NCBI GenBank assembly: GCA_946411835.1
Contig: CAMKFK010000003.1
Span: 1 to 64,000 of the forward strand
From: an uncultured Clostridia bacterium
Lineage (GTDB): Bacteria > Bacillota > Clostridia > Oscillospirales > Oscillospiraceae
DNA: 64,000 bases
Reading direction: 5' to 3'
A model generated the notes under the pieces. It made no database searches and was not told the DNA's origin. It worked only from the letters and a program-made list of their open reading frames with translations. Below, piece after piece: positions 1 through 64,000 of the stretch; position 1 is the stretch's first letter, and each line of letters opens with the position of its first letter. Both the position numbers and the translations under genes were made by a program.

Positions 1-38
1 AGTGTTACCGGTCGTAGTTGGATTATCAATTGTTTTAT

Positions 39-680
39 TTAGAGTTTAGTATGAGTCGCCAGATTGATGCGCAGGATCTGGCGCAGGCGGCGCTTTTCCC
101 GGTAGCCGAAGGGCACCGCGATGGACAGCTCAATCAAAACCGTCAGCAAAACGCGAAACAGCAGCCCCCACAGCTCTTTCCCGCAGTTCCAGCTTTTTAC
201 AACGGGCACGACGCCGCCGTCCGCCTTGCGCAGATCGGCGGCGAAGGCGCTGTGGAAGGCGTAGCGCTCGACCGGCTCGCTGACGACGTACTCGCCGCTG
301 TCCGGGAAATAGAGCGCGAGCTTGAACCGCTGCGGCGGGAAATACGTCCAGCTGACGCTTCCGTCGCCCTCGCCCGAGACCCGGAATTGCAGGAAGTAAT
401 AGCCGTCCGCGTCCTGATAATGGTAGAATGCGCGCCACGCGGGATCGGCCTCCAGCTGAGCAGCCTCCTCCGGCGGGACCTTGTCGTATTTTTCAAAGAC
501 AGCGTACGGCCCCGTGCTGTCCGCAGACGAGAGCAGGGTGGCGTACCACGTCCGGTCGCCGACGCCCTTGAGCGTCACGGTGACGGAGGGCTTCGGTCCG
601 CTGTCCGCGCAGGCATAGACGCACAGCAGCGTCAGCGCGGCGCAGAGGCAAAGCAGAAATCGCGGCAATTTTCGCTTCAT
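39..680 (-). CDS. Hypothetical exported protein with signal peptide and C-terminal TM helix
   Basis: ORF; internal start MKRKLPRFLLCLCAALTLLCVYA looks like a signal peptide; C-terminal hydrophobic LWGLLFRVLLTVLIELSIAVPFGY. Confidence 0.6.
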   Translation of the reverse strand: MKRKLPRFLLCLCAALTLLCVYACADSGPKPSVTVTLKGVGDRTWYATLLSSADSTGPYAVFEKYDKVPPEEAAQLEADPAWRAFYHYQDADGYYFLQFRVSGEGDGSVSWTYFPPQRFKLALYFPDSGEYVVSEPVERYAFHSAFAADLRKADGGVVPVVKSWNCGKELWGLLFRVLLTVLIELSIAVPFGYREKRRLRQILRINLATHTKL

Positions 681-754
681 GGAAGTTCCTCCCCCCTCGT
701 TTGTTCTGTCTCTTTTGACGATTGGGTTTGGAAAAAGTTCCCGTTTCGTAAGAA

Positions 755-2188
755 TCAAAGCTCCGTCGCGTCAAATTGCTTCAGCGCCGCCCTGGCGGGA
801 TGGTAGAGCCGTCGGCCGGTGTAGTCGAAGCGCGAGCCGTGGCAGGGGCAGTCCCATGTTTTATCGTCGTCGTTCCACGCCAACGCGCAGCCGCGATGGG
901 GACACACGGGGGAGACGGCGTAGAGCCGCCCCTGCTCGTCGCGATAGACGCCGCGCGGCGCCCCGTGCCAGCGCACGATGCCGCCGTGCCCCGGCTCAAT
1001 GTCGTCCACCGTCTGCTGGATGGGCTGGTAAAGCCGTTTCGCCCTTCCGTGCACGGCGTAGAGCGCGCCCTCCATCATCGCCTCAATGGAGGCGGAGGGG
1101 AAAAAGCGGTCGGGGGAAAAGGCGTCGGCGTAGGGGTACTCGTTGCCCAGAAGCTCCGCTGTCAGCAGCGTCGCGGCGACCATGCTGTTGCTCAGCCCCC
1201 AGCGCCCGAAGCCCGCCGCAATGTGCAGGTGCGGCGTTACGGCGCTATAGCGCCCGATGTAGGGCAGGCCGTCCATCGTCACGCAGTCCTGTGCCGACCA
1301 GGCGCGCGTCTCCCGCGCCTCCGGGAACCACAGCCGCGCCTGCCGCCGTAGGTTTTCGTAGCTGTCGCCCCGGTTTTCGCCGCAGCGGTGCAGCCCGCCG
1401 CTCAGGACCAGCTCGTCGCCGCGCTGCTGGAGGCTCCAGCCCCGCGTGTCCGCGTCGAGGTACCAGCCGTCAATGCGCGGCGCGCCCGCCAGCGAAAGCA
1501 GGTACGCCTGCTCCTGGCGGAGCTTCAGGCGATAGAAGCCCCAGCGCTCCAGCATTGGATAGCGCGTGGCGACGACGACCTCCCCCGCCTCCACCGTGCC
1601 GCCGTCGCAGCGCACGAACCGCCCGTGAATGTCGCGCACGGGCGTCCGCTCGCAGACGGTCAGCCCGTCGAGCAGCGCGCGGAGCAGCGGCAGCGGCTCA
1701 AAGCTCGCCTGTCCCGTGAAGCACAGCGCCTCGCGGACGGAAAAGGGCAGGTCCTTGACCGCCTGCAGCTCCGCCGGCGCGCCAAGGCGGAGCGCCGCGA
1801 GATATTCCCCCTCGAGGTCCGGGCCGTTCGGCGCTGTGTAGACGCGCGAGGTCTGTTCCGTCCAGCCGCAGTCCACGCCCAGCCGCGCGATGAGCGCGCG
1901 GTACCGCTCCACCGCGTGAAGCTGCGCCGCAACGTACTGCCGCGCGAGATGCTCGCCGAAATCGCGGATCAGCCGCTCGCAGAACACGCCGTGCTGGGCG
2001 GAGAGCCGCGCCGTGGCGTGGGCGGTTGCCCCTCCGGCGAGACGCGCCTCCTCCAGCAGTACGACGCGAAGCCCCGCTTCCCGGAGCGCGTGGGCGGTCA
2101 GGATGCCCGCCATGCCGCCGCCGATGACGGCAACGTCGGCGATCAGGTTTTCCCGCAGCGGTGGGAATGAGGGCAAGACAGTGTTCAT
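755..2188 (-). CDS. FAD-dependent oxidoreductase with C-terminal Rieske [2Fe-2S] domain
   Basis: N-terminal DVAVIGGGMAGILTAHALREAG dinucleotide-binding motif; C-terminal CPHRGCAL...CPCHGSRFD Rieske motif. Confidence 0.93.
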   Translation of the reverse strand: MNTVLPSFPPLRENLIADVAVIGGGMAGILTAHALREAGLRVVLLEEARLAGGATAHATARLSAQHGVFCERLIRDFGEHLARQYVAAQLHAVERYRALIARLGVDCGWTEQTSRVYTAPNGPDLEGEYLAALRLGAPAELQAVKDLPFSVREALCFTGQASFEPLPLLRALLDGLTVCERTPVRDIHGRFVRCDGGTVEAGEVVVATRYPMLERWGFYRLKLRQEQAYLLSLAGAPRIDGWYLDADTRGWSLQQRGDELVLSGGLHRCGENRGDSYENLRRQARLWFPEARETRAWSAQDCVTMDGLPYIGRYSAVTPHLHIAAGFGRWGLSNSMVAATLLTAELLGNEYPYADAFSPDRFFPSASIEAMMEGALYAVHGRAKRLYQPIQQTVDDIEPGHGGIVRWHGAPRGVYRDEQGRLYAVSPVCPHRGCALAWNDDDKTWDCPCHGSRFDYTGRRLYHPARAALKQFDATEL

Positions 2189-2233
2189 AGGCGACCTCCC
2201 AAGACGTTTTTCCTATTGTGTCCCGCCGCGCGA

Positions 2234-2262
2234 TTGGATATACATGGCGGCGCTGGTATAAT
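2234..2262 (+). promoter_or_regulatory. Candidate sigma-A promoter for the CAP-domain gene
   Basis: TTGGAT, 17 nt spacer, TATAAT. Confidence 0.6.
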
Positions 2263-2280
2263 CTGTTCCTTGCCAAACGG

Positions 2281-2296
2281 TTACAAATCGGTTACA
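2281..2296 (+). promoter_or_regulatory. Direct repeat CGGTTACAAA/TCGGTTACAAT, TTACA half-sites 11 nt apart
   Basis: TTACA at 2281 and 2292, between the -10 and the start codon at 2324. Confidence 0.4.
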
Positions 2297-2323
2297 ATTT
2301 GACGTGAAAGGGAGGTAATACCG

Positions 2324-2998
2324 ATGAAACAAAGACTTTCCAGCGCCATTTTGGCAATCGCCCTCGTGCTCTCGATGAGCGTGCCGACCTACGCGGCGTC
2401 GTGGCGCGTCCCGGCCTGCACAGGCGACAGCGGCAGCATCATCCGCCAGCTGCTGTGCCGCTGCTTCGGCTGGTGCGACGACCTGACACTCGAAGCGCCC
2501 GCCAAGCCAGAGACACCCGCCAAGCCAGAGACACCCGCCAAGCCAGAGACACCCGCCAAGCCGGAAACGCCCGCCAAGCCGGAGACGTCCGCCAGGCCGG
2601 AGACGCAGGAGGTGCAGACCGGAGCGAGCGCCTACGAGCGGGAGGTGATCCGGCTCGTGAACGCGGAGCGGGCGAAGCAGGGGCTCGCGCCGCTGACAGA
2701 GGACGCCGCGCTGACGCGCACCGCTCGCATGAAGTCGCGGGACATGCACGACAACCGCTACTTCGACCACAACAGCCCCACCTACGGCACGCCCTTCCAG
2801 CTCATGCGCGCGCAGGGCGTCAGCTATCGCACGGCGGGGGAGAACATCGCCATGGGCTACGCCACGCCGGAGGCGGTCGTGCGCGCGTGGATGAACTCAT
2901 CGGGGCACCGCGCGAACATCCTCAACGCCTCGTACACACGCATCGGCGTCGGCTACGTCGCGGACGGCAGCTACTGGACGCAGCACTTCGCCGGATAA
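2324..2998 (+). CDS. Secreted CAP/SCP-like domain protein (YkwD type)
   Basis: Signal peptide; KPETPA repeat linker; VNAERAKQGLAPL...HDNRYFDHNSP...GENIAMGY...WMNSSGHRANILN. Confidence 0.92.
   Translation: MKQRLSSAILAIALVLSMSVPTYAASWRVPACTGDSGSIIRQLLCRCFGWCDDLTLEAPAKPETPAKPETPAKPETPAKPETPAKPETSARPETQEVQTGASAYEREVIRLVNAERAKQGLAPLTEDAALTRTARMKSRDMHDNRYFDHNSPTYGTPFQLMRAQGVSYRTAGENIAMGYATPEAVVRAWMNSSGHRANILNASYTRIGVGYVADGSYWTQHFAG
2498..2610 (+). repeat. 18-bp in-frame tandem repeat encoding (A/T)KPETP
   Basis: About six near-identical copies of gccaagccagagacaccc. Confidence 0.9.
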
Positions 2999-2999
2999 C

Positions 3000-3029
3000 A
3001 ATCAGGAGCGGCTTTCGCCGCTCCTGATT
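3000..3029. terminator. Bidirectional hairpin between convergent genes
   Basis: AATCAGGAGCGGC TTTC GCCGCTCCTGATT. Confidence 0.75.
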
Positions 3030-3030
3030 G

Positions 3031-4311
3031 TTATCTTTGGTATTCAAACTGCAAGCCGTAGAGATCGACGGTGTCGCCGTCGCGGACGCCCTGCTCCTCC
3101 AGCTGCGCGAACACGCCGTTGTCGCGCAGGGTTTTGTCGAAAAACATCCGGCTCTCGTAGTCGGAGAAGTTGACGTTCCCCATCAGCCGCTCCAGCCACC
3201 GGCCGGTGACGTACCATGTCCCGTCCTCGCAGACGATGTCCAGCGGCTCGTCCGCCTCGATGACGGGCGGCTTGGGGACGTAGGTTGCCTCGTACACGGT
3301 GACGGGCGGCAGCTCGGCGAGCTGTTCCGCGATGGCTTGCACCAGCTCGCGCGTACCCGTGTGGCTGGCGGCGGAGAGGGCGAAGAGAGGATAGCCCAGC
3401 GGCTCGACGTGGGCGCGCAGGGCGTCGAGCAGGCTCTCGTCCGCCATGATGTCGAGCTTGTTCGCCACGACAATCTGCGCGCGCCCGGCGAGCTCCGGCG
3501 ACCACTGCGCCAACTCCGCGTTGATGGCGTCGAAGTCCGCGACGGGGTCGCGCCCCTCGCTGCCCGACACGTCCACCACGTGGACGAGCAGGCGGCAGCG
3601 GTCCACATGGCGCAGGAAATCGTGCCCCAGCCCTGCGCCCTCGCTGGCGCCTTCGATGATGCCGGGGATGTCCGCGAGCACGAAGCTCGTCTCCTCGTTG
3701 ACGTAGACCACGCCGAGGTTGGGGAACAGCGTCGTAAAGTGGTAGTTGGCGATCTTGGGCTGCGCCTTGCTGACGACGGACAGAAGCGTCGATTTGCCGA
3801 CGTTCGGGAAGCCGATGAGCCCCACGTCCGCCAGCAGCTTGAGCTCGAGCACGACGTCGTGCGCCTCGCCGTCGAGCCCCGCCTTGGCGAAGCGGGGCAC
3901 CTGACGGGTGGGGGTGGCGAAATGGGCGTTGCCCCAGCCGCCGCGTCCGCCCCTGCACAGGACGAAGGGCTCGCCGTCGGACATATCCTTGATGATCTCG
4001 TTGCTCTCCGCGTCGCGCACGAGCGTGCCGCGCGGGACGCGGATGACGAGCGCCTTGCCGCCGCGCCCGTTCCTGCGGGAGCCCTGCCCGTCCGCGCCGT
4101 TCTCGGCGACGTATTTGCGTTTGTAGCGGAAGTCCATCAGCGTGGACATATTGTCGTCCACCTGCAGAACGACGTCGCCGCCCGCGCCGCCGTCCCCGCC
4201 GTCGGGACCGCCCGCCGCGACGTATTTCTCGCGGTGGAAGGCGACCGCGCCGTTGCCGCCCTTACCCGCGCGCACGCTGATGCGCGCGGTGTCGATGAAT
4301 GCTGCTGCCAT
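3031..4311 (-). CDS. obgE: GTPase Obg/CgtA
   Basis: Glycine-rich Obg fold (GKGGNGAVAFHREKYVAAGGPDGGDGG), GFPNVGKST, DIPGIIEGAS, C-terminal OCT domain; start at MAAAFIDTARISVRAG. Confidence 0.97.
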   Translation of the reverse strand: MAAAFIDTARISVRAGKGGNGAVAFHREKYVAAGGPDGGDGGAGGDVVLQVDDNMSTLMDFRYKRKYVAENGADGQGSRRNGRGGKALVIRVPRGTLVRDAESNEIIKDMSDGEPFVLCRGGRGGWGNAHFATPTRQVPRFAKAGLDGEAHDVVLELKLLADVGLIGFPNVGKSTLLSVVSKAQPKIANYHFTTLFPNLGVVYVNEETSFVLADIPGIIEGASEGAGLGHDFLRHVDRCRLLVHVVDVSGSEGRDPVADFDAINAELAQWSPELAGRAQIVVANKLDIMADESLLDALRAHVEPLGYPLFALSAASHTGTRELVQAIAEQLAELPPVTVYEATYVPKPPVIEADEPLDIVCEDGTWYVTGRWLERLMGNVNFSDYESRMFFDKTLRDNGVFAQLEEQGVRDGDTVDLYGLQFEYQR

Positions 4312-4336
4312 GGGGGATACCTCCTGAAACCTGCCA

Positions 4337-4368
4337 AAAAAAGAGGCAGCCTCGCTGCCTCTTTTTTG
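4337..4368 (-). terminator. Intrinsic terminator between rpmA and obgE
   Basis: AAAAAGAGGCAG CCTCG CTGCCTCTTTTTT. Confidence 0.75.
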
Positions 4369-4375
4369 GAATCTC

Positions 4376-4660
4376 TTACTTCTCGGCGGGGTAGACGCAA
4401 GCCTGCTTGCGGTCCTTGCCAAGACGCTCGAAGCGGAGCACGCCGCTCTCCCTGGCGTAGAGCGTGTCGTCGGAGCCGATGCCGACGTTCATGCCCGGGT
4501 GGATGCGTGTGCCGCGCTGGCGAACGAGGATGTTGCCCGCGAGGACGTACTGACCGTCGGCGCGCTTGGGTCCGAGACGCTTGGACTTGGAATCGCGACC
4601 GTTCTTGGTCGAGCCCATACCTTTTTTATGGGCGAAAAACTGAAGACCGATGTTCAGCAT
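4376..4660 (-). CDS. rpmA: 50S ribosomal protein L27 with cleavable N-terminal extension
   Basis: [37 protein letters not shown]... Confidence 0.97.
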
Positions 4661-4696
4661 GATTCGATGCCTTCCTTTCTTGCAGAATCGGGAGGA

Positions 4697-5026
4697 TCAA
4701 GCCTCCAAAACCTCGATGTTGTCCGGATACTCGTCGTGCAGCTGCGCAAAGTAGAGCATCAGACCGGACAGGAGACCCTGTACCGCGTGCTCGTCCCGTT
4801 CGGACAGACCGCCGGGAAGACGGAGCGAGACAGAGCCGGACTTTTTGCGCACCTTCACGGCGGCGGCAAGACCAAACACGTCGTTCACGGTGGCCTCGAC
4901 CAGGCGCACGGCGCTGGTCACGGCGGCGCAGACGATGTCGCTGCCCGCCTCGGCGTAGCCGCTGTGGCCGGACACGTCAAAGCCGGTGATGCGCGAGCCC
5001 TCGGTGAGAAACGCGACCGTCGTCAT
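4697..5026 (-). CDS. prp: Ribosomal-processing cysteine protease Prp (YsxB)
   Basis: GHSGYAEAGSDIVCAAVTS active-site His/Cys motif; located between L21 and L27. Confidence 0.95.
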   Translation of the reverse strand: MTTVAFLTEGSRITGFDVSGHSGYAEAGSDIVCAAVTSAVRLVEATVNDVFGLAAAVKVRKKSGSVSLRLPGGLSERDEHAVQGLLSGLMLYFAQLHDEYPDNIEVLEA

Positions 5027-5337
5027 CAGACGCTGATCTTGGCGATCTCGACCTTGGTGTAGGGCTGGCGATGACCCTGGCGCTTGCGGTAGCCCTTCTT
5101 GGGCAGATACTTGAAGACACGAATCTTCTTGCCCTTGCCGTTCTTGACGACCTTCGCGCTGACCGCCGCGCCCGCCACGGTGGGAGCGCCGAACCGGGTG
5201 TTCTCACCGTCCACGATGGCGAGAACCTGGTCAAACGTCACTTCGTCTCCCGCCTCGGCGGGGAGCTTCTCGATAAACAGCGTGTCGCCCTCCGCGACGT
5301 TGTACTGCTTACCGCCGGTAACAATGATAGCCTGCAT
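5026..5337 (-). CDS. rplU: 50S ribosomal protein L21
   Basis: [25 protein letters not shown]...[19 protein letters not shown]. Confidence 0.97.
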
Positions 5338-5380
5338 GTGTTGCACCTCTTTCCTTTATTACGGACTCGCTGTCGGGGGC

Positions 5381-5417
5381 GGTCAGCCGGGCTGACGCTT
5401 TGTGCCCATTCAAAGCG
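5381..5417 (-). promoter_or_regulatory. Two-hairpin 5' leader of rplU, candidate ribosomal-protein leader
   Basis: CGCTTTG...CAAAGCG stem followed by perfect GTCAGCCCGGCTGAC palindrome in the minus-strand 5'UTR. Confidence 0.45.
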
Positions 5418-5425
5418 GCTTATCC

Positions 5426-5454
5426 AGTATAATGGCGGAAAACCGGGTTGTCAA
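5426..5454 (-). promoter_or_regulatory. Sigma-A promoter of rplU operon
   Basis: Minus strand TTGACA, 17 nt, TATACT. Confidence 0.8.
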
Positions 5455-5513
5455 GTATTTTTTTGCGAAACCGGAGCAAATTGTTTTGGTTCCGCAAAAG
5501 AAACGGAATCCGC

Positions 5514-5542
5514 TTGCTTTATCCGGCTTGCGTGGCTATAAT
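5514..5542 (+). promoter_or_regulatory. Sigma-A promoter of nicotinate phosphoribosyltransferase gene
   Basis: TTGCTT, 17 nt, TATAAT. Confidence 0.65.
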
Positions 5543-5591
5543 ACAATAGAATACAGGCATGATATGCCGGGAGAGAGAAAGGTTTTGAGCT

Positions 5592-7046
5592 ATGAGAACG
5601 GATGAAAAGCTGAATATGACCATGCTCTGCGACTTCTACGAGTTGACCATGGCGAACGGCTATTTTGAGAGCGGCATGGCGAACCGCATCACCTACTTTG
5701 ACGCGTTCTTCCGCTCTGTGCCCGACAAGGGCGGCTTTGCCATCACGGCGGGTCTGGAGCAGCTGATCGACTACATTGAGGATCTGCACTTCACCGACGA
5801 GGATATCGAATATCTGCGCGGCAGGAAGCTGTTCAGCGAGGCGTTTCTCGCCTACCTCAAGGATTTCCGGTTTACCGGCGACATCTGGGCGGTCCCCGAG
5901 GGTACGCCCGTGTTTCCGAGGGAGCCGATGGTCACGGTGCGCGCCCGCGCCATTGAGGCGCAGCTCATCGAGACCTTCACGCTGCTGACCCTCAACCACC
6001 AGAGCCTCATCGCAACCAAGGCGAACCGCATAGTCCGCGCGGCGAAGGGCAAGGCGGTGATGGAGTTCGGCTCCCGCCGCGCCCAGGGCAGCGCCGCCGC
6101 CATCGACGGCGCGCGCGCCGCCTACATCGCCGGCTGCGTCGGCACCGCCTGCACCATCTCCGACCAGCTCTACGGTACGCCCGCACTGGGCACGATGGCG
6201 CACGCATGGGTCCAGATGTTTGACTCCGAGTACGAGGCGTTCAAGACCTACTGTGAGCTGTACCCCACCAACGCGACGCTTCTGGTGGACACCTACAACA
6301 CGCTCAAGTCCGGCATCCCCAACGCCATTCGCGTGTTCGACGAGGTGCTCAGGCCCAAGGGCATCACCAGCTGCGGCATCCGGCTCGACTCCGGCGACAT
6401 CGCATATCTGACGCGCGAGGCGCGCAAGATGCTGGACGAGGCGGGTTGGGAGACCTGCAAGATTACCGTATCCAATTCGCTCGACGAGTATCTGATCCGC
6501 GACCTGTGGATTCAGGACGCGAAGATCGACGCTTTCGGCGTGGGCGAGCGCCTCATCACCGCCAGGAGCGAGCCGGTTTTCGGCTGCGTGTACAAGCTCG
6601 TCGCCGTGGAGGAAGCGGACGGCACGGTCGTTCCCAAGATCAAGATCAGCGAGAACGTGGGCAAGATCACCACGCCGCACTTCAAGAAGCTCTACCGCCT
6701 CATCGGGCGCGACACCGGCAAGGCGATTGCCGACTATCTCACGGTGTACGACGAAACCGTGGATGACGGCGGAACGCTGGAGATATTTGACCCCAACGCG
6801 ACGTGGAAGCGCAAAGCGGTCTATGACTTTGAGGCGCGCGAGCTGCAGGTCCCCATCTATCAGGGCGGCAAGCTGGTGTACCGGCGTCCCACGCTCGACG
6901 AGATCAAGGCGTACTGCAGGGAGCAGGTGGATACGCTTTGGGACGAGTATAAGCGCTTTGAAAACCCGCAGACCTACAAGGTGGACCTGTCTCAGAAGCT
7001 CTATGACGTGCGCCAGGAGCTGCTGCACGCCAACAGCGATTATTGA
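5592..7046 (+). CDS. pncB: Nicotinate phosphoribosyltransferase
   Basis: DFYELTMANGYF, GSRRAQG, SCGIRLDSGDIAYLTREARKMLDEAG. Confidence 0.95.
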   Translation: MRTDEKLNMTMLCDFYELTMANGYFESGMANRITYFDAFFRSVPDKGGFAITAGLEQLIDYIEDLHFTDEDIEYLRGRKLFSEAFLAYLKDFRFTGDIWAVPEGTPVFPREPMVTVRARAIEAQLIETFTLLTLNHQSLIATKANRIVRAAKGKAVMEFGSRRAQGSAAAIDGARAAYIAGCVGTACTISDQLYGTPALGTMAHAWVQMFDSEYEAFKTYCELYPTNATLLVDTYNTLKSGIPNAIRVFDEVLRPKGITSCGIRLDSGDIAYLTREARKMLDEAGWETCKITVSNSLDEYLIRDLWIQDAKIDAFGVGERLITARSEPVFGCVYKLVAVEEADGTVVPKIKISENVGKITTPHFKKLYRLIGRDTGKAIADYLTVYDETVDDGGTLEIFDPNATWKRKAVYDFEARELQVPIYQGGKLVYRRPTLDEIKAYCREQVDTLWDEYKRFENPQTYKVDLSQKLYDVRQELLHANSDY

Positions 7047-7066
7047 TTGAACGGAGAGGAGCAAGT

Positions 7067-8620
7067 ATGAAGGGCTTCCGCTTGCAGCAAAGAGGCGAGC
7101 GCCGCGTTGCGGCGGCGCTTCGGCTCGCACTGGTCGCGCTGCTGCTGGCGCTGCAAATCGGGCTTATCGTGCTCCTTGCCTATCTGCTGCGGCAGTACGC
7201 GGCGATTGTCTACGCCATGCTGCAAATCGCGGGATTGATTGCCGCCGTCGGCATCTACAACCGTCGGGGCGACGCGATGTATAAGCTCACATGGATCATC
7301 CTGATCCTCACCGTGCCCGTCGTCGGGCTGATCCTCTACCTGCTTTGGGGTCAAGGCGCGGAGCAGCGCCGCCTGCGGCGCAGGAGTCCGCCCCGGCGGG
7401 ACGAGCCGGAGAGCGTGCGGATGCGCGCGGCGCTCAGCGCCGACCGTCTGGAGCGCGCCTTGCCCGCGTGGGCGCGCCTGATGCGCAGCCTGTGCCGCCG
7501 CGATTTCGCCGTTTACCAGAACACCGGCGCGGCGTACTTCTCCGAGGGCAGGGCGTTTCTGGAGGATGTGCTCAGCAGGTGCGGCGACGCCCAGCGCTTT
7601 ATCTTTCTCGAATACTTCATCCTCGCGGAGGGCAGGCTCTGGGACCGCCTGTTTGACATCCTCTGCGAGCGGGCGAGGGCGGGCGTCGAGGTGCGGGTCA
7701 TTTTTGACGATTTCGGCAACATCAAGCGCTTTCGCGGCGAGACCATCGACGCCCTGCGCGACGCGGGCGTGGAGGTCGTGGTGTTCAACCCCGTGCAGCG
7801 CTATGTCAACCGCCTCTACTTCAACTACCGCGACCACCGCAAGATCGCTTGCGTGGACGGCAACCTCGCGTGGACGGGCGGCGTGAACATAGCGGACGAG
7901 TACGCGAACCTCATCACGCGTTTCGGCTATTGGAAGGACAGCGGCGTCCGGCTCGAGGGGGACGGCGCGTGGGGGCTTACGTCGGCGTTTCTCGACATGT
8001 GGCGCTTTATCGCGGGCGAGGTCAACCACGAGCGCGACTATTACCGTCCCCACGACGGGACGCATACGGACGGATGGTGTCAGGTCTTCCGCGACGGCCC
8101 GTTCAACAATCCCGACCGTCCCGCCGAGGACGTGTACCTGCAGCTCATCTCCGGCGCGCGGCGCTTCCTGTATATCACCACGCCCTATTTCATCCCCGAC
8201 GCCGAGACGCTGCGCGCCCTCTGCCTCGCGGGCGACGGCAGGGTGGACGTGCGCCTGATGCTGCCGCATATCCCCGATCACAGGTACACCGACCTCGTGG
8301 CGGAGAGCTACTTCGGCGAGCTGCTGGAGCACGGCGTCAAGGTGTATCGCTACACACCCGGCTTTCTGCACCAGAAGGTCGTCATGGCGGACCGTGAGGT
8401 GGCGATGGTGGGCTCAGTCAACATGGACTACCGCAGCTTCCAGCTGCATTTCGAGTGCGGCGTCCTGCTCTACGGTCACCCCGCCGTGGAGGAGGTTCTG
8501 GAGGACCTGGACGGGATCGCCGCCCAAAGCCACGCCGTCACGGCGGAGGAGTGGCGGCGGCGCCCGTGGCGTCGCCGTGTGCTGGAGCCCCTGCTGCGCC
8601 TGTTCGCCATCTGGATGTAA
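7067..8620 (+). CDS. cls: Cardiolipin synthase (PLD family)
   Basis: Two N-terminal TM helices; HKD motifs NYRDHRKIACVDGNLAWTGG and LHQKVVMADREVAMVGSVNMD. Confidence 0.94.
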   Translation: MKGFRLQQRGERRVAAALRLALVALLLALQIGLIVLLAYLLRQYAAIVYAMLQIAGLIAAVGIYNRRGDAMYKLTWIILILTVPVVGLILYLLWGQGAEQRRLRRRSPPRRDEPESVRMRAALSADRLERALPAWARLMRSLCRRDFAVYQNTGAAYFSEGRAFLEDVLSRCGDAQRFIFLEYFILAEGRLWDRLFDILCERARAGVEVRVIFDDFGNIKRFRGETIDALRDAGVEVVVFNPVQRYVNRLYFNYRDHRKIACVDGNLAWTGGVNIADEYANLITRFGYWKDSGVRLEGDGAWGLTSAFLDMWRFIAGEVNHERDYYRPHDGTHTDGWCQVFRDGPFNNPDRPAEDVYLQLISGARRFLYITTPYFIPDAETLRALCLAGDGRVDVRLMLPHIPDHRYTDLVAESYFGELLEHGVKVYRYTPGFLHQKVVMADREVAMVGSVNMDYRSFQLHFECGVLLYGHPAVEEVLEDLDGIAAQSHAVTAEEWRRRPWRRRVLEPLLRLFAIWM

Positions 8621-8627
8621 CCGCAGG

Positions 8628-8656
8628 AAGCCGCCGGCCTCGACCGGCGGCTTTTT
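8628..8656 (+). terminator. Intrinsic terminator after cls
   Basis: AAGCCGCCGG CCTCGA CCGGCGGCTTTTT. Confidence 0.8.
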
Positions 8657-8679
8657 CCCTGTGCGTACAGGAAAAGCGA

Positions 8680-8708
8680 TTGACAAAACGCGAAGAATTC
8701 GCTATGCT
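8680..8708 (+). promoter_or_regulatory. Sigma-A promoter of cobalamin operon
   Basis: TTGACA, 17 nt, TATGCT. Confidence 0.75.
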
Positions 8709-8725
8709 GAACACAATCAAATATC

Positions 8726-8835
8726 AGACAGTCCTTCGCCGCCTCGGGCGGCAGGGGGAATGGGGTGCAAGGCCCCGCGAGTCGGTCACTGTGAAGCCGC
8801 TGGCGCGGATAAGTCAGAATGCCTGAGGGCTGTCG
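8726..8835 (+). ncRNA. Cobalamin riboswitch aptamer
   Basis: GGGGGAATGGGGTGCAAGGCCCCGCGAGTCGGTCACTGTGA...ATAAGTCAGAATGCCTG (B12-box-like core), closing pair ACAGTCCTT/AGGGCTGT, upstream of a cob operon. Confidence 0.9.
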
Positions 8836-8900
8836 CGTTTCTGCCGGAACCGGAAATGGCGCAAAAAGCGAAGCTGGAAGAGCTTGGCTTCTGTTGCTTT

Positions 8901-8930
8901 ACCCGTTTGCCGACCGGCAGACGGGTTTTT
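8901..8930 (+). terminator. Riboswitch expression-platform terminator
   Basis: ACCCGTTTGCC GACC GGCAGACGGGT followed by T run. Confidence 0.8.
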
Positions 8931-8977
8931 GGTTGCGGAAAACAACGGATGCAAGACAAAAAAGGAGATGCAAACCC

Positions 8978-10720
8978 ATGAAGAGACTGATCGCCTGCCT
9001 GCTGACCGTCGCCGTGCTTTGCGCGGCGGCGACCGGCTGCGTAAAGAAGGAGACCCCGACGGAGCAGCCGCCGGAGGAAGTGGAGAACTACGCCACCGGC
9101 GACGCTTCGCTGGACGATCCGCGCAATCAGGACGGCATCGGCGCGGACGAGCTGCTGGTCGTCAGCTTCGGCACCAGCTTCAACGACAGCCGCCGGGAGA
9201 CCATCGGCGCCATTGAGAACGCGCTGGCGGAGGCGTTCCCGGACTGGAGCGTCCGCCGCGCGTTCACGAGCCAGATCATCATTGACCACGTCAAATCCCG
9301 TGACGGCAAGACCATTGACAACGTGGGGGAGGCGCTCGACCGCGCGGTCGCCAACGGCGTCAAGCGACTCGTTGTCCAGCCGACGCACCTGATGGACGGC
9401 TTCGAGTACAACGACCTTGTGGATGAGCTGGCGAGGTATGCCGACAGCTTTGACCATGTCGCCGTCGGCGAACCGCTGCTGACCTCGGACGGGGACTTCC
9501 ACGCGGTCGCCGCCGCGATTGCGGATGCGACGAAGCAGTATGACGACGGCGAGACCGCCATCGTGTTCATGGGGCACGGCACCGAGGCGGCGTCCAACGG
9601 CGTCTACGAAAAGATGCAGAGCGTTCTGGACGCGAAGGGGCTGGCGCATTACTATATCGGCACGGTCGAGGCGGAGCCTTCGCTGGACGATGTGCTGGCG
9701 GCGGTGAAAGCGGGCGGATACAGGCGCGTCGTGCTGCGCCCGCTGATGGTCGTCGCGGGCGACCACGCCAACAACGACATGGCGGGCGAGGACGAGGATT
9801 CGTGGAAGTCCGCCTTCGAGGCGGCGGGCTATGAGGTCGCGTGCGTGCTCGAGGGTCTGGGCGGCGTCGAGGCGATCCGCCAGCTCTACGCCGCCCATGC
9901 GAGAGCGGCGATGATCTCGCTGAACGAGACCTCCAGGGTCGCGGACGCGGCGCAGACCACGGAGCGCCAAAGCGTCGGCTCGGAGGGTATGACGCCCGTG
10001 TTCGCCGCCGCGCTCCGGGACGGCGTGTACAACATCAAGGTGGACAGCAGCTCGTCCATGTTCAAGGTGGCGGACTGCGAGCTGACCGTCGGCGGCGACG
10101 CGATGATCGCAAAGCTCATCATGAGCAGCGACAGCTACGGTTACCTGTACCCCGGCACGGCGGAGCAGGCGGCGGACGAGCCGTTCAAGGAGGGCGCATA
10201 CCTTGCGCCCGCAATCGAAAACGGCGTCGGCACGTTTGTCTTCCCGGTCGCGGCGCTCGATCAGGAGACCAGCTGCGCGGCGTGGAGCCGCAGCAAGGAG
10301 CTGTGGTACGACCGCACGCTGGTCTTCCGCTCCGACTCCCTGCCGCTGGACGCGTTTGCCGACGGCGCGGTCACGACGGCGGGAGTGCTCGGGCTGGCAG
10401 ACGGCCCCTACGTCTGCGACGTGACGCTCGGCGGCGGCTCCGGCAAGGCAAGCGTGCATTCCCCGGCGTTTCTGACGGTCAGGGACGGCGCGGTGACGGC
10501 GCGGATCACCTGGAGCAGCGCGAACTACGACTATATGATCGTGGACGGCGACCGTTATGACGCGGAAACCGTCGACGGATACTCGACGTTCACAATCCCC
10601 GTCGCGGCGTTTGACCGCCCGCTGGCGGTGGTCGCGGACACCACCGCCATGAGCCGACCGCATGAAATCGACTACACGCTGACCTTTGACTCCGCGACGC
10701 TCAAGAGCGAGCAATGGTGA
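8978..10720 (+). CDS. cbiK: Predicted lipoprotein CbiK-type sirohydrochlorin cobaltochelatase with two C-terminal tandem beta-type domains
   Basis: Lipobox ATGC at end of signal peptide; ELLVVSFGTSFNDSRRETIGAIE, VFMGHGTEAASNGVYEKMQ, MVVAGDHANNDMAG; C-terminal ~230 aa repeats a DGxY...FPVAA/IPVAA...LTFDS pattern. Confidence 0.85.
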   Translation: MKRLIACLLTVAVLCAAATGCVKKETPTEQPPEEVENYATGDASLDDPRNQDGIGADELLVVSFGTSFNDSRRETIGAIENALAEAFPDWSVRRAFTSQIIIDHVKSRDGKTIDNVGEALDRAVANGVKRLVVQPTHLMDGFEYNDLVDELARYADSFDHVAVGEPLLTSDGDFHAVAAAIADATKQYDDGETAIVFMGHGTEAASNGVYEKMQSVLDAKGLAHYYIGTVEAEPSLDDVLAAVKAGGYRRVVLRPLMVVAGDHANNDMAGEDEDSWKSAFEAAGYEVACVLEGLGGVEAIRQLYAAHARAAMISLNETSRVADAAQTTERQSVGSEGMTPVFAAALRDGVYNIKVDSSSSMFKVADCELTVGGDAMIAKLIMSSDSYGYLYPGTAEQAADEPFKEGAYLAPAIENGVGTFVFPVAALDQETSCAAWSRSKELWYDRTLVFRSDSLPLDAFADGAVTTAGVLGLADGPYVCDVTLGGGSGKASVHSPAFLTVRDGAVTARITWSSANYDYMIVDGDRYDAETVDGYSTFTIPVAAFDRPLAVVADTTAMSRPHEIDYTLTFDSATLKSEQW

Positions 10721-11823
10721 GGCGGCTTCTCACTGTACTGCTGGCGGCGCTGCTGCTGACGTCCTGCTCCGCAGGGGAGCGGCCGCCGGACGGGGCCGGG
10801 CCCGTCAACCGGATGCCCCTGCGCTATGCCGACCGGTTCGCCGTGGACTACGACGCCGAGGGGCGTGCCCTCGTGACGATCGGCGACGACCGCTTTCTCG
10901 TCCTCCCGGAGGGCGCGCCGGAGCGCGAGGAGCCGGGCGCGGCGGTGCTGCGTTTGCCGCTGCGCACGGTCTACTGCGCGACCTCGTCGGCGATGGACCT
11001 CATCGCGCGGCTGGACGCGCTGGATACGGTGCGCCTGACGGGCACGAAGCGGGAGAGTTGGACGCTCCCGGAGGTGGCGCGGGCGATGGACGAGGGCGCG
11101 CTCCGCTACGCGGGCAAGTACAGCGCGCCGGACTACGAGCTGCTGCTTGCGGAGGGCGCGGCGCTCGCCATCGAGAACACGATGATCTATCACAGCCCGG
11201 AGACGAAGGAACAGCTCGAGGAGCTGGGCATCCCCGTGCTGGTGGAGCGTTCGAGCTACGAAAGCCATCCGCTCGGGCGGCTGGAGTGGATCAAGCTCTA
11301 CGGGCTGCTCACCGGCAAGACGGCGGAGGCAGAGGCGTTTTTTGATGAGCAGTCGGCGCTGGCGGAGGCCATCTTTGCGCGGGAGAGCACCGGCAAAACG
11401 GCGGCGTTCTTCTTCCTCACCGCCAACGGCGGCGTGAACGTGCGCTGCCCGGAGGATTACGTCGCCAAAATGATCGAGCTGGCGGGCGGCGTCTACGCGC
11501 TCGCGGACCTGGAGATCGGGGACGCGGGCGCGCGCGCGACGATGAACCTGCAGATGGAGCGCTTCTACGCCGACGCGCGGGACGCGGACGTGTTGTTCTA
11601 CAACGCCGCCATCGACGGCGGCGTGGACACAGTGGCGCAGCTGCTGGAGAAAGGCGAGTGGCTCGCCGATTTCCGCGCGGTGCAAAGCGGAAACGTCTGG
11701 TGTACGGAGGCGGACCTGTTCCAGCGGACCTCCGGCATCGCCGCGATGATCGACGAGCTGCACCGGATTTTCAGCGGCACGGCGGACGACGCCGCGCTGC
11801 AATACTTCCGCAGATTGAAATGA
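10714..11823 (+). CDS. btuF: Corrinoid/iron-complex ABC transporter substrate-binding lipoprotein
   Basis: Lipobox LLTSC; periplasmic-binding fold; gene order with FecCD permease and ATPase. Confidence 0.82.
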   Translation: MVRRLLTVLLAALLLTSCSAGERPPDGAGPVNRMPLRYADRFAVDYDAEGRALVTIGDDRFLVLPEGAPEREEPGAAVLRLPLRTVYCATSSAMDLIARLDALDTVRLTGTKRESWTLPEVARAMDEGALRYAGKYSAPDYELLLAEGAALAIENTMIYHSPETKEQLEELGIPVLVERSSYESHPLGRLEWIKLYGLLTGKTAEAEAFFDEQSALAEAIFARESTGKTAAFFFLTANGGVNVRCPEDYVAKMIELAGGVYALADLEIGDAGARATMNLQMERFYADARDADVLFYNAAIDGGVDTVAQLLEKGEWLADFRAVQSGNVWCTEADLFQRTSGIAAMIDELHRIFSGTADDAALQYFRRLK

Positions 11824-11833
11824 GGGGAAACAG

Positions 11834-12844
11834 ATGGAAGGCAGGAAAAGGCGCTGTGCGTGGGCGTTCGCGCTGCTGCTGGCGCTGCTGCTGGCGCTGC
11901 TGGCGGCGAACCTGAGCATCGGCAGCGTGCGCGTCGGCGCGGACGAGCTGCGCGACGCGCTGCGCGCGCGGGGCGCGGTCGAGACGCTGGGGCGCGTCGT
12001 CTGGACGCTGCGCCTGCCGCGCCTGCTGGCGGCGGCGCTGCTGGGCGGCGCGCTGGCGGTGTCGGGCTTCCTGCTGCAAACCTTCTTCGCAAACCCCATC
12101 GCGGGGCCGTTTGTGCTGGGCATCTCCTCCGGCGCAAAGCTGACCGTCGCGCTGATGCTGATTGCCGCGCTCGCCTGCGGGCGGACGCCGGGCTCGGCGG
12201 CGATGATCGGCGCGGCGTTCTGCGGCTCGATGCTCGCCATGGGCTTCATCCTGCTCGTCTCCGCGCGCGTGAGGAATCTGTCGCTGCTCGTGGTGTGCGG
12301 CGTGATGGTCGGCTACATCTGCAACGCGGTGACGGAGCTTGTCGTCACCTTTGCCGACGACGCCAACATCGTAAATCTGCACAACTGGTCGATGGGCAGC
12401 TTCTCCGGCGTCCGCTGGTCGAACGTGCGCGTCATCGCGTGGGTGACGCTCGCGGGCACGGCGCTGAGCTTTCTGCTCTCCAAGCCCATGAGCGCCTATC
12501 AGCTCGGCGAGGGCTACGCGCAGAACATGGGCGTGAACCTGCGGCGCTTCCGGCTGGAGCTGATCCTGCTGTCCAGCGTGCTCTCCGCCTGCGTGACGGC
12601 GTTTGCCGGTCCGATCTCCTTTGTCGGCGTGGCGGCGCCGCACCTGATGAAGAGCCTGTTCCGCACCGCAAAGCCCATCGTGATGATCCCGGCGTGCTTT
12701 CTCGGCGGCGCGGCGTTCTGCCTCCTGTGCGACCTGCTCGCGCGCACGCTCTTCGCGCCGACGGAGTTGAGCATCAGCTCTGTGACGGCGGTGTTCGGCG
12801 CGCCGATCGTCATCTGGATGCTGCTGAAACGGAAGGCGGCGTGA
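11834..12844 (+). CDS. btuC: FecCD/BtuC-family ABC permease
   Basis: RLPRLLAAALLGGALAVSGFLLQTFFANPIAGPFVLGISSGAKL; CGVMVGYICNAV. Confidence 0.93.
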   Translation: MEGRKRRCAWAFALLLALLLALLAANLSIGSVRVGADELRDALRARGAVETLGRVVWTLRLPRLLAAALLGGALAVSGFLLQTFFANPIAGPFVLGISSGAKLTVALMLIAALACGRTPGSAAMIGAAFCGSMLAMGFILLVSARVRNLSLLVVCGVMVGYICNAVTELVVTFADDANIVNLHNWSMGSFSGVRWSNVRVIAWVTLAGTALSFLLSKPMSAYQLGEGYAQNMGVNLRRFRLELILLSSVLSACVTAFAGPISFVGVAAPHLMKSLFRTAKPIVMIPACFLGGAAFCLLCDLLARTLFAPTELSISSVTAVFGAPIVIWMLLKRKAA

Positions 12845-12848
12845 GCGC

Positions 12849-13874
12849 GTGGACGACATAATTCTTCACACAAAGGACCTCGCGGTCGGCTACGGCGGAC
12901 AAGCCGTCCTCCGCGACGTGACGTTTTCGGTCCGGCGGGGCGAGATCATGACGCTCATCGGACCGAACGGCGCGGGCAAATCGACGATTCTCAAGACCCT
13001 CGCGCGGCAGCTTTCGCCGGTGGCGGGCTGCGTGTACCTCGGCGGAGAAGACCTCGCGCCGATGCACGGAAACGCGCTCGCCCGCCAGCTCGCCATCGTT
13101 ACGACGGAGCGACCGCGCGCGGAGCTGATGACCTGCGCCGACGTGGTGGCGACGGGGCGCTATCCCTACACGGGGCGGCTCGGCGTCCTCTCGCCTGCGG
13201 ACCGGGACGCTGTGGCGGACGTGATGGCGCTCGTTCATGTGACGGAGCTGTCCGGGCGTGACTTCTCCCGCGTCAGCGACGGGCAGCGCCAGCGCGTTAT
13301 GCTCGCGCGCGCCGTCTGTCAGGAGCCGGACGTGCTGCTGCTCGACGAGCCGACGTCGTTTCTCGACGTGCGTTATCGGGTGGATTTCCTCACGACGCTC
13401 CGCGCGCTCGCGCGCGAAAAGCGCATTGCGGTCGTGATGAGCCTGCACGAGCTGGACTGCGCCGAGCGCATCTCCGACACGGTGCTCTGCGTCCGCGCGG
13501 GCGCGGTGGACCGCGTCGGCAGGCCGGAGGAGGTCTTCACCGGGGATTATATCGAAGCGCTCTACGGCATGGAGCCGGGCAGCTACCGCGCCTTTTTCGG
13601 CGGCGCGGGGGACCGGCGCTTTTTCCAGAACCGCGCTTGCGAGAGCTTTCCCTGTCACGGCGGCGTGGACGAGGCGGATTTCAACTGTCTGTTCTGCTTC
13701 TGCCCGCTCTACGCGCTCGGCGAGCGCTGCGGCGGGAGCTTTCACTACACGGAAAAGGGCGTCAAAAGCTGCGTGGACTGCGCGTTTCCGCACCGGAGGG
13801 AAAACTACGAGAGGGTTCTGGCACGCTGGCCGGAGCTTTCGGCGCTTGCGAAGGGGAAGGACCATGGCGTTTGA
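12849..13874 (+). CDS. btuD: ABC transporter ATPase (BtuD/FecE type) fused to cysteine-rich small domain
   Basis: GPNGAGKSTILKTL, RVSDGQRQRVMLARAVCQEPDVLLLDEPTSFLD; C-terminal CESFPCHGG...FNCLFCFCPLY...CGGSF...KSCVDCAFPH. Confidence 0.93.
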   Translation: MDDIILHTKDLAVGYGGQAVLRDVTFSVRRGEIMTLIGPNGAGKSTILKTLARQLSPVAGCVYLGGEDLAPMHGNALARQLAIVTTERPRAELMTCADVVATGRYPYTGRLGVLSPADRDAVADVMALVHVTELSGRDFSRVSDGQRQRVMLARAVCQEPDVLLLDEPTSFLDVRYRVDFLTTLRALAREKRIAVVMSLHELDCAERISDTVLCVRAGAVDRVGRPEEVFTGDYIEALYGMEPGSYRAFFGGAGDRRFFQNRACESFPCHGGVDEADFNCLFCFCPLYALGERCGGSFHYTEKGVKSCVDCAFPHRRENYERVLARWPELSALAKGKDHGV

Positions 13875-14997
13875 GCACTACATCCGCAGCGGCACGCGGC
13901 GGCTGCGCTGCGGCTACACCACCGGCGCCTGCGCCGCGTTGGCGGCGGCGGGGGCGGCGCGGCTGCTGCTTACGGGGGAGACGCCGGAGCGCCTGCGCCT
14001 TGTCACGCCGAAGGGCTGGATGGTGGAGGTCGCTCCGGCGGACTGCACGCTCTGCGGCGGCGAGGCGCGCTGCGCGGTCAGAAAGGACGCGGGCGACGAT
14101 CCCGATGTGACGGACGGCTGCCTCGTCTGCGCCGCCGTGCGGAAGACCGCGCGCGGCGTCAGTATCGACGGTGGCGAGGGCGTGGGGCGGGTGACGAAGC
14201 CCGGGCTCGATCAGCCGGTCGGCGCGGCGGCGATCAACACCGTGCCGCGAGGCATGATCGCCGCCGCCGTGGAGGAGGTCTGCGCGGCAGCGGGCTACGG
14301 CGGCGGGTTGTCCGTGGTGATCTCCGTGCCGGGAGGCGCGGCGCTGGCGGAGCGGACGTTCAACCCGAAGCTGGGCGTTGTGGGCGGCGTCTCCATCCTC
14401 GGCACGTCCGGCGTGGTGGAGCCGATGAGCGAGCGCGCGCTGATCGACAGCATCGGCGTCGCGCTCCGTCAGGCGGCGGCGTCCGGCGGAAAGCGCCTCA
14501 TTCTCACACCGGGCAATTACGGCGCGGACTACCTGCGCAAAACCGGGCTGGACAGGCGCGGCGTCCCGGTGGTCAGGTGCTCGAATTTCATCGGCGACGC
14601 GCTGGACGCCGCAGCGTCGGAGGGCTTTTCGGAGGTCCTGCTCGTGGGGCACATCGGCAAGCTCGTCAAGCTCGCGGGCGGCGTGATGAACACGCACTCC
14701 CGGCAGGCGGACTGCCGCGCGGAGCTGTTCACCGCGTATGCGGCGCTGTGCGGGGCGGACGCGGCGCTGTGCCGGGAGCTGATGGACGCGGCGACGGCGG
14801 ACGCCTGCCTTGCGCTGCTGGACGCGGCGGGACTGCGCAGCGCGGTGCTGCAAGGCCTGCTTGACGCGATCCAGCGGCGCCTGGACCGCCGCGCGGCGGG
14901 CGCGTTCCGCGTCGGCGCGGCGCTGTTTTCCAACGAATACGGCGACCTCGGCGCGACCGAGGAAGCGCGGAGATTTTTGGAGGAGTGGACGGAATAA
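13864..14997 (+). CDS. cbiD: Cobalt-precorrin-5B C1-methyltransferase
   Basis: RCGYTTGACAALAAA; GTSGVVEPMSERALIDSI; GNYGADYL. Confidence 0.95.
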   Translation: MAFEHYIRSGTRRLRCGYTTGACAALAAAGAARLLLTGETPERLRLVTPKGWMVEVAPADCTLCGGEARCAVRKDAGDDPDVTDGCLVCAAVRKTARGVSIDGGEGVGRVTKPGLDQPVGAAAINTVPRGMIAAAVEEVCAAAGYGGGLSVVISVPGGAALAERTFNPKLGVVGGVSILGTSGVVEPMSERALIDSIGVALRQAAASGGKRLILTPGNYGADYLRKTGLDRRGVPVVRCSNFIGDALDAAASEGFSEVLLVGHIGKLVKLAGGVMNTHSRQADCRAELFTAYAALCGADAALCRELMDAATADACLALLDAAGLRSAVLQGLLDAIQRRLDRRAAGAFRVGAALFSNEYGDLGATEEARRFLEEWTE

Positions 14998-14998
14998 G

Positions 14999-15754
14999 AT
15001 GGTGCATTTTGTCGGCGCGGGACCGGGCGCGCCCGATCTCATCACGGTGCGTGGCGCGGCGCTTCTACGGGAGGCGGACGTGGTGATCTACGCGGGCAGC
15101 CTGGTGAATCCGCAGCTGCTCAGCGACTGCAAGCCGGGCTGCGCGCTCCACAACAGCGCGGGGATGACGCTTCCCGAGGTGCTGGCGGTGATGGAGCGCG
15201 CGGAGGCGGCGGGGAAGACGACCGTGCGCCTGCACACGGGCGACCCCAGCCTGTACGGCGCGCTGCGCGAGCAGCTGGACGCGCTGGAGGAGAGGGGGAT
15301 CGCTTACGACGTGACGCCGGGGGTCAGCAGCCTGTTCGGCGCGGCGGCTGCGCTGAACGCGGAGCTCACGCTTCCCGGCGTCAGCCAGAGTCTCATCGTC
15401 ACGCGCCTCGCGGGACGCACGGACGTCCCGCAGGGCGAGGCGCTGCGCGATTTCGCGCGGCACGGCACGTCAATGGCGCTGTTCCTCTCCGCCGGGCTGC
15501 TGGAGCGGGTGCGGGAGGAGCTGCTAGCCGGCGGCTGCGCGCCGGACACGCCTGCGGCGCTCGTCTACAGGGCGACGTGGCCGGACGAGAAAACCGTGCG
15601 CTGCACGGTGGATACGCTGGCGGCGGCGGGCGCGGCAGCGGGTATCCGCAAGACCGCGCTCGTGCTCGTCGGCGGCTTTCTGGGTGCGCCCTACGAAAAG
15701 AGCAGGCTTTACGACCCGTCGTTCACGACGGGGTACAGAAGGGGCGGCGCATGA
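14999..15754 (+). CDS. cbiF: Cobalt-precorrin-4 C11-methyltransferase
   Basis: VHFVGAGPGAPDLITVRGAALLREADVVIYAGSLV; LHTGDPSLYGALREQ; VTPGVSSLFGAAAAL. Confidence 0.95.
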   Translation: MVHFVGAGPGAPDLITVRGAALLREADVVIYAGSLVNPQLLSDCKPGCALHNSAGMTLPEVLAVMERAEAAGKTTVRLHTGDPSLYGALREQLDALEERGIAYDVTPGVSSLFGAAAALNAELTLPGVSQSLIVTRLAGRTDVPQGEALRDFARHGTSMALFLSAGLLERVREELLAGGCAPDTPAALVYRATWPDEKTVRCTVDTLAAAGAAAGIRKTALVLVGGFLGAPYEKSRLYDPSFTTGYRRGGA

Positions 15755-16749
15755 GAGACGGGGACATCGCATACCTCGCGTTCACGGAGCGGGGGCGCGC
15801 GCTGGCGCGGACGCTCTCCGGCGCGCTGGGCGGCGAGGTGAGCTGCACGCGCGACGGGGTTTCGCTCCGCGAATGGACGGCGGAGGCGTTCGCCGCCCGC
15901 CGCGCGCTGGTCTATGTCGGCGCGGCGGGCATCGCGGTGCGCGCCGTTGCGCCGCTGCTCGTGAGCAAGGCGAGCGACCCCGCCGTGCTCGCCGTGGACG
16001 AGTGCGCACGCTTTGCCGTTCCGCTGGCGTCGGGGCATCTCGGCGGCGCGAACGAGCTGGCGCGGCAAATTGCGCGCGTCTGCGGCGCGACGGCGGTCGT
16101 CACCACCGCCACGGATGCGCGCGGCGTGTTCGCCGTGGACGAGTGGGCGCGCGCGCAGGGCATGGCGATTCCGGATGCAGCGCGGATCAGGTACGTCTCC
16201 GCCAGGCTGCTCGCGGGGGAGACGGTCACCGTCCGCTCTGCGCTCCCCATCGACGGCGCGCCGCCCGACGGCGTAACGCTGACGGAATCGGACGATGCCG
16301 ACGTGTGGGTGGACTGGCGCGCGCACGACGCGCTGACGCTGGCGCCGGGAATGCTGGTGCTGGGCGTCGGCTGCAAGCGCGGCACGGCGCGCGAGACGCT
16401 GGAGCGCCGCTTCGCGGCGCTGTGCGCGGAGACCGGCGCTTTGCCGGAGACGATCCATGCCGCCGCGACCATTGACCGCAAGCGCGGCGAGGCGGGGCTT
16501 TCGGCGTTCTGCGCCGCGCACGGCTGGGCGCTGAGCTATGACACGGCGAACGCGCTCGCGTCTGCGGAGGGGGACTTTTCCGCTTCGGCGTTCGTGGCGC
16601 AAACGACGGGTGTGGACAACGTCTGCGAGCGCGCGGCGGCGCTGCGCGCGGGCGGCGAGTTGGTCGTAAGGAAATACGCGGGCGAGGGCGTGACCCTCGC
16701 GCTGGCGAAGCGGAGGCTTCGTCTGGATTGGAGGCAGAGCCATGGCTAA
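15751..16749 (+). CDS. cbiG: Cobalt-precorrin-5A hydrolase
   Basis: VYVGAAGIAVRAVAPLLVSKASDPAVLAVDE; SGHLGGANELAR; GVGCKRGT; TTGVDNVCERAA. Confidence 0.94.
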   Translation: MRDGDIAYLAFTERGRALARTLSGALGGEVSCTRDGVSLREWTAEAFAARRALVYVGAAGIAVRAVAPLLVSKASDPAVLAVDECARFAVPLASGHLGGANELARQIARVCGATAVVTTATDARGVFAVDEWARAQGMAIPDAARIRYVSARLLAGETVTVRSALPIDGAPPDGVTLTESDDADVWVDWRAHDALTLAPGMLVLGVGCKRGTARETLERRFAALCAETGALPETIHAAATIDRKRGEAGLSAFCAAHGWALSYDTANALASAEGDFSASAFVAQTTGVDNVCERAAALRAGGELVVRKYAGEGVTLALAKRRLRLDWRQSHG

Positions 16750-17470
16750 GCTGTACGTTGTCGGCGTCGGGCCGGGGGACGCGAAGCGCATGACCGCCGA
16801 GGCGCGCGCGGCACTGGACGCGGCGGATGTGCTCTGCGGGTATCGGACGTATCTGGAGCTTGTCGCGCCGCTGTACCCGGACAAGGCGGTCTTCTCCACA
16901 CCGATGAAGCGCGAGCTTGACCGCTGCCGCCGCGCGCTGGAGCTGGCGCGGGACGGGAAGACCGTCGCGCTCCTGTGCAGCGGCGATGCGGGGGTCTACG
17001 GCATGGCAAGCCCCGTGCTGGAGCTGCTGCCGGCGTACCCGGACGTCGAGACGGAGATTGTCGCGGGCGTGACGGCGGCGCTGTCGGGCGCGGCGGTGCT
17101 GGGCGCGCCGCTGGGAAACGATTTCTGCGTGATCTCGCTGTCCGACCTGCTCACGCCGTGGGCGGTCATTGAGAAGCGCCTGCGCTGCGCGGCGGAGGGG
17201 GACTTCGCCGTTGCGCTCTACAACCCATCGTCCCGGACGCGCGCGGAGCATCTGCGGCGGGCGTGCGACATTCTGCTTGAAACGTGCGACGGCACGACGA
17301 TGTGCGGCGTCGTACGCGGCGTCGGCCGCAGGGGACAGGAGGCGCGGCTGCTGACGCTCGCGGCGCTCCGCGACACGCGGGTCGATATGCTCACGACGGT
17401 TTTCGTCGGCTCGTCGCAGACGAGGGAGATCGGCGGGCGCCTGGTGACGCCGAGGGGGTATCGGACATGA
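16742..17470 (+). CDS. cbiH: Precorrin-3B/cobalt-factor III C17-methyltransferase
   Basis: LYVVGVGPGDAKRMTAEARAALDAADVLCGYRTY; LLCSGDAGVYGMASPVLEL; ALYNPSSRTR. Confidence 0.95.
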   Translation: MAKLYVVGVGPGDAKRMTAEARAALDAADVLCGYRTYLELVAPLYPDKAVFSTPMKRELDRCRRALELARDGKTVALLCSGDAGVYGMASPVLELLPAYPDVETEIVAGVTAALSGAAVLGAPLGNDFCVISLSDLLTPWAVIEKRLRCAAEGDFAVALYNPSSRTRAEHLRRACDILLETCDGTTMCGVVRGVGRRGQEARLLTLAALRDTRVDMLTTVFVGSSQTREIGGRLVTPRGYRT

Positions 17471-18207
17471 GGATCGTCGTTTTCGGCGGCACGACGGAGG
17501 GGCGGCTGTTGTCCTGCCGCCTTGCCGCGCGCGGCGCGGCGGTGACGGTCTGCGTGGCGACGGCATACGGCGCAGAGGAGCAGGGCGCGCACGACGGCGT
17601 TACGGTGCTGACGGGACGCAGGAACGCCGGAGAAATGGCGGCGCTGCTGCAAGGCACCGCCCTCTGTGTGGACGCGACCCACCCCTACGCCGTGGCGGCG
17701 TCGAGAAACATCCGCGCGGCGTGCGACGCGGCGCGCGTACCCTATCGCCGCCTGCTGCGCGGCGCGAGCGACACATCGGACGCGGTCACGGTCGCGGACG
17801 CGGCAGAGGCTGCGGCGTACCTCGCGCGGACGGAGGGGAATATCCTACTGACCACCGGCGCAAAGGAGCTGCCCGCGTTTGCCGCGCTCGATCCCGACCG
17901 TCTCTATCCGCGCGTGCTGCCCTCCCACGAGGGGCTGTACGCCTGCGAGGCGGCGGGCGTGCCGCACCGCAACGTCATCGCCATGCAGGGGCCGTTCTCC
18001 CGCGCGCTGAACGCCGCGACGATCCGGCAGTATCATATCGCGTATGTGGTGACGAAGGACGGCGGCGCGGCGGGCGGCTTTCCCGAAAAGGCGGCGGCGG
18101 CGCGCGAGACCGGCGCGCAGCTGATTGTCCTGCGCCGCCCGGCGGAGAACGGCGCGTGCCCGGAGGAAATCATCAAGGAATGCGAGGCGTATCTGTTATG
18201 CAGGTGA
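17467..18207 (+). CDS. cbiJ: Cobalt-precorrin-6A reductase
   Basis: RIVVFGGTTEGRLLS; CVDATHPYAVAASRNI; ILLTTGAKELPAF; VVTKDGGAAGGFPEK. Confidence 0.94.
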   Translation: MRIVVFGGTTEGRLLSCRLAARGAAVTVCVATAYGAEEQGAHDGVTVLTGRRNAGEMAALLQGTALCVDATHPYAVAASRNIRAACDAARVPYRRLLRGASDTSDAVTVADAAEAAAYLARTEGNILLTTGAKELPAFAALDPDRLYPRVLPSHEGLYACEAAGVPHRNVIAMQGPFSRALNAATIRQYHIAYVVTKDGGAAGGFPEKAAAARETGAQLIVLRRPAENGACPEEIIKECEAYLLCR

Positions 18208-19403
18208 CTCTGATCGGAATCGGCGTCGGCGCCGACACACTGACCCGCGAGGCGTGGGAGGCTTTGGAGCAGGCGGAGCCGGTGCTCGGCGCGCGGCGTC
18301 TGCTCGAGAGCCTTCCGGCGGTGGAAGGGCAAACACGGCTTGCGGCGGCGCGCGCCGACGAGATCATGACGCTTCTCCGGGAGGTGGACGCGCCGCGCCC
18401 CTGCGTCGTCTTCAGCGGCGACACGGGCTTTCATTCGGGCGCGACGGGCCTGCTTGCGCTGCTGCGGGCGGAGGGCGTTCCCTTTCGGGTGTTGCCCGGC
18501 GTTTCCAGCGTGCAGCTGCTCGCGGCGCGCCTCGGCGAGCCGTGGCAGGACTGGTCGCTGTACTCCGCGCATGGCGCGGACTGCGACGTCGTGTCGGCGG
18601 TGATGGCGGGGAAGAGCGCGTTTTTCCTCACCGACGGCGCGCATACGCCGGCGGCGCTCTGCCGCGCGCTGACGGACGCGGGACTCGGCGCGCTGCGCGC
18701 TGCGGTGGGGGAGAACCTCTCCGGCATGAACGAGCGCGTCGTCATCGGGACGGCGGCGGCGTGCGCGGAGACGGCGTTTGCGCCGCTGTCCGTGCTGCTG
18801 GTGGACGCCGCGCCGCGCCCATATGCGCGCGCGGGCGGCATCCCGGACGAGGCGTTTGTCCGGGGCAACGTGCCGATGACCAAGCAGGAGGTGCGCGCCG
18901 CGATCCTCGCCAAGCTTGCCGTCATGGACGACGAAACCGTCTGGGATGTCGGCGCGGGGACGGGGAGCGTTTCGGTGGAGCTGGCGCTTGCGGCGCGTTG
19001 CGGCCGCGTCTTCGCGGTGGAGCAGCGGGACGAGGCCTGCGCGCTGATCGAGCGGAACCGCGCGCGCTTCGGCGCGTGGAACCTGCGCGTGACGCGCGGC
19101 AGAGCGCCGGAGGCGCTGGCGGAGCTGCCCGCGCCGGACGCCGTGTTCATCGGCGGCAGCGGGGGCGCGCTGCCCGGGATCGTGGACGCGGCGCTTGCCA
19201 AAAACCCCGACGCGCGGCTGTGCGCGTCCGCCGTCGCGCTGGAAACGCTGTCGGCGGCGCTGGCGGCGTTTTCCGCGCGCGGGCTGGAAACGGAGGTCAC
19301 GCAGCTCTCGGTCGCCCGCGCGAAGCCGGGCGCGCGGCTGCATCTGCTGCTGGCCAACAACCCCGTGTTCCTCCTGACCGCCCGGCGGGAGGGGGAGGCG
19401 TGA
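18198..19403 (+). CDS. cbiET: Fused cobalt-precorrin-7 C5-/precorrin-6B C15-methyltransferase (CbiE-CbiT)
   Basis: N-terminal CbiE-like (VTLIGIGVGADTLTREAWEALE); C-terminal CbiT-like (MTKQEVRAAILAKL...VWDVGAGTGSVSVELAL). Confidence 0.95.
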   Translation: MQVTLIGIGVGADTLTREAWEALEQAEPVLGARRLLESLPAVEGQTRLAAARADEIMTLLREVDAPRPCVVFSGDTGFHSGATGLLALLRAEGVPFRVLPGVSSVQLLAARLGEPWQDWSLYSAHGADCDVVSAVMAGKSAFFLTDGAHTPAALCRALTDAGLGALRAAVGENLSGMNERVVIGTAAACAETAFAPLSVLLVDAAPRPYARAGGIPDEAFVRGNVPMTKQEVRAAILAKLAVMDDETVWDVGAGTGSVSVELALAARCGRVFAVEQRDEACALIERNRARFGAWNLRVTRGRAPEALAELPAPDAVFIGGSGGALPGIVDAALAKNPDARLCASAVALETLSAALAAFSARGLETEVTQLSVARAKPGARLHLLLANNPVFLLTARREGEA

Positions 19404-20761
19404 TCCGCGTTCTGGTCGCCGCGCCCGCCTCGGGCTGCGGGAAGACGACGGTCGCCTGCGCGCTGCTGCGCGCGCTGCAGGAACGGGGGCTTGCGCCCTG
19501 CGCGTTCAAGTGCGGTCCGGATTACATCGACCCGATGTACCACCGCGCGATCCTCGGCGTCGAGAGCCGCAACCTCGACCTGTTCCTGAGCGACGAGACG
19601 CGCCTCAAGGCGCTCTTTGCCGACGCCTGCCGGGGACACGGCGCGGCGGTGGTCGAGGGCGCAATGGGCTTTTACGACGGACTCGGCGGCACGACGTCGC
19701 GCGCGAGCGCGTGGCACGTCGCGCGCACGCTGGCGCTGCCCGTGCTGCTGGCGCTGCCCGCGCGCGGCGCGAGCCTGACGCTGGCGGCGACGGTGCGCGG
19801 CCTGCGGGAGTTCCGCGCGGACAGCCGCATTGCGGGCGTGGTGCTCAACGAGTGCTCCGACGCGCTATGCAAGACGCTTGCGAGCGCCATTGAGCGGGAG
19901 ACGGGCGTCCCGGTGCTCGGCTGTCTGCCCCGGCTGGACGCCGCCCGCGTCGAGAGCCGCCATCTCGGGCTTCTGACCGCGCGGGAGATCGACGGTCTGG
20001 ACGAGCGCCTGACGGCGCTTGCCCGCGCCTTTGAAACGTCCGTCGATATGGCGCGCCTGCTCGCGCTTTTCGACGGCGCCGCGCCCGCCGCGCCGGAGCC
20101 GGACGCGCCGCGCGCGATACGCTGCCGCGTGGCGGCGGCGCGGGACGAGGCGTTCTGCTTCACCTACGCGGAGACGATGGAGACCTTCGCCCGCCTGGGC
20201 GCGGAGGTCGTGTTTTTCAGCCCGCTGCGCGATACGGCGCTTCCGGAGCGGACAAGCGCGCTGTACCTGCCCGGCGGCTATCCCGAGCTTTACGCGCGCC
20301 GCCTCGCGGAAAACGAAGCGATGCGCCGTGCCGTAGCGTCGGCGGTGCGCGGCGGGATGCCGACCGTCGCGGAGTGCGGCGGCTTCCTCTACCTCGGCGC
20401 GGCGCTGTGCGACGGGACGGGGACGCCGTACCCGATGGCGGGCGTGCTGCCCGGCTGTGCGGCGGACGCAGGCAAGCCGGTGCGCTTCGGTTACGCGACG
20501 CTGACCGCCCCGCGAGACAGCCTGCTCTTCCGCGCGGGGGAGGCGGTCCCCGTCCACGAGTTCCACCATTGGGACTCGACCCAAAACGGCGACGCCTTTT
20601 TGTTGGAAAAGCCCGTCGGCGGTCGCGCGTGGCGCGGCGGATACGCGAGCGAAACGCTGTACGCGGCGTTTCCGCACCTCTATTTCGCGGGACGTCCCGC
20701 GCTTGCGGAGCGGTTCCTCGCCGCTGCGGAGCGATATGGAGCGATGCATGGAATTATGTAA
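19400..20761 (+). CDS. cbiA: Cobyrinate a,c-diamide synthase
   Basis: GTG start; RVLVAAPASGCGKTTVACALLRAL; FKCGPDYIDPMYHRAI; GGYPELYARRLAEN; VAECGGFLYLG. Confidence 0.95.
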   Translation: MIRVLVAAPASGCGKTTVACALLRALQERGLAPCAFKCGPDYIDPMYHRAILGVESRNLDLFLSDETRLKALFADACRGHGAAVVEGAMGFYDGLGGTTSRASAWHVARTLALPVLLALPARGASLTLAATVRGLREFRADSRIAGVVLNECSDALCKTLASAIERETGVPVLGCLPRLDAARVESRHLGLLTAREIDGLDERLTALARAFETSVDMARLLALFDGAAPAAPEPDAPRAIRCRVAAARDEAFCFTYAETMETFARLGAEVVFFSPLRDTALPERTSALYLPGGYPELYARRLAENEAMRRAVASAVRGGMPTVAECGGFLYLGAALCDGTGTPYPMAGVLPGCAADAGKPVRFGYATLTAPRDSLLFRAGEAVPVHEFHHWDSTQNGDAFLLEKPVGGRAWRGGYASETLYAAFPHLYFAGRPALAERFLAAAERYGAMHGIM

Positions 20762-21806
20762 ACTACTGAAAGAAATCACGCCGCCGGATGAGGCGGCGCG
20801 CGCCGCCGCGCGGCGGCGCTGGGACGAGTGCGCGAAGCCGCTGGGCAGCCTCGGACGGCTGGAAACGGCAATCTGCGACGTTGCGGCGCTGACGGGCGAC
20901 GCGGCGAACGTCGCGCTTTCGCCGCGCGCGGTGTTCGTGCTGTGCGCGGACAACGGCGTGGCGGCGCGGGGCGTGACGCAGACGGACAGCGGCGTGACGG
21001 CCGCCGTGACGCGGGCGCTTGCGCGCGGCAGAACCTCCGTGTGCCGGATGGCGGAGACGGCGCGCTGCCGCGTCGTGCCCGTGGACATGGGGGTGCGGGA
21101 CTTTCCCGGCTGCGACGGCGTGCTCGGCCGCCGCGTCGGCAACGGCACGGCGGACATGACCGAGGGCGCGGCGATGACCCGCGCGCAGGCGGAGACGGCA
21201 ATCATGACGGGCATGGAGCTGGCGCGCGCGGAAGCGGCGCGCGGCACGCGGCTGCTGGCGGCGGGGGAGATGGGTATCGGCAACACGACCACCGCCTCGG
21301 CGCTGGCGGCGGTGCTGCTGGACCGTGACTCGGACGAGGTGACGGGGCGCGGCGCCGGGCTGTCCGACGAGGGGCTCGCGCGCAAGCGTGCGGCGATCCG
21401 GCGCGCCGTCGCGGTCAACCGCCCGGACCCGCAGGACGCGCTGGACGCGCTTGCCAAGCTCGGCGGCTTCGACCTCGCGGGCATGTGCGGACTGTTCCTC
21501 GGCGGCGCGCGCCATCGCGTGCCGGTGCTGCTCGACGGGTTTCCCAGTGCGGTGGCGGCGCTGTGCGCGGCGCGCCTGTGTCCCAATGCGGTCAAGGCGA
21601 TGCTCGCCAGCCACGTTTCCGCCGAACCGGCGGGGGAGCTGGTGCTGCGTGCGCTGGGCAAAAGGCCGCTCATCACGGCGGACATGCGCCTCGGCGAGGG
21701 CACGGGCGCGGTGGCGGCGATGCCGCTGCTCGACATGGCGCTGGCGGTCTACCGGGATTGCTATACCTTCGCGGAGGGCGGCATCGCGCCGTACAAGCCG
21801 CTGTGA
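20748..21806 (+). CDS. cobT: Nicotinate-nucleotide--dimethylbenzimidazole phosphoribosyltransferase
   Basis: KPLGSLGRLE; FVLCADNGVAARGV; GEMGIGNTTTASAL; TADMRLGEGTGA. Confidence 0.95.
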   Translation: MELCKLLKEITPPDEAARAAARRRWDECAKPLGSLGRLETAICDVAALTGDAANVALSPRAVFVLCADNGVAARGVTQTDSGVTAAVTRALARGRTSVCRMAETARCRVVPVDMGVRDFPGCDGVLGRRVGNGTADMTEGAAMTRAQAETAIMTGMELARAEAARGTRLLAAGEMGIGNTTTASALAAVLLDRDSDEVTGRGAGLSDEGLARKRAAIRRAVAVNRPDPQDALDALAKLGGFDLAGMCGLFLGGARHRVPVLLDGFPSAVAALCAARLCPNAVKAMLASHVSAEPAGELVLRALGKRPLITADMRLGEGTGAVAAMPLLDMALAVYRDCYTFAEGGIAPYKPL

Positions 21807-22333
21807 CGGTCCTGGTGGTCGGCGGCGCGGCGAGCGGCAAGAGCGCCTATGCGGAGGAATTGCTGTGCCGCCTTTCCGGGAACGCGCCGCGCATCTATCT
21901 TGCTGCGATGCGCCCCTTCGGCGCGGAAGCGGAGGCGCGCGTTCAAAGGCACCGCGCCGCGCGCGCGTCGTACGGTTTTCAGACGATGGAATGTTATGTA
22001 AACTTAAAGCGCGCCGCCGTCCCATCCGGCGCCGCCGTGCTGCTCGAGGATGTCGGAAACCTCTGTGCCAACGAGCTGTACGACGGCGCGGGGAGCGGCG
22101 ACGGCGCGGCGGATGCGATTGTGGACGGCGTCGCGGCGCTGCAGGCGCGCTGCGCCGCGCTGGTGATCGTCTCGAATGAGGTCGGCTCCGGCGGCGCACG
22201 CTACGCGGGCGACACCCTGCGCTATCTCCGGACGCTGGGCGAGGTCAACCGGCGCCTTGCCGCGCGCGCGGACGCGGTCTGCGAGGTCGCCTGCGGGATC
22301 GCGGCGTATTACAAGGGGGAGGAACCGCGCTGA
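21803..22333 (+). CDS. cobU: Adenosylcobinamide kinase/adenosylcobinamide-phosphate guanylyltransferase
   Basis: GTG start; VLVVGGAASGKSAYAEELL; VQRHRAAR; VLLEDVGNLCANELY; IVSNEVGSG. Confidence 0.9.
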   Translation: MTVLVVGGAASGKSAYAEELLCRLSGNAPRIYLAAMRPFGAEAEARVQRHRAARASYGFQTMECYVNLKRAAVPSGAAVLLEDVGNLCANELYDGAGSGDGAADAIVDGVAALQARCAALVIVSNEVGSGGARYAGDTLRYLRTLGEVNRRLAARADAVCEVACGIAAYYKGEEPR

Positions 22334-23112
22334 TGTGGGTTTTGGAGACGGTCGCGGTGGCGTTCGGCATGTATTCGGCGCTGCCGACGCCGCGCGTGGA
22401 CTGGAACGGGAAGAATATGCGCTACGCGCTTGCGGCGTTTCCGCTGGTCGGCGCGGCGCTGGGGCTGGCGTGGTGGGGCGCCTGCGCGGTTTGCGCGGCG
22501 CTCGCCCTGCCGCTGGTGCTGCGGGGCGCGCTGCTGTGCGTCCTGCCTGCGCTCGTCACCGGCGGGATCCATCTCGACGGCTACGCCGACGTGTCCGACG
22601 CGCTCGCAAGTCACGCCGCGCCGGAGAAGAAGCGCTCGATCCTGCGCGACCCGCACGTCGGTGCGTTTGCCGTGATCCGCCTGTGCGCGTACTTTGTCGC
22701 GTACTTCGCCCTGTGCTGTGTCTTTGAGCCGACGGACGGGGCGCTGTGGAGCGTGGGCTGCGGCTTCGTGCTCTCCCGCGCGCTCTCCGCTCTGGCACTG
22801 ACCGTGTTTCCGATTGCGGAGGGCTCCGCCCTTGCGCGGACGTTTGCCTCGGCGGCGGACCGGAAACGGACGCGCGCGATTTTGTCGGGCGTGGCGGGCG
22901 CGTGTCTCGCGGGGATATTCCTGCGCGGCGGGAAAACGGCGTTTCTTTTCGCGGCGGCCGCTTCGCTGGCAGTTACCGGACGCTATGCCGTCACGGTGCG
23001 GAAGCATTTTGGCGGCGCGTCCGGGGACCTCGCGGGCTGGTTCGTGGTGAAGCTGGAGCTTTGGCTGTTGGCGGCGCCGGCCGTGGTGCCGTATGTGGAG
23101 AGGGTGCTATGA
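22333..23112 (+). CDS. cobS: Adenosylcobinamide-GDP ribazoletransferase
   Basis: YSALPTPRVDWNGKNMRYALAAFPLVGAALG; TGGIHLDGYADVSDAL; RDPHVGAFAV. Confidence 0.94.
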   Translation: MWVLETVAVAFGMYSALPTPRVDWNGKNMRYALAAFPLVGAALGLAWWGACAVCAALALPLVLRGALLCVLPALVTGGIHLDGYADVSDALASHAAPEKKRSILRDPHVGAFAVIRLCAYFVAYFALCCVFEPTDGALWSVGCGFVLSRALSALALTVFPIAEGSALARTFASAADRKRTRAILSGVAGACLAGIFLRGGKTAFLFAAAASLAVTGRYAVTVRKHFGGASGDLAGWFVVKLELWLLAAPAVVPYVERVL

Positions 23113-23444
23113 TTTTGATTACAGGGCCGCTGTTCAGCGGCAAGCGCGACGCCGCGAAGCGGCTGCTGGGCTGCGACGACGCGGCGCTCGCGCGGCGCGC
23201 CGTCTGCGACGCGCAGGAGCTGGCGCGGGAGCGCGCGGACGTGGAGGCGCTGGCGGACGAGCTGGCGCGGTACGAGGTCGTGACCGCCGCCGAGGTTGGC
23301 GGCGGCGTCGTGCCGCTTGACCCGCGGGAGCGCGCCGCGCGGGAGCGCGCGGGACGGCTCGCCTGCCTGCTCGCGGCGCGGGCGGACGCTGTCGTGCGCG
23401 TGTTCTGCGGCATCCCGACGGTCATCAAGGGGGAGCTGCCATGA
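23109..23444 (+). CDS. Second, minimal CobU-like protein (111 aa)
   Basis: P-loop-like ITGPLFSGKRDAAKRLL; C-terminal EVGGGVVPLDPRERAARERAGRLACLLAARADAVVRVFCGIPTVIKG resembles CobU; no RHR guanylylation region. Confidence 0.75.
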   Translation: MILITGPLFSGKRDAAKRLLGCDDAALARRAVCDAQELARERADVEALADELARYEVVTAAEVGGGVVPLDPRERAARERAGRLACLLAARADAVVRVFCGIPTVIKGELP

Positions 23445-24049
23445 CGATCTGGCTCCTGCGCCATGGGCGCACGGCGTTCAACGACGAGCGCCGCTATCAG
23501 GGGCAGCTGGATATCCCGCTGTCCCCGGCGGGCGCGGCGGAGCTGCGCGTGGCGGAGCTTGCGCCGGAGCGCGTGTTCGTTTCGCCCCTGTGCCGCGCGC
23601 GGCAGACCGCGCGCCTTGTGTTCCCGACCGCCGCACAGACGGTGGTCGACGACTTTGCCGAGATGGACTTCGGCGACTTTGACGGGCGCACCGCCGACGA
23701 GATGGCGCACGACGCGGCGTTTCGCGCGTGGGTGGACGGGAACTGCACCGCCGCCTGTCCCAACGGCGAGCGCCGCGCGGACTTTTGCGCGCGCACCTGC
23801 GCGGCGTTCGAGCGCGTGCTGCTGGGAGAGGTGGAGCGTCAGGCGAAAGACCTTGTCATTGTCGCCCACGGCGGGACGCTGCGCGCGGTCATGGAGCGCT
23901 GCGCCCTGCCGGAGCGCGACTATTTCGACTGGATGTGCGGCAATGGCTGCGGCTATCGGCTCGACTGGGACGAAACGCTCTGGCGCGCGCGGCGGAGGCT
24001 GCGTCTGGTCGGGCGGCTGTGCTTTGCGCGGGAGGCCGGGACATGCTGA
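23441..24049 (+). CDS. cobC: Histidine phosphatase family protein, likely alpha-ribazole phosphatase
   Basis: IWLLRHGRTAFNDERRYQGQLDIPLS; SPLCRARQTA; HGGTLRAVM. Confidence 0.88.
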   Translation: MTIWLLRHGRTAFNDERRYQGQLDIPLSPAGAAELRVAELAPERVFVSPLCRARQTARLVFPTAAQTVVDDFAEMDFGDFDGRTADEMAHDAAFRAWVDGNCTAACPNGERRADFCARTCAAFERVLLGEVERQAKDLVIVAHGGTLRAVMERCALPERDYFDWMCGNGCGYRLDWDETLWRARRRLRLVGRLCFAREAGTC

Positions 24050-25011
24050 TCCTGTGCGCGGTACTCCTCGGATTCGCGCTGGACCTGCTCTTCGGCGACC
24101 CCGCGTGGCTGCCGCATCCCGTCGTCGTCATGGGGCGGTACATTGCGTGGTTCGAGCGCGCCGTCCGTCCGCGCTTCCCGCAGACGCGGCGGGGCGAGCT
24201 TTGGGGCGGCGCGCTGCTGGCGGTCTCGCTGCCGGTGCTGACGCTGGCGCTGACGCTTTCGGCGTGCCGGTTGGCGCGGCGCGTCCATCCGTGGGCGGAG
24301 CTTGCGCTTCAGACCCTCTGGTGCGCGCAGGCGCTCGCCTCGCGGGGGCTTGCGGCGGAGAGCCGCCGCGTCCATGCCGCGCTGAAAAGCGGCGACCTCA
24401 GCGCGGCGCGCGCGGCGGTGGCGCGCATCGTCGGGCGCGACGTGGAGCGCCTCGACGCCGAGGGCGTGGCAAAGGCGGCGGTGGAGACGGTCGCGGAGAA
24501 TTTTACCGACGGCGTCGCCGCACCGCTGCTGTGCATGACGGTCTTCGGCGCGCCGCTGGCGCTGACCTGCAAGGCAATCAACACCATGGACAGCATGGTG
24601 GGCTACAGGAGCGAGCGATACCTGTATTTCGGACGCGCGGCGGCGCGGCTGGACGACGCGGCAAACTGGCTCCCGTCCCGCGTGGCGGCGCTCTTCTGGA
24701 TCGCCGCCGCCGGGCTGACGGGACACGCCGCCGCGTCCGCGCTTCGCGTCTGGCAGCGCGACGCGCGCCGTCACGCCAGCCCGAACGCCGGACAGACGGA
24801 GAGCGCCTGCGCGGGCGCGCTTGGCGTACAGCTCGGCGGCGCGGCGTGGTACTTCGGCAGGCGGTACGAGAAGGCGACGCTGGGCGACGCGAGCCGTCCC
24901 TGCGAGCCGGAGGATATCCTGCGCGCGAACCGCATGATGTACTGCGCGGGCGCGCTGCTGCTTTTCGCGTGCGCGGCGGCGCGGCTTTTGGCATTGAGGT
25001 GGATGGGATGA
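24043..25011 (+). CDS. cbiB: Adenosylcobinamide-phosphate synthase
   Basis: GFALDLLFGDPAWLPHPVVVMGRYI; ETVAENFTDGVAAPLL; KAINTMDSMVGYR. Confidence 0.95.
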   Translation: MLILCAVLLGFALDLLFGDPAWLPHPVVVMGRYIAWFERAVRPRFPQTRRGELWGGALLAVSLPVLTLALTLSACRLARRVHPWAELALQTLWCAQALASRGLAAESRRVHAALKSGDLSAARAAVARIVGRDVERLDAEGVAKAAVETVAENFTDGVAAPLLCMTVFGAPLALTCKAINTMDSMVGYRSERYLYFGRAAARLDDAANWLPSRVAALFWIAAAGLTGHAAASALRVWQRDARRHASPNAGQTESACAGALGVQLGGAAWYFGRRYEKATLGDASRPCEPEDILRANRMMYCAGALLLFACAAARLLALRWMG

Positions 25012-26054
25012 ATCGAACGCACGGCGGCGACTGGGCCGCCTTTGAACAGGAATACGGCGCGCCGCCGCTGGACTTTTCGGCGAGCGTCAGCCCGCTGGGC
25101 GTGCCGGAGGCGGTGCGCGCGGCGATCATCCGCGCCGCCTCGGCGGTGGACCGCTACCCGGACCCGGACTGCCGCGCTCTTCGCGCCGCCATCGCCGCGC
25201 GGGAGGGTGTCGCGCCCGAGCAGGTGCTTTGCGGCAACGGCGCGTCGGAGCTCATCTGGCGCGCGGCGCTCGCCGCGAGACCGGGGCGCGCGCTGCTCGC
25301 CGCGCCGTGCTTCGGCGAATACGAGGCGGCGCTGGAGGTGAGCGGCTGCGCACCGGTGCGCGTCCCCCTCGCCGAACCGTTTTTGCCGACGGAGGCGCTG
25401 CTGCAAGAAATTAACCATAATATAGACTTCGTGATATTATGCAACCCGAACAACCCGACCGGACAGCTCATTGCTCCGCCGCTCCTGCGCCGGATCATCG
25501 CGCGCTGCGCGGAGACGGGGACGCGCCTGCTGCTCGACGAGTGCTTCGCCGATTTCCTCGACGAGCCGGAGGCGCACACGGGCAAGGGGGAGCTGAGCGC
25601 GAACCCGCAGCTGCTGATCCTGCGGGCGTTTACGAAGTGCTGCGGCATGGCGGGCGTCCGGCTGGGGTACGCGCTCTGCGCGGACGCAGCGTTTCTGGAC
25701 GCGATGCGCCGCGCGGGGCCGCCGTGGACGGTTTCGACGCTCGCGCAGGCGGCGGGACTTGCCGCGCTGCGGGAGGAGGGCTACGCAGAGCGTCTGCGCG
25801 CGCTGATCCGCGCCGAGCGTCCGCGCCTTGCGGCGGCGCTGGCGGCGCTGGGGCTTCGCGTCGTACCGGGCGAGGCGAACTTCCTGCTGTTTCAAAGCCG
25901 GACGCCGCTGGACGCGCCCCTGCACGCGCGGGGGATCCTCCTGCGCAATTGCGCGGATTTCTGGCCCCTGGACGGGACGTGGTACCGCGCCGCCGTGCGT
26001 ACGCGGGCGGACAACGAGCGCCTGCTTGCGGCGCTTCGGGAGGTGTTGACGTGA
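25008..26054 (+). CDS. cobD: L-threonine-O-3-phosphate decarboxylase/class I-II aminotransferase
   Basis: LDFSASVSPLGVP; GNGASELIW; CNPNNPTGQLI; LRAFTKCCGMAGVRLGY PLP lysine region. Confidence 0.93.
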   Translation: MNRTHGGDWAAFEQEYGAPPLDFSASVSPLGVPEAVRAAIIRAASAVDRYPDPDCRALRAAIAAREGVAPEQVLCGNGASELIWRAALAARPGRALLAAPCFGEYEAALEVSGCAPVRVPLAEPFLPTEALLQEINHNIDFVILCNPNNPTGQLIAPPLLRRIIARCAETGTRLLLDECFADFLDEPEAHTGKGELSANPQLLILRAFTKCCGMAGVRLGYALCADAAFLDAMRRAGPPWTVSTLAQAAGLAALREEGYAERLRALIRAERPRLAAALAALGLRVVPGEANFLLFQSRTPLDAPLHARGILLRNCADFWPLDGTWYRAAVRTRADNERLLAALREVLT

Positions 26055-27523
26055 GCGCAAGACGCATCATGGTGCAGGGCACGATGTCGGGTGTGGGCAA
26101 AAGCCTGCTGTGCACGGCGCTGTGCCGCATCCTCCGGCAGGACGGTCTGCGCGTTGCGCCGTTCAAGAGCCAGAACATGGCGCTCAACAGCTACGTGACC
26201 CGCGACGGACTGGAGCTTGGGCGCGCGCAGGTCGCACAGGCGGAGGCGGCGGGGCGCGAGCCGGACGTGCGCATGAACCCGATCCTGCTCAAGCCGTCGA
26301 GCGACGTGGGCAGCCAGGTGATCGTGAACGGCCGCTCACGCGGACAGATGACGGCGGCGGACTACCTTTCGTACAAAAAGCGGCTGATTCCCGAAATCAT
26401 GACGGCTTACGACAGCCTTGCGTCGGAGAACGACGTGATTGTGATCGAGGGCGCGGGCAGTCCCGCCGAGATCAACCTGCGCGAGAACGACGTCGTCAAC
26501 ATGGGGCTGGCGGAGCTGGTCAACGCGCCGGTGCTGCTGGCAGGCGACATTGATCGAGGCGGCGTGTTCGCGCAGCTCTGCGGCACGATGCTGCTGCTGT
26601 CGGCGGCGGAGCGCGCGCGGGTCAGGGGGCTGGTCGTCAACAAGTTTCGCGGCGACGCGGCGATCCTGCGCCCGGGCCTGCGGCAGCTGGAGGATTTGAC
26701 GGGCGTGGCGGTGCTCGGCGTCGTGCCGTATCTGCGCGTGGACGTCGACGACGAGGATTCGCTTGCGCCGAGACTTGGAAACGACGCCGCGCGCAAGCCG
26801 ATCGACATTGCGGTGATCCGCCTGCCGCACATCTCCAACTTCACGGACTTTGCGCCGCTGGAAATGCAGCCGATGCTGGGCGTGCGCTATGTGGAGCGCG
26901 CCGCGCGGCTGGGCACGCCGGACATGGTGATCCTGCCCGGCACCAAGAGCACGATGGACGATTTGCTGTGGCTGCGCGGGAACGGTCTGGAAGCGGCGGT
27001 GCGGCGACTTGCCGCGAACGGGACGCCGGTGCTCGGCGTTTGCGGCGGCTACCAGATGCTCGGCGAGCGCATTGACGACGCCGCCGGGATCGAAGGAGGC
27101 CTGAACAGCCTGCGCGGCATGGAGCTGCTGCCCTGCGTTACGGCGTTTCTGCCGGAGAAGACGCTCACGCGGGTGCGTGCGCGGGTGAACGGAGGGCCGC
27201 TGGACGGCGCCGCGCTGGACGGCTACGAGATACACATGGGCGCGACCGAAGCGCGCGGCGCGGCGTTCTGCGTGCTCGAGGGCGGCGCGGCGGAGGGCTG
27301 TCGGCAGGGGAACGTGTTCGGCACCTATCTCCACGGTCTGTTCGACAGCGGCGAGGCGGCGGAAAAGCTGTCGCTTTGGCTGTGCGAGCGCAAGGGAATG
27401 GCAAAAAGTCCCGCGACGGCGGAGCCGTGGCGGGACCACAAGGAGCGGCAGTACGACCTGCTCGCGCGGAACGTGCGCGCGGCGCTGGATATGGACGCGG
27501 TCTACCGCGCGATGGAGGAATAA
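26051..27523 (+). CDS. cobQ: Cobyric acid synthase
   Basis: GTG start; IMVQGTMSGVGKSLLCTALCRI; FKSQNMALNSYVTRDG; LPGTKSTMDDL; GVCGGYQMLG. Confidence 0.95.
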   Translation: MSARRIMVQGTMSGVGKSLLCTALCRILRQDGLRVAPFKSQNMALNSYVTRDGLELGRAQVAQAEAAGREPDVRMNPILLKPSSDVGSQVIVNGRSRGQMTAADYLSYKKRLIPEIMTAYDSLASENDVIVIEGAGSPAEINLRENDVVNMGLAELVNAPVLLAGDIDRGGVFAQLCGTMLLLSAAERARVRGLVVNKFRGDAAILRPGLRQLEDLTGVAVLGVVPYLRVDVDDEDSLAPRLGNDAARKPIDIAVIRLPHISNFTDFAPLEMQPMLGVRYVERAARLGTPDMVILPGTKSTMDDLLWLRGNGLEAAVRRLAANGTPVLGVCGGYQMLGERIDDAAGIEGGLNSLRGMELLPCVTAFLPEKTLTRVRARVNGGPLDGAALDGYEIHMGATEARGAAFCVLEGGAAEGCRQGNVFGTYLHGLFDSGEAAEKLSLWLCERKGMAKSPATAEPWRDHKERQYDLLARNVRAALDMDAVYRAMEE

Positions 27524-27528
27524 GCCTG

Positions 27529-28176
27529 ATGGAATTTGTCGAGCCGGCGGAAATCGAACGTGAGAGTATGCGCATCATTGACGGCGAGCTCGCCGCGCGG
27601 GGCGTCGCGCTGCCGGGGGACGTCCGACCGGTGGTTCGGCGCGTGATCCACACGACGGCGGATTTCGATTACGCGGAAAGCCTGCGCTTCACGCCGGACG
27701 CGATCCGGCGCGCGCTTGCGGCGCTGCGCGGCGCCGTGATCGTCACGGACACCAACATGGCGCTCGCCGGAATCAACAAAGCGGCGCTCCGGGCGCTCGG
27801 CGGCGAGGCGCGCTGCTACATGGCGGAGCCCTTTGTCGCGGAGGCGGCGCGCGCGCGGGGCGTTACCCGCGCGGCTGTGTCGATGGATCACGCGGCGGAG
27901 CAATTTCCCGGCGCGGTCTTTGCCGTCGGCAACGCGCCGACGGCGCTGCTGCGGCTCGCGGCGCACATTGAGCGTGGGATGCGTCCCGCGCTGGTCATCG
28001 GCGTGCCGGTGGGCTTTGTCAACGTTGCAGAGAGCAAGGAGCGCGCCCTTGCCGCGTGCGAACGCTGCGGCGTGCCCGCCATCGTCGCCCTGGGACGAAA
28101 GGGAGGCAGCAACGTCGCCGCCGCCGTCTGCAACGCGCTCCTCTACGCCGCCCTGACCGAGAGAGCGGGACCATGA
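27529..28176 (+). CDS. cbiC: Cobalt-precorrin-8 methylmutase
   Basis: VRRVIHTTADFDYAESLRF; VTDTNMALAGINK; VGNAPTALLRL; GVPVGFVNVAESK; RKGGSNVAAAVCNAL. Confidence 0.95.
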   Translation: MEFVEPAEIERESMRIIDGELAARGVALPGDVRPVVRRVIHTTADFDYAESLRFTPDAIRRALAALRGAVIVTDTNMALAGINKAALRALGGEARCYMAEPFVAEAARARGVTRAAVSMDHAAEQFPGAVFAVGNAPTALLRLAAHIERGMRPALVIGVPVGFVNVAESKERALAACERCGVPAIVALGRKGGSNVAAAVCNALLYAALTERAGP

Positions 28177-28179
28177 ACG

Positions 28180-28214
28180 CAGACGCCGCAGAGCATTTCG
28201 CTCTCCGGCGTCTG
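28180..28214. terminator. Hairpin between convergent cbiC and HAD genes
   Basis: CAGACGCCG...CGGCGTCTG; no long T run. Confidence 0.5.
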
Positions 28215-28218
28215 TATA

Positions 28219-28938
28219 TTATGCTTCGTCGTTCAGCGAGCGCAGCCAGCTTTGGAGCCTGCCGTAGTCGCCGTGCGGCCAGCGGTTAATGTCCCCGTCC
28301 TTTTTGTTGATGAGGCAGTCTGTGAGCAGGAAGACCTTCATGCCCGCAGCCTCCGCCGGCATATCCTCGCCCACGTCGTTGCCGACCATGGCGCACTCCT
28401 CCGGCGCGACGCCGAGGTGAGCCGCCACCTCGCGGAAATAGCCGGGATACGGCTTGCAGTAGGTGCTGGTCTCATAGGACGTGATGAACTCCACCGATGC
28501 GGGGTCGACGCCTGCCCAGCGCAGCCGGCTTTCCATGGCGACGAGCGGGAAGATCGGTTCGGTCGCCACGGCGACGCGATAGCCCAAGTACTTGCACAGC
28601 GCGACGGTCTGCTTTGCCAGAGGCGTGCAGCCGCAGCTCGACGAGATGCGCTGGAACTCGATGGCGTAGAACTCGTCGAACAGCGCGCGGTCCTCGAGTA
28701 CGCGCTCGCCCGCGACCTCGGCGAAGCGCCGCCAGAACACCTCGGCGTTGGTGTGCGAGCCGTCGTTGGGCTGCATCGCGGTGATGCCCGCGTTGATGCC
28801 GTTGATGACGTCGTCCGGCTCGTAGCCGTGCGGCAGCAGCTTTTTGGTCAGCAGCTTAAAGTAGGTGCGGGCAAAGGTGTCGGCGTCCATGGGGAGCAGG
28901 GTACCGTCCATATCGAACAGGATGCACGTTGTGTTCAT
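28219..28938 (-). CDS. HAD-superfamily hydrolase
   Basis: ILFDMDGTLLPMD; VATEPIFPLVAMESRL; AMVGNDVGEDMPAE. Confidence 0.9.
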   Translation of the reverse strand: MNTTCILFDMDGTLLPMDADTFARTYFKLLTKKLLPHGYEPDDVINGINAGITAMQPNDGSHTNAEVFWRRFAEVAGERVLEDRALFDEFYAIEFQRISSSCGCTPLAKQTVALCKYLGYRVAVATEPIFPLVAMESRLRWAGVDPASVEFITSYETSTYCKPYPGYFREVAAHLGVAPEECAMVGNDVGEDMPAEAAGMKVFLLTDCLINKKDGDINRWPHGDYGRLQSWLRSLNDEA

Positions 28939-29834
28939 TGGGGATTCCTCCTAAGTGTTGGCGTATCAGGCAGCTCGGCAATGACGGCGGCGCTGAGGAT
29001 CAGCACCGCGCCGAGCGCCTGCGTGAGAGACATGGGTTCGCGCAGCAGCAGCGCGGAGAGCAGGATGGCGAGCACAGGGTCGAGATACCCCAGCAGCGCC
29101 AGCGTATGGGCGGGCAGCCGCTCCATCGAGCCGAAATACAGCGCGTAGGCGACGCCCGTGTGCACCAGCCCCACCACCAGCAGCAGCGCGATGACGCGAG
29201 GCGTGAATACAGCGGCGGAGAGCCGTTCCGTCAGCAGGACGTAGGGAATCAGCACCAGCCCCGCCGCGCCGAGCTGCACGACCGTCCTGTCAAGGGGGCT
29301 GACGCCGCGAATGCGCTTGTTGAGCAGCACGACGGCGGCGTAGAGCACGGCGGCAGACAGCCCGAGGGCAATGCCGCGCCCGTCGGCAACACCGGCGGGA
29401 CCGCTCTTGTGAAGCTCCGACACCAGCGCCATGCCGATGAGCGCTGCCGTGACGCAGAGCAGCTTGCGCGGCGTCAGATGCTCGCGCAGGACAAACGGCG
29501 CGGCGATCAGGATGAAGACCGGCACCATGTAGTAGCACAGCTCCGCGACGGCGACGGTGGTATAGCGGTACGCCTCAAAGAGCAGGATCCAGTTGAAGCC
29601 GATCATCGCGCCGGAGAGCGCGAGGGCCCGGCCGTTTTCGCGGATCGCGGCGGCGGACAGCCGCCGCCCGCGCAGACGGATGAGCAGCAGAAGAAACGCC
29701 GCGCCCATCAGCCCGCGCGCCATGGCAAGGAAGCCGGAGGGCACCGGCAGAAAGCGCCGCATCAACCCGATCGTGCCCCAGATGCCCATGGAGCCGATCA
29801 GGGCGAGCCGCGCGTACGCCGCGCCTGCGCTCAC
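28935..29834 (-). CDS. DMT superfamily (EamA) transporter
   Basis: Ten hydrophobic segments; tandem EamA-like halves. Confidence 0.88.
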   Translation of the reverse strand: MSAGAAYARLALIGSMGIWGTIGLMRRFLPVPSGFLAMARGLMGAAFLLLLIRLRGRRLSAAAIRENGRALALSGAMIGFNWILLFEAYRYTTVAVAELCYYMVPVFILIAAPFVLREHLTPRKLLCVTAALIGMALVSELHKSGPAGVADGRGIALGLSAAVLYAAVVLLNKRIRGVSPLDRTVVQLGAAGLVLIPYVLLTERLSAAVFTPRVIALLLVVGLVHTGVAYALYFGSMERLPAHTLALLGYLDPVLAILLSALLLREPMSLTQALGAVLILSAAVIAELPDTPTLRRNPQ

Positions 29835-30589
29835 AGGACAAAGGGCGGCAGCTCGTCGTCGGTGCGGATCGGCGCGTCCGTTGCCGCCTCGCGCTTGAGC
29901 GCCCGGTAGGCATTGACGAACATCAAAATGACGAAAATCAGGAATACGACGGTGGACAGCCCGGTGCCGAGCATGGCGCAGCTGTCATAGAACCCGTGCA
30001 GGAACACGGCGACGAGGTATCCCGTCCGCAGGCTGCGGCGCGCGCCCTCGCGGTCGCCGAGGGTTTCCAGCAGCCGCGCGCGCCCGTAGTAGACGCCCAT
30101 AAAAATGGAGAAGGACAGATGCCCGGGCACCGCCAGCAGTGCGCGCGGCAGCGCCACGCCGAGGCCGTAGTTGACGACGTATTCCACGTTCTCCAGCGCG
30201 GCGAAGCCGAGAGAGACGAACACCGCGTAGATCACGCCGTCAAAGCGGTAGTTGAACGCGGGGTGCCGCCACGAGCGCCGCTTGAGAAAGAACAGCTTCG
30301 TGCCCTCCTCCACCACGGCGACGACGAGAAAAGCCAGCAGCACGGTGTAAACCGGGCTGTCGGGGCTGACGATGACGTTGAGAAGATAGACCCCGACGCC
30401 CTCGAGAAGACCGGAGCACAGCGCCGAGAGGCAGCCCATCGCCAGCAGCGAGACCAGCAGCCCGGCGGGCTCCTTTTCAATGGCGTCCTGCCGGTAGACG
30501 AAGCGCAGCAGGATAAACGCGGGCAGCAGCGCCGCCGCGAGATAGATCAGCGTGGGCAGGAGCGCGAGAACGGGAAAGAAGAAAAACAT
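29831..30589 (-). CDS. prsW: PrsW-family intramembrane metalloprotease
   Basis: Multi-TM; VVAVVEEGTKLFFLK, FDGVIYAVFVSLGFAALENVEYV, VPGHLSFSIFMGVYYG, FLHGFYDS. Confidence 0.88.
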   Translation of the reverse strand: MFFFFPVLALLPTLIYLAAALLPAFILLRFVYRQDAIEKEPAGLLVSLLAMGCLSALCSGLLEGVGVYLLNVIVSPDSPVYTVLLAFLVVAVVEEGTKLFFLKRRSWRHPAFNYRFDGVIYAVFVSLGFAALENVEYVVNYGLGVALPRALLAVPGHLSFSIFMGVYYGRARLLETLGDREGARRSLRTGYLVAVFLHGFYDSCAMLGTGLSTVVFLIFVILMFVNAYRALKREAATDAPIRTDDELPPFVL

Positions 30590-30591
30590 AT

Positions 30592-30861
30592 CTATTCCTC
30601 CTCCACAAAGCGCAGACGCGGGTTATCCTCGCAGGCGTCGCGAAGCATACGGCGCAGGACGGCGGCGTAAGCGCCCAGATGCTCGTCCAGATCCTTCGCG
30701 TTGACCAGACGCAGCTCCGTCTCCTCAAAACGATCGGTCAGGCAGTCGTAGAGCGCGTCAAGCGTGCGCCCGTAGTATTCCGGAAGGGCGAGCTGCGCCT
30801 GCATCGCGTCGTGCAACGCCTCGCGCGTGTCGATCTTGGTCCCGTCAATCACAGCGGTCAT
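30592..30861 (-). CDS. Barstar-family ribonuclease inhibitor
   Basis: IDGTKIDTREALHDAMQAQLALPEYYGRTLDALYDCLTD. Confidence 0.9.
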   Translation of the reverse strand: MTAVIDGTKIDTREALHDAMQAQLALPEYYGRTLDALYDCLTDRFEETELRLVNAKDLDEHLGAYAAVLRRMLRDACEDNPRLRFVEEE

Positions 30862-30864
30862 GGG

Positions 30865-31434
30865 TCAAGCCTCCCCGTACAGCAGTTCAAAGGTTTGGTA
30901 GTGGTCGCCGGTGTAGTAGATCAGCCCGTCGTTGGAGAACACGATGCGCTTCGCGCCGCGCTTGCTCGCGCCCAGCGTGTCGATGTCGCATTCTGTGTAG
31001 CGGCGCCCCTCGGCTTCAGGGAGCAGCCCCTCGTAGTTGCCGAAGCGGCTGCCGCCGATGCACTTGCCGGGCGCGTAGGGCTCCAGCGACCCGCCGGTCC
31101 AGCCCAGCGCCTCCGCCTCCTTCTTGGTGAGGTAGTTGTCCGGCAGGCGCCCGTAGAGGTGGATGAAGAGCGCCACATCCTCCTTGGCGTCGTAGACGCC
31201 GTGCTCGTCGAGCGTCGGCTCCTCGCCGGACTTGACCGTTTCGGGAGGCGCCTGCGCGTCGGCGTCGTCCGCCTGAGCGTCGGGCGCGGCTGCGTCCTCC
31301 GCCGCACTGTCCGGCGGCAGCAGCACCAGCTCCGGCGCGTTGTTTTCCGTGGGAACGCTCTGCTGTACGGCGCCGCAGGCGACGAGGGACAGCGCAAGCA
31401 AAAACGCGAGGGCAAGCGAAAGCAAACGCTTCAT
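30865..31434 (-). CDS. Barnase-family ribonuclease with lipoprotein signal and acidic linker
   Basis: MKRLLSLALAFLLALSLVACG; GRLPDNYLTKKEAEALGW, APGKCIGGSRFGNYEGLLP, YTECDID, RIVFSNDGLIYYTGDHYQTF. Confidence 0.93.
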   Translation of the reverse strand: MKRLLSLALAFLLALSLVACGAVQQSVPTENNAPELVLLPPDSAAEDAAAPDAQADDADAQAPPETVKSGEEPTLDEHGVYDAKEDVALFIHLYGRLPDNYLTKKEAEALGWTGGSLEPYAPGKCIGGSRFGNYEGLLPEAEGRRYTECDIDTLGASKRGAKRIVFSNDGLIYYTGDHYQTFELLYGEA

Positions 31435-31451
31435 GGCGATACCTCGAATCA

Positions 31452-31469
31452 TGGAATGATTGGAATGAT
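31452..31469. promoter_or_regulatory. Tandem 9-mer TGGAATGAT x2 in barnase upstream region
   Basis: Two perfect adjacent copies between putative -10 and start of the barnase gene. Confidence 0.35.
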
Positions 31470-31557
31470 CCGTATCAAGTATACCATATTTCCGAAAAAT
31501 AAACAGCGGCATTTGCGACGAAAAAGCGCCGCGCGGAGGCGGCAAAAAAGGCGAAGA

Positions 31558-31586
31558 TTGACAGCGCGCGGCGCGTCGGGTACAAT
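31558..31586 (+). promoter_or_regulatory. Sigma-A promoter of xdhC-like gene
   Basis: TTGACA, 17 nt, TACAAT. Confidence 0.7.
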
Positions 31587-31612
31587 GGAGGAGAACAAAA
31601 GGAGGGGAGATT

Positions 31613-32530
31613 ATGGCAAATCACGAGTTTTCGGCGCTGCTGGCGCAGGTCGCGCGCGGGGAGAGCGCTGTTTTGACCAGAACGGTCGGGGGCGAGACCT
31701 ACACGCGGCGCTTTGTGCCGAGGGAGCGGCTGATCCTGCTCGGCGGCGGGCACGTCTCGCTGGCGCTGGCGCGGGTCGCGGCGGCGCTGGACTTCTCCGT
31801 CGTCGTGGCGGACGACCGGGCGGAGTTTGCCAACCGCGAGCGTTTCCCGATGGCGGAGCGCGTGCTGTGCGACGGCTTTGCCGCCGCCATCGCTGCGCTG
31901 GACGTTCGCGCGGGCGACTACGTCTGCATCCTCACGCGCGGGCACCGGTGGGACGGCGAGTGCCTTCGCGCGCTGCTCTCGGGTGCGGAGCCGCGCTACC
32001 TCGGCATGATCGGCTCGAAGCGCCGCGTGGCGGGGCTGCTCGGCGCGCTGCGGGACGAGGGGTTCGACGCCGGGTGCCTCGCGCGCGTCCACGCGCCCAT
32101 CGGGCTGATGATCGGCGCGGTCACGCCGGAGGAGATCGCCGTCTCGATTGCGGCGCAGCTCATCGAGTGCCGCCGCGCATCGCCGGCCGTGCCGGACGCG
32201 GCAGCGCTGGCGCAGACAAACGCGGACCTGTCGCCCCTGCGCTTCCTTGCGGAGGGCGCGGGGAAGAAGGCGCTGTGTCTGGTGCTGTCCACCAAAGGCT
32301 CGACGCCGGTGAAGTCCGGCGCGCTGATGGCGGTGGACGGGCTGGGGCGCGGCTACGGCACGATCGGCGGCGGCTGCGGGGAGGCGGAGGCGATGCGCCG
32401 CGCCCGCGCGCTGCTCGGCACGGGCAAGACCGCCGTGCTGGAGCTGGACATGACCGCCGACGCCGCAGCGGAGGACGGCCTCACCTGCGGCGGCACGATG
32501 ACGGTGTACGTGGAGGATGTGGGGGAATAA
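31613..32530 (+). CDS. XdhC/CoxI family protein with Rossmann domain first and XdhC/CoxI domain last
   Basis: RLILLGGGHVSLALARVAAALDFSVVVADDR; GMIGSKRR; HAPIGLMIGAVTPEEIAVSI; then STKGSTPVKSGALMAV...GTIGGGCGEAEAM. Confidence 0.88.
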   Translation: MANHEFSALLAQVARGESAVLTRTVGGETYTRRFVPRERLILLGGGHVSLALARVAAALDFSVVVADDRAEFANRERFPMAERVLCDGFAAAIAALDVRAGDYVCILTRGHRWDGECLRALLSGAEPRYLGMIGSKRRVAGLLGALRDEGFDAGCLARVHAPIGLMIGAVTPEEIAVSIAAQLIECRRASPAVPDAAALAQTNADLSPLRFLAEGAGKKALCLVLSTKGSTPVKSGALMAVDGLGRGYGTIGGGCGEAEAMRRARALLGTGKTAVLELDMTADAAAEDGLTCGGTMTVYVEDVGE

Positions 32531-32591
32531 GGAAAACGAAGACCGTCTGCCTTGCGGATCGACGCGAGGCAGGCGATGTTTTTTTGCTGTG

Positions 32592-32774
32592 CTAATTTTC
32601 CGCGCCGAACGTGGCGCCCGCGCCCAGCGGCGTCGGATTGGCGAATGAGGCGATTGGGAATGCCTTGAGTCGCGCGATGCCGCCGCCCGTATTGTCAACG
32701 GGCAGCGTGACCTTGACCGTCGCGCCGACGGGCACGTCCTCCATCCCCTCCGCGCGAATTGCAAGACAAACGTT
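32592..32774 (-). pseudogene. Orphan C-terminal fragment of a larger protein
   Basis: Frame NVCLAIRAEGMEDVPVGATVKVTLPVDNTGGGIARLKAFPIASFANPTPLGAGATFGAEN-stop, preceded by in-frame TAG; absent from the ORF track. Confidence 0.4.
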
Positions 32775-32829
32775 CTAAGCTCGTCCGCGCGCGCATAGAG
32801 TGGAGCATCACACAAGGAGGCGAGCGATT

Positions 32830-33765
32830 ATGGAACAGGACAGGGTGCGGCGGTTTGAGCAGGCGGCGGAGCTGCTGCCGCCCCGGCTGCGGCGGCTGGC
32901 GATGGAAACGCCCGACGAGCGCAAGGAACGCGCGGAGGAGCTGCGCCTGCGCGTCAACGCCCCGCTGACCGTCGTGACGGCGGAGGGAGAGCACCCCGTC
33001 GCGGCGGCGGAGCGCGACGCGCTGGTCACGCGCGACGACGTGGAGCGCGTGGTCGCGGGCGTGACGGAGTATTCGCGCTACGCCTCGGCGGAATCCCTGC
33101 GCCGGGGGTTTCTGCCGGTGCGCGGGGGCTTTCGCCTCGGCGTGTGCGGCACGGTGGTGCTGCGCGACGGGGCGGTGTGCAGCCTGAAGGACTATTCCTC
33201 CCTCGCCCTGCGCATCGTCCGCGAGCGTGTCGGCGTGGGCGAGGCGGTCGCGCCGGAGCTGTTCGACGGCGAGGGGCGTTTTCGGAGCACGCTGATCCTC
33301 TCCCCGCCCGGCGGCGGCAAGACGACGCTCCTGCGCGACCTGATCCGCTGCCTCTCCGACGGCGGGCTTCGCGTCGCTGTGGTGGACGAGCGGAGCGAGC
33401 TCGCCGTCTCGGTGGACGGCTGCCCGCAGACGGAGCTGGGCGCGCGCACGGACGTGCTGGACGGCTGTCCCAAGGCGCTGGGCGTGCCGATGGTCCTGCG
33501 CGCCATGTCGCCGCAGGTCATCGCCGTGGACGAGATCGCCTGCGGCGCGGATGTAGACACGATGTGCGCGGCGGCGAACTGCGGCGTCGCCCTGCTCGCC
33601 ACCATCCACGCGCGCGACGTGCCGGAGCTGACGCGCAAGCCGCTCTGGCGCGCGCTGCTGGCGGCGGAGGTGTTCGAGCGCGCCGTCGTCATCGCAATCG
33701 AGGGCGGCGCGCGCCGCTACCGCGTGGAGGACGTGCCTTGCTCCGGGGAGCCGGCGCGCTCCTGA
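32830..33765 (+). CDS. spoIIIAA: Stage III sporulation protein AA
   Basis: SPPGGGKTTLLRDLIRCLSDG; VVDERSELA; HVSP-like AMSPQVIAVDEIAC; ATIHARDVPEL. Confidence 0.95.
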   Translation: MEQDRVRRFEQAAELLPPRLRRLAMETPDERKERAEELRLRVNAPLTVVTAEGEHPVAAAERDALVTRDDVERVVAGVTEYSRYASAESLRRGFLPVRGGFRLGVCGTVVLRDGAVCSLKDYSSLALRIVRERVGVGEAVAPELFDGEGRFRSTLILSPPGGGKTTLLRDLIRCLSDGGLRVAVVDERSELAVSVDGCPQTELGARTDVLDGCPKALGVPMVLRAMSPQVIAVDEIACGADVDTMCAAANCGVALLATIHARDVPELTRKPLWRALLAAEVFERAVVIAIEGGARRYRVEDVPCSGEPARS

Positions 33766-34226
33766 TCCTCTGCGCCGCCCTGCTGACGCGGCGCGCGCTG
33801 CTGGAGGAGCGACGCGCGGCACAGCGGACGCGCCGCGCCCTCGCCGCAGCGTTCGAGGCGATGGAGGCGGAGATCCGCGCGCTGCTCACGCCGTTCCCGG
33901 CGCTGCTCCGGCGGGACGTCGGTCCGGAAGCCGGACCGTTCCTGCAAGCGGTCGCCGCCTCGCTTCGACGGGGAAGAAGCCTTTGCGAGGCGTGGAGCGG
34001 CGCGGTCGACGCCCTGCCGCTGCCCGAGGAGGAGCGCGCCGCGCTCGCCCCGCTCGGCGCGCGGCTGGGCGGGGACGAGGAGGGCGTCCGCGCCGCGCTG
34101 AAGCTCGCGGCGGAAATGCTGCGCGCGGGCTACGAGGAGGCGGAGCGCCGCCGCGCGCAGGAGGAGCGGCTCACGACGGCGCTCTGCCTCAGCGCGGGGC
34201 TGCTGCTCGTCATCCTGTTGATTTGA
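33738..34226 (+). CDS. spoIIIAB: Stage III sporulation protein AB
   Basis: TTG start; LLRGAGALLILCAALLTRRALLEER...LCLSAGLLLVILLI; position between AA and AC. Confidence 0.85.
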   Translation: MLRGAGALLILCAALLTRRALLEERRAAQRTRRALAAAFEAMEAEIRALLTPFPALLRRDVGPEAGPFLQAVAASLRRGRSLCEAWSGAVDALPLPEEERAALAPLGARLGGDEEGVRAALKLAAEMLRAGYEEAERRRAQEERLTTALCLSAGLLLVILLI

Positions 34227-34241
34227 CAAAGGTGGAACGTC

Positions 34242-34439
34242 ATGGATATCGACCTCGTGTTTAAGATAGCCGCCGTCGGCATCGTGGTGGCGGTGCTCAA
34301 CCAGCTGCTCGTGCGCTCCGACCGCCCGGATCAGGCGATGCTGCTCAGCCTCGCGGGACTGGTGGCGACCATGATGCTGCTGGTGCGGGAGATCAGCGCG
34401 TTGTTCGACCTCATCAAGGCGCTGTTCGGTTTTGCGTGA
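34242..34439 (+). CDS. spoIIIAC: Stage III sporulation protein AC
   Basis: MDIDLVFKIAAVGIVVAVLNQLLVRSDRPDQAMLLSLAGLVATMMLLV. Confidence 0.95.
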   Translation: MDIDLVFKIAAVGIVVAVLNQLLVRSDRPDQAMLLSLAGLVATMMLLVREISALFDLIKALFGFA

Positions 34440-34831
34440 TGGAAATGGAAACAGTCGTCCGAATTGCGGGGCTGTGCATTGCGGCGGCGGTGCTCGCCGC
34501 GCTGCTCAGGCGTGACGCGCCGGAGCTGGCACTGCTGCTGACCGTTGCGGCGGTCGCCGTGGGCGCGGTGCTGCTGCTGGACGCGGCGGGCGAGGTGCTG
34601 GCGCTGGCGCGGGAGCTGGCGGCGCTGACCGCGCTGCCGAACGCGATGCTCCTGCCGCTCGCCAAGGTGGTCGCCGTCGCGCTGGTCAGCCGCGTCGGCT
34701 CAGCCCTCTGCCTCGACGCGCAGCAGCAGGCGCTCGCGCGCCTGCTGGACACGGCGGGGGCGCTGTGCGCGCTGGGCTGCGCCGCGCCGCTTCTGCGCGC
34801 GGTGGTGTCGCTGCTGGAGGCGTGGCTGTGA
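34439..34831 (+). CDS. spoIIIAD: Stage III sporulation protein AD
   Basis: Hydrophobic AC-like repeat; position in spoIIIA operon. Confidence 0.9.
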   Translation: MEMETVVRIAGLCIAAAVLAALLRRDAPELALLLTVAAVAVGAVLLLDAAGEVLALARELAALTALPNAMLLPLAKVVAVALVSRVGSALCLDAQQQALARLLDTAGALCALGCAAPLLRAVVSLLEAWL

Positions 34832-35751
34832 CCGCGCAGCTGGCCGAGCTGGCGGAGACGGCGCGCTCGGCGCTCGACGGCGCGCTCCGCGAAAGCGTGC
34901 GCGGCGCGGCGCTGCTGGTGCTCGTCGCCCTGCTGTGCGGCGCGGCGGACGCGCTGGCGCGGGATACTTTGGCGGCGCAGTACGTCCCGCTGTGCGGCGT
35001 GCTGGCGGCGGCGACGGTGGCGGCGGGCGAGACGCGCGCGCTGCTGGGACTGGGCGCGGCGACCGTGGAGGAGCTGGGTACCCTGGCGAAGCTCCTGCTG
35101 CCGACCGTCGCCGCCGCCCTTGCCTCCGGCGGCTTCGTGTCCACGGCGTCCGTCTGGCAGGTGACGACGCTGCTGGTCTGCGAGGCGCTGTGCGGCGCGG
35201 CGGCGCAATACCTCCTGCCGTTGACCTACTGCCACATCGCCGCGTCGGCGGCGGACGCCATGCTGGGCGAGGGGCGGCTTGGACTGCTGGCGGACGGGTT
35301 CAAATCGCTGCTCACCGGCGCGCTCAAGCTGCTCTGCGCGGCGTTTACGGCGTACCTGACCGTCACGGGCGTGCTGACCGGCTCCGCCGACCGCGCGGCG
35401 GTCAAGGCGGCGAAGGCGGCGGTGTCCGGCGCGGTGCCCGTGGTGGGCGGCGTCCTCTCCGACGCGGCGGAGGCGGTCTTCTCGGCGGCGGGCGCGGCGC
35501 GGGGCACGGCGGGCGCGCTGGGCGTGTGCGCGGTGCTCTCGGCCTGTCTTGCGCCGCTGCTGCGCATCGGGGCGCAGCTCGTGCTCTACAAGCTCGCCGC
35601 CTTTGCCGCCGCGCTGGTGGGCACGAAAGCGCTGTCGGACTTCCTCGCCCGGCTGGGGGACGCCTTCGCGCTCGTGTTTGCCATGACGGCGGCGTGCGCG
35701 CTGGTGCTGACGGCGTCGCTGCTGGCGGCGATTGCGATTACGACGGGGTGA
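34828..35751 (+). CDS. spoIIIAE: Stage III sporulation protein AE
   Basis: GTG start overlapping AD stop; multi-TM; VSGAVPVVGGVLSDAAEAVFSAA. Confidence 0.92.
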   Translation: MTAQLAELAETARSALDGALRESVRGAALLVLVALLCGAADALARDTLAAQYVPLCGVLAAATVAAGETRALLGLGAATVEELGTLAKLLLPTVAAALASGGFVSTASVWQVTTLLVCEALCGAAAQYLLPLTYCHIAASAADAMLGEGRLGLLADGFKSLLTGALKLLCAAFTAYLTVTGVLTGSADRAAVKAAKAAVSGAVPVVGGVLSDAAEAVFSAAGAARGTAGALGVCAVLSACLAPLLRIGAQLVLYKLAAFAAALVGTKALSDFLARLGDAFALVFAMTAACALVLTASLLAAIAITTG

Positions 35752-35754
35752 AGA

Positions 35755-36213
35755 ATGGATCATTTACAGCAATGGCTTTTCAGCGTCGTCGCGTGCTCGC
35801 TGCTCGTGAGCGTCGCGTGCCGACTCTGTCCGGACGGCGCGCCGCGTCAGCTCGCGCGCTTCGCGGGAGGGCTGCTGGTGCTCTGCGCGCTGCTGGACCC
35901 GCTGTCCGCGTGGGAGCTGCCGGATCCTGCCATCGACCTTGACCGCTACCGCGCCGCCGTGGAGCAGGCGGAGCGCGAGCTTTCGGGAACCGCGCGCGCC
36001 GCGTTTTCCGACGGCATAGCGCGGCGGCTCGCAGCATATATTGAGGACAAAGCCGGACAACTGGGCGCGGATGTGCGCGCCGAGGTCACGGCGGACGACC
36101 GGGGCGTCCCGGAACGGGTGACGCTGCGCGGCGCGTACTGCGAGGCGCTGTCCGCGTGGCTGGCGGAGGAGCTGGGCGTTGCAAAGGAGAAGCAGGAATG
36201 GATCGAGGGCTGA
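35755..36213 (+). CDS. spoIIIAF: Stage III sporulation protein AF
   Basis: Two N-terminal TM helices; GGLLVLCALLDPL; operon position. Confidence 0.88.
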   Translation: MDHLQQWLFSVVACSLLVSVACRLCPDGAPRQLARFAGGLLVLCALLDPLSAWELPDPAIDLDRYRAAVEQAERELSGTARAAFSDGIARRLAAYIEDKAGQLGADVRAEVTADDRGVPERVTLRGAYCEALSAWLAEELGVAKEKQEWIEG

Positions 36214-36566
36214 GCGACCGCGCGCGCGCCCTGGCGGGGAAGTACCGCTATGCCGCCGCGGCGGCGCTGCTGGGCGTGCTGCTGATGCTCCTGCCCGTCG
36301 GCGGTCGCCGCGAGACGCGCCCCGCCGACACGCAGGGCGTCGCCTCGGTGCAGAGCGAGATCGAGGCGGCGCTCGCCGCCTTCGACGGCGCGGGACGGCT
36401 GCGCCTTGTGCTCACCGTCGAGCCGGGAACAGAGCGCTGGGCGGGCGCGGTGATTGTCTGCGAGGGCGGAGGCAGCGCCGCCGTGCGCCTGCAATTGACT
36501 CAGGCGGTGGCGGCGCTGACGGGGCTGAGCGCCGACCGCATCGCCGTGGTAAAGGGGAGACCGTGA
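36198..36566 (+). CDS. spoIIIAG: Stage III sporulation protein AG
   Basis: N-terminal TM; VTVEPGTERWAGAVIVCEGGGSAAVRLQLTQAVAALTGLSADRIAV. Confidence 0.88.
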   Translation: MDRGLSDRARALAGKYRYAAAAALLGVLLMLLPVGGRRETRPADTQGVASVQSEIEAALAAFDGAGRLRLVLTVEPGTERWAGAVIVCEGGGSAAVRLQLTQAVAALTGLSADRIAVVKGRP

Positions 36567-37177
36567 TGAAGGTCATATTATTTTTCAGGAGGGGCAAAAG
36601 AATGAGGAAGCTGTGGAAACGGAACGCCGTGGTGGGCGCGGTGCTGGCGCTGGTGGTCGCCGCCATCGTGCTCAACGGACGCTATGCCGAGAACGTGGTC
36701 GAGGCGGAGGAGGCGGGCAAGCTGCTGGGACAGGCGACGGAGGTGATCGCGCCGGACGAGGGCGCGGCGGGCGCGCCGGAGGCGGCGGAGGCGGCGGAAA
36801 CGGCGGAGACGGCCGCCGAGCCGTCGGACTACTTCGCCGCCGCGCGCCTCTCCCGCCGCCAGGCGCGGGACAGCGCGCTGGCGCTCCTGCAGGAGGCGGG
36901 CGCGTCGGAGGAGCTGGACGAGGCGGCGGCGAGCGAGGTGGCGCAGAGCATCGAGGCGCTGGCGAGCTACACCCTCTCCGAGGCGCAGATCGAGAACATG
37001 ATAACCGCCAAGGGCTACGACGACTGCGTGGTCTTCCTCTCGGACGGCGGCGCGAGCGTGGTGGTTTCCACCGGCACCGACGGCCTGCAAACCGAGGACA
37101 TCGCCAAGATCACCGACGTGGTGAAGCAGGAAACGGGCCTCGCAGCGAGCGCCATCAAAATTTTGGAGGTCAATTAA
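36566..37177 (+). CDS. spoIIIAH: Stage III sporulation protein AH
   Basis: N-terminal TM; FAAARLSRRQARDSALALLQEA...AQSIEALASYTLSEAQIENMITAKGYDDCVVFLSDGGASVVV. Confidence 0.93.
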   Translation: MKVILFFRRGKRMRKLWKRNAVVGAVLALVVAAIVLNGRYAENVVEAEEAGKLLGQATEVIAPDEGAAGAPEAAEAAETAETAAEPSDYFAAARLSRRQARDSALALLQEAGASEELDEAAASEVAQSIEALASYTLSEAQIENMITAKGYDDCVVFLSDGGASVVVSTGTDGLQTEDIAKITDVVKQETGLAASAIKILEVN

Positions 37178-37179
37178 AT

Positions 37180-37213
37180 ATCCCCCGGCTGACGCGCGCG
37201 TCAGCCGGGGGAT
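37180..37213 (+). terminator. Terminator of spoIIIA operon
   Basis: Perfect ATCCCCCGGCTGACGCG/CGCGTCAGCCGGGGGAT followed by T-rich tract. Confidence 0.85.
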
Positions 37214-37279
37214 TTGCTTTTTTTTGGGGGGGGCATTTCCGCTGACGCTCCGCCCGGCGCCATCCGCGCAAAATAACAG

Positions 37280-37308
37280 TTGTATTTTTCCGAAAACAAT
37301 GATAAAAT
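37280..37308 (+). promoter_or_regulatory. Sigma-A promoter of asp23-nusB-xse-ispA cluster
   Basis: TTGTAT, 17 nt, TAAAAT. Confidence 0.55.
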
Positions 37309-37341
37309 ACAATAGCGAATGAATGAGAAGGGGTGTGTCCT

Positions 37342-37689
37342 ATGGCTGAGTATATGACCCGCGCCGAGGAGAACGGCACGATCCATATCGCGGAGGACGT
37401 GATCGCGGCGATCGTCGCCGACGCAGTGAAGGACGTGGAGGGCGTCGGCGCGGCGAGCCAGAACGTCGGCGAGCAGAAGAACGGCAAAAAGGCGGTGCGC
37501 AACGTGCGCGTGGAGCAGGAGGACGGCAGCATCGCCGTGGACGTGTTTCTCATGGCGCGCTACGGCTATGCCATCCCCGAGGTCGCGCGCAAGGTGCAGG
37601 ACGCGGTGTTCAACGCCGTGGGCGGTATGACCGGTTTCCCCGTCAAGGAGGTCAACGTTCACATCGGCGGCATCAGCTTCAACGAATGA
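37342..37689 (+). CDS. Asp23/Gls24 family envelope stress protein
   Basis: IHIAEDVIAAIVADAVKDVEGV; VDVFLMARYGYAIPEVARKVQ; VKEVNVHIGGISF. Confidence 0.94.
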   Translation: MAEYMTRAEENGTIHIAEDVIAAIVADAVKDVEGVGAASQNVGEQKNGKKAVRNVRVEQEDGSIAVDVFLMARYGYAIPEVARKVQDAVFNAVGGMTGFPVKEVNVHIGGISFNE

Positions 37690-37704
37690 CGGAGAGAGAC
37701 GCCT

Positions 37705-38160
37705 ATGACCCGCAACACAGCAAGAGAAATTGCCGTCCATCTGGCGTACGAGCTCAGCTTCACCGACCTCACGCCGGAGGAGCTGACCGCCCGGCGCCTG
37801 AGTAAGGAACACTTTGACGCGCTTGGCACGGAGGACGAGCTTTACGCCGAGCCGCCCGGACCCACGCAGACGGATTATATCTGCGGCGTCGTCGCGGGCG
37901 TGGCGGAGCACGCGCCGGAGCTGGACGGCTATATCGCCAAGTACGCCAGGGGCTGGCGCTTCGAACGCATCCCCCTCGTCGCCGCCGCCATCATGCGCGT
38001 GGCGATGTACGAGGCGATGTACAGCGACGAGATCGACGTTGGCGTCGCCGTCAACGAGGCGGTGGAAATCGCCAAGAAGTACGAGACGGCGGAGACGGTG
38101 AAATTCATCAACGGCATCCTCGGCAGCTTCGTCCGGGGGGAGATCGAAGCCCAATCGTAA
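37705..38160 (+). CDS. nusB: Transcription antitermination factor NusB
   Basis: RNTAREIAVHLAYEL; WRFERIPLVAAAIMRVAMYEA; DVGVAVNEAVEIAKKYETAETVKFINGILG. Confidence 0.93.
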   Translation: MTRNTAREIAVHLAYELSFTDLTPEELTARRLSKEHFDALGTEDELYAEPPGPTQTDYICGVVAGVAEHAPELDGYIAKYARGWRFERIPLVAAAIMRVAMYEAMYSDEIDVGVAVNEAVEIAKKYETAETVKFINGILGSFVRGEIEAQS

Positions 38161-38207
38161 ATTGCGGGCGCCGCGCGCAGCGGCGCTTCTTTTTCTATGG
38201 AGGGAGC

Positions 38208-39431
38208 ATGGAACAGCAGGCAATTTTCAGCGTGTCCGAGGTGAACGCCTTTATTAAGGCGCTGCTTGACCGTGTGCCGCAGCTGCAGGAAATCTATGTG
38301 CGCGGCGAGATATCAAACTATAAGCTCTATCCCTCCGGACACCACTACTTCACGCTTAAGGACGAGGGCGGCGCGCTCAAGTGCGTCATGTTCAAGGGCA
38401 GCGCCGCGCATCTGCGCTTTCGCCCGGAAAATGGCATGAAGGTCATCGCCTTTGGGCGCGTCTCGGTTTTTCCGCGCGACGGCGCGTATCAGCTTTATGT
38501 AAACCAACTGACCGCCGAGGGCGTGGGTGACCTGCACGTCGCGTTCGAGCAGCTCAAGGACAAGCTGTGGAAGGAGGGCCTGTTCGATCCCGCGCATAAG
38601 AAGCCGTTGCCGCGCTATCCGGGGACCGTCGCCGTCGTCACCTCGTCGGCGGGCGCGGCGGTGCACGACATGATCCGCATTCTGAACGCGCGCTGGCCGC
38701 TGGCGAAGGTCGTGCTGCTGCCCGTGCGGGTGCAGGGCGCGGAGGCGCCGCCGGAAATCGCGGGCGCGCTGCGCTACGCGAACAGGTGGCGCGTGGCGGA
38801 CGTCATCATCACGGGGCGCGGCGGCGGCTCCATCGAGGACCTTTGGGCGTTCAACGACGAGGGTGTGGCGCGCGCGATCTACGACTCGGAGATACCCGTC
38901 ATTTCCGCCGTCGGCCATGAGCCGGACGTCACCATCGCCGACTTCGTTGCCGACGCGCGGGCGTCCACGCCGTCCAACGCGGCGGAAATCGCCGTGCCGG
39001 ACCGGAACGAGCTGCGCCGCCGTCTCTCTGTGATCGAGGCGCGCATGGCGCAGAGCGAGCGCGCGCGGCTGGACGCGCTGCGCAAGCGGCTGACGGAGCT
39101 GGCGCGCAAGCGCGCGCTGACCGACCCGACCGCGTTCGTGTCGGACAAGCGGCTGCTGCTGGACTACACAAGGAAAAATCTCGCCGCCGCCGCGCAGCGG
39201 CAGGTATCGGAGCGGCAGCGGACGTTTGCGGCGCTGTGCGCCTCGCTGGACGCGCTCAGCCCGCTCAAGGTGCTCGGGCGGGGCTACGCCGTGGCGCGCG
39301 GCGCGGACGGACGGGTGCTCAAAAGCGCCGCCGACGCGGAAGTGGGCGAGCACATTGACGTGACGTTGGGAAACGGAGCGCTGAACTGCGTCGTGGAGGC
39401 GCGGAAGCTGGGAGGAAACGAAAATGAGTGA
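38208..39431 (+). CDS. xseA: Exodeoxyribonuclease VII large subunit
   Basis: FSVSEVNAFIKALLDRVPQLQEIYVRGEISNYK; GRGGGSIEDLWAFNDE; ISAVGHEPDVTIADFVADARASTPSNAAE. Confidence 0.97.
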   Translation: MEQQAIFSVSEVNAFIKALLDRVPQLQEIYVRGEISNYKLYPSGHHYFTLKDEGGALKCVMFKGSAAHLRFRPENGMKVIAFGRVSVFPRDGAYQLYVNQLTAEGVGDLHVAFEQLKDKLWKEGLFDPAHKKPLPRYPGTVAVVTSSAGAAVHDMIRILNARWPLAKVVLLPVRVQGAEAPPEIAGALRYANRWRVADVIITGRGGGSIEDLWAFNDEGVARAIYDSEIPVISAVGHEPDVTIADFVADARASTPSNAAEIAVPDRNELRRRLSVIEARMAQSERARLDALRKRLTELARKRALTDPTAFVSDKRLLLDYTRKNLAAAAQRQVSERQRTFAALCASLDALSPLKVLGRGYAVARGADGRVLKSAADAEVGEHIDVTLGNGALNCVVEARKLGGNENE

Positions 39432-39669
39432 GGCAATGAGCTTTGAACAGAGCATCGCGCGGCTGGAGGAGATCGTCGGCGCGCTGGAAAAGGGCGACGC
39501 GCAGCTCGCGGATTCGCTGAAGCTGTTCGAGGAGGGCACGAAGCTCGCCGCCGCCTGCGAGGCGATGCTCGACGAGGCGGAGCAGAAGGTCGTGAAGCTC
39601 GTCAAGGGCGCGGACGGCGCGCCGGTGGAGAGCCCGTTTACCGGGGAGGCGGAAGGCAATGGACGATAA
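39424..39669 (+). CDS. xseB: Exodeoxyribonuclease VII small subunit
   Basis: MSFEQSIARLEEIVGALEKGDAQLADSLKLFEEG. Confidence 0.95.
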   Translation: MSEAMSFEQSIARLEEIVGALEKGDAQLADSLKLFEEGTKLAAACEAMLDEAEQKVVKLVKGADGAPVESPFTGEAEGNGR

Positions 39670-40540
39670 AACGTTTCGCGTGCGCTGCGAGGCGTACCGC
39701 GCGGCGGCGGAGGACTATCTCGACCGCCTGTTCACGGCGGACGCGCCGTGGAAAACGCTCTACGACGCCATGCGCTACAGCGTGCTCTCGGGCGGAAAGC
39801 GCATCCGTCCGGTGCTGACGCTGGAATGCGCGCGGCTGTGCGGACTGGCGGACTGGCGGGCGGCGCTTCCCTTCGCCTGCGCGCTGGAGCTGGTGCACAC
39901 CTATTCCCTGATCCACGACGATCTGCCCTGCATGGACAACGACGAGCTGCGCCGGGGCAAGCCGACGAACCACGTCGTCTACGGCGAGACCATGGCAACG
40001 CTGGCGGGCGACGCTCTCCAGCCCGAGGCGTTCCGCCTGATCGCAGAGGCGGAGGGACTGAGCGACCGGGCGAAGCTGAACGCCGTGCGCGCCCTCGCGC
40101 GCGCGAGCGGGGCGGACGGCATGGTCGCCGGACAGGTGCTCGACCTGACCGGTTACGGTCACGACCGCGAGTCGCTGACGACGCTGTGCGACCGCAAGAC
40201 CTGCGCCATGATCCGCGCGGCGGCGGAGCTGGGCTGCGCGGCGGCGGAGGCGGACGCGGAGACGACCGAAACGCTGGGACGGTACGCATCGCTGCTGGGG
40301 CTGGCGTTTCAGATCCGTGACGATATGCTCGACGTGGTGGGCGACGAGGCGACCTTCGGCAAGCCCATCGGCTCGGACGCCGAGGAGGGCAAGATCACCT
40401 TTGCCGATCTGCTGGGCGCGGAGGGCTGCGCGCGCGAGGTGCGCCGTCTGACGGACGAAGCGGTCGCCGTCGTCGCCGGAGCGGATACGGACGGGTTCCT
40501 CGCCGCGCTCGCCGTCGGGCTTGCCGGGCGCAACAGCTGA
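39659..40540 (+). CDS. ispA: Polyprenyl (farnesyl/geranyl) diphosphate synthase
   Basis: SGGKRIRPVLTLE; HTYSLIHDDLPCMDNDELRRGKPTNH; FQIRDDMLDVVGDEATFGKPIGSD. Confidence 0.96.
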   Translation: MDDKTFRVRCEAYRAAAEDYLDRLFTADAPWKTLYDAMRYSVLSGGKRIRPVLTLECARLCGLADWRAALPFACALELVHTYSLIHDDLPCMDNDELRRGKPTNHVVYGETMATLAGDALQPEAFRLIAEAEGLSDRAKLNAVRALARASGADGMVAGQVLDLTGYGHDRESLTTLCDRKTCAMIRAAAELGCAAAEADAETTETLGRYASLLGLAFQIRDDMLDVVGDEATFGKPIGSDAEEGKITFADLLGAEGCAREVRRLTDEAVAVVAGADTDGFLAALAVGLAGRNS

Positions 40541-40607
40541 CGTTGTAAAGGAGCGCCGCCTTTCGCGCAAGCCGCCGTGCACTGCATATTGTTACATAAA
40601 AAAGAAC

Positions 40608-40880
40608 AGCGTCCCCGGAGCCGAACGGTTTCGGGGACGCTCAGTTTGTCAAAAAGCCTCGCAGAGTTTCGCGCCCGCAGGCGCGAAATGAACTAGAAAT
40701 CCCTTTTTCTGACGACATGCGCGTCAGAAAAACACCTTGCGCGAAGCGAACGTGCGATTTGTCCGCAGTATGCGGACAAATCGTGCGAGGAGCGGAGCGA
40801 AACCCCCTCGTCGGCAAAGGCGAAGCCTTTGTCGACGATTTGAGCGTCCCCGGAGCCGAACGGTTTCGGGGACGCTCAGT
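40608..40880. repeat. Composite intergenic hairpin cluster flanked by a 38-bp direct repeat
   Basis: 38-nt AGCGTCCCCGGAGCCGAACGGTTTCGGGGACGCTCAGT at 40608-40645 and exactly at 40843-40880; internal stems at 40667-40688, 40704-40732, 40755-40783, 40808-40838. Confidence 0.85.
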
Positions 40881-40891
40881 GTGTCATGGCT

Positions 40892-41992
40892 TCACAAAAG
40901 CAGCCGCGCGAGCGAAAGCGCAAGCAGCAGCGAGATGTTGAGCAGCGTAAAGGTCAGCAGATAGCGCCCCGTCCGCGCGCCCTCGTGCCTGGCGTAGAGC
41001 TTGAGGCTGATGAGGCTGGCGAGGCTGGCGATGGGCGTGCCCAGCCCGCCGACGTTCACGCCGAGCAGCAGGTCCCGGACGTTGCCGGTGAAGCCGGAGA
41101 GCAGCAGCGCGGCGGGCACGTTGCTGACGACCTGGCTGGCCAGCAGCGCGGTCAGATACTCGCGCCCGTCCAGCAGTCGGCGCAGCAGCGCCGCCACCGC
41201 GTCGAGCCGGGCGAGGTTGCCGGAAAAGACAAAGAACGCCGCGAAGGTCAGCAGCAGCATAAAGTCCGCGCGCAGCAGCATGCCCCGGTCGAAGACCAGC
41301 AGGACCGCAACCGTGAGCAGCAGCATCCACTCCCAGCCGAGGACGCGGAACACCGCCAGCAGACAGACGGCAAGCAGCGCGCCGTACAGCCCCAGCCTCC
41401 GTCGGTCGAGCGGCGGCGTGTCCGCGTCCGCGCACGCCATGGGCGTTTTCGGCAGCGTGAAGCACAGCGCCGACACCAGCGCCAGCGACAGCAGCCAGAA
41501 CGGCAGTGTGACGGCGAAAAAGTCCCCCGCCGACAGAGCGTAATACGAGTACAGGTAGAGGTTCTGCGGGTTGCCGACAGGCGTGAGCATACTGCCGAGG
41601 TTCGCCGCTGCGGTTTGCAGCGCCACGATCCACAGCAGCGCGCCGCCGTCCAGACCGGGGAGCGCCAGCGCAAAGGGGACAAAGGTCAGCAGCGCCACGT
41701 CGTTCGTGATGAGCATGGCGCTGAAAAACGTCAGCACCGTCAGCAGGACCGCCATGGCGCGCGTGTTCCCCGCGCATCGGAGCGCGAGGTGCGCCAGACG
41801 CTCGAATAAGCCCGCGCCGCGCAGGCCCTCCACGACCAGCATCAGCGCGTAGAGCAGCGAAAGCGTCCGCAGGTCGAGGTAGCCGAGGTAGGCGCGGTCG
41901 GGCGGGACGAAGCAGCAGCTCACGAGCGCGGCAAGGGCGGCAGCCGTCAGGATCGGTTCCCGGCGGGCAAAGCGAAAGACGGCGTTTATCAT
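40892..41992 (-). CDS. SLC13/ArsB-type anion permease
   Basis: Multi-TM; TAAANLGSMLTPVGNPQNLYLYSYY; AMLITNDVALLTFVP. Confidence 0.85.
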   Translation of the reverse strand: MINAVFRFARREPILTAAALAALVSCCFVPPDRAYLGYLDLRTLSLLYALMLVVEGLRGAGLFERLAHLALRCAGNTRAMAVLLTVLTFFSAMLITNDVALLTFVPFALALPGLDGGALLWIVALQTAAANLGSMLTPVGNPQNLYLYSYYALSAGDFFAVTLPFWLLSLALVSALCFTLPKTPMACADADTPPLDRRRLGLYGALLAVCLLAVFRVLGWEWMLLLTVAVLLVFDRGMLLRADFMLLLTFAAFFVFSGNLARLDAVAALLRRLLDGREYLTALLASQVVSNVPAALLLSGFTGNVRDLLLGVNVGGLGTPIASLASLISLKLYARHEGARTGRYLLTFTLLNISLLLALSLARLLL

Positions 41993-43161
41993 ACTGCCTC
42001 CCGATTGGCCAGCAGCGCCGAAGCGGCATACAGCTCCGCCGCGCGGCGCAGCGCCTCGTCGTCCGCGTGGAACAGCGGACGGTGCAGCTCCTCTCCCGGC
42101 TCGCCGGGGGCGGCGCTGCCCACCCAGTAGAAGAAGGACGGCACATGGGCGCGATAGAGCGAAAAATCCTCGCTCGCGAGCGAGGGCGGCGCGTCCGTGA
42201 GCGTCAGCCCCGCCGCCTCCGCGCAGCGGCGCGCAAGGGCAGTCATCTCCGGCGTGTTGACCACGGCGGGGATATCCTCACGCCAGTCGATTTCCGCGCG
42301 GCACTCGTAGGCGGCGGCGGTGTGCGCGACGATGGCCTCGATCCGCTCGACCGCGCGCGCCATCGCCCGCTCCGAAAGCGAGCGGAGCGTGACGTGCAGC
42401 GTCGCGTCCTCCACGACGAGGTTCGCCTCGCTGCCGCCCTCGAGGGCGTTGACCGAGAGCACCACCGCGTCGCGCGGGTCCATGTTGCGGCTGACCACCG
42501 TTTGCAGCGACTGCACCATGGCGGCGGCGCAGACGATGGGGTCGATGTTGAGCTGGGGCATGGAGCCGTGCCCGCCAAAGCCGCGAACACGGACGGTGAA
42601 GTTCTTCTTCGCCGCCATGACCGCGCCCGCGCGGCAGACGACGCCGCCCGTGGGCACGGACGGCCAGTTGTGCAGCCCGAAGCACCGCGCGGGGCGGACG
42701 CGGCCAAACAGCCCCGCGTCAATGAGCGCCTTTGCGCCGGTGGTCGTCTCCTCCGCGCTCTGGAACAAAAGGTCCACCGTCCCGCGCAGGTCCCCCTCGG
42801 ACCGCGCCCGCGCGAGCAGCAGCGCCGCGCCGCAGAGAGCGGCGGCGTGGAAATCGTGCCCGCAGGCGTGCATGACGCCCTCGTTCCGCGACCGCCACGG
42901 GCTGTCGTATTGTTCGGTCTGCGCAAGCGCGTCGATGTCTGCGCGCAGCAAGACCTCCGGCGCGCCCGCGCCGAGCTGCGCGAGCAGTCCGGTCTCCGTG
43001 CCGGTATCCAGTATGCGGAACGCCGGGCGAGCGGCGAAGAAGGCGCGCAGGCGCGCCGTCGTCTCCCACTCCTGTCCGGACAGCTCCGGGTGCATATGCA
43101 GCTCGCGGCGCAGCGCCAGCGCGGTTTCATATTCCGCCTCTGTCAGGCGATAGCGGTCCAT
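41989..43161 (-). CDS. M20 family amidohydrolase
   Basis: LRRELHMHPELSGQEWET; MHACGHDFHAAALCGAA; FQSAEETTTGAKALID; SEDFSLY. Confidence 0.94.
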   Translation of the reverse strand: MDRYRLTEAEYETALALRRELHMHPELSGQEWETTARLRAFFAARPAFRILDTGTETGLLAQLGAGAPEVLLRADIDALAQTEQYDSPWRSRNEGVMHACGHDFHAAALCGAALLLARARSEGDLRGTVDLLFQSAEETTTGAKALIDAGLFGRVRPARCFGLHNWPSVPTGGVVCRAGAVMAAKKNFTVRVRGFGGHGSMPQLNIDPIVCAAAMVQSLQTVVSRNMDPRDAVVLSVNALEGGSEANLVVEDATLHVTLRSLSERAMARAVERIEAIVAHTAAAYECRAEIDWREDIPAVVNTPEMTALARRCAEAAGLTLTDAPPSLASEDFSLYRAHVPSFFYWVGSAAPGEPGEELHRPLFHADDEALRRAAELYAASALLANREAV

Positions 43162-43291
43162 ATCTCTCACCTCGGTTCAGATGATACCACGTCTTGCCGC
43201 CCGTGACAAGCGATTTTGCTCTTGGCACGGGCGCGCGGATATGCTAAACTATATACAATATCACACCAAATTATGAAAGGAGCCGTTTCCG

Positions 43292-44119
43292 ATGAGCGAC
43301 CGCAGCCACCCCCTGCGCCCGGAGGATTACCTCGAACCGGTCTGCCCGCTGTGCGTGGAGCGGTCGGACGTGCAGCCGATCCCCCAGCAGCGCGTTGCGC
43401 GGAAGCTGGACGAGTACATGAGCCGCCGCGATTACGAGGGCGCGGAGCGGCACCTGCTCTACTGGCTGGAGGAGGCGAAGCGCGGGCGCGACCGGCGCGG
43501 CGAGCTGTTCCTCTGCAACGAGCTGACGGGACACTACCGCAAGACCGCAAACCGGGACGCCGCCCTGCCCTGCATCGACCGCGCGCTCCGCCTGCTGGAC
43601 GAGCTGGGCCATACCGAAGGCGTCACCGCCGGGACGACGCTTGTGAACGCCGCGACCGCGTTGAGCGCTTTCGGCGAGAATGAGCGCGCGCTGGCGCTGT
43701 TCGAGCGCGCCCGTGCCCTCTGCGAGGCGGACGAGACCCCGCCCCGCCTGCTCGGCGGGCTGTACAACAACATGGCGGCGGCCTGCGCCGCGTTGGGCCG
43801 GCATTGCGAGGCGTTTTCTCTTTACGAGCTGGCGCTGGAGCAGATGTCGCGTGTGCGCGGCAGCGCGCCGGAGCAGGCCGTGACCTGCCTGAACATGGCG
43901 GACGCCGCAGCGGCGGAGCTTGGCATGGAGGCGGGGGAGGCGCGCGTCGCCGCGCTGCTGGAGCGGGCGGCGGCGCTGCTGAGCGACGAGAGCGTCCCGC
44001 GCGACGGGTACTACGCCTTTGTCTGCGAAAAGTGCGCCCCCGGCTTCGACCACTACGGCTGGTTTGCGGCGGCGCGGGACTGCCGCGAGGCGGCGAGGGC
44101 AATCTATGAACGGGCTTGA
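43292..44119 (+). CDS. Tetratricopeptide-repeat protein
   Basis: Repeated TPR-like helices (LFLCNELTGHYRKTANRDAALPCIDRALRLLDE; LLGGLYNNMAAACAALGRHCEAFSLYELAL). Confidence 0.82.
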   Translation: MSDRSHPLRPEDYLEPVCPLCVERSDVQPIPQQRVARKLDEYMSRRDYEGAERHLLYWLEEAKRGRDRRGELFLCNELTGHYRKTANRDAALPCIDRALRLLDELGHTEGVTAGTTLVNAATALSAFGENERALALFERARALCEADETPPRLLGGLYNNMAAACAALGRHCEAFSLYELALEQMSRVRGSAPEQAVTCLNMADAAAAELGMEAGEARVAALLERAAALLSDESVPRDGYYAFVCEKCAPGFDHYGWFAAARDCREAARAIYERA

Positions 44120-45035
44120 GCTGAGCCGGGCGTTCTACGAGGACTGCGGCAGGCCGATGCTGGAGACGCAATTCCCGGAGCTGCTGTCCCGCCTCGCCGT
44201 GGGCATGTTCGGCGCGGGGTCGGAATGCCTCGGCTACGACGACGAGATTTCCCGCGACCACGACTTTGAGCCGGGCTTCCTCATCCTTCTGCCGGAGGAG
44301 GACGTCGTGGACCGGCGGAGCGAATTTCTGCTGGAACGCGCCTACGCAAAGCTGCCGAAGGTCTACGGCGGCGTGGCGCGCGCGGCGCTCGCCCCCGTCG
44401 GCGGCGCGCGGCACGGGGTCGTGCGCACGCGCGAGTTCTTCGCGCGGACGGTCGGCGCGCTCGACGGCCGTCTGAGCCTTCATCAGTGGCTGACGCTGCC
44501 GGAGCAGGCGCTGTTGGAGGCGACGAACGGCGCGCTGTTTTTCGACGAGTGGGGCGAGGTGCGCCGCATCCGCGAGGCGCTTTCGTACTTCCCGGAGGAC
44601 GTGCGCCGCAAGCGCCTTGCGGGCGCCCTGCTGCTGATGGGCCAGGCGGGGCAGTACAACCACGCCCGCTGCCTTGCCCGCGGCGAGACGGCGGCGGCGC
44701 ATCTGGCGGCGTTCGAGTTCGCCAAAAGTGCGCTTTCGGCGCGTTTTCTGCTCCATCGGCGCTACCGGCCCTACTACAAGTGGTGCTTCCGCGCCCTGCG
44801 GGAGCTGCCGGACGGCGCGCCCTTCGCCCGCTCGCTGGAGGACTTGCTCACCGGCGCGGCGGACGCGGCGCGGGGCGCCGAGATCGAGCGGCTTTGCGCT
44901 GAGACGGTGAGCCTGCTGCGCGCGCAGGGCCTCTCCGACGCGCCGGGTGACGAGCTGGAGCGCCATGCCTACGCCGTCAACGACGGGATCGCGGACGCGG
45001 CGCTGCGCAGCCTGCACATCCTCGCGGCGGTCTGA
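44106..45035 (+). CDS. DUF4037-type nucleotidyltransferase-like protein
   Basis: Overlaps TPR gene; GAGSECLGYDDEISRDHDFEPGFLIL NTase-like motif. Confidence 0.75.
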   Translation: MNGLELSRAFYEDCGRPMLETQFPELLSRLAVGMFGAGSECLGYDDEISRDHDFEPGFLILLPEEDVVDRRSEFLLERAYAKLPKVYGGVARAALAPVGGARHGVVRTREFFARTVGALDGRLSLHQWLTLPEQALLEATNGALFFDEWGEVRRIREALSYFPEDVRRKRLAGALLLMGQAGQYNHARCLARGETAAAHLAAFEFAKSALSARFLLHRRYRPYYKWCFRALRELPDGAPFARSLEDLLTGAADAARGAEIERLCAETVSLLRAQGLSDAPGDELERHAYAVNDGIADAALRSLHILAAV

Positions 45036-45044
45036 TAAGTGGAA

Positions 45045-45080
45045 GCGGGCGCGTTCCGAACGGCTTCGGAACGCGCCCGC
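45045..45080. terminator. Hairpin between convergent genes
   Basis: GCGGGCGCGTTCCGAA CGGC TTCGGAACGCGCCCGC. Confidence 0.7.
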
Positions 45081-45084
45081 CGTA

Positions 45085-45654
45085 TCATTCCGCGCGCGGG
45101 GCGAGGCCCAGCTCCTCCGCGTGCGCCCGCATACCCTCGATGCAGATGCCCGCGACCTCGCCGAGCTCCATGCCCAGCAGCTCGCAGCCCTTGAGGATCA
45201 GCGCGCGGTTGCACTTGGCGGCGAACTTCTTGTCCTTGAACTTCTTCAGGAAGCTCTTGACCTCGAGATCGGTGATGCCGTTGGGACGCATCCGCGCCGC
45301 CGCCTGAATGATGCCGGTCAGCTCGTCCACCGTGTAGAGCGACTTTTCCATGTCGGTGACTGGCTCCACGTCGTTGCGGATGCCGTAGCCGTGGGCGAGG
45401 ATGGCGCGCACGTCCTCCGCGCTGACGCCCGCGTCGAGCAGCGGCTGTTCCGTGTGGTCCAGATGCTCGTCGGGGTATTTCTCGTAGTCGTAGTCGTGCA
45501 GGTAGCCCACCGCCGCCCAGTGCTCGCTGTCCTCCCCAAAGTGCTTCGCCATCGCCTCCATGGCGTAGCAGACGTTGAGGGAGTGCAGGATCAGATGCTC
45601 CTCCGTGACCATATCGCGGTTGAGCGCCCTGGCGCGTTCCATTGTCAGGTTCAT
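45085..45654 (-). CDS. HD-domain hydrolase
   Basis: HSLNVCYAMEAMAKHFGED...VGYLHDYDYEKYPDEHLDHTE. Confidence 0.85.
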   Translation of the reverse strand: MNLTMERARALNRDMVTEEHLILHSLNVCYAMEAMAKHFGEDSEHWAAVGYLHDYDYEKYPDEHLDHTEQPLLDAGVSAEDVRAILAHGYGIRNDVEPVTDMEKSLYTVDELTGIIQAAARMRPNGITDLEVKSFLKKFKDKKFAAKCNRALILKGCELLGMELGEVAGICIEGMRAHAEELGLAPRAE

Positions 45655-45853
45655 ATCGGTCGATCCTCTCTTTCGCAGTGTTTGTCTATCAATCGCGTTC
45701 CATTATAATACACGCTCTCCGTTTTTTCCACTGTGAAATCGCGCTTTGCTTCGGCTCGCTGCATATTTTTCACGATTTGAGAAAACCTGCTCTTGCAAAA
45801 ATTAGTCAGATGTGCTAAAATATTTTTAGTTCAATTTAAAGGAGGAGAAAACA

Positions 45854-47161
45854 TTGGACAAATTCTTCAAGCTGACGGAGCGGGGCACCACGGTCAGAAC
45901 CGAAATCATGGCGGGCATTACGACCTTTATGACCATGGCGTACATCCTCGCGGTCAATCCGGGCATCCTGTCCGCCACGGGCATGGACTTCGGCAAGGTC
46001 TTCGCGGCGACCGCCATCACCTCCGCGATTGCGACGCTGGTGATGGGGCTTCTGGCGAACCTGCCGTTTGCGCTGTCTGCGGGCATGGGCGTCAACGCAT
46101 TCTTCGCCTACACGGTCGTGCTGAGCATGGGCTATCCGTGGCAGTGGGCGCTGACGGCGGTGTTCTGTGAGGGTATCATCTTCCTGATCCTGACCTTCTT
46201 CAACATCCGCGAGGCGATCGTCAACAGCATCCCCGTCAACCTCAAGAAGGCGATCGGCGCGGGCATCGGCCTGTTCATCGCCTACATCGGTCTGCAAAAC
46301 GCGGGCATCGTCGTGCCGGACGCTGCCACCGCATCTGCGCTGAGCAAGACGTGGTTCACCGGCAGCGCGGGCGTGGCGATGATCGGTCTGGTCATCACGT
46401 CGTTCCTGCTGGTCAAGGGCGTCAAGGGCGCGCTGCTGTTCGGCATCATCATTACGACGATCATCGGAATCCCCTTTGGCGTGACGCATTACGCGGGCGG
46501 CTCGTTCCTGCCCAGCGCGCCGTATTTCGCCGAGTTCGCCTTCGGCGAGATCTTTTCCTCCGGGCGCTCGATCTTCGACTTTATCATTGTCATGTTCACC
46601 TTCCTCTTTGTCGATCTGTTCGACACAGTGGGAACGCTGATCGGCTGCGCGGGCAAGTCCGGCCTGATCCGGGAGGATGGCTCCATCCCCAACTGCAAGG
46701 AGGCGCTGCTCTCCGACGCGATCGGCACCACGACGGGCGCCGTGCTCGGCACCTCGACCGTCACCACCTTCGTCGAAAGCGCCTCCGGCGTCTCCGAGGG
46801 CGGACGCACGGGCCTGACCGCCGTCACGGTTTCGGCGCTGTTTACGCTGTCCCTGTTCTTTGAGCCGCTGTTCGGCTCCATTCCCAGCGCGGCGACGGCG
46901 CCGGCGCTCATTATCGTCGGCGTGATGATGGTCACGCCGGTGCAGGAAATCGACTTCGGCGACTATGCCGAAAGCATCCCTGCGTTCCTGACCATGATTA
47001 TCATGGTCTGCGCCTACAGCATTTCGGACGGTATTATGTTCGGCGTCCTGTCTTATGTCGTGCTGAAGATCGCCAGCGGCAAGACGAAGCAGGTCAATCC
47101 CGCCACCTGGGTCGTCGCGGTGCTCTTCATCCTGAAGATCGTGGTCGGCGCACTGAGCTGA
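45854..47161 (+). CDS. NCS2 family purine-type permease
   Basis: TTG start; MTMAYILAVNPGILS; GLLANLPFALSAGMGVNAFFAYTVV; FVDLFDTVGTLIG; STVTTFVESASGV. Confidence 0.93.
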   Translation: MDKFFKLTERGTTVRTEIMAGITTFMTMAYILAVNPGILSATGMDFGKVFAATAITSAIATLVMGLLANLPFALSAGMGVNAFFAYTVVLSMGYPWQWALTAVFCEGIIFLILTFFNIREAIVNSIPVNLKKAIGAGIGLFIAYIGLQNAGIVVPDAATASALSKTWFTGSAGVAMIGLVITSFLLVKGVKGALLFGIIITTIIGIPFGVTHYAGGSFLPSAPYFAEFAFGEIFSSGRSIFDFIIVMFTFLFVDLFDTVGTLIGCAGKSGLIREDGSIPNCKEALLSDAIGTTTGAVLGTSTVTTFVESASGVSEGGRTGLTAVTVSALFTLSLFFEPLFGSIPSAATAPALIIVGVMMVTPVQEIDFGDYAESIPAFLTMIIMVCAYSISDGIMFGVLSYVVLKIASGKTKQVNPATWVVAVLFILKIVVGALS

Positions 47162-47175
47162 TTTTGCCATCCCAT

Positions 47176-47210
47176 AAAAAAGAGACCGGAGACGTCCGGC
47201 CTCTTTTTTT
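47176..47210. terminator. Bidirectional terminator
   Basis: AAAAAAGAGACCGGA GACG TCCGGCCTCTTTTTTT. Confidence 0.85.
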
Positions 47211-47940
47211 ATATTGTCCGGAGCCAGCCTTCGATGAACGCGCTCTCAAACTCGTGCGCCTTGGCGTTGGGATGGGTGTTGCGCGGGGGATCGACGGCGA
47301 ACATCCGCGTGCGGAAGTCCCTGACCTGCCGGCTGATCGCCGGGTTGGTGGAGCGCCCCATGGCGGGGGTGCGCTCACCTCCGTTGAGGTCGAGGTAGGG
47401 GACGCCCCAGCGCCGCGCGGCGGCGATGGTCGCGGCGCGGTAGTCGTCGGTCTCGCAGCCGTTGGAAACGAGGATGCCGAGGTGCGCGTAAGGGTGGTGG
47501 GTAATGATGTGCTCCAGCACCACGTTCCACGCGCCGCAGAAGGTGTCAATGCGCGCATCGTCGGGGTCGCCGAGGAGGATGATCCCTTTCTTGACCTCCC
47601 CGTCGTCGGCGACGGACTTGGGGCGGTGGTGGCTGTCGTTGATGCCGAAGCAGAGCGTGATGTAGTCCGCGTCGGCGTCAATGGTCCGGTACAGCCCGCC
47701 GGAGAAGGTGTTTTGAAACGGCTCGTCCGAAGGCGTCGCCAGCGTCATGCCGCCGACAGCGAGGTGCTGCACGGTCATGCCGTTGCGCGCCGCGATCAAA
47801 TTGCCGTAGGTTTTGCGCTTGCCCGCAAAGGGGCCGCCGTCAAACAGCGGCTCGCCGTCCGGCGCGCCCTTGAAGTCGCCGTTGGTAAAGCTGTCGCCGC
47901 AGACCGCCCACTTTTTTCCTTGCAGTGTGTTGTATTCCAT
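47209..47940 (-). CDS. SGNH/GDSL-type hydrolase
   Basis: KKWAVCGDSFTNGDF; YITLCFGINDSHH; DPPRNTHPNAKAHEFESAFIEGWL. Confidence 0.85.
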   Translation of the reverse strand: MEYNTLQGKKWAVCGDSFTNGDFKGAPDGEPLFDGGPFAGKRKTYGNLIAARNGMTVQHLAVGGMTLATPSDEPFQNTFSGGLYRTIDADADYITLCFGINDSHHRPKSVADDGEVKKGIILLGDPDDARIDTFCGAWNVVLEHIITHHPYAHLGILVSNGCETDDYRAATIAAARRWGVPYLDLNGGERTPAMGRSTNPAISRQVRDFRTRMFAVDPPRNTHPNAKAHEFESAFIEGWLRTI

Positions 47941-48103
47941 GTCGTTTCTCCCTTGCCGCAATCATCAGCCCTCGCCCGGCGACGGCTCCGCGCGTCGTCC
48001 CGACCGTCCTGCCGAACCCGAAAGCGCACACAGACAGTATACGGGATTTTTTCGCGACAGTAAAGCATAATTTGACATTTTCCGCAAGCGTATCGTTTTT
48101 TTG

Positions 48104-48132
48104 TTGCGCAGTGGGTCAAGATGGAATATAAT
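48104..48132 (+). promoter_or_regulatory. Candidate sigma-A promoter of EAL gene
   Basis: TTGCGC, 17 nt, TATAAT. Confidence 0.5.
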
Positions 48133-48176
48133 ACATAGCGTACCGGTATAACAGGCGCCGACGGAGGAAACGATAC

Positions 48177-50948
48177 ATGGATATGCGGGTGCTCCGAAGC
48201 AACAAAAGCGAATATGAGCGCTGGTCGGAGGAGCTTAACCGCGAGAACCGCAGGGCGATCGTGCTGCTGTGGTATGCGCTGCTGCCGCTGAGCGTTATCA
48301 GCATGGCGGCGCAGTCTGTGGTCGCCGCGCCGGAGGTCACGCTGTTTCGCAGCGCATTGCTGCTGCTCTGCGCGCTTTTGTTCGCGCTGATTGAGCGTTT
48401 CGTGATCCCGAAGGAGACCCGGCACGCGACGGCGTGGATGTACGCGCTCAGCACGCCGGTTTTTCTGCTGAGCGCTCTGCTTGAAACGGTCTGGAGCCCC
48501 GAACGCGAGGCTGTTACGATCCTGCTGCTGCTCGTCGTCCTGCCCATGTTCACCATGGACCATTTCCGGCGCATGGCGACGGTGATGACGCTGTGGCTGG
48601 CAATCTTCATCTGGCTTTCCTGCCGCTCCAAGCCGGAGACGCTGTTTTACATGGACGCGCTTCACGGCGCGGAATTTTACTTTGCCGCCCTCGTGATCTA
48701 TCTGCTTGCCCTGAAGGTTCGCATGAAGTATATGCGCAACCTTGAGACCGCTGCTTACGAGCGCGACCACGACCGCAAAACCGGTTGCCTCAACCGCAAC
48801 GCGCTCCTCGCCCGGCTGGGCGGGAACGCGGGGAAGCCGCTGACGCTGCTGCTGGCCGATTTGGAGCAGCTCCAGCTCTACCGCGACTACTTCGGTTCCG
48901 CCGCCGCGGACGAAATGCTCCGGTTTTTCGTGGAAACGTTTTGCGGCGTGTTCGGCGACGGCGCGGTGTTTTCCTGCGCCGAGTCCGAGCTTGTCTGCCT
49001 TGACGAAGGGGACGCGGCGGCGTGTCTTGAAAAGCTCGCGCGCTGCCGCGACAGGCTGCATACCTTTCGGTGGGAGGGGCGCGCATGTATGCTGAGCTGC
49101 GCCGTCGGCTGCGTCACCGCAGCGCCCGAATCGGAGGAGGATGTGCAGAAGCTGCTGCGCCTCGCCAATATCTACGCCCACAAGGCGCGCCGCACGGGCA
49201 GCGACCGGACGGTCGACGGCGTCTTCGACGAGCAGGCGCTGGCCGACGGTATCCACCAGAGCGCGCTGCTTGGTGAAAACAGCGGACTGGACAACAACCG
49301 TCTGACGGGTCTGCCGGATCTGTCCAGCTTTGTTGCCCACGCGGACGTGCTGCTGAACAATGTGGTGGACCGGTCGCGCGGGACGCTGGTGGGCTACGTC
49401 AAGCTCCAGCACCTGCGCGACTACAACAGCCGCTTCGGCTACACACAGGGCGACGCGCTGCTGGTGAAGACGGCGGAGCGACTGCGCGCCGCGTTCCCCG
49501 ACCGCTATCTCTGCCACATCACCGGCGGCCAGTTCTGCGTGCTGTGCTACGAGGACGAGGCGGAGCCGGGGCTCGCGCACCTGCGCGCAGGGCAGAGCGG
49601 CGCCGCGTCCGACGCCAGCGTAAGCTGCAAGGCGGGCTTCGCCGCGTTTACCGGCACGGAGAGCGCCATCTCTCTGATCGACCGCGCCATGCGCGCCTAT
49701 GAGAGCGTCCGCGACGGGAAGGATACGTTTTATCGCGTGTACGGCCGTCAGCTTGACGAGGAGCTGCGCTTTCAGGAATACATTGTCGCCCATTTGGACG
49801 AGGCAATCGCCTCCGGCTGGGTGCAGGTGTACTACCAGCCGATCATCCGTTCCATCACCGGCGAGGTCTGCAACGAGGAGGCGCTGTGCCGCTGGCAGGA
49901 CCCCGTCTACGGGCTGCTCTCGCCGTCGCGCTTCCTCACCGTGCTGGAGGCGCGTGGGCTGATTTATAAGACCGACCTGTTCGTTGTGGGGCAGGTGCTG
50001 CGTGAGTTTGCGATGCGCCGCGAGCAGGGCGTCCCCATTGTGCCGGTGTCGGTCAACCTTTCGCGCCGCGATTTCGAGGAGTGCGACATGGTCGCGGAGA
50101 TCGACGCGCTGATGGAGGCGGCGCGCTGCGACAAGAGACTCATCAAGATCGAAATCACGGAATCCGCCTTTGTGGAGGATCAGGAGCGGCTCAAGGAGGA
50201 AATGCGCCGCTTCCGCGCCCACGGCTATGACATCTGGATGGACGATTTCGGCAGCGAGTATTCCACGCTCATCCTCTTGCAGGAGCTGGACTTCGACCTG
50301 CTCAAGATCGACATGAAGTTTATGGAAAACATCACGCCGGACGGGCGCAACTACGTTATCGTGTCCAAGATCATCGACATGGCGCGCGAGCTGGGCGTTT
50401 CCACGCTGATTGAGGGCGTGGAGACCAAGGAGCAGCTGCGCATGATGCAGGTTCTGGGCTGCGAAAAGATACAGGGCTTTCTGTTCAACAGCCCGCGCCC
50501 GCTCAGCTATATCGCCCGCCGCGCCCGGACGGGGACGGGGCTCGCCTTCGAGAAGCCGGACGCCGCAGCGTACTATGAGATGGTCGGGCGCGTGAACCTC
50601 AACGAGCCGATGGCAAACGCCGAGGGGAAGAGCCGCCTGCTCACCGCCGACATCCTGCCGGCGGGCGTGGTGGAGGCGCGGGACGGCGAGCTGTACTGCC
50701 TGCGCCGGCTGGAGCGCTGGGGCATGCTGAGCGCGGAGGAGGACGATACACGCATCCGAAAGCTCGCGCCGCTGCCGCAGTGGAGCGATTTGACCGCGCG
50801 CTGCATGGAGACCGAGAACTGGGTCAGCTTTTCCGACAGGACCGCCAAGGGGCGGCAGCTCGTGGTGTACGCGCGCCGCCTGTGCGGCGCGCGCTGGCGC
50901 GGCGGCGTACCGTTCCTGGTGGTGCTGCTGCCGGAGGTAAAACTGTAA
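48177..50948 (+). CDS. Membrane EAL-domain protein with two degenerate GGDEF-like regions (predicted c-di-GMP phosphodiesterase)
   Basis: N-terminal TM segments; GGDEF-like regions with SCAESELVC and HITGGQFCV in place of GGDEF; EAL motifs NEEALCRW, VSVNLSRRDF, IEITESAF, MDDFGSEYSTL, LLKIDMKFM, IEGVETKEQL. Confidence 0.9.
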   Translation: MDMRVLRSNKSEYERWSEELNRENRRAIVLLWYALLPLSVISMAAQSVVAAPEVTLFRSALLLLCALLFALIERFVIPKETRHATAWMYALSTPVFLLSALLETVWSPEREAVTILLLLVVLPMFTMDHFRRMATVMTLWLAIFIWLSCRSKPETLFYMDALHGAEFYFAALVIYLLALKVRMKYMRNLETAAYERDHDRKTGCLNRNALLARLGGNAGKPLTLLLADLEQLQLYRDYFGSAAADEMLRFFVETFCGVFGDGAVFSCAESELVCLDEGDAAACLEKLARCRDRLHTFRWEGRACMLSCAVGCVTAAPESEEDVQKLLRLANIYAHKARRTGSDRTVDGVFDEQALADGIHQSALLGENSGLDNNRLTGLPDLSSFVAHADVLLNNVVDRSRGTLVGYVKLQHLRDYNSRFGYTQGDALLVKTAERLRAAFPDRYLCHITGGQFCVLCYEDEAEPGLAHLRAGQSGAASDASVSCKAGFAAFTGTESAISLIDRAMRAYESVRDGKDTFYRVYGRQLDEELRFQEYIVAHLDEAIASGWVQVYYQPIIRSITGEVCNEEALCRWQDPVYGLLSPSRFLTVLEARGLIYKTDLFVVGQVLREFAMRREQGVPIVPVSVNLSRRDFEECDMVAEIDALMEAARCDKRLIKIEITESAFVEDQERLKEEMRRFRAHGYDIWMDDFGSEYSTLILLQELDFDLLKIDMKFMENITPDGRNYVIVSKIIDMARELGVSTLIEGVETKEQLRMMQVLGCEKIQGFLFNSPRPLSYIARRARTGTGLAFEKPDAAAYYEMVGRVNLNEPMANAEGKSRLLTADILPAGVVEARDGELYCLRRLERWGMLSAEEDDTRIRKLAPLPQWSDLTARCMETENWVSFSDRTAKGRQLVVYARRLCGARWRGGVPFLVVLLPEVKL

Positions 50949-50962
50949 AGGAGCAAGGATTC

Positions 50963-52150
50963 ATGGCATTCTACCGCCGCTTGGGCGAACTGCTGCTCGC
51001 TGCGGGAACGATCACGCAGGAGGAGCTGGAAAAGGGCCTCGCGCTGCAAAAGACGCAGAAGGGGCGGCTGGGCGAGGTGCTTATCGCCAACCATATCATC
51101 ACCGAGGATCGGCTCATCGAGGCGCTTTAGATTCAACTCGGCATCGAATTTGTCGATCTCACGAAGATTCCCATCCCGACCGAGCTTGCCTCCGCCGTGC
51201 CCAAGAACATCGCCAGGCAGCATCAGGTGGTGCCGATCCGGCAGGTGAAGGGCGAGCTGTACCTCGCCATGGCGGACCCGCTGAATTTCTACGCCATCGA
51301 GGAGGTGCGCAAGGCGGTGCGCCGCAAGGTTGTGCCCGTGCTGGCGCGCGGCGGCGGTGGAGCGCGCGATCATGGTGCTCTACGGCAACGAGGGCGCGGC
51401 GAAGGCCATCGAGGAAATGCGCCGCGACCACAGCGCGAACGCGGAGGCGAGCGTCACGGCGGAGGGCTTCGCCGCCAACCAGCTTGGCGACGACAGCGTG
51501 ACCAACGCGCCGACGATCCGGCTGGTCAACTCGCTGCTCGAGCGTGCCATCACAGAGCGCTCGAGCGACATCCACATCGAGCCGCATGAGAGGGAGCTGC
51601 AGGTGCGTATGCGCATTGACGGCGTCATGCGCGACATCCTCACCGTGCCGAGCGACCTGCAAAACTCGGTCATCTCCCGCATTAAGATCATGTCCGGCAT
51701 GGACATCGCCGAGCGCCGCATCCCGCAGGACGGCCGTTTCAACGTCAAGCTCAGGGACAAGGACATCGACCTGCGCGTGTCCTCGCTGCCCACGGTCTAC
51801 GGTGAAAAGATCGTCCTGCGCCTGTTGGACAAGTCCGGCGGCGGCATCAGCAAGGAGCAGATCGGGCTGACCGGCTCCGACCTCGACAAGTACGAGAAGA
51901 TGATCCGCTGCCGCAGCGGCGTGGTGCTCATCGTCGGGCCGATGGGCAGCGGAAAGTCCACCACGATGAACACGATCATCCACGACCTGAACACCCGCGA
52001 GGTCAACATCGTCACGCTGGAGGACCCCGTCGAGTACAACATCGAGGGCGTCAACCGGGTGCAGATCAACGAGAAGACCGGCATGACCTTTGCCGGCGGC
52101 CTGCGCGATCCTGCGCCAGGACCCGGACATCATCGCCGTCGGCGAAATAC
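50963..52150 (+). pseudogene. pilB: Degraded type IV pilus/type II secretion ATPase (PilB/GspE) with MshEN-like N-terminus
   Basis: Reads through RRLGELLLAAGTITQEELEKGL...EAL-TAG(51128)-IQLGIEFVDLTKIP; +1 frameshift near 51350; GPMGSGKSTTMNTI, LEDPVEYNIEGVNRVQIN; second frameshift near 52105 then ILRQDPDIIAVGEIRDG and abrupt end. Confidence 0.93.
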
Positions 52151-52241
52151 GCGACGGTGACCCGCTGCTGACAACATTGACAGGCGTGGAGCGATACATA
52201 CGGGCGGTGGGGAAGTTGGTGAAACGGCTGGGAAAGGACAC

Positions 52242-52270
52242 TTGACAATATTGGATTTATCCTATATTAT
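52242..52270 (+). promoter_or_regulatory. Sigma-A promoter of toxin-antitoxin module
   Basis: TTGACA, 17 nt, TATTAT. Confidence 0.8.
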
Positions 52271-52298
52271 AGAGACGCAGTATGAGGAGAGAAGGTTT

Positions 52299-52661
52299 AT
52301 GTCCAACTACCTTGTAACGTTTTACACGAAGCCTGACGGGTCAAAGCCCGTCAGCGAGTTCATCCAATCGCTGGAACCGAAGATGCAGGCAAAGGTCATC
52401 CGCTCACTTGAAATTCTTGAGGCAAACGGTCCCACGCTCCGTGAGCCATACACAAAAGCACTCGGCGACGGCATATTTGAACTGCGGATACAAGCCGCCG
52501 GCGACATCAGCAGAGTGCTCTATTTCTATGTTTTGGGGCATACTATTATCGCAACACACGGATTTATCAAGAAAACGCGGAAAACGCCGCCCGCCGAGCT
52601 TCGGCTGGCAAAGACATATCGCGCCGATTATATGAGGCGGATGAAGGAGGAGCATACATGA
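52299..52661 (+). CDS. HigB/RelE-superfamily (phage-derived Gp49-like) toxin
   Basis: YLVTFYTKPDGSKPVSEFIQSLEPKMQAKVIRSLEIL...LGDGIFELRIQAAGDISRVLYFYVLGHTIIATHGFIKKTRKTP. Confidence 0.92.
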   Translation: MSNYLVTFYTKPDGSKPVSEFIQSLEPKMQAKVIRSLEILEANGPTLREPYTKALGDGIFELRIQAAGDISRVLYFYVLGHTIIATHGFIKKTRKTPPAELRLAKTYRADYMRRMKEEHT

Positions 52662-52945
52662 CGGATTTGGAAGCGCTGAAAAGCGAATTGATGAAAAACC
52701 CCGCGTTTCAGGCGGAGTACGAAGCACTCGCCCCGGAATATGAAATCATGCAGGCGATGATCGACGCGCGCCATGCGTCCGGGCTGACGCAAAAAGAACT
52801 CGCCGAACGAACCGGGATCGCGCAGGGCGACATCAGCAAGCTGGAAAAAGGGAACGCGAACCCGTCGCTCAAAACGCTCAAGCGCCTGGCGGACGGCATG
52901 GGAATGACCCTCAAAATCGCGTTCGAGCCGCAAGCCCGCGCATAA
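52658..52945 (+). CDS. XRE-family HTH antitoxin (HigA-like)
   Basis: ASGLTQKELAERTGIAQGDISKLEKGNANPSLKTLKRLADGMGM; 4-bp overlap with toxin. Confidence 0.93.
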   Translation: MTDLEALKSELMKNPAFQAEYEALAPEYEIMQAMIDARHASGLTQKELAERTGIAQGDISKLEKGNANPSLKTLKRLADGMGMTLKIAFEPQARA

Positions 52946-53008
52946 AGCGTACAGCGCGAAAGCGATTCTTCTGGACTGCGCTTCCTTCTGCTCCCACTCA
53001 TAGTAATA

Positions 53009-53047
53009 CCTCCAATGTAGTGTCCCTATTTTACACTACATCGGAGG
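53009..53047. repeat. Long inverted repeat, possible abutted IS ends
   Basis: CCTCCAATGTAGTGT - 9 nt - ACACTACATCGGAGG (one mismatch). Confidence 0.7.
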
Positions 53048-53283
53048 TTTACACAATTCCTAGGATAGTCTCAGTAACACATGGCGATATGCCTTCAGGG
53101 AAATCTGGCTGCGGTTCGCCGCAGCTTAGACGCGGCAACTGCATATCCTCCGGCAGCCCTCCGTATCAGAGGGTGGGGTTTTGCGCCCATTTTTTGAGGA
53201 GAGACGCAATTTCCGTTGGAAATCTCGCGCTGGTAACATCAAATAGCCGTGCGAGCAAAATTTATGAGTCCAGTTTCACGGAT

Positions 53284-53657
53284 TTGGGTATAATTTTAGA
53301 TACAACCCTGAGAGTTGGAGGTCAACTGCTTGGAATCGTAGGTAAACTTCCTGCCGCAAGACTTGCGTTGGAAGCGCTGCTTCCCTTTAAGAAATCCCTT
53401 GCGGATGAACTGTGCGTTCTGACCCCCCGCAGCACGGACAGCTTTTTGGCTCGATGTCAGCCAACTCTTGGTTCTGTGCGAGAAACCGCATGGCTGTCTG
53501 GCCGATCTGGCTCAACTGGTATTAGCTGAGTTGCCGGAGTGCTCTCTGTAGCTCTTTATGTGTCATCTTGCTCGCTCCCCTGCTCTTGATGACGCCAGTG
53601 TATCACTTGACCTATCCCATAAAACGGACTAGTTGCTCATTTTGCGACTATACCCAA
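53284..53657. mobile_element. Miniature/decayed insertion-sequence remnant bounded by TTGGGTATA inverted repeats
   Basis: TTGGGTATA at 53284-53292 (+) and its reverse complement at 53649-53657; contains transposase N-terminal fragment. Confidence 0.6.
53296..53566 (-). pseudogene. N-terminal zinc-ribbon fragment of an IS transposase (IS1595/IS1-like)
   Basis: Minus strand MTHKELQRALRQLS-stop-YQLSQIGQTAMRFLAQNQELADIEPKSCPCCGG, frameshift, QFIRKGFLKGKQRFQRKSCGRKFTYDSKQLTSNSQ. Confidence 0.75.
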
Positions 53658-54125
53658 TCATTTTAGCCCCGAAATATACCAGTTTCCATCGCGCTTAATG
53701 CACTTGATTTTAGCATTCATCTCATTTCGTACTCCTGCCGTGCCGTATAGGATTTTCACACGAACGGTACACTCTTTGTGCAGAAGGCTGTAAAAATGGG
53801 AGAAAAGTCGGGGTTGAATTTCTATGGAAGAAAAGAAATCCTCCGCCGTGGTTTGCAAAGAATCCGCTCCGATGAATGAGAATATTTGTTCCAGAAAATC
53901 GGATGTATCTTTTACGCCGGACAGGTTGATGACCATCAAAAGTGGTACTGAGAAGGTAGAGTTCACTTCGGCCAGCATGGATCGCACATCCATTGTATGG
54001 GCGGCCTCCGTAAAGTTCTTTATCGTCTTGTTCACTTTAATGTTGTTGACCACATGAACAGTTGTAAGAACGAGAATAATAATGAGTATTATGGCAAGAA
54101 TTCGTCTTACGGTTTTTTTCTCCAT
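53658..54125 (-). CDS. Small membrane-anchored protein of unknown function
   Basis: N-terminal TM MEKKTVRRILAIILIIILVLTTVHVVNN; C-terminal IKRDGNWYISGLK resembles NTF2-like/DUF lipoproteins. Confidence 0.7.
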   Translation of the reverse strand: MEKKTVRRILAIILIIILVLTTVHVVNNIKVNKTIKNFTEAAHTMDVRSMLAEVNSTFSVPLLMVINLSGVKDTSDFLEQIFSFIGADSLQTTAEDFFSSIEIQPRLFSHFYSLLHKECTVRVKILYGTAGVRNEMNAKIKCIKRDGNWYISGLK

Positions 54126-54197
54126 TTGAATTTACCCTCCTTTGATGCGCTGGCATTCCTCGGCTAAGCGCTCGAAACACTTCGATGTTCAGTACAT

Positions 54198-57100
54198 TCA
54201 TGATGAGCGCCTGTTGTCGAGAGTCGCTTTAATTACACTAGTATCTTTTTCTGCATAGACCCAGATTTTCCTATCGTTATCATTGATTAAAAACAAATCC
54301 ATTCTAAGCAAGTTGGTACGTTCTCTGGACCAAGAAGCATTTTCGCTGAGTCCGCGCGAAATCTCATTAGCAGCCTTGAGAACAACATCGTTAATCAAAT
54401 CGACAGTATTCCCTTTTTTATCTCTGAAAAGCGCTTCGAGCGGGTGATCTCCTGCTCGTTTCAAAAACTCTTGCAGTATGTCAGGTTTGCTGGCTTGTAA
54501 TTTATCGTAGTCACAAAACAGAAGATAGCTTTCGTCTCCTGTCACCCATAGTATTCTTGCCTTTTCAGGTAACGACGTGAAAACAGAATTTTTAAGGCTA
54601 ACGTAACAGATCTCAGGAAGTGGATTGCTGTCTTCTGTACTTATTAGCTGAAAGCCCTGATTATCATTTAACTCATAGAAAGATGCAGTCAAGTTGCCAT
54701 CATCTATGATAGAAGCCGCTTTAAATTCGTTGCCCTCTCGAATCGCAAAAACGAAAAGGCAACCTTCTCTTAAACCGTCCACGGCAAACGCCGTCGTACC
54801 GATATAATCATACGCGGACGTCAAATTCTTTGCATCCTTATTAAATCTCCACACCTTACCCTGTGCAAAAGCCTCCTCCGGCAGGACTTGACTCACATCG
54901 AGCCATTTGCCCTCAAAGGACACATAATACCCGTGAATACCTTCCTCGGACTCCTTGGCAAGACTCCATACATCTTGGTAAGCAGCTTCAGTATAGAGCG
55001 AGACACCACTCTCAAATTCAATCAACAGAGCATTTCCTTTCGCCTGAATCGCGTTGCTCTGACCGCTTCCTTCAACCAAGCTGATGCGCTCTGATCCCAC
55101 TTGCATTTCCATCGGCAAGGAATCTCGATTTCCGCTTATTACATCAACTCCTAATTTCGCCAGACGATCACGGTTGCGCCATATACTGTTGTCAATTGCG
55201 CTGTCCGTCGGCGCGTCGTCTTGCTTCTCATCAACCGATGTGCTCGTCGAGGGAGCGGGTTCCGGCGCTTCCGCGCCACTCGCCGACAAAGACTGGATCT
55301 CGGACTTTAGCTCAGAGATTTTTTTCTTACAACCATCGATGGTAACTGCTTGTGTTTGAATCGTCTCCTTATATTGTTTTATTTTTTTTGAATTAATCAC
55401 ACCACCTATGACACTACTGGTCAAAATACCCAAAAGCAAGCCGATGGCTGCCGCAATGTACAGTATCCTGTAGGAGCCCTTTTTGAGCCGTTTGGGTGGT
55501 CTTGACTTGGCGACGTTATCAGGCTTTGTAATCTCAAGACTCGACATCTCGGACAAGGGCATTGCCTCTCGCAACTTTCTGGCGTCTTCTTGGGCGCGTT
55601 TTAGGTCGTTCTCTATATCTTGCAGGTCTTCATCTTTTTTGCGCAACTGTGCTTCCAAGGAACGATTCGTTTCCTCGGCCTTTTTCTTTTCGCTTCTCGC
55701 CCGCTCCAGCTCAGAATTAGCGTTTTTCAGTTTCTTTTGGACGGATTCCTTTTCAGTTTCGGCTTTCTGTGCGCGATTTTCGGCCTTGCTCGCGCTCTCT
55801 TCGAAGCTCTTTTTCTCCGCCTCGATCCGCTTGATTTCGCGTTGCTGTTCCGTCTTTAACGCAGCGATTGCCTCCTCGTGCTCCTTATCCTTTTTCCGTG
55901 CTTCATCCTCGTAAGCCAGCGTCTTTTTTTCCAAAAGGCTTTTTGCGTATGCCAGAAAACTATCTCGAGCCCTCAATACGAAGACGCGAAGCATAGTGAT
56001 CGGATCATCCACAAACGCGACGATGTCTTGGATTTTGATATCATCGCTCGAATCCTCTTTGCCGCTCTCCTTCTCGGAAGAGAGAAGCAGCACGGCGAGT
56101 TCTTCACCGGCCAACGTATTGATACCCATTTCGGGCTTCAGCAGAGCCGGGCTGCGACGCTTAAATAACTCGGCGCACCAAGGAATGCGACAGGCTGAGA
56201 AGGAATCGTGCTTTGCCTTCAACTCTGCAAACGAACCAATCGTTCCATTATCTTGATCGGAATTAATCCAAGTGAAGAATGGGTCTGAGAGGAATTGCTG
56301 GGAACCCGACAGAAACGCCTCTCCGTCAAGAAATCTTGCATCTCGGAACAGAACCCGCATCGCATCCCGTCTGTGCTCCCAGCTGTGCATTGCCCAGCCT
56401 GATAGCACATTTTGAAACGCGCCGGAGGACGGAAGAATCTGACCGTCCTGACTCAAATCAAAAAGGGTATAGTCGCTTGTAAGGGCGTTGACTGAAGCGG
56501 ACGCCGGCTGGACGAAGATGCGCGTATATGTCTTTTTGGGGATATCGATCAGCTGCTCCGCCGACACATTGACGGCAAAGCCGACCTCCATGCCTGTGCT
56601 CTCTGGTAACAGCGAGTACAGTTGTGTCAGCAAGTCCATCGCCGTATGGATGAATCGGTCGTCCTCCGGCAGGCGAATGACTACGAGCTTGTTCGCGTAG
56701 AGATGCTTAATCGCGCCGTAAAGAAGCGCGGCGTCCTCGTTTTGCAGAATGGGATCGACCCTGCGGGGTGGCGCATTGAACGAGAGGGTTCGCTTCCCCT
56801 CTCGGTAATCGCGGACGTCCTCCCATGTGGCCAAATGCGAGCCGAACACATGGTCAATAAAGCAGTATCCACCCTCCTGCTTCGACAGGCAATCCCGCCC
56901 AAGGAAATACACGTACTCATACGTCGTGGGGCGATTGCCCGGTTTACGTTCCGGCGCGTTGACCGAAAGCGCGTAGAAGGGTTTCATATCGCTCCGCATA
57001 CCCTCGAGCCGATTCATATAGAGCGGGGCATATCGGATCGTGGGAAACGGCTCGTCCCCGTTCGCGCCAGCATTGCCGCTGCCCGCCATAAAGGACAGGG

Positions 57101-57230
57101 TCTTTTCGATGACGGAATCCGGATTCTCGCCGTTCAGAGCTTTGATGAAACGCGACAGGTTTTTCGCGCGTCCGAGATATTTATAGACGTCGTTTTGGTT
57201 CGTACCATAAAGCAAGCTGTATCGATCCAT
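54198..57230 (-). CDS. GTPase-associated-protein-1-like protein with coiled coil, single TM and extracytoplasmic C-terminal domain
   Basis: 1010 aa; N-terminal ~400 aa GAP1-N-like layout; long E/K/R-rich coiled coil; TM YRILYIAAAIGLLLGILTSSVIGGVI; Ser/Pro-rich linker; C-terminal ~300 aa beta-rich-looking domain. Confidence 0.6.
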   Translation of the reverse strand: MDRYSLLYGTNQNDVYKYLGRAKNLSRFIKALNGENPDSVIEKTLSFMAGSGNAGANGDEPFPTIRYAPLYMNRLEGMRSDMKPFYALSVNAPERKPGNRPTTYEYVYFLGRDCLSKQEGGYCFIDHVFGSHLATWEDVRDYREGKRTLSFNAPPRRVDPILQNEDAALLYGAIKHLYANKLVVIRLPEDDRFIHTAMDLLTQLYSLLPESTGMEVGFAVNVSAEQLIDIPKKTYTRIFVQPASASVNALTSDYTLFDLSQDGQILPSSGAFQNVLSGWAMHSWEHRRDAMRVLFRDARFLDGEAFLSGSQQFLSDPFFTWINSDQDNGTIGSFAELKAKHDSFSACRIPWCAELFKRRSPALLKPEMGINTLAGEELAVLLLSSEKESGKEDSSDDIKIQDIVAFVDDPITMLRVFVLRARDSFLAYAKSLLEKKTLAYEDEARKKDKEHEEAIAALKTEQQREIKRIEAEKKSFEESASKAENRAQKAETEKESVQKKLKNANSELERARSEKKKAEETNRSLEAQLRKKDEDLQDIENDLKRAQEDARKLREAMPLSEMSSLEITKPDNVAKSRPPKRLKKGSYRILYIAAAIGLLLGILTSSVIGGVINSKKIKQYKETIQTQAVTIDGCKKKISELKSEIQSLSASGAEAPEPAPSTSTSVDEKQDDAPTDSAIDNSIWRNRDRLAKLGVDVISGNRDSLPMEMQVGSERISLVEGSGQSNAIQAKGNALLIEFESGVSLYTEAAYQDVWSLAKESEEGIHGYYVSFEGKWLDVSQVLPEEAFAQGKVWRFNKDAKNLTSAYDYIGTTAFAVDGLREGCLFVFAIREGNEFKAASIIDDGNLTASFYELNDNQGFQLISTEDSNPLPEICYVSLKNSVFTSLPEKARILWVTGDESYLLFCDYDKLQASKPDILQEFLKRAGDHPLEALFRDKKGNTVDLINDVVLKAANEISRGLSENASWSRERTNLLRMDLFLINDNDRKIWVYAEKDTSVIKATLDNRRSS

Positions 57231-57234
57231 CGGT

Positions 57235-59148
57235 TTACTCCTTCAAGTGGTTGCTGAACTTGGACTGCCTCCACCGGAACATGGTATAACGATGGTCCCA
57301 TTTGTTCCTGTGCGTCTCAACGAGCTCACGATCAAAATAGCCTGGGTTCGCAAAAAGGCTACAACGCGCCAAAGCCTCCTGATCGCTGTCATTCAGCGGC
57401 TTTTCATCTCTGTATTGAGGACGCGTCAAGTAATAGCTGTTCAGCGCCCAGTCTCTCTCCGTGCTGCCGCTCAAGTCGTTTGCCCTGAATTCCGCCTCCA
57501 CCGGCGCGCAGCGGGACACCATCAGCAGCCAGTACAACAGCTTGTCCACATTGTAGGGCTCAGGGAGGCGCTTTGTCTCCTCCGGTTTTTTTTCCAGTGG
57601 GGCGTCAAAACCGAAAGGAGAGCATCGCAGAACAGAAATAAACGCTTTTTTAAAATCGTTCTTTTGCATTTCCTCCAACGTGTACTTGTAAAGCTCGCGC
57701 TTACCTTTATCTTCAAGAGTCATCATACGGTCAAGCTCTTCACGAAACAGATAACAGCCGTTACTATAGTCCGAGTCAAGCTCGCTGTCCCCGTTACCTT
57801 TGCGATCCCGATTCTGTTCGACTTCCTTGCATTTGGTAAACAATAGCATCATGGGCGCATAGTTTTGCACATGCTTTTCTCTCTGGCGTAATCTTTGATA
57901 TTCGTCAGCCCAACTGCATATTTTTTGGACTTGCGGCCAAATAGATGCTCCGCTGTCGTCCTCCGATCGGTATTGGCTCATCTCAGTGTCAAAGCAGACG
58001 ATAAAAGCGTCGCAGTTCAATGTGATGGGATATTCATTCCAAATTCTTTCTATATCCAACTTATCCGAGACCGCTTCATCATATGATTTACGTTGCCGTT
58101 CGGCAATCTTTTCAGTATCCGGTTTATCTTTCTTTTTCTCGCCGCAAAGCTCGCCGGGAATATCGTAGAGTGTCAACAGACAGTTGTGGAGATTCTGACC
58201 TGCCTCATTTGTGTTGGGCTTAATAAGGAAAGTGGCTGAGTAGGAATTGCTTGGATCGTTTGTCTTAAGGGGAGCACATCCTTCGTCATGATATCTAGAC
58301 AGATCATTTCTCAAACGGGCATTTACTTCTCCATCTTCACAAAGAGAGATACTGCAAAGCGCATTCAAGGAGGGGGCTTCTTTCCAGATACCTGTTTTGC
58401 TTTTCGAGTCGAAGGAGCCTCTTTCTGCATAGTCAGCCAACGCGACAATTGTTGAGGTCTTTCCGGAGGATTGCTGCCCCACAAAGGTTATGGTGCGGTG
58501 CTCCGCTTCTCCGGCGTGCTGAAAAAGTTTGCTTCCACAGGAGCAGACGCGATACCGCGCAAATTTGCGCTGTCCGCCATAGTAGTAATCAAAGCCCTCC
58601 AACACGTCCTCGTCCTTATCGTCTTTTGCGTGGTAGAGTTCGATGTACGCGGTCAAATTGCCATCCTTAAATTTATCTCTGAGCATTCTCAGGTCGTTCT
58701 TTAAACCATCCTCTGCATGAACATCCCAAAGAGCATCGTCTCCTTGCTGAATCAAAGTGCGGAAAATGCTCTGAACGTCCTGTTTTGAGGCTTCCTCTTC
58801 TTTCGATTCGTCATCATCCACCTGCAGCCCCTCGTCCAAGTACGCTTTCATTGTATCTATCGTCATCCCGTCGGATGAAAGCCCTTTTCTCGCCGCGATG
58901 TTCCGAACGCACTTTTCAAAAGAAATGGTGACCTCATGATAATCAAAGTCCCCATTCCCTTTTTGGACAGTTCTTGTCCCGTCAACCAGAGAATGCAGTT
59001 CCCTTGAGTCCACGAACCATTGCAGCACCTTAAACCCTTCCTCCCCCGCGACCAGCGGACCGAGGTCAAACAGCACCGGCCTGGTCCCTTCCTCGTTGTT
59101 CTGGCTGAGGCGTTTTCCACATTTTGTGCAATAAAAACTGTATGGCAT
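57235..59148 (-). CDS. Zinc-ribbon P-loop GTPase (TRAFAC/double-GTPase-like)
   Basis: N-terminal CTKCGKRL and later CSCGSKLF; Walker A FVGQQSSGKTST; LLTLYDIPGE (Walker B/DxPG); MLLFTKCKE. Confidence 0.75.
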   Translation of the reverse strand: MPYSFYCTKCGKRLSQNNEEGTRPVLFDLGPLVAGEEGFKVLQWFVDSRELHSLVDGTRTVQKGNGDFDYHEVTISFEKCVRNIAARKGLSSDGMTIDTMKAYLDEGLQVDDDESKEEEASKQDVQSIFRTLIQQGDDALWDVHAEDGLKNDLRMLRDKFKDGNLTAYIELYHAKDDKDEDVLEGFDYYYGGQRKFARYRVCSCGSKLFQHAGEAEHRTITFVGQQSSGKTSTIVALADYAERGSFDSKSKTGIWKEAPSLNALCSISLCEDGEVNARLRNDLSRYHDEGCAPLKTNDPSNSYSATFLIKPNTNEAGQNLHNCLLTLYDIPGELCGEKKKDKPDTEKIAERQRKSYDEAVSDKLDIERIWNEYPITLNCDAFIVCFDTEMSQYRSEDDSGASIWPQVQKICSWADEYQRLRQREKHVQNYAPMMLLFTKCKEVEQNRDRKGNGDSELDSDYSNGCYLFREELDRMMTLEDKGKRELYKYTLEEMQKNDFKKAFISVLRCSPFGFDAPLEKKPEETKRLPEPYNVDKLLYWLLMVSRCAPVEAEFRANDLSGSTERDWALNSYYLTRPQYRDEKPLNDSDQEALARCSLFANPGYFDRELVETHRNKWDHRYTMFRWRQSKFSNHLKE

Positions 59149-59205
59149 ATCCTATATTCTCCTTATTCATCGTCTTTACTCCGCACAGTCCGCGCGTCGC
59201 GCCGC

Positions 59206-60792
59206 TCAGCCCTCCGACCAGTCGATTTGAAGGGCGGGAATTGTCGCCTGAAGCGACTCCTCCGTGGCGTTAAAGGACATGATCTGCAAGCCTGCAAGCG
59301 GAATGGCGCGATTGGTTTCCTGACCCATAAAGACAATGTTCAGCCCAGCGTCGAGCGTGTTTGCATAATCATCAGACGCGCTTTGATCCCACAAGAGCAG
59401 ATAGCCCTGAGAGACCGCCTGACCGCCCGCCAAGCCGGGAATGAATGGGCAAGAAAGCCAGTCGCCGCTTTGCAGTTTTCCGATCAAGGTCTCCTCCAAG
59501 GTCATGTCCGCCAGCTTGTTCTGAATGAGCTCAAGCTCCGACTTGAGCTCGTCTTTTTTTCTGTCGAACCACTTATCTTCCCAAAGCTCGTCATACGCGC
59601 CCTTTAGCCTGCTGGTATACTCTTTCCAATTTTCGCCGACGGTCCAGTCGCGCAATTCATTGAGATAGTCGTCGATTTCGCGCCAATAGGCAGTCTGCCA
59701 TGCCTCCTGCGAATTCTCACCCTCCTGGTAGTAGAGCATGGGAAGGCTCGGACGGATGGTCGGCAACATGGACGGCAGTTCCCTGCTCAAAGCCGTCTCA
59801 TCCGTAAAGAACGAGAGCCCGATCTGATTCTTTTCTATCCAATCCATCAAGTATTTCTTGGGATCCGACGCAAACGTCTGGGAGAATTCGCCCTGAATCC
59901 GATTCTGCAGCTGCGCGGCTCTGTCCCGCAGATCTTCCACGCTGATCTTACGAGCCCCCTCGAACACATCGTTCCTGCCCTTTTTGGCACGAGCCTTTTT
60001 CAGACAGCCGACAACGTTCATACCCTCGTGGAGCTCGGGACGGTAATCCTCGGCTGAGAATTGGCTTTTGATTTGGGCGATCTTGTCTGCCTGTTCCAGC
60101 TCCAAAAGGCGTCTGATGGGAGCCTCGCCGCCCAAATACTTAAGAATAACGTCCTTTCTCTTTTTGAGACGCTCTATTTCCTCTTTATGAAACGAATCAA
60201 ACCGAAGGACGGAAACGTCGTCATAAGGCACAAATCCAAAATAGGGAAGCTCGCCCGCCGGATTGCTGAAGCGACGGAGCAGATCCAAAAGCGCCGCAGC
60301 GAACGTCCACGGAAGTTTTTTCTCGTCAATCGCTCTGCGGGCGAGCAGGAACAGCCGTTTCTGAAACATTTGATTCTCAGAGCTTGCGTTGCTTTTGGAC
60401 AGTTCCAGAATGCTTTGGACGCATCCAGACAGATCGACCACAGGGATTAGCCCCATATACATGAGCTGAATCTCCATTCGGATGGAATGTGTGACGCCGA
60501 GTATCTTGGAAAGGTATTTTTGCAAATCCAGACCCGCGCCGCCATTAAACTGCCTTACATCGTAGAGAACGACCAGCAGCCATGATCCTCTCGTTAGCTT
60601 CTTCTCCCTGATCTCGTCCACAACCAGTGTGCAAATCTTTGACAGATCGCTGTTGTCCCTTGCATTCACCCAAATCCCGTCGGTGCCGAGTTCCTCGGCG
60701 AACTGCTTACGGGCAAACTCACCATCTTCCTGTGACAGAAAAGAGACATACATCAACTTGTTTTGAATTTCATGCGCGTCCAGCAAAGCCAT
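59206..60792 (-). CDS. Uncharacterized protein of GTPase-associated operon
   Basis: 528 aa from MALLDAHEIQNKLMYVSFLSQEDG; GAGGTGAAC near start; no family recognised. Confidence 0.65.
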   Translation of the reverse strand: MALLDAHEIQNKLMYVSFLSQEDGEFARKQFAEELGTDGIWVNARDNSDLSKICTLVVDEIREKKLTRGSWLLVVLYDVRQFNGGAGLDLQKYLSKILGVTHSIRMEIQLMYMGLIPVVDLSGCVQSILELSKSNASSENQMFQKRLFLLARRAIDEKKLPWTFAAALLDLLRRFSNPAGELPYFGFVPYDDVSVLRFDSFHKEEIERLKKRKDVILKYLGGEAPIRRLLELEQADKIAQIKSQFSAEDYRPELHEGMNVVGCLKKARAKKGRNDVFEGARKISVEDLRDRAAQLQNRIQGEFSQTFASDPKKYLMDWIEKNQIGLSFFTDETALSRELPSMLPTIRPSLPMLYYQEGENSQEAWQTAYWREIDDYLNELRDWTVGENWKEYTSRLKGAYDELWEDKWFDRKKDELKSELELIQNKLADMTLEETLIGKLQSGDWLSCPFIPGLAGGQAVSQGYLLLWDQSASDDYANTLDAGLNIVFMGQETNRAIPLAGLQIMSFNATEESLQATIPALQIDWSEG

Positions 60793-60845
60793 ATCGTTCA
60801 CCTCGTTACTTTGTGATATCAAACCAAGCAAATTGAATCTCAAGG

Positions 60846-60900
60846 CCTATGTGACCACTCTCCCGCGCCGCAAGTGATTCGCACGGCGCGGGAGCATAGG
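60846..60900 (-). promoter_or_regulatory. Strong intra-operon hairpin without U tract
   Basis: CCTATG...CTCCCGCGCCG - loop - CGGCGCGGGAGCATAGG. Confidence 0.6.
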
Positions 60901-60916
60901 AAGCCCATCCAAAGAA

Positions 60917-63736
60917 TCAAACGAGGGTGTCCCACAGCGTGGTTCTGGCGTAGAAGAGCTGGATCTTCTTCAACTCGTCGTCCGAGAGACCCAGATTTGC
61001 CATATTCCTCTGGAATTTCATCGTGACGGTAACGTCGTTCTCGGTGGTGGGCAGATCCGGCTGCGCACCCTTCTCAACCAGACCTTCGCGCTCACTAATC
61101 AAAAGAGCTGCGTTTCTTTCGCCCTTTGCAAGGTCGTCCGCATAAGCCTCGTCGAGCATGAGCGACCCGCGATACTCGATCGCTTTCTTGCAGTAGTTTT
61201 CTAACTGGGTTCCCTGCAACGCGGCGTCCAGCTTGGAGAACAGGTAATAGCCCAAGAGCCCGTTCTCAATGAGCATCTTATCCTTTTTGGGAAGATAGGG
61301 ATACATTGTCTTTGCAAAGTTCGCCAGCGGCTTCGGAGTACCACGTTCGGAATCCTTCACGACCCATCTCCCCGCGTTGTCCTGATAGAGGAAGAGCGCA
61401 TCCAGCAGGACGTACATCATGGCGGGACGTAGTCTCTCCTTAAGAACAATGTTGATGTCGTCAATGTCCATGCTGCACTTGCGGAACAGCTTCAGAGTCT
61501 TCAGTATCTCACAATACATGGGCACATGAGCGCGGAGCACACGCACGGCGTTTTCCCATGCGGCGTCCTCCGTGGGGGCAGTAGTGGCAAAGATCCCGCC
61601 ATTCTCCAGCCTGACCATCTTTGAGATAGCTCCGAGATCTTTTCCGTTCTGGCTGGCGACCTCCTGCGCCAGACGCTTTCCCTTGCGCAGAAGCCCCGCC
61701 CCGTCAAACGCCGTTTCATACGACGAATAGAGGTTGACGTCAATGGGGTGCCACTGGATCGTCTGGTCACAATAGACCCGATGAACCTGATACTGTTCAT
61801 TGCCCAGCTTGTCGCAATACAACACGCCGAGTTCCTTGCACTCCTCCACGATCTTTCCGATCTTGTTGCGGATTTCTCCCTCGTAGCTGATGATACCGGT
61901 GATAGGGTCGGGGATGCGAGGATCGGTCGCGGGAACGGTAAGAGAGGGGTATTCTTCCCACGGGACGGCCGGAAACAACTCGTCATCCGCTTTGATGTCC
62001 CTATATTCGTTCGCGGATATCTTAACGGCGCTGGGCGACATGCAGTGCAGCTCGGTGGCAACCGCCTTGGAGACCGTCGAGGCGATATGAGGCGCTCTCT
62101 GAAGCGTGTCCAAATACTGAGCTTCCCATGCAGCCAAATCATTCAGCTTGTAGACCTCGAAGGGAGCGGCAAACTGATAGCAGGAGATGGCCGACGCGTC
62201 GGCAGAGGAAAAGATTTGCAGACTAAACGCCGGCGAGGGGAACTCTGCGGCAAAGGCAGCCGTGATCGCCGTAGCAATGGCCTGCCCGCCTTCCGTGCTC
62301 AAAGCGGAGGGATAGACCGCCACGATGTAATTTGGCGTCACGTTGCCGTTAATCTGCGGCTGGCTTTTTGCGCGCAGGCTGTGGGCAATTTGCTGCGCCG
62401 TCTGCACATATGACTGCCCGCCGCTGTTCTGCAGTTCGTCAAACAGCATTTTGATCGAGACGTCAATCGTCTGCGGAACCTGAAATGAAATGAACCTATC
62501 AAAGGTAACGCGAGCCGGAATGGGGCTGTCCTCGGAAACCAGCTCCAATCTGGACGGATCGGCGGCGGACTGCCGGACAAGCTCTTGCGAAAAGTCCAGC
62601 CATTTCGACGGATCCTCAAAGAAGCTGTTGATCAGCGCATTGCGCGTCTGCTGGGCGTTCACGGTAGCCAACGCCTGATCGGCCTTATCCCGCAGCCAAT
62701 TATAGGTGGTCTGTCCAAGCGCGGCAATGTTGACCTCGTTGGGCGCTTCCGTGGCATTCTGGAACTTGCTGAAGCTGGAGAAGCTGTCGGCAAAACTATC
62801 GTAAACGGCGGTCAGGCTCTTCAGAACGTATCCGAACGCCTCGATCTGATCTCTGAGAATCCTCGCAGGCTGAAGGAATTCCGTGTCGAACAGGTTATTC
62901 GCTTTGAAAACATACTCTCGGCGTTTCTTGTTGATCTCCGCCGCGTATTGACCCTCAAACGCCAGCTTCCACGCGGTCTTCTGAGGAATGCGTTCGGCGA
63001 GCTTAAGGGGATTCAGAACATTGACCTGATCGATTTTCCTGCGCACCGCGCTCAGATTATTCGCGGCGTTGGCAGGGCTGATCCAGTCGTATTCGGCGCC
63101 GCTTTGCATTTCCTTCCCGTCCCGAAGGTTTTCCAGCATGATCCGAATGCCGATCCCGGAATTGTCGCCGTCCTGAAGGAACTTTCCATCAAATACGTTG
63201 ACGAAAGCAAGCGGACCCTCCTGCTGAATGTACTGGATAACGTTATTCTTATAGCTGCAGAAGAGGTTTCGGATCATGTTCTGCAACTCGTTTTTTGTGG
63301 AAAAATCCGAGTTGTTTTCCACATAGACCTGACAGGAGTCTTTTGTGCCCTCATCGTCATAATTGCCTTTTCGAATGGAATCCCATGTAAAATCCTCTGA
63401 ATCCAGATGCAGAACCTCAAACATATCCATATGACCGGAGTGAACATTTTCCAGAAAAGTATTGAGGCCGCCGAGGAGCTGCTGTGCCGCCGCTGTGCCC
63501 GCCACGGCGGGGAAGAAGTCGTCCTCCCCGCGGAAGGGCAGAATGCTCACACCCGTCGCGGCAAGCTGACCATGCACCTTCGGCGAAACACTGCGAATTC
63601 CCGCTTTCTGACAAACCTCGGAGACCACATAGGCTCTGGTAAGCATCTCCGCCGCAGAGGCGGTGGCGTACCCGACGGCAGCATACTGTCTGGGACGCTC
63701 GTGGTTCTCACCGGGCGAATTCCCTGTGTTCATCAT
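60917..63736 (-). CDS. Large uncharacterized protein of GTPase-associated operon
   Basis: 939 aa, largely helical composition; no recognised catalytic motif. Confidence 0.7.
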   Translation of the reverse strand: MMNTGNSPGENHERPRQYAAVGYATASAAEMLTRAYVVSEVCQKAGIRSVSPKVHGQLAATGVSILPFRGEDDFFPAVAGTAAAQQLLGGLNTFLENVHSGHMDMFEVLHLDSEDFTWDSIRKGNYDDEGTKDSCQVYVENNSDFSTKNELQNMIRNLFCSYKNNVIQYIQQEGPLAFVNVFDGKFLQDGDNSGIGIRIMLENLRDGKEMQSGAEYDWISPANAANNLSAVRRKIDQVNVLNPLKLAERIPQKTAWKLAFEGQYAAEINKKRREYVFKANNLFDTEFLQPARILRDQIEAFGYVLKSLTAVYDSFADSFSSFSKFQNATEAPNEVNIAALGQTTYNWLRDKADQALATVNAQQTRNALINSFFEDPSKWLDFSQELVRQSAADPSRLELVSEDSPIPARVTFDRFISFQVPQTIDVSIKMLFDELQNSGGQSYVQTAQQIAHSLRAKSQPQINGNVTPNYIVAVYPSALSTEGGQAIATAITAAFAAEFPSPAFSLQIFSSADASAISCYQFAAPFEVYKLNDLAAWEAQYLDTLQRAPHIASTVSKAVATELHCMSPSAVKISANEYRDIKADDELFPAVPWEEYPSLTVPATDPRIPDPITGIISYEGEIRNKIGKIVEECKELGVLYCDKLGNEQYQVHRVYCDQTIQWHPIDVNLYSSYETAFDGAGLLRKGKRLAQEVASQNGKDLGAISKMVRLENGGIFATTAPTEDAAWENAVRVLRAHVPMYCEILKTLKLFRKCSMDIDDINIVLKERLRPAMMYVLLDALFLYQDNAGRWVVKDSERGTPKPLANFAKTMYPYLPKKDKMLIENGLLGYYLFSKLDAALQGTQLENYCKKAIEYRGSLMLDEAYADDLAKGERNAALLISEREGLVEKGAQPDLPTTENDVTVTMKFQRNMANLGLSDDELKKIQLFYARTTLWDTLV

Positions 63737-64000
63737 TCAGCCGCATTCCGGTGAGGGGAAGCGCGTTGCTAATAAAGGATTCCACGCTGAAAACGCCCGG
63801 ATGCCCTCCTACCGCCGTCATTTCGGTGAGCATCGTGATGAAGTGCTCCGCCACGGTCTCCATGGCGACGCGGAAGGCATCCTTGTTCCCCGTTTGACTT
63901 CCAACGAGATAAGGAAGCTCGTAGAAGTGCTTTCCGCCCGTCGGCAGCTTGATTTCGGGGTTTGCAGTATCGTTAACGACCCATGTGTCCTGATAGCCGT
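63708..64000 (-). CDS. C-terminal part of another operon protein, truncated by window edge
   Basis: Open minus-strand frame to window end: GYQDTWVVNDTANPEIKLPTGGKHFYELPYLVGSQTGNKDAFRVAMETVAEHFITMLTEMTAVGGHPGVFSVESFISNALPLTGMRLNDEHREFAR-stop; not in ORF track. Confidence 0.75.
   Translation of the reverse strand, partial: GYQDTWVVNDTANPEIKLPTGGKHFYELPYLVGSQTGNKDAFRVAMETVAEHFITMLTEMTAVGGHPGVFSVESFISNALPLTGMRLNDEHREFAR

Follow-up and report, generated by a model that had tools for sequence, protein, structure and literature searches.

Does the run of large genes at the right-hand end of this stretch of DNA represent an undescribed GTPase-centred system, as an earlier note had proposed, and how did it come to lie there? 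The window (the whole 64,000-nucleotide stretch analysed, beyond which the contig extends for another 3,168 bp) does hold a real operon. Every ORF of the earlier description is present in the ORF listing, all on the minus strand, and the gene identities and gene order can be read directly. The ORFs are separated by gaps of 4, 57, 72 and 124 nt, with a single overlap of 29 nt; the 4-nt gap lies between the 637-aa and 1010-aa ORFs and the 57-nt gap between the 528-aa protein (p528) and the GTPase. A Shine-Dalgarno sequence is present for each of the four genes downstream of the 939-aa ORF and absent before the 939-aa ORF itself. The block is also AT-richer than its flank, as had been described (G+C 0.51 vs 0.68 for window positions 1-50948, where every 11.8-kb stretch lies between 0.649 and 0.721). 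Its features are given below, with reference to related loci among which L041 is Clostridiales MAG SUG867, L042 a MAG labelled Turicibacter, L043 a Eubacteriales MAG and L044 Lachnospiraceae UBA7729.

50963..52157, plus strand: 5' part of pilB/GspE, a T2SSE ATPase (T2SSE profile positions 4-224)
52242..52661, plus strand: Gp49-family toxin resembling RelE/HigB, located at the left end of the insert (Pfam PF05973, E = 2e-26)
52658..52945, plus strand: HTH antitoxin (Pfam HTH_3, E = 7e-13)
53658..54125, minus strand: 155-aa protein with one N-terminal TM segment (counterpart in L044)
54198..57230, minus strand: 1010-aa putative GAP1-like protein (divergent-GAP1 profile)
57235..59148, minus strand: 637-aa DO-GTPase-type P-loop GTPase (leave-one-out profile and motifs)
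59206..60792, minus strand: 528-aa protein with ATG start, in the P5xx position (position and weak L041 match)
60917..63736, minus strand: C-terminal part of the tubulin-like gene, the 939-aa ORF (match to L041 tubulin)
63708..64000, continuing to contig position 64796 just past the window, minus strand: N-terminal part, 362 aa long in total, of the tubulin-like gene (Pfam Tubulin_2)

GAP1-N2 DO-GTPase systems, including a Firmicutes 'tubulin theme', were predicted by Kaur, Burroughs, Iyer and Aravind (eLife 2020; PMC7159879), where their role in conflict is likewise a prediction; in the literature searched we found no experimental test of DO-GTPase/GAP1/tubulin systems. The theme features a second tubulin-domain gene, two vWA genes and a GAP1 with N2, M and C domains (PMC7159879). 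Across Firmicutes the genes repeatedly follow one another as tubulin–P5xx–GTPase–GAP1, and in many loci they stand on one strand with vWA first. Because the gene order in the window matches this theme, the block cannot be called undescribed, but the earlier suggestion of a Firmicutes variant pairing GTPase and GAP1 with tubulin-like or vWA partners is borne out by profile matches to tubulin, GTPase and GAP1-like proteins and by vWA homology. Judged from its sequences, the block very probably belongs, as a divergent member, to the Firmicutes tubulin theme of DO-GTPase/GAP1-N2 systems, and the window copy appears as a divergent branch below the Pfam cut-offs. PADLOC returned only coiled-coil and P-loop noise for the operon and no known system, and no nuclease or toxin domain was found in it.

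The 637-aa protein matches a profile of its relatives, made without the window copy, at E = 8e-28 and aligns with the L044 GTPase at 22% identity over 609 aa (E = 2e-12). It has a Walker A motif (G224-T231) and a DIPGE sequence at 329-333 that aligns to DxxGE in 7/7 relatives; DxxGE, with its conserved Glu in Walker B, is a mark of the DO-GTPase family (PMC7159879). Moreover, the cysteines C7/C10 and C202/C204 align with columns that hold cysteine in 8/8 aligned GTPases and predict one or more N-terminal zinc ribbons, in agreement with the earlier description of a P-loop GTPase with zinc-ribbon cysteines. Two observations count against the family assignment: Pfam DO-GTPase2 is matched at E = 0.016, below the cut-off (relatives match down to 8e-10), and the G4 motif is TKCK, with the usual Asp missing. 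Solved structures offered no informative relative of the GTPase or GAP1. No relative of the GTPase was found in 17 same-genus genomes, a scan of genome contigs with the GTPase sequence alone gave no match, and the GTPase profile has matches in 14/396 genomes of the order, a sporadic distribution.

The 1010-aa gene occupies the GAP1 position, 4 nt downstream of the GTPase, and its product comprises a GAP1-like region (~1-400), a coiled coil (~430-560), one TM segment (~590-608) and a C-terminal part of 400 aa. A profile from the GAP1-position proteins of L042, L043, L044 and L046 matches it at E = 9e-11, the next best among 1100 ORFs being true GAP1s at E ~0.01, and hhalign against the GAP1 set gives Prob 47% over the GAP1-M core. 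Pfam, on the other side of the family assignment, reports no GAP1 domain in this protein, neither GAP1-N2 nor GAP1-M, and the AlphaFold model of its N-terminus (pLDDT 43.5) is too poor to rest on. We regard the protein as probably GAP1-like. The 155-aa protein, a candidate accessory membrane subunit, corresponds to a 178-aa protein encoded immediately behind GAP1 in L044 (hhalign Prob 89%, 126 columns).

The edge ORF carries a Tubulin_2 domain (PF13809, E = 1e-34) with the GTP-binding loops IGLGGTG and GGTCSG (GGTGSG in relatives) and shares 42% identity with residues 13-349 of the 1266-aa L041 tubulin, while the 939-aa ORF shares 35% identity with residues 370-1263 of the same protein. Among solved structures the tubulin gave marginal FtsZ matches only; for every other protein, pairwise single-sequence hhalign was too weak. 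Since both parts correspond to one 1,266-aa gene in L041, the window tubulin has a +1 frameshift, which divides them at ~63712-63758 and where RQYAAVGYATASAAEMLTRAYVV takes up the L041 sequence KCFASLGFAEAAAPKKIVRAYAV. The 939-aa ORF, formerly taken as a separate gene, is instead the frameshifted C-terminal part of the gene begun by the edge ORF; as a subunit of its own it is ruled out by the alignment to the continuous L041 tubulin. One could still suppose that the tubulin is truly made as two chains, or through programmed +1 frameshifting at CGG-UGA, given that the N-terminal part stops at a TGA with an other-frame ATG 29 nt upstream and that both parts are long and conserved. However, no Shine-Dalgarno sequence lies ahead of the second ATG, no slippery site is evident, all intact relatives found have a single chain and the break, at profile position 299 of 356, interrupts the Tubulin_2 domain; a functional split is very improbable.

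In its N-terminal half p528 matches the product of the gene that follows tubulin in L041 (25%, E = 3e-5), a locus that ends inside P5xx, and roughly a dozen loci have a protein of 490-840 aa in the same position. Their alignment contains weak Tubulin_2 matches in two members (best 0.011), and the family profile does not match p528. The AlphaFold model is of low confidence (pLDDT 41.6) and too poor to rest on, and we take it as a hint that its best PDB matches by Foldseek are mostly tubulins (E = 0.03-0.06). These faint similarities suggest that p528 is probably a degenerate second tubulin-like subunit. The two or three unassigned subunits foreseen earlier have thereby dwindled: the edge and 939-aa ORFs form one tubulin, the 1010-aa protein is GAP1-like and L044 has an equivalent of the 155-aa protein, leaving the 528-aa protein as weakly assigned.

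Upstream of the tubulin, homology to L041 and L043 identifies a membrane vWA/galactose-binding-type protein, the one vWA-family gene visible on the contig. The contig breaks off before its N-terminal half and before anything further upstream, and near this end its reading frame has in-frame stops just ahead of the vWA core. An FNIII-type gene, typical of GAP1-N2 systems according to the literature, is missing between p528 and the GTPase, where the window has 57 nt and relatives have genes of 155-242 aa; it could lie past the contig end, and its absence from this place speaks against the family assignment.

The left border of the block suggests how it arrived. The pilB gene, whose 5' part already contains a nonsense codon and frameshifts, is cut between GACGG and TGAC, and there the inserted block begins. 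The other half (T2SSE profile positions 222-370) lies on contig C63 of the same bin (G000:C63), fused to, and beside, a large serine recombinase with Resolvase, Recombinase and Zn_ribbon domains, so that insertion site and recombinase are both direct observations. A GG dinucleotide is common to both junctions, the GG at 52156-52157 being the putative recombination core, and pilB is intact in 10 same-genus genomes. Because pilB is cut at GG, has its other half fused to a serine recombinase and is intact in relatives, we read the block as cargo of a chromosomally integrated element, and carriage of the operon by such an element is highly likely. The disruption of pilB together with serine-recombinase carriage of the block is new here. 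A chimeric contig join at 52157 would also produce the G+C jump exactly at that position, and C3, the contig of the window, and C63 have no physical link in the assembly; yet the missing pilB half belongs to the same bin, resumes at the same profile position, shares the GG core and is joined to a large serine recombinase. Insertion by a serine integrase leaves just such a pattern, and a chimeric join hardly deserves credence. The toxin-antitoxin module noted beside the block is present (Gp49/RelE-type toxin and HTH antitoxin), but no confirmation was obtained for the 'IS relics': the open frame at 53020-53529 matches no Pfam family.

Two other origins were rejected. Core or housekeeping descent is ruled out by the absence of the GTPase and of the 939-aa protein (p939) from 17 same-genus genomes in each case, the G+C shift and the pilB disruption; p939 relatives were found neither in 17 same-genus genomes nor in 200 of the family. 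Phage or plasmid origin was discarded on the absence of L041 tubulin relatives from phage and plasmid collections and of GTPase relatives from the plasmid collection searched. Nothing that the earlier note named as refuting it came about: gene order is kept across loci, the block lies outside the core genome and its families are not housekeeping ones.

Every functional step of the system, like its conflict role, is something we infer. In the mechanism proposed, which we offer tentatively, the single-pass vWA/galactose-binding-type protein, the TM-anchored GAP1 and the small TM accessory would sense an envelope or invader cue at the membrane. The cue would shift GAP1, which would control the nucleotide state of the zinc-ribbon DO-GTPase, and the GTPase would in turn license assembly of the tubulin-like protein into a membrane-proximal polymer. 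The degenerate second tubulin (p528) might cap or modify the tubulin-like protein, and the polymer would wall off the invader or stop the cell. Taken as a whole, the locus is best explained as a divergent DO-GTPase/GAP1-N2 tubulin-theme member that is cargo of an integrated element, an explanation we consider fairly probable.

Since the tubulin is frameshifted and the vWA frame meets stops, the function of the window copy is doubtful, and this copy may be broken. The family could thus be right and the operon inert in this genome, a decaying remnant in which the tubulin and perhaps the vWA gene are dead: the frameshift lies in a gene intact in L041, the downstream part of the tubulin lacks a Shine-Dalgarno sequence, the vWA stops fall just ahead of the core at the contig end, and the adjoining cut pilB was already decaying. 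However, the frames of 1010, 637, 528 and 939 aa are long and uninterrupted, and all but the last have good ribosome-binding sites. The assembly is a metagenome-type draft (142 contigs, 75% complete), in which a single indel may be an error and little trust can be placed in contig ends; decay falls a little short of an even chance. Alternatively, the operon may serve the envelope or the organisation of the cell and be only incidentally mobile, with a GTPase-controlled bacterial tubulin placed by membrane proteins, as would suit the membrane anchoring of the vWA, GAP1 and small TM proteins, the tubulins as main 'effectors' and the lack of a nuclease or toxin domain. This is rather unlikely in view of the sporadic distribution, the carriage by a recombinase element beside a toxin-antitoxin pair and the conflict role predicted in the literature (PMC7159879).

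Returning to the tubulin-theme assignment, a wider and more speculative reading, which we think improbable in its entirety, is that the window and L041-L044 form a separate GTPase-tubulin branch missed by present profiles. The window copy would have no FNIII sensor; sensing would fall to the small TM protein and to the TM-anchored GAP1, whose C-terminal region is large. A nucleotide-dead second tubulin would regulate the active one, and the branch would move as serine-recombinase cargo into pilB; insertion there would be expected to impair type IV pili or DNA uptake of the host.

With a branch lying below the Pfam cut-offs, the spread of DO-GTPase/GAP1/tubulin systems is undercounted. Serine-recombinase carriage with a recoverable empty site supports the mobility claimed for these neighbourhoods. 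If a nucleotide-binding tubulin and a degenerate one are indeed paired in a membrane operon switched by a GTPase, defence or envelope control by bacterial filaments could be tested in a laboratory host.

Compared with the GAP1-N2 tubulin theme (PMC7159879), the window shares a DO-GTPase with predicted zinc ribbons and, immediately behind it, a probable GAP1 that bears a TM segment, as well as a tubulin-like protein and a candidate second one, a membrane vWA protein, a mobile gene neighbourhood and Firmicutes-type hosts. It differs in that GTPase and GAP1 lie below the Pfam cut-offs, the GTPase is single, no FNIII-type gene is seen, the second tubulin is unrecognisable by sequence, the tubulin is frameshifted and the insertion is in pilB by a serine recombinase. 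Paenibacillus-type operons (L059, L093 and L033; L035 similar) have the same order of vWA, tubulin, P5xx, GTPase and GAP1, but their GTPase is 419-425 aa without the long insert, they contain a separate 430-465-aa TM gene and a ~210-230-aa gene, and their GAP1 is clearly recognised by Pfam. L041-L044 belong to the same branch as the window, with a tubulin of 1254-1288 aa (intact, unlike that of the window), a P5xx of ~490-550 aa, a long zinc-ribbon GTPase of 620-784 aa and a divergent GAP1. Unlike the window, L042-L044 carry one further gene, of 155-189 aa, that separates P5xx from the GTPase; L044 has, like the window, a small TM protein after GAP1.

The edge ORF and the five further ORFs described in an earlier note were borne out. 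They lie on the minus strand, separated by 4, 57, 72 and 124 nt except at one junction, where 29 nt overlap. The block is AT-rich, as had also been proposed, with a G+C content of 0.51 at 52165-64000 compared with 0.68 for positions 1-50948, where stretches of the same size reach a minimum of 0.649. Contig C3 (CAMKFK010000003.1) ends at 67168, leaving 3,168 bases readable beyond the window.

The 637-aa protein matched DO-GTPase2 in Pfam at E 0.016, below the cut-off. In a set of about 1,100 ORFs, this protein was matched at E 8e-28 by a profile of ten relatives from which the window had been left out. It possesses a Walker A motif at 224-231, conserved cysteine pairs and a Walker B motif DxxGE, whose Glu is a mark of the DO-GTPase family (PMC7159879), while its G4 motif, TKCK, is without the usual Asp. 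A GTPase system was correctly suspected here, and it is real.

A single tubulin-like gene accounts for both the edge ORF and the 939-aa ORF.

Contig 63708-64796, minus strand: edge ORF, 362 aa, tubulin-like (Tubulin_2, E 1e-34)

Both align to the same 1266-aa protein of L041 (Clostridiales MAG SUG867), the edge ORF over residues 13-349 (42% identity) and the 939-aa ORF over residues 370-1263 (35%), and the window sequence picks up exactly where the L041 tubulin continues. A search of the window's own genome with the L041 tubulin returned the same two pieces in the same order. Moreover, a Shine-Dalgarno sequence is absent before the 939-aa ORF and clear before each of the four genes downstream. 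The frame change is +1 and falls within about 63712-63758, judging from ORF and alignment coordinates; it may reflect decay, an assembly error or a real splitting of the gene.

The frame upstream of the tubulin is 735 aa long. It contains a single transmembrane segment and a domain of galactose-binding type, which matched GBD_Hemicentin at E 3e-4, below the cut-off. This frame is homologous to the vWA proteins preceding tubulin in L041 (E 1e-16) and in L043, a Eubacteriales MAG (E 2e-11), which themselves give weak VWA_2 matches. Two tandem stops at L002:7080-7168, at the end of C3, stand just upstream of the vWA core in the N-terminal half of the frame; they may mean a truncated vWA-type sensor gene or a faulty contig end.

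For the 1010-aa protein, Pfam revealed no GAP1 domain. When a profile was built from what L042, L043, L044 and L046 encode at the GAP1 position, it matched the 1010-aa protein at E 9e-11, with true GAP1 proteins as the next matches (about 0.01), and profile-profile alignment with recognised GAP1s paired the GAP1-M core at 47% probability. On sequence grounds the 1010-aa protein appears GAP1-like, short of a proven GAP1. It carries a coiled coil and, near residue 590, a single transmembrane segment, beyond which about 400 residues follow. In L044 (Lachnospiraceae UBA7729), a counterpart of the 155-aa single-TM protein is encoded downstream of GAP1.

The 528-aa protein matches a truncated gene after tubulin in L041 (E 3e-5), and its position is that of a 490-840-aa protein following tubulin in about a dozen loci. 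By eye, the proteins at this position in other bacteria form a series from the plain tubulin motif VLLIGLGGAG to the decayed IISLGLSAKK and FVFIGDKVWE. Tubulin_2 was touched weakly by two members of the 528-aa protein alignment (0.011 at best), and a leave-one-out family profile did not match the 528-aa protein. Most of the structures matched by its low-confidence AlphaFold model (mean pLDDT 41.6) were tubulin chains, at E 0.026-0.06 and TM-scores of about 0.2, but a few Rossmann-like or barrel folds unrelated to tubulin scored similarly. A degenerate second tubulin is our best guess, and no more than that.

The single-strand order tubulin, 528-aa-type protein, GTPase and GAP1 is shared by L033, L035, L042, L043, L044, L059, L093, L137 and L141. 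In L069/L136 (one locus) and L140 it is kept as far as the GTPase, after which the place of GAP1 is taken by a large protein without a score from the profiles; L139 is without the 528-aa-type protein, and in L046 GTPase and GAP1 are placed ahead of two tubulins. These comparisons record order and not independent homology, as any profile necessarily matches the members from which it was built. The GTPase profile, window included, found matches in 14/396 genomes of the order; the GTPase itself had none in 17 same-genus genomes, and the 939-aa tubulin part had no match in those 17 or in 200 family genomes.

Several other tubulin arrangements were encountered. L029/L030, in a genome of the same family as the window's (G090, about C1:42000-66000), is a different tubulin locus. 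Its tubulin, of about 1190 aa, adjoins an 887-aa protein, and the locus also encodes proteins of 653 and 1465 aa, WXG100-like proteins, a Ser/Thr kinase and a PP2C phosphatase. It looks like another tubulin-centred system, perhaps type VII-linked, and similar tubulins of about 1200 aa are frequent in the order. L048 (Lachnoclostridium sp. An14, 9890-20915) has three consecutive tubulin-like genes and then a 528-aa-type protein. In Caldilineaceae (e.g. L080, L086, L100) a tubulin-like gene of about 840 aa precedes a conserved 1000-1100-aa protein with a RSRAAILCFGGWGLQTMLHL motif at its start.

The operon lies next to an interrupted pilB gene.

Window 50963-52157: 5' part of pilB/T2SSE, ending at GACGG|TGACC
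Window 52242-52945: RelE/HigB-like toxin and HTH antitoxin, left end of the element
L162 (contig C63, same bin, G000) 9108-11303: 731-aa ORF, in-frame fusion of the pilB 3' half and a large serine recombinase

T2SSE positions 222-370 are found on C63, whose recombinase (558 aa) has Resolvase, Recombinase and zinc-ribbon domains. Because the two pilB halves, the recombinase fusion, a pilB intact across the cut point in ten same-genus genomes and ends consistent with a 2-bp GG core agree, the toxin-antitoxin pair and the operon are placed inside a segment integrated by the large serine recombinase; the linkage of C3 and C63, unjoined in the assembly, is inferred. The cut pilB is already interrupted by a stop codon and by frameshifts.

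What is established for this operon is which genes it has, how they are ordered and that they were inserted; the working steps are a proposal, drawn from the prediction of Kaur et al. 2020 (PMC7159879) and the membrane topology of the operon. The membrane proteins (vWA, GAP1 and the small TM protein) would sense a cue, GAP1 would relay it to the DO-GTPase, and the DO-GTPase would govern how the tubulin and its degenerate partner assemble into a polymer acting near the membrane. Among the open-licence papers searched we found no experimental papers on DO-GTPase/GAP1-N2 tubulin systems.

Tubulin genes occur in about half of GAP1-N2 systems, in Firmicutes and Actinobacteria only; in Firmicutes the systems combine two tubulins bearing coiled coils with a pair of vWA proteins, one of which is membrane-bound (PMC7159879). 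The operon fits this Firmicutes type closely, and the class, for the earlier note a candidate undescribed system, had already been described. The operon differs from those systems in its divergence below Pfam cut-offs, in missing the FNIII-type gene from its usual place and in its frameshifted tubulin. It is a divergent, perhaps broken, member of the described class, and what is new is the direct evidence that an integrated element carries it.
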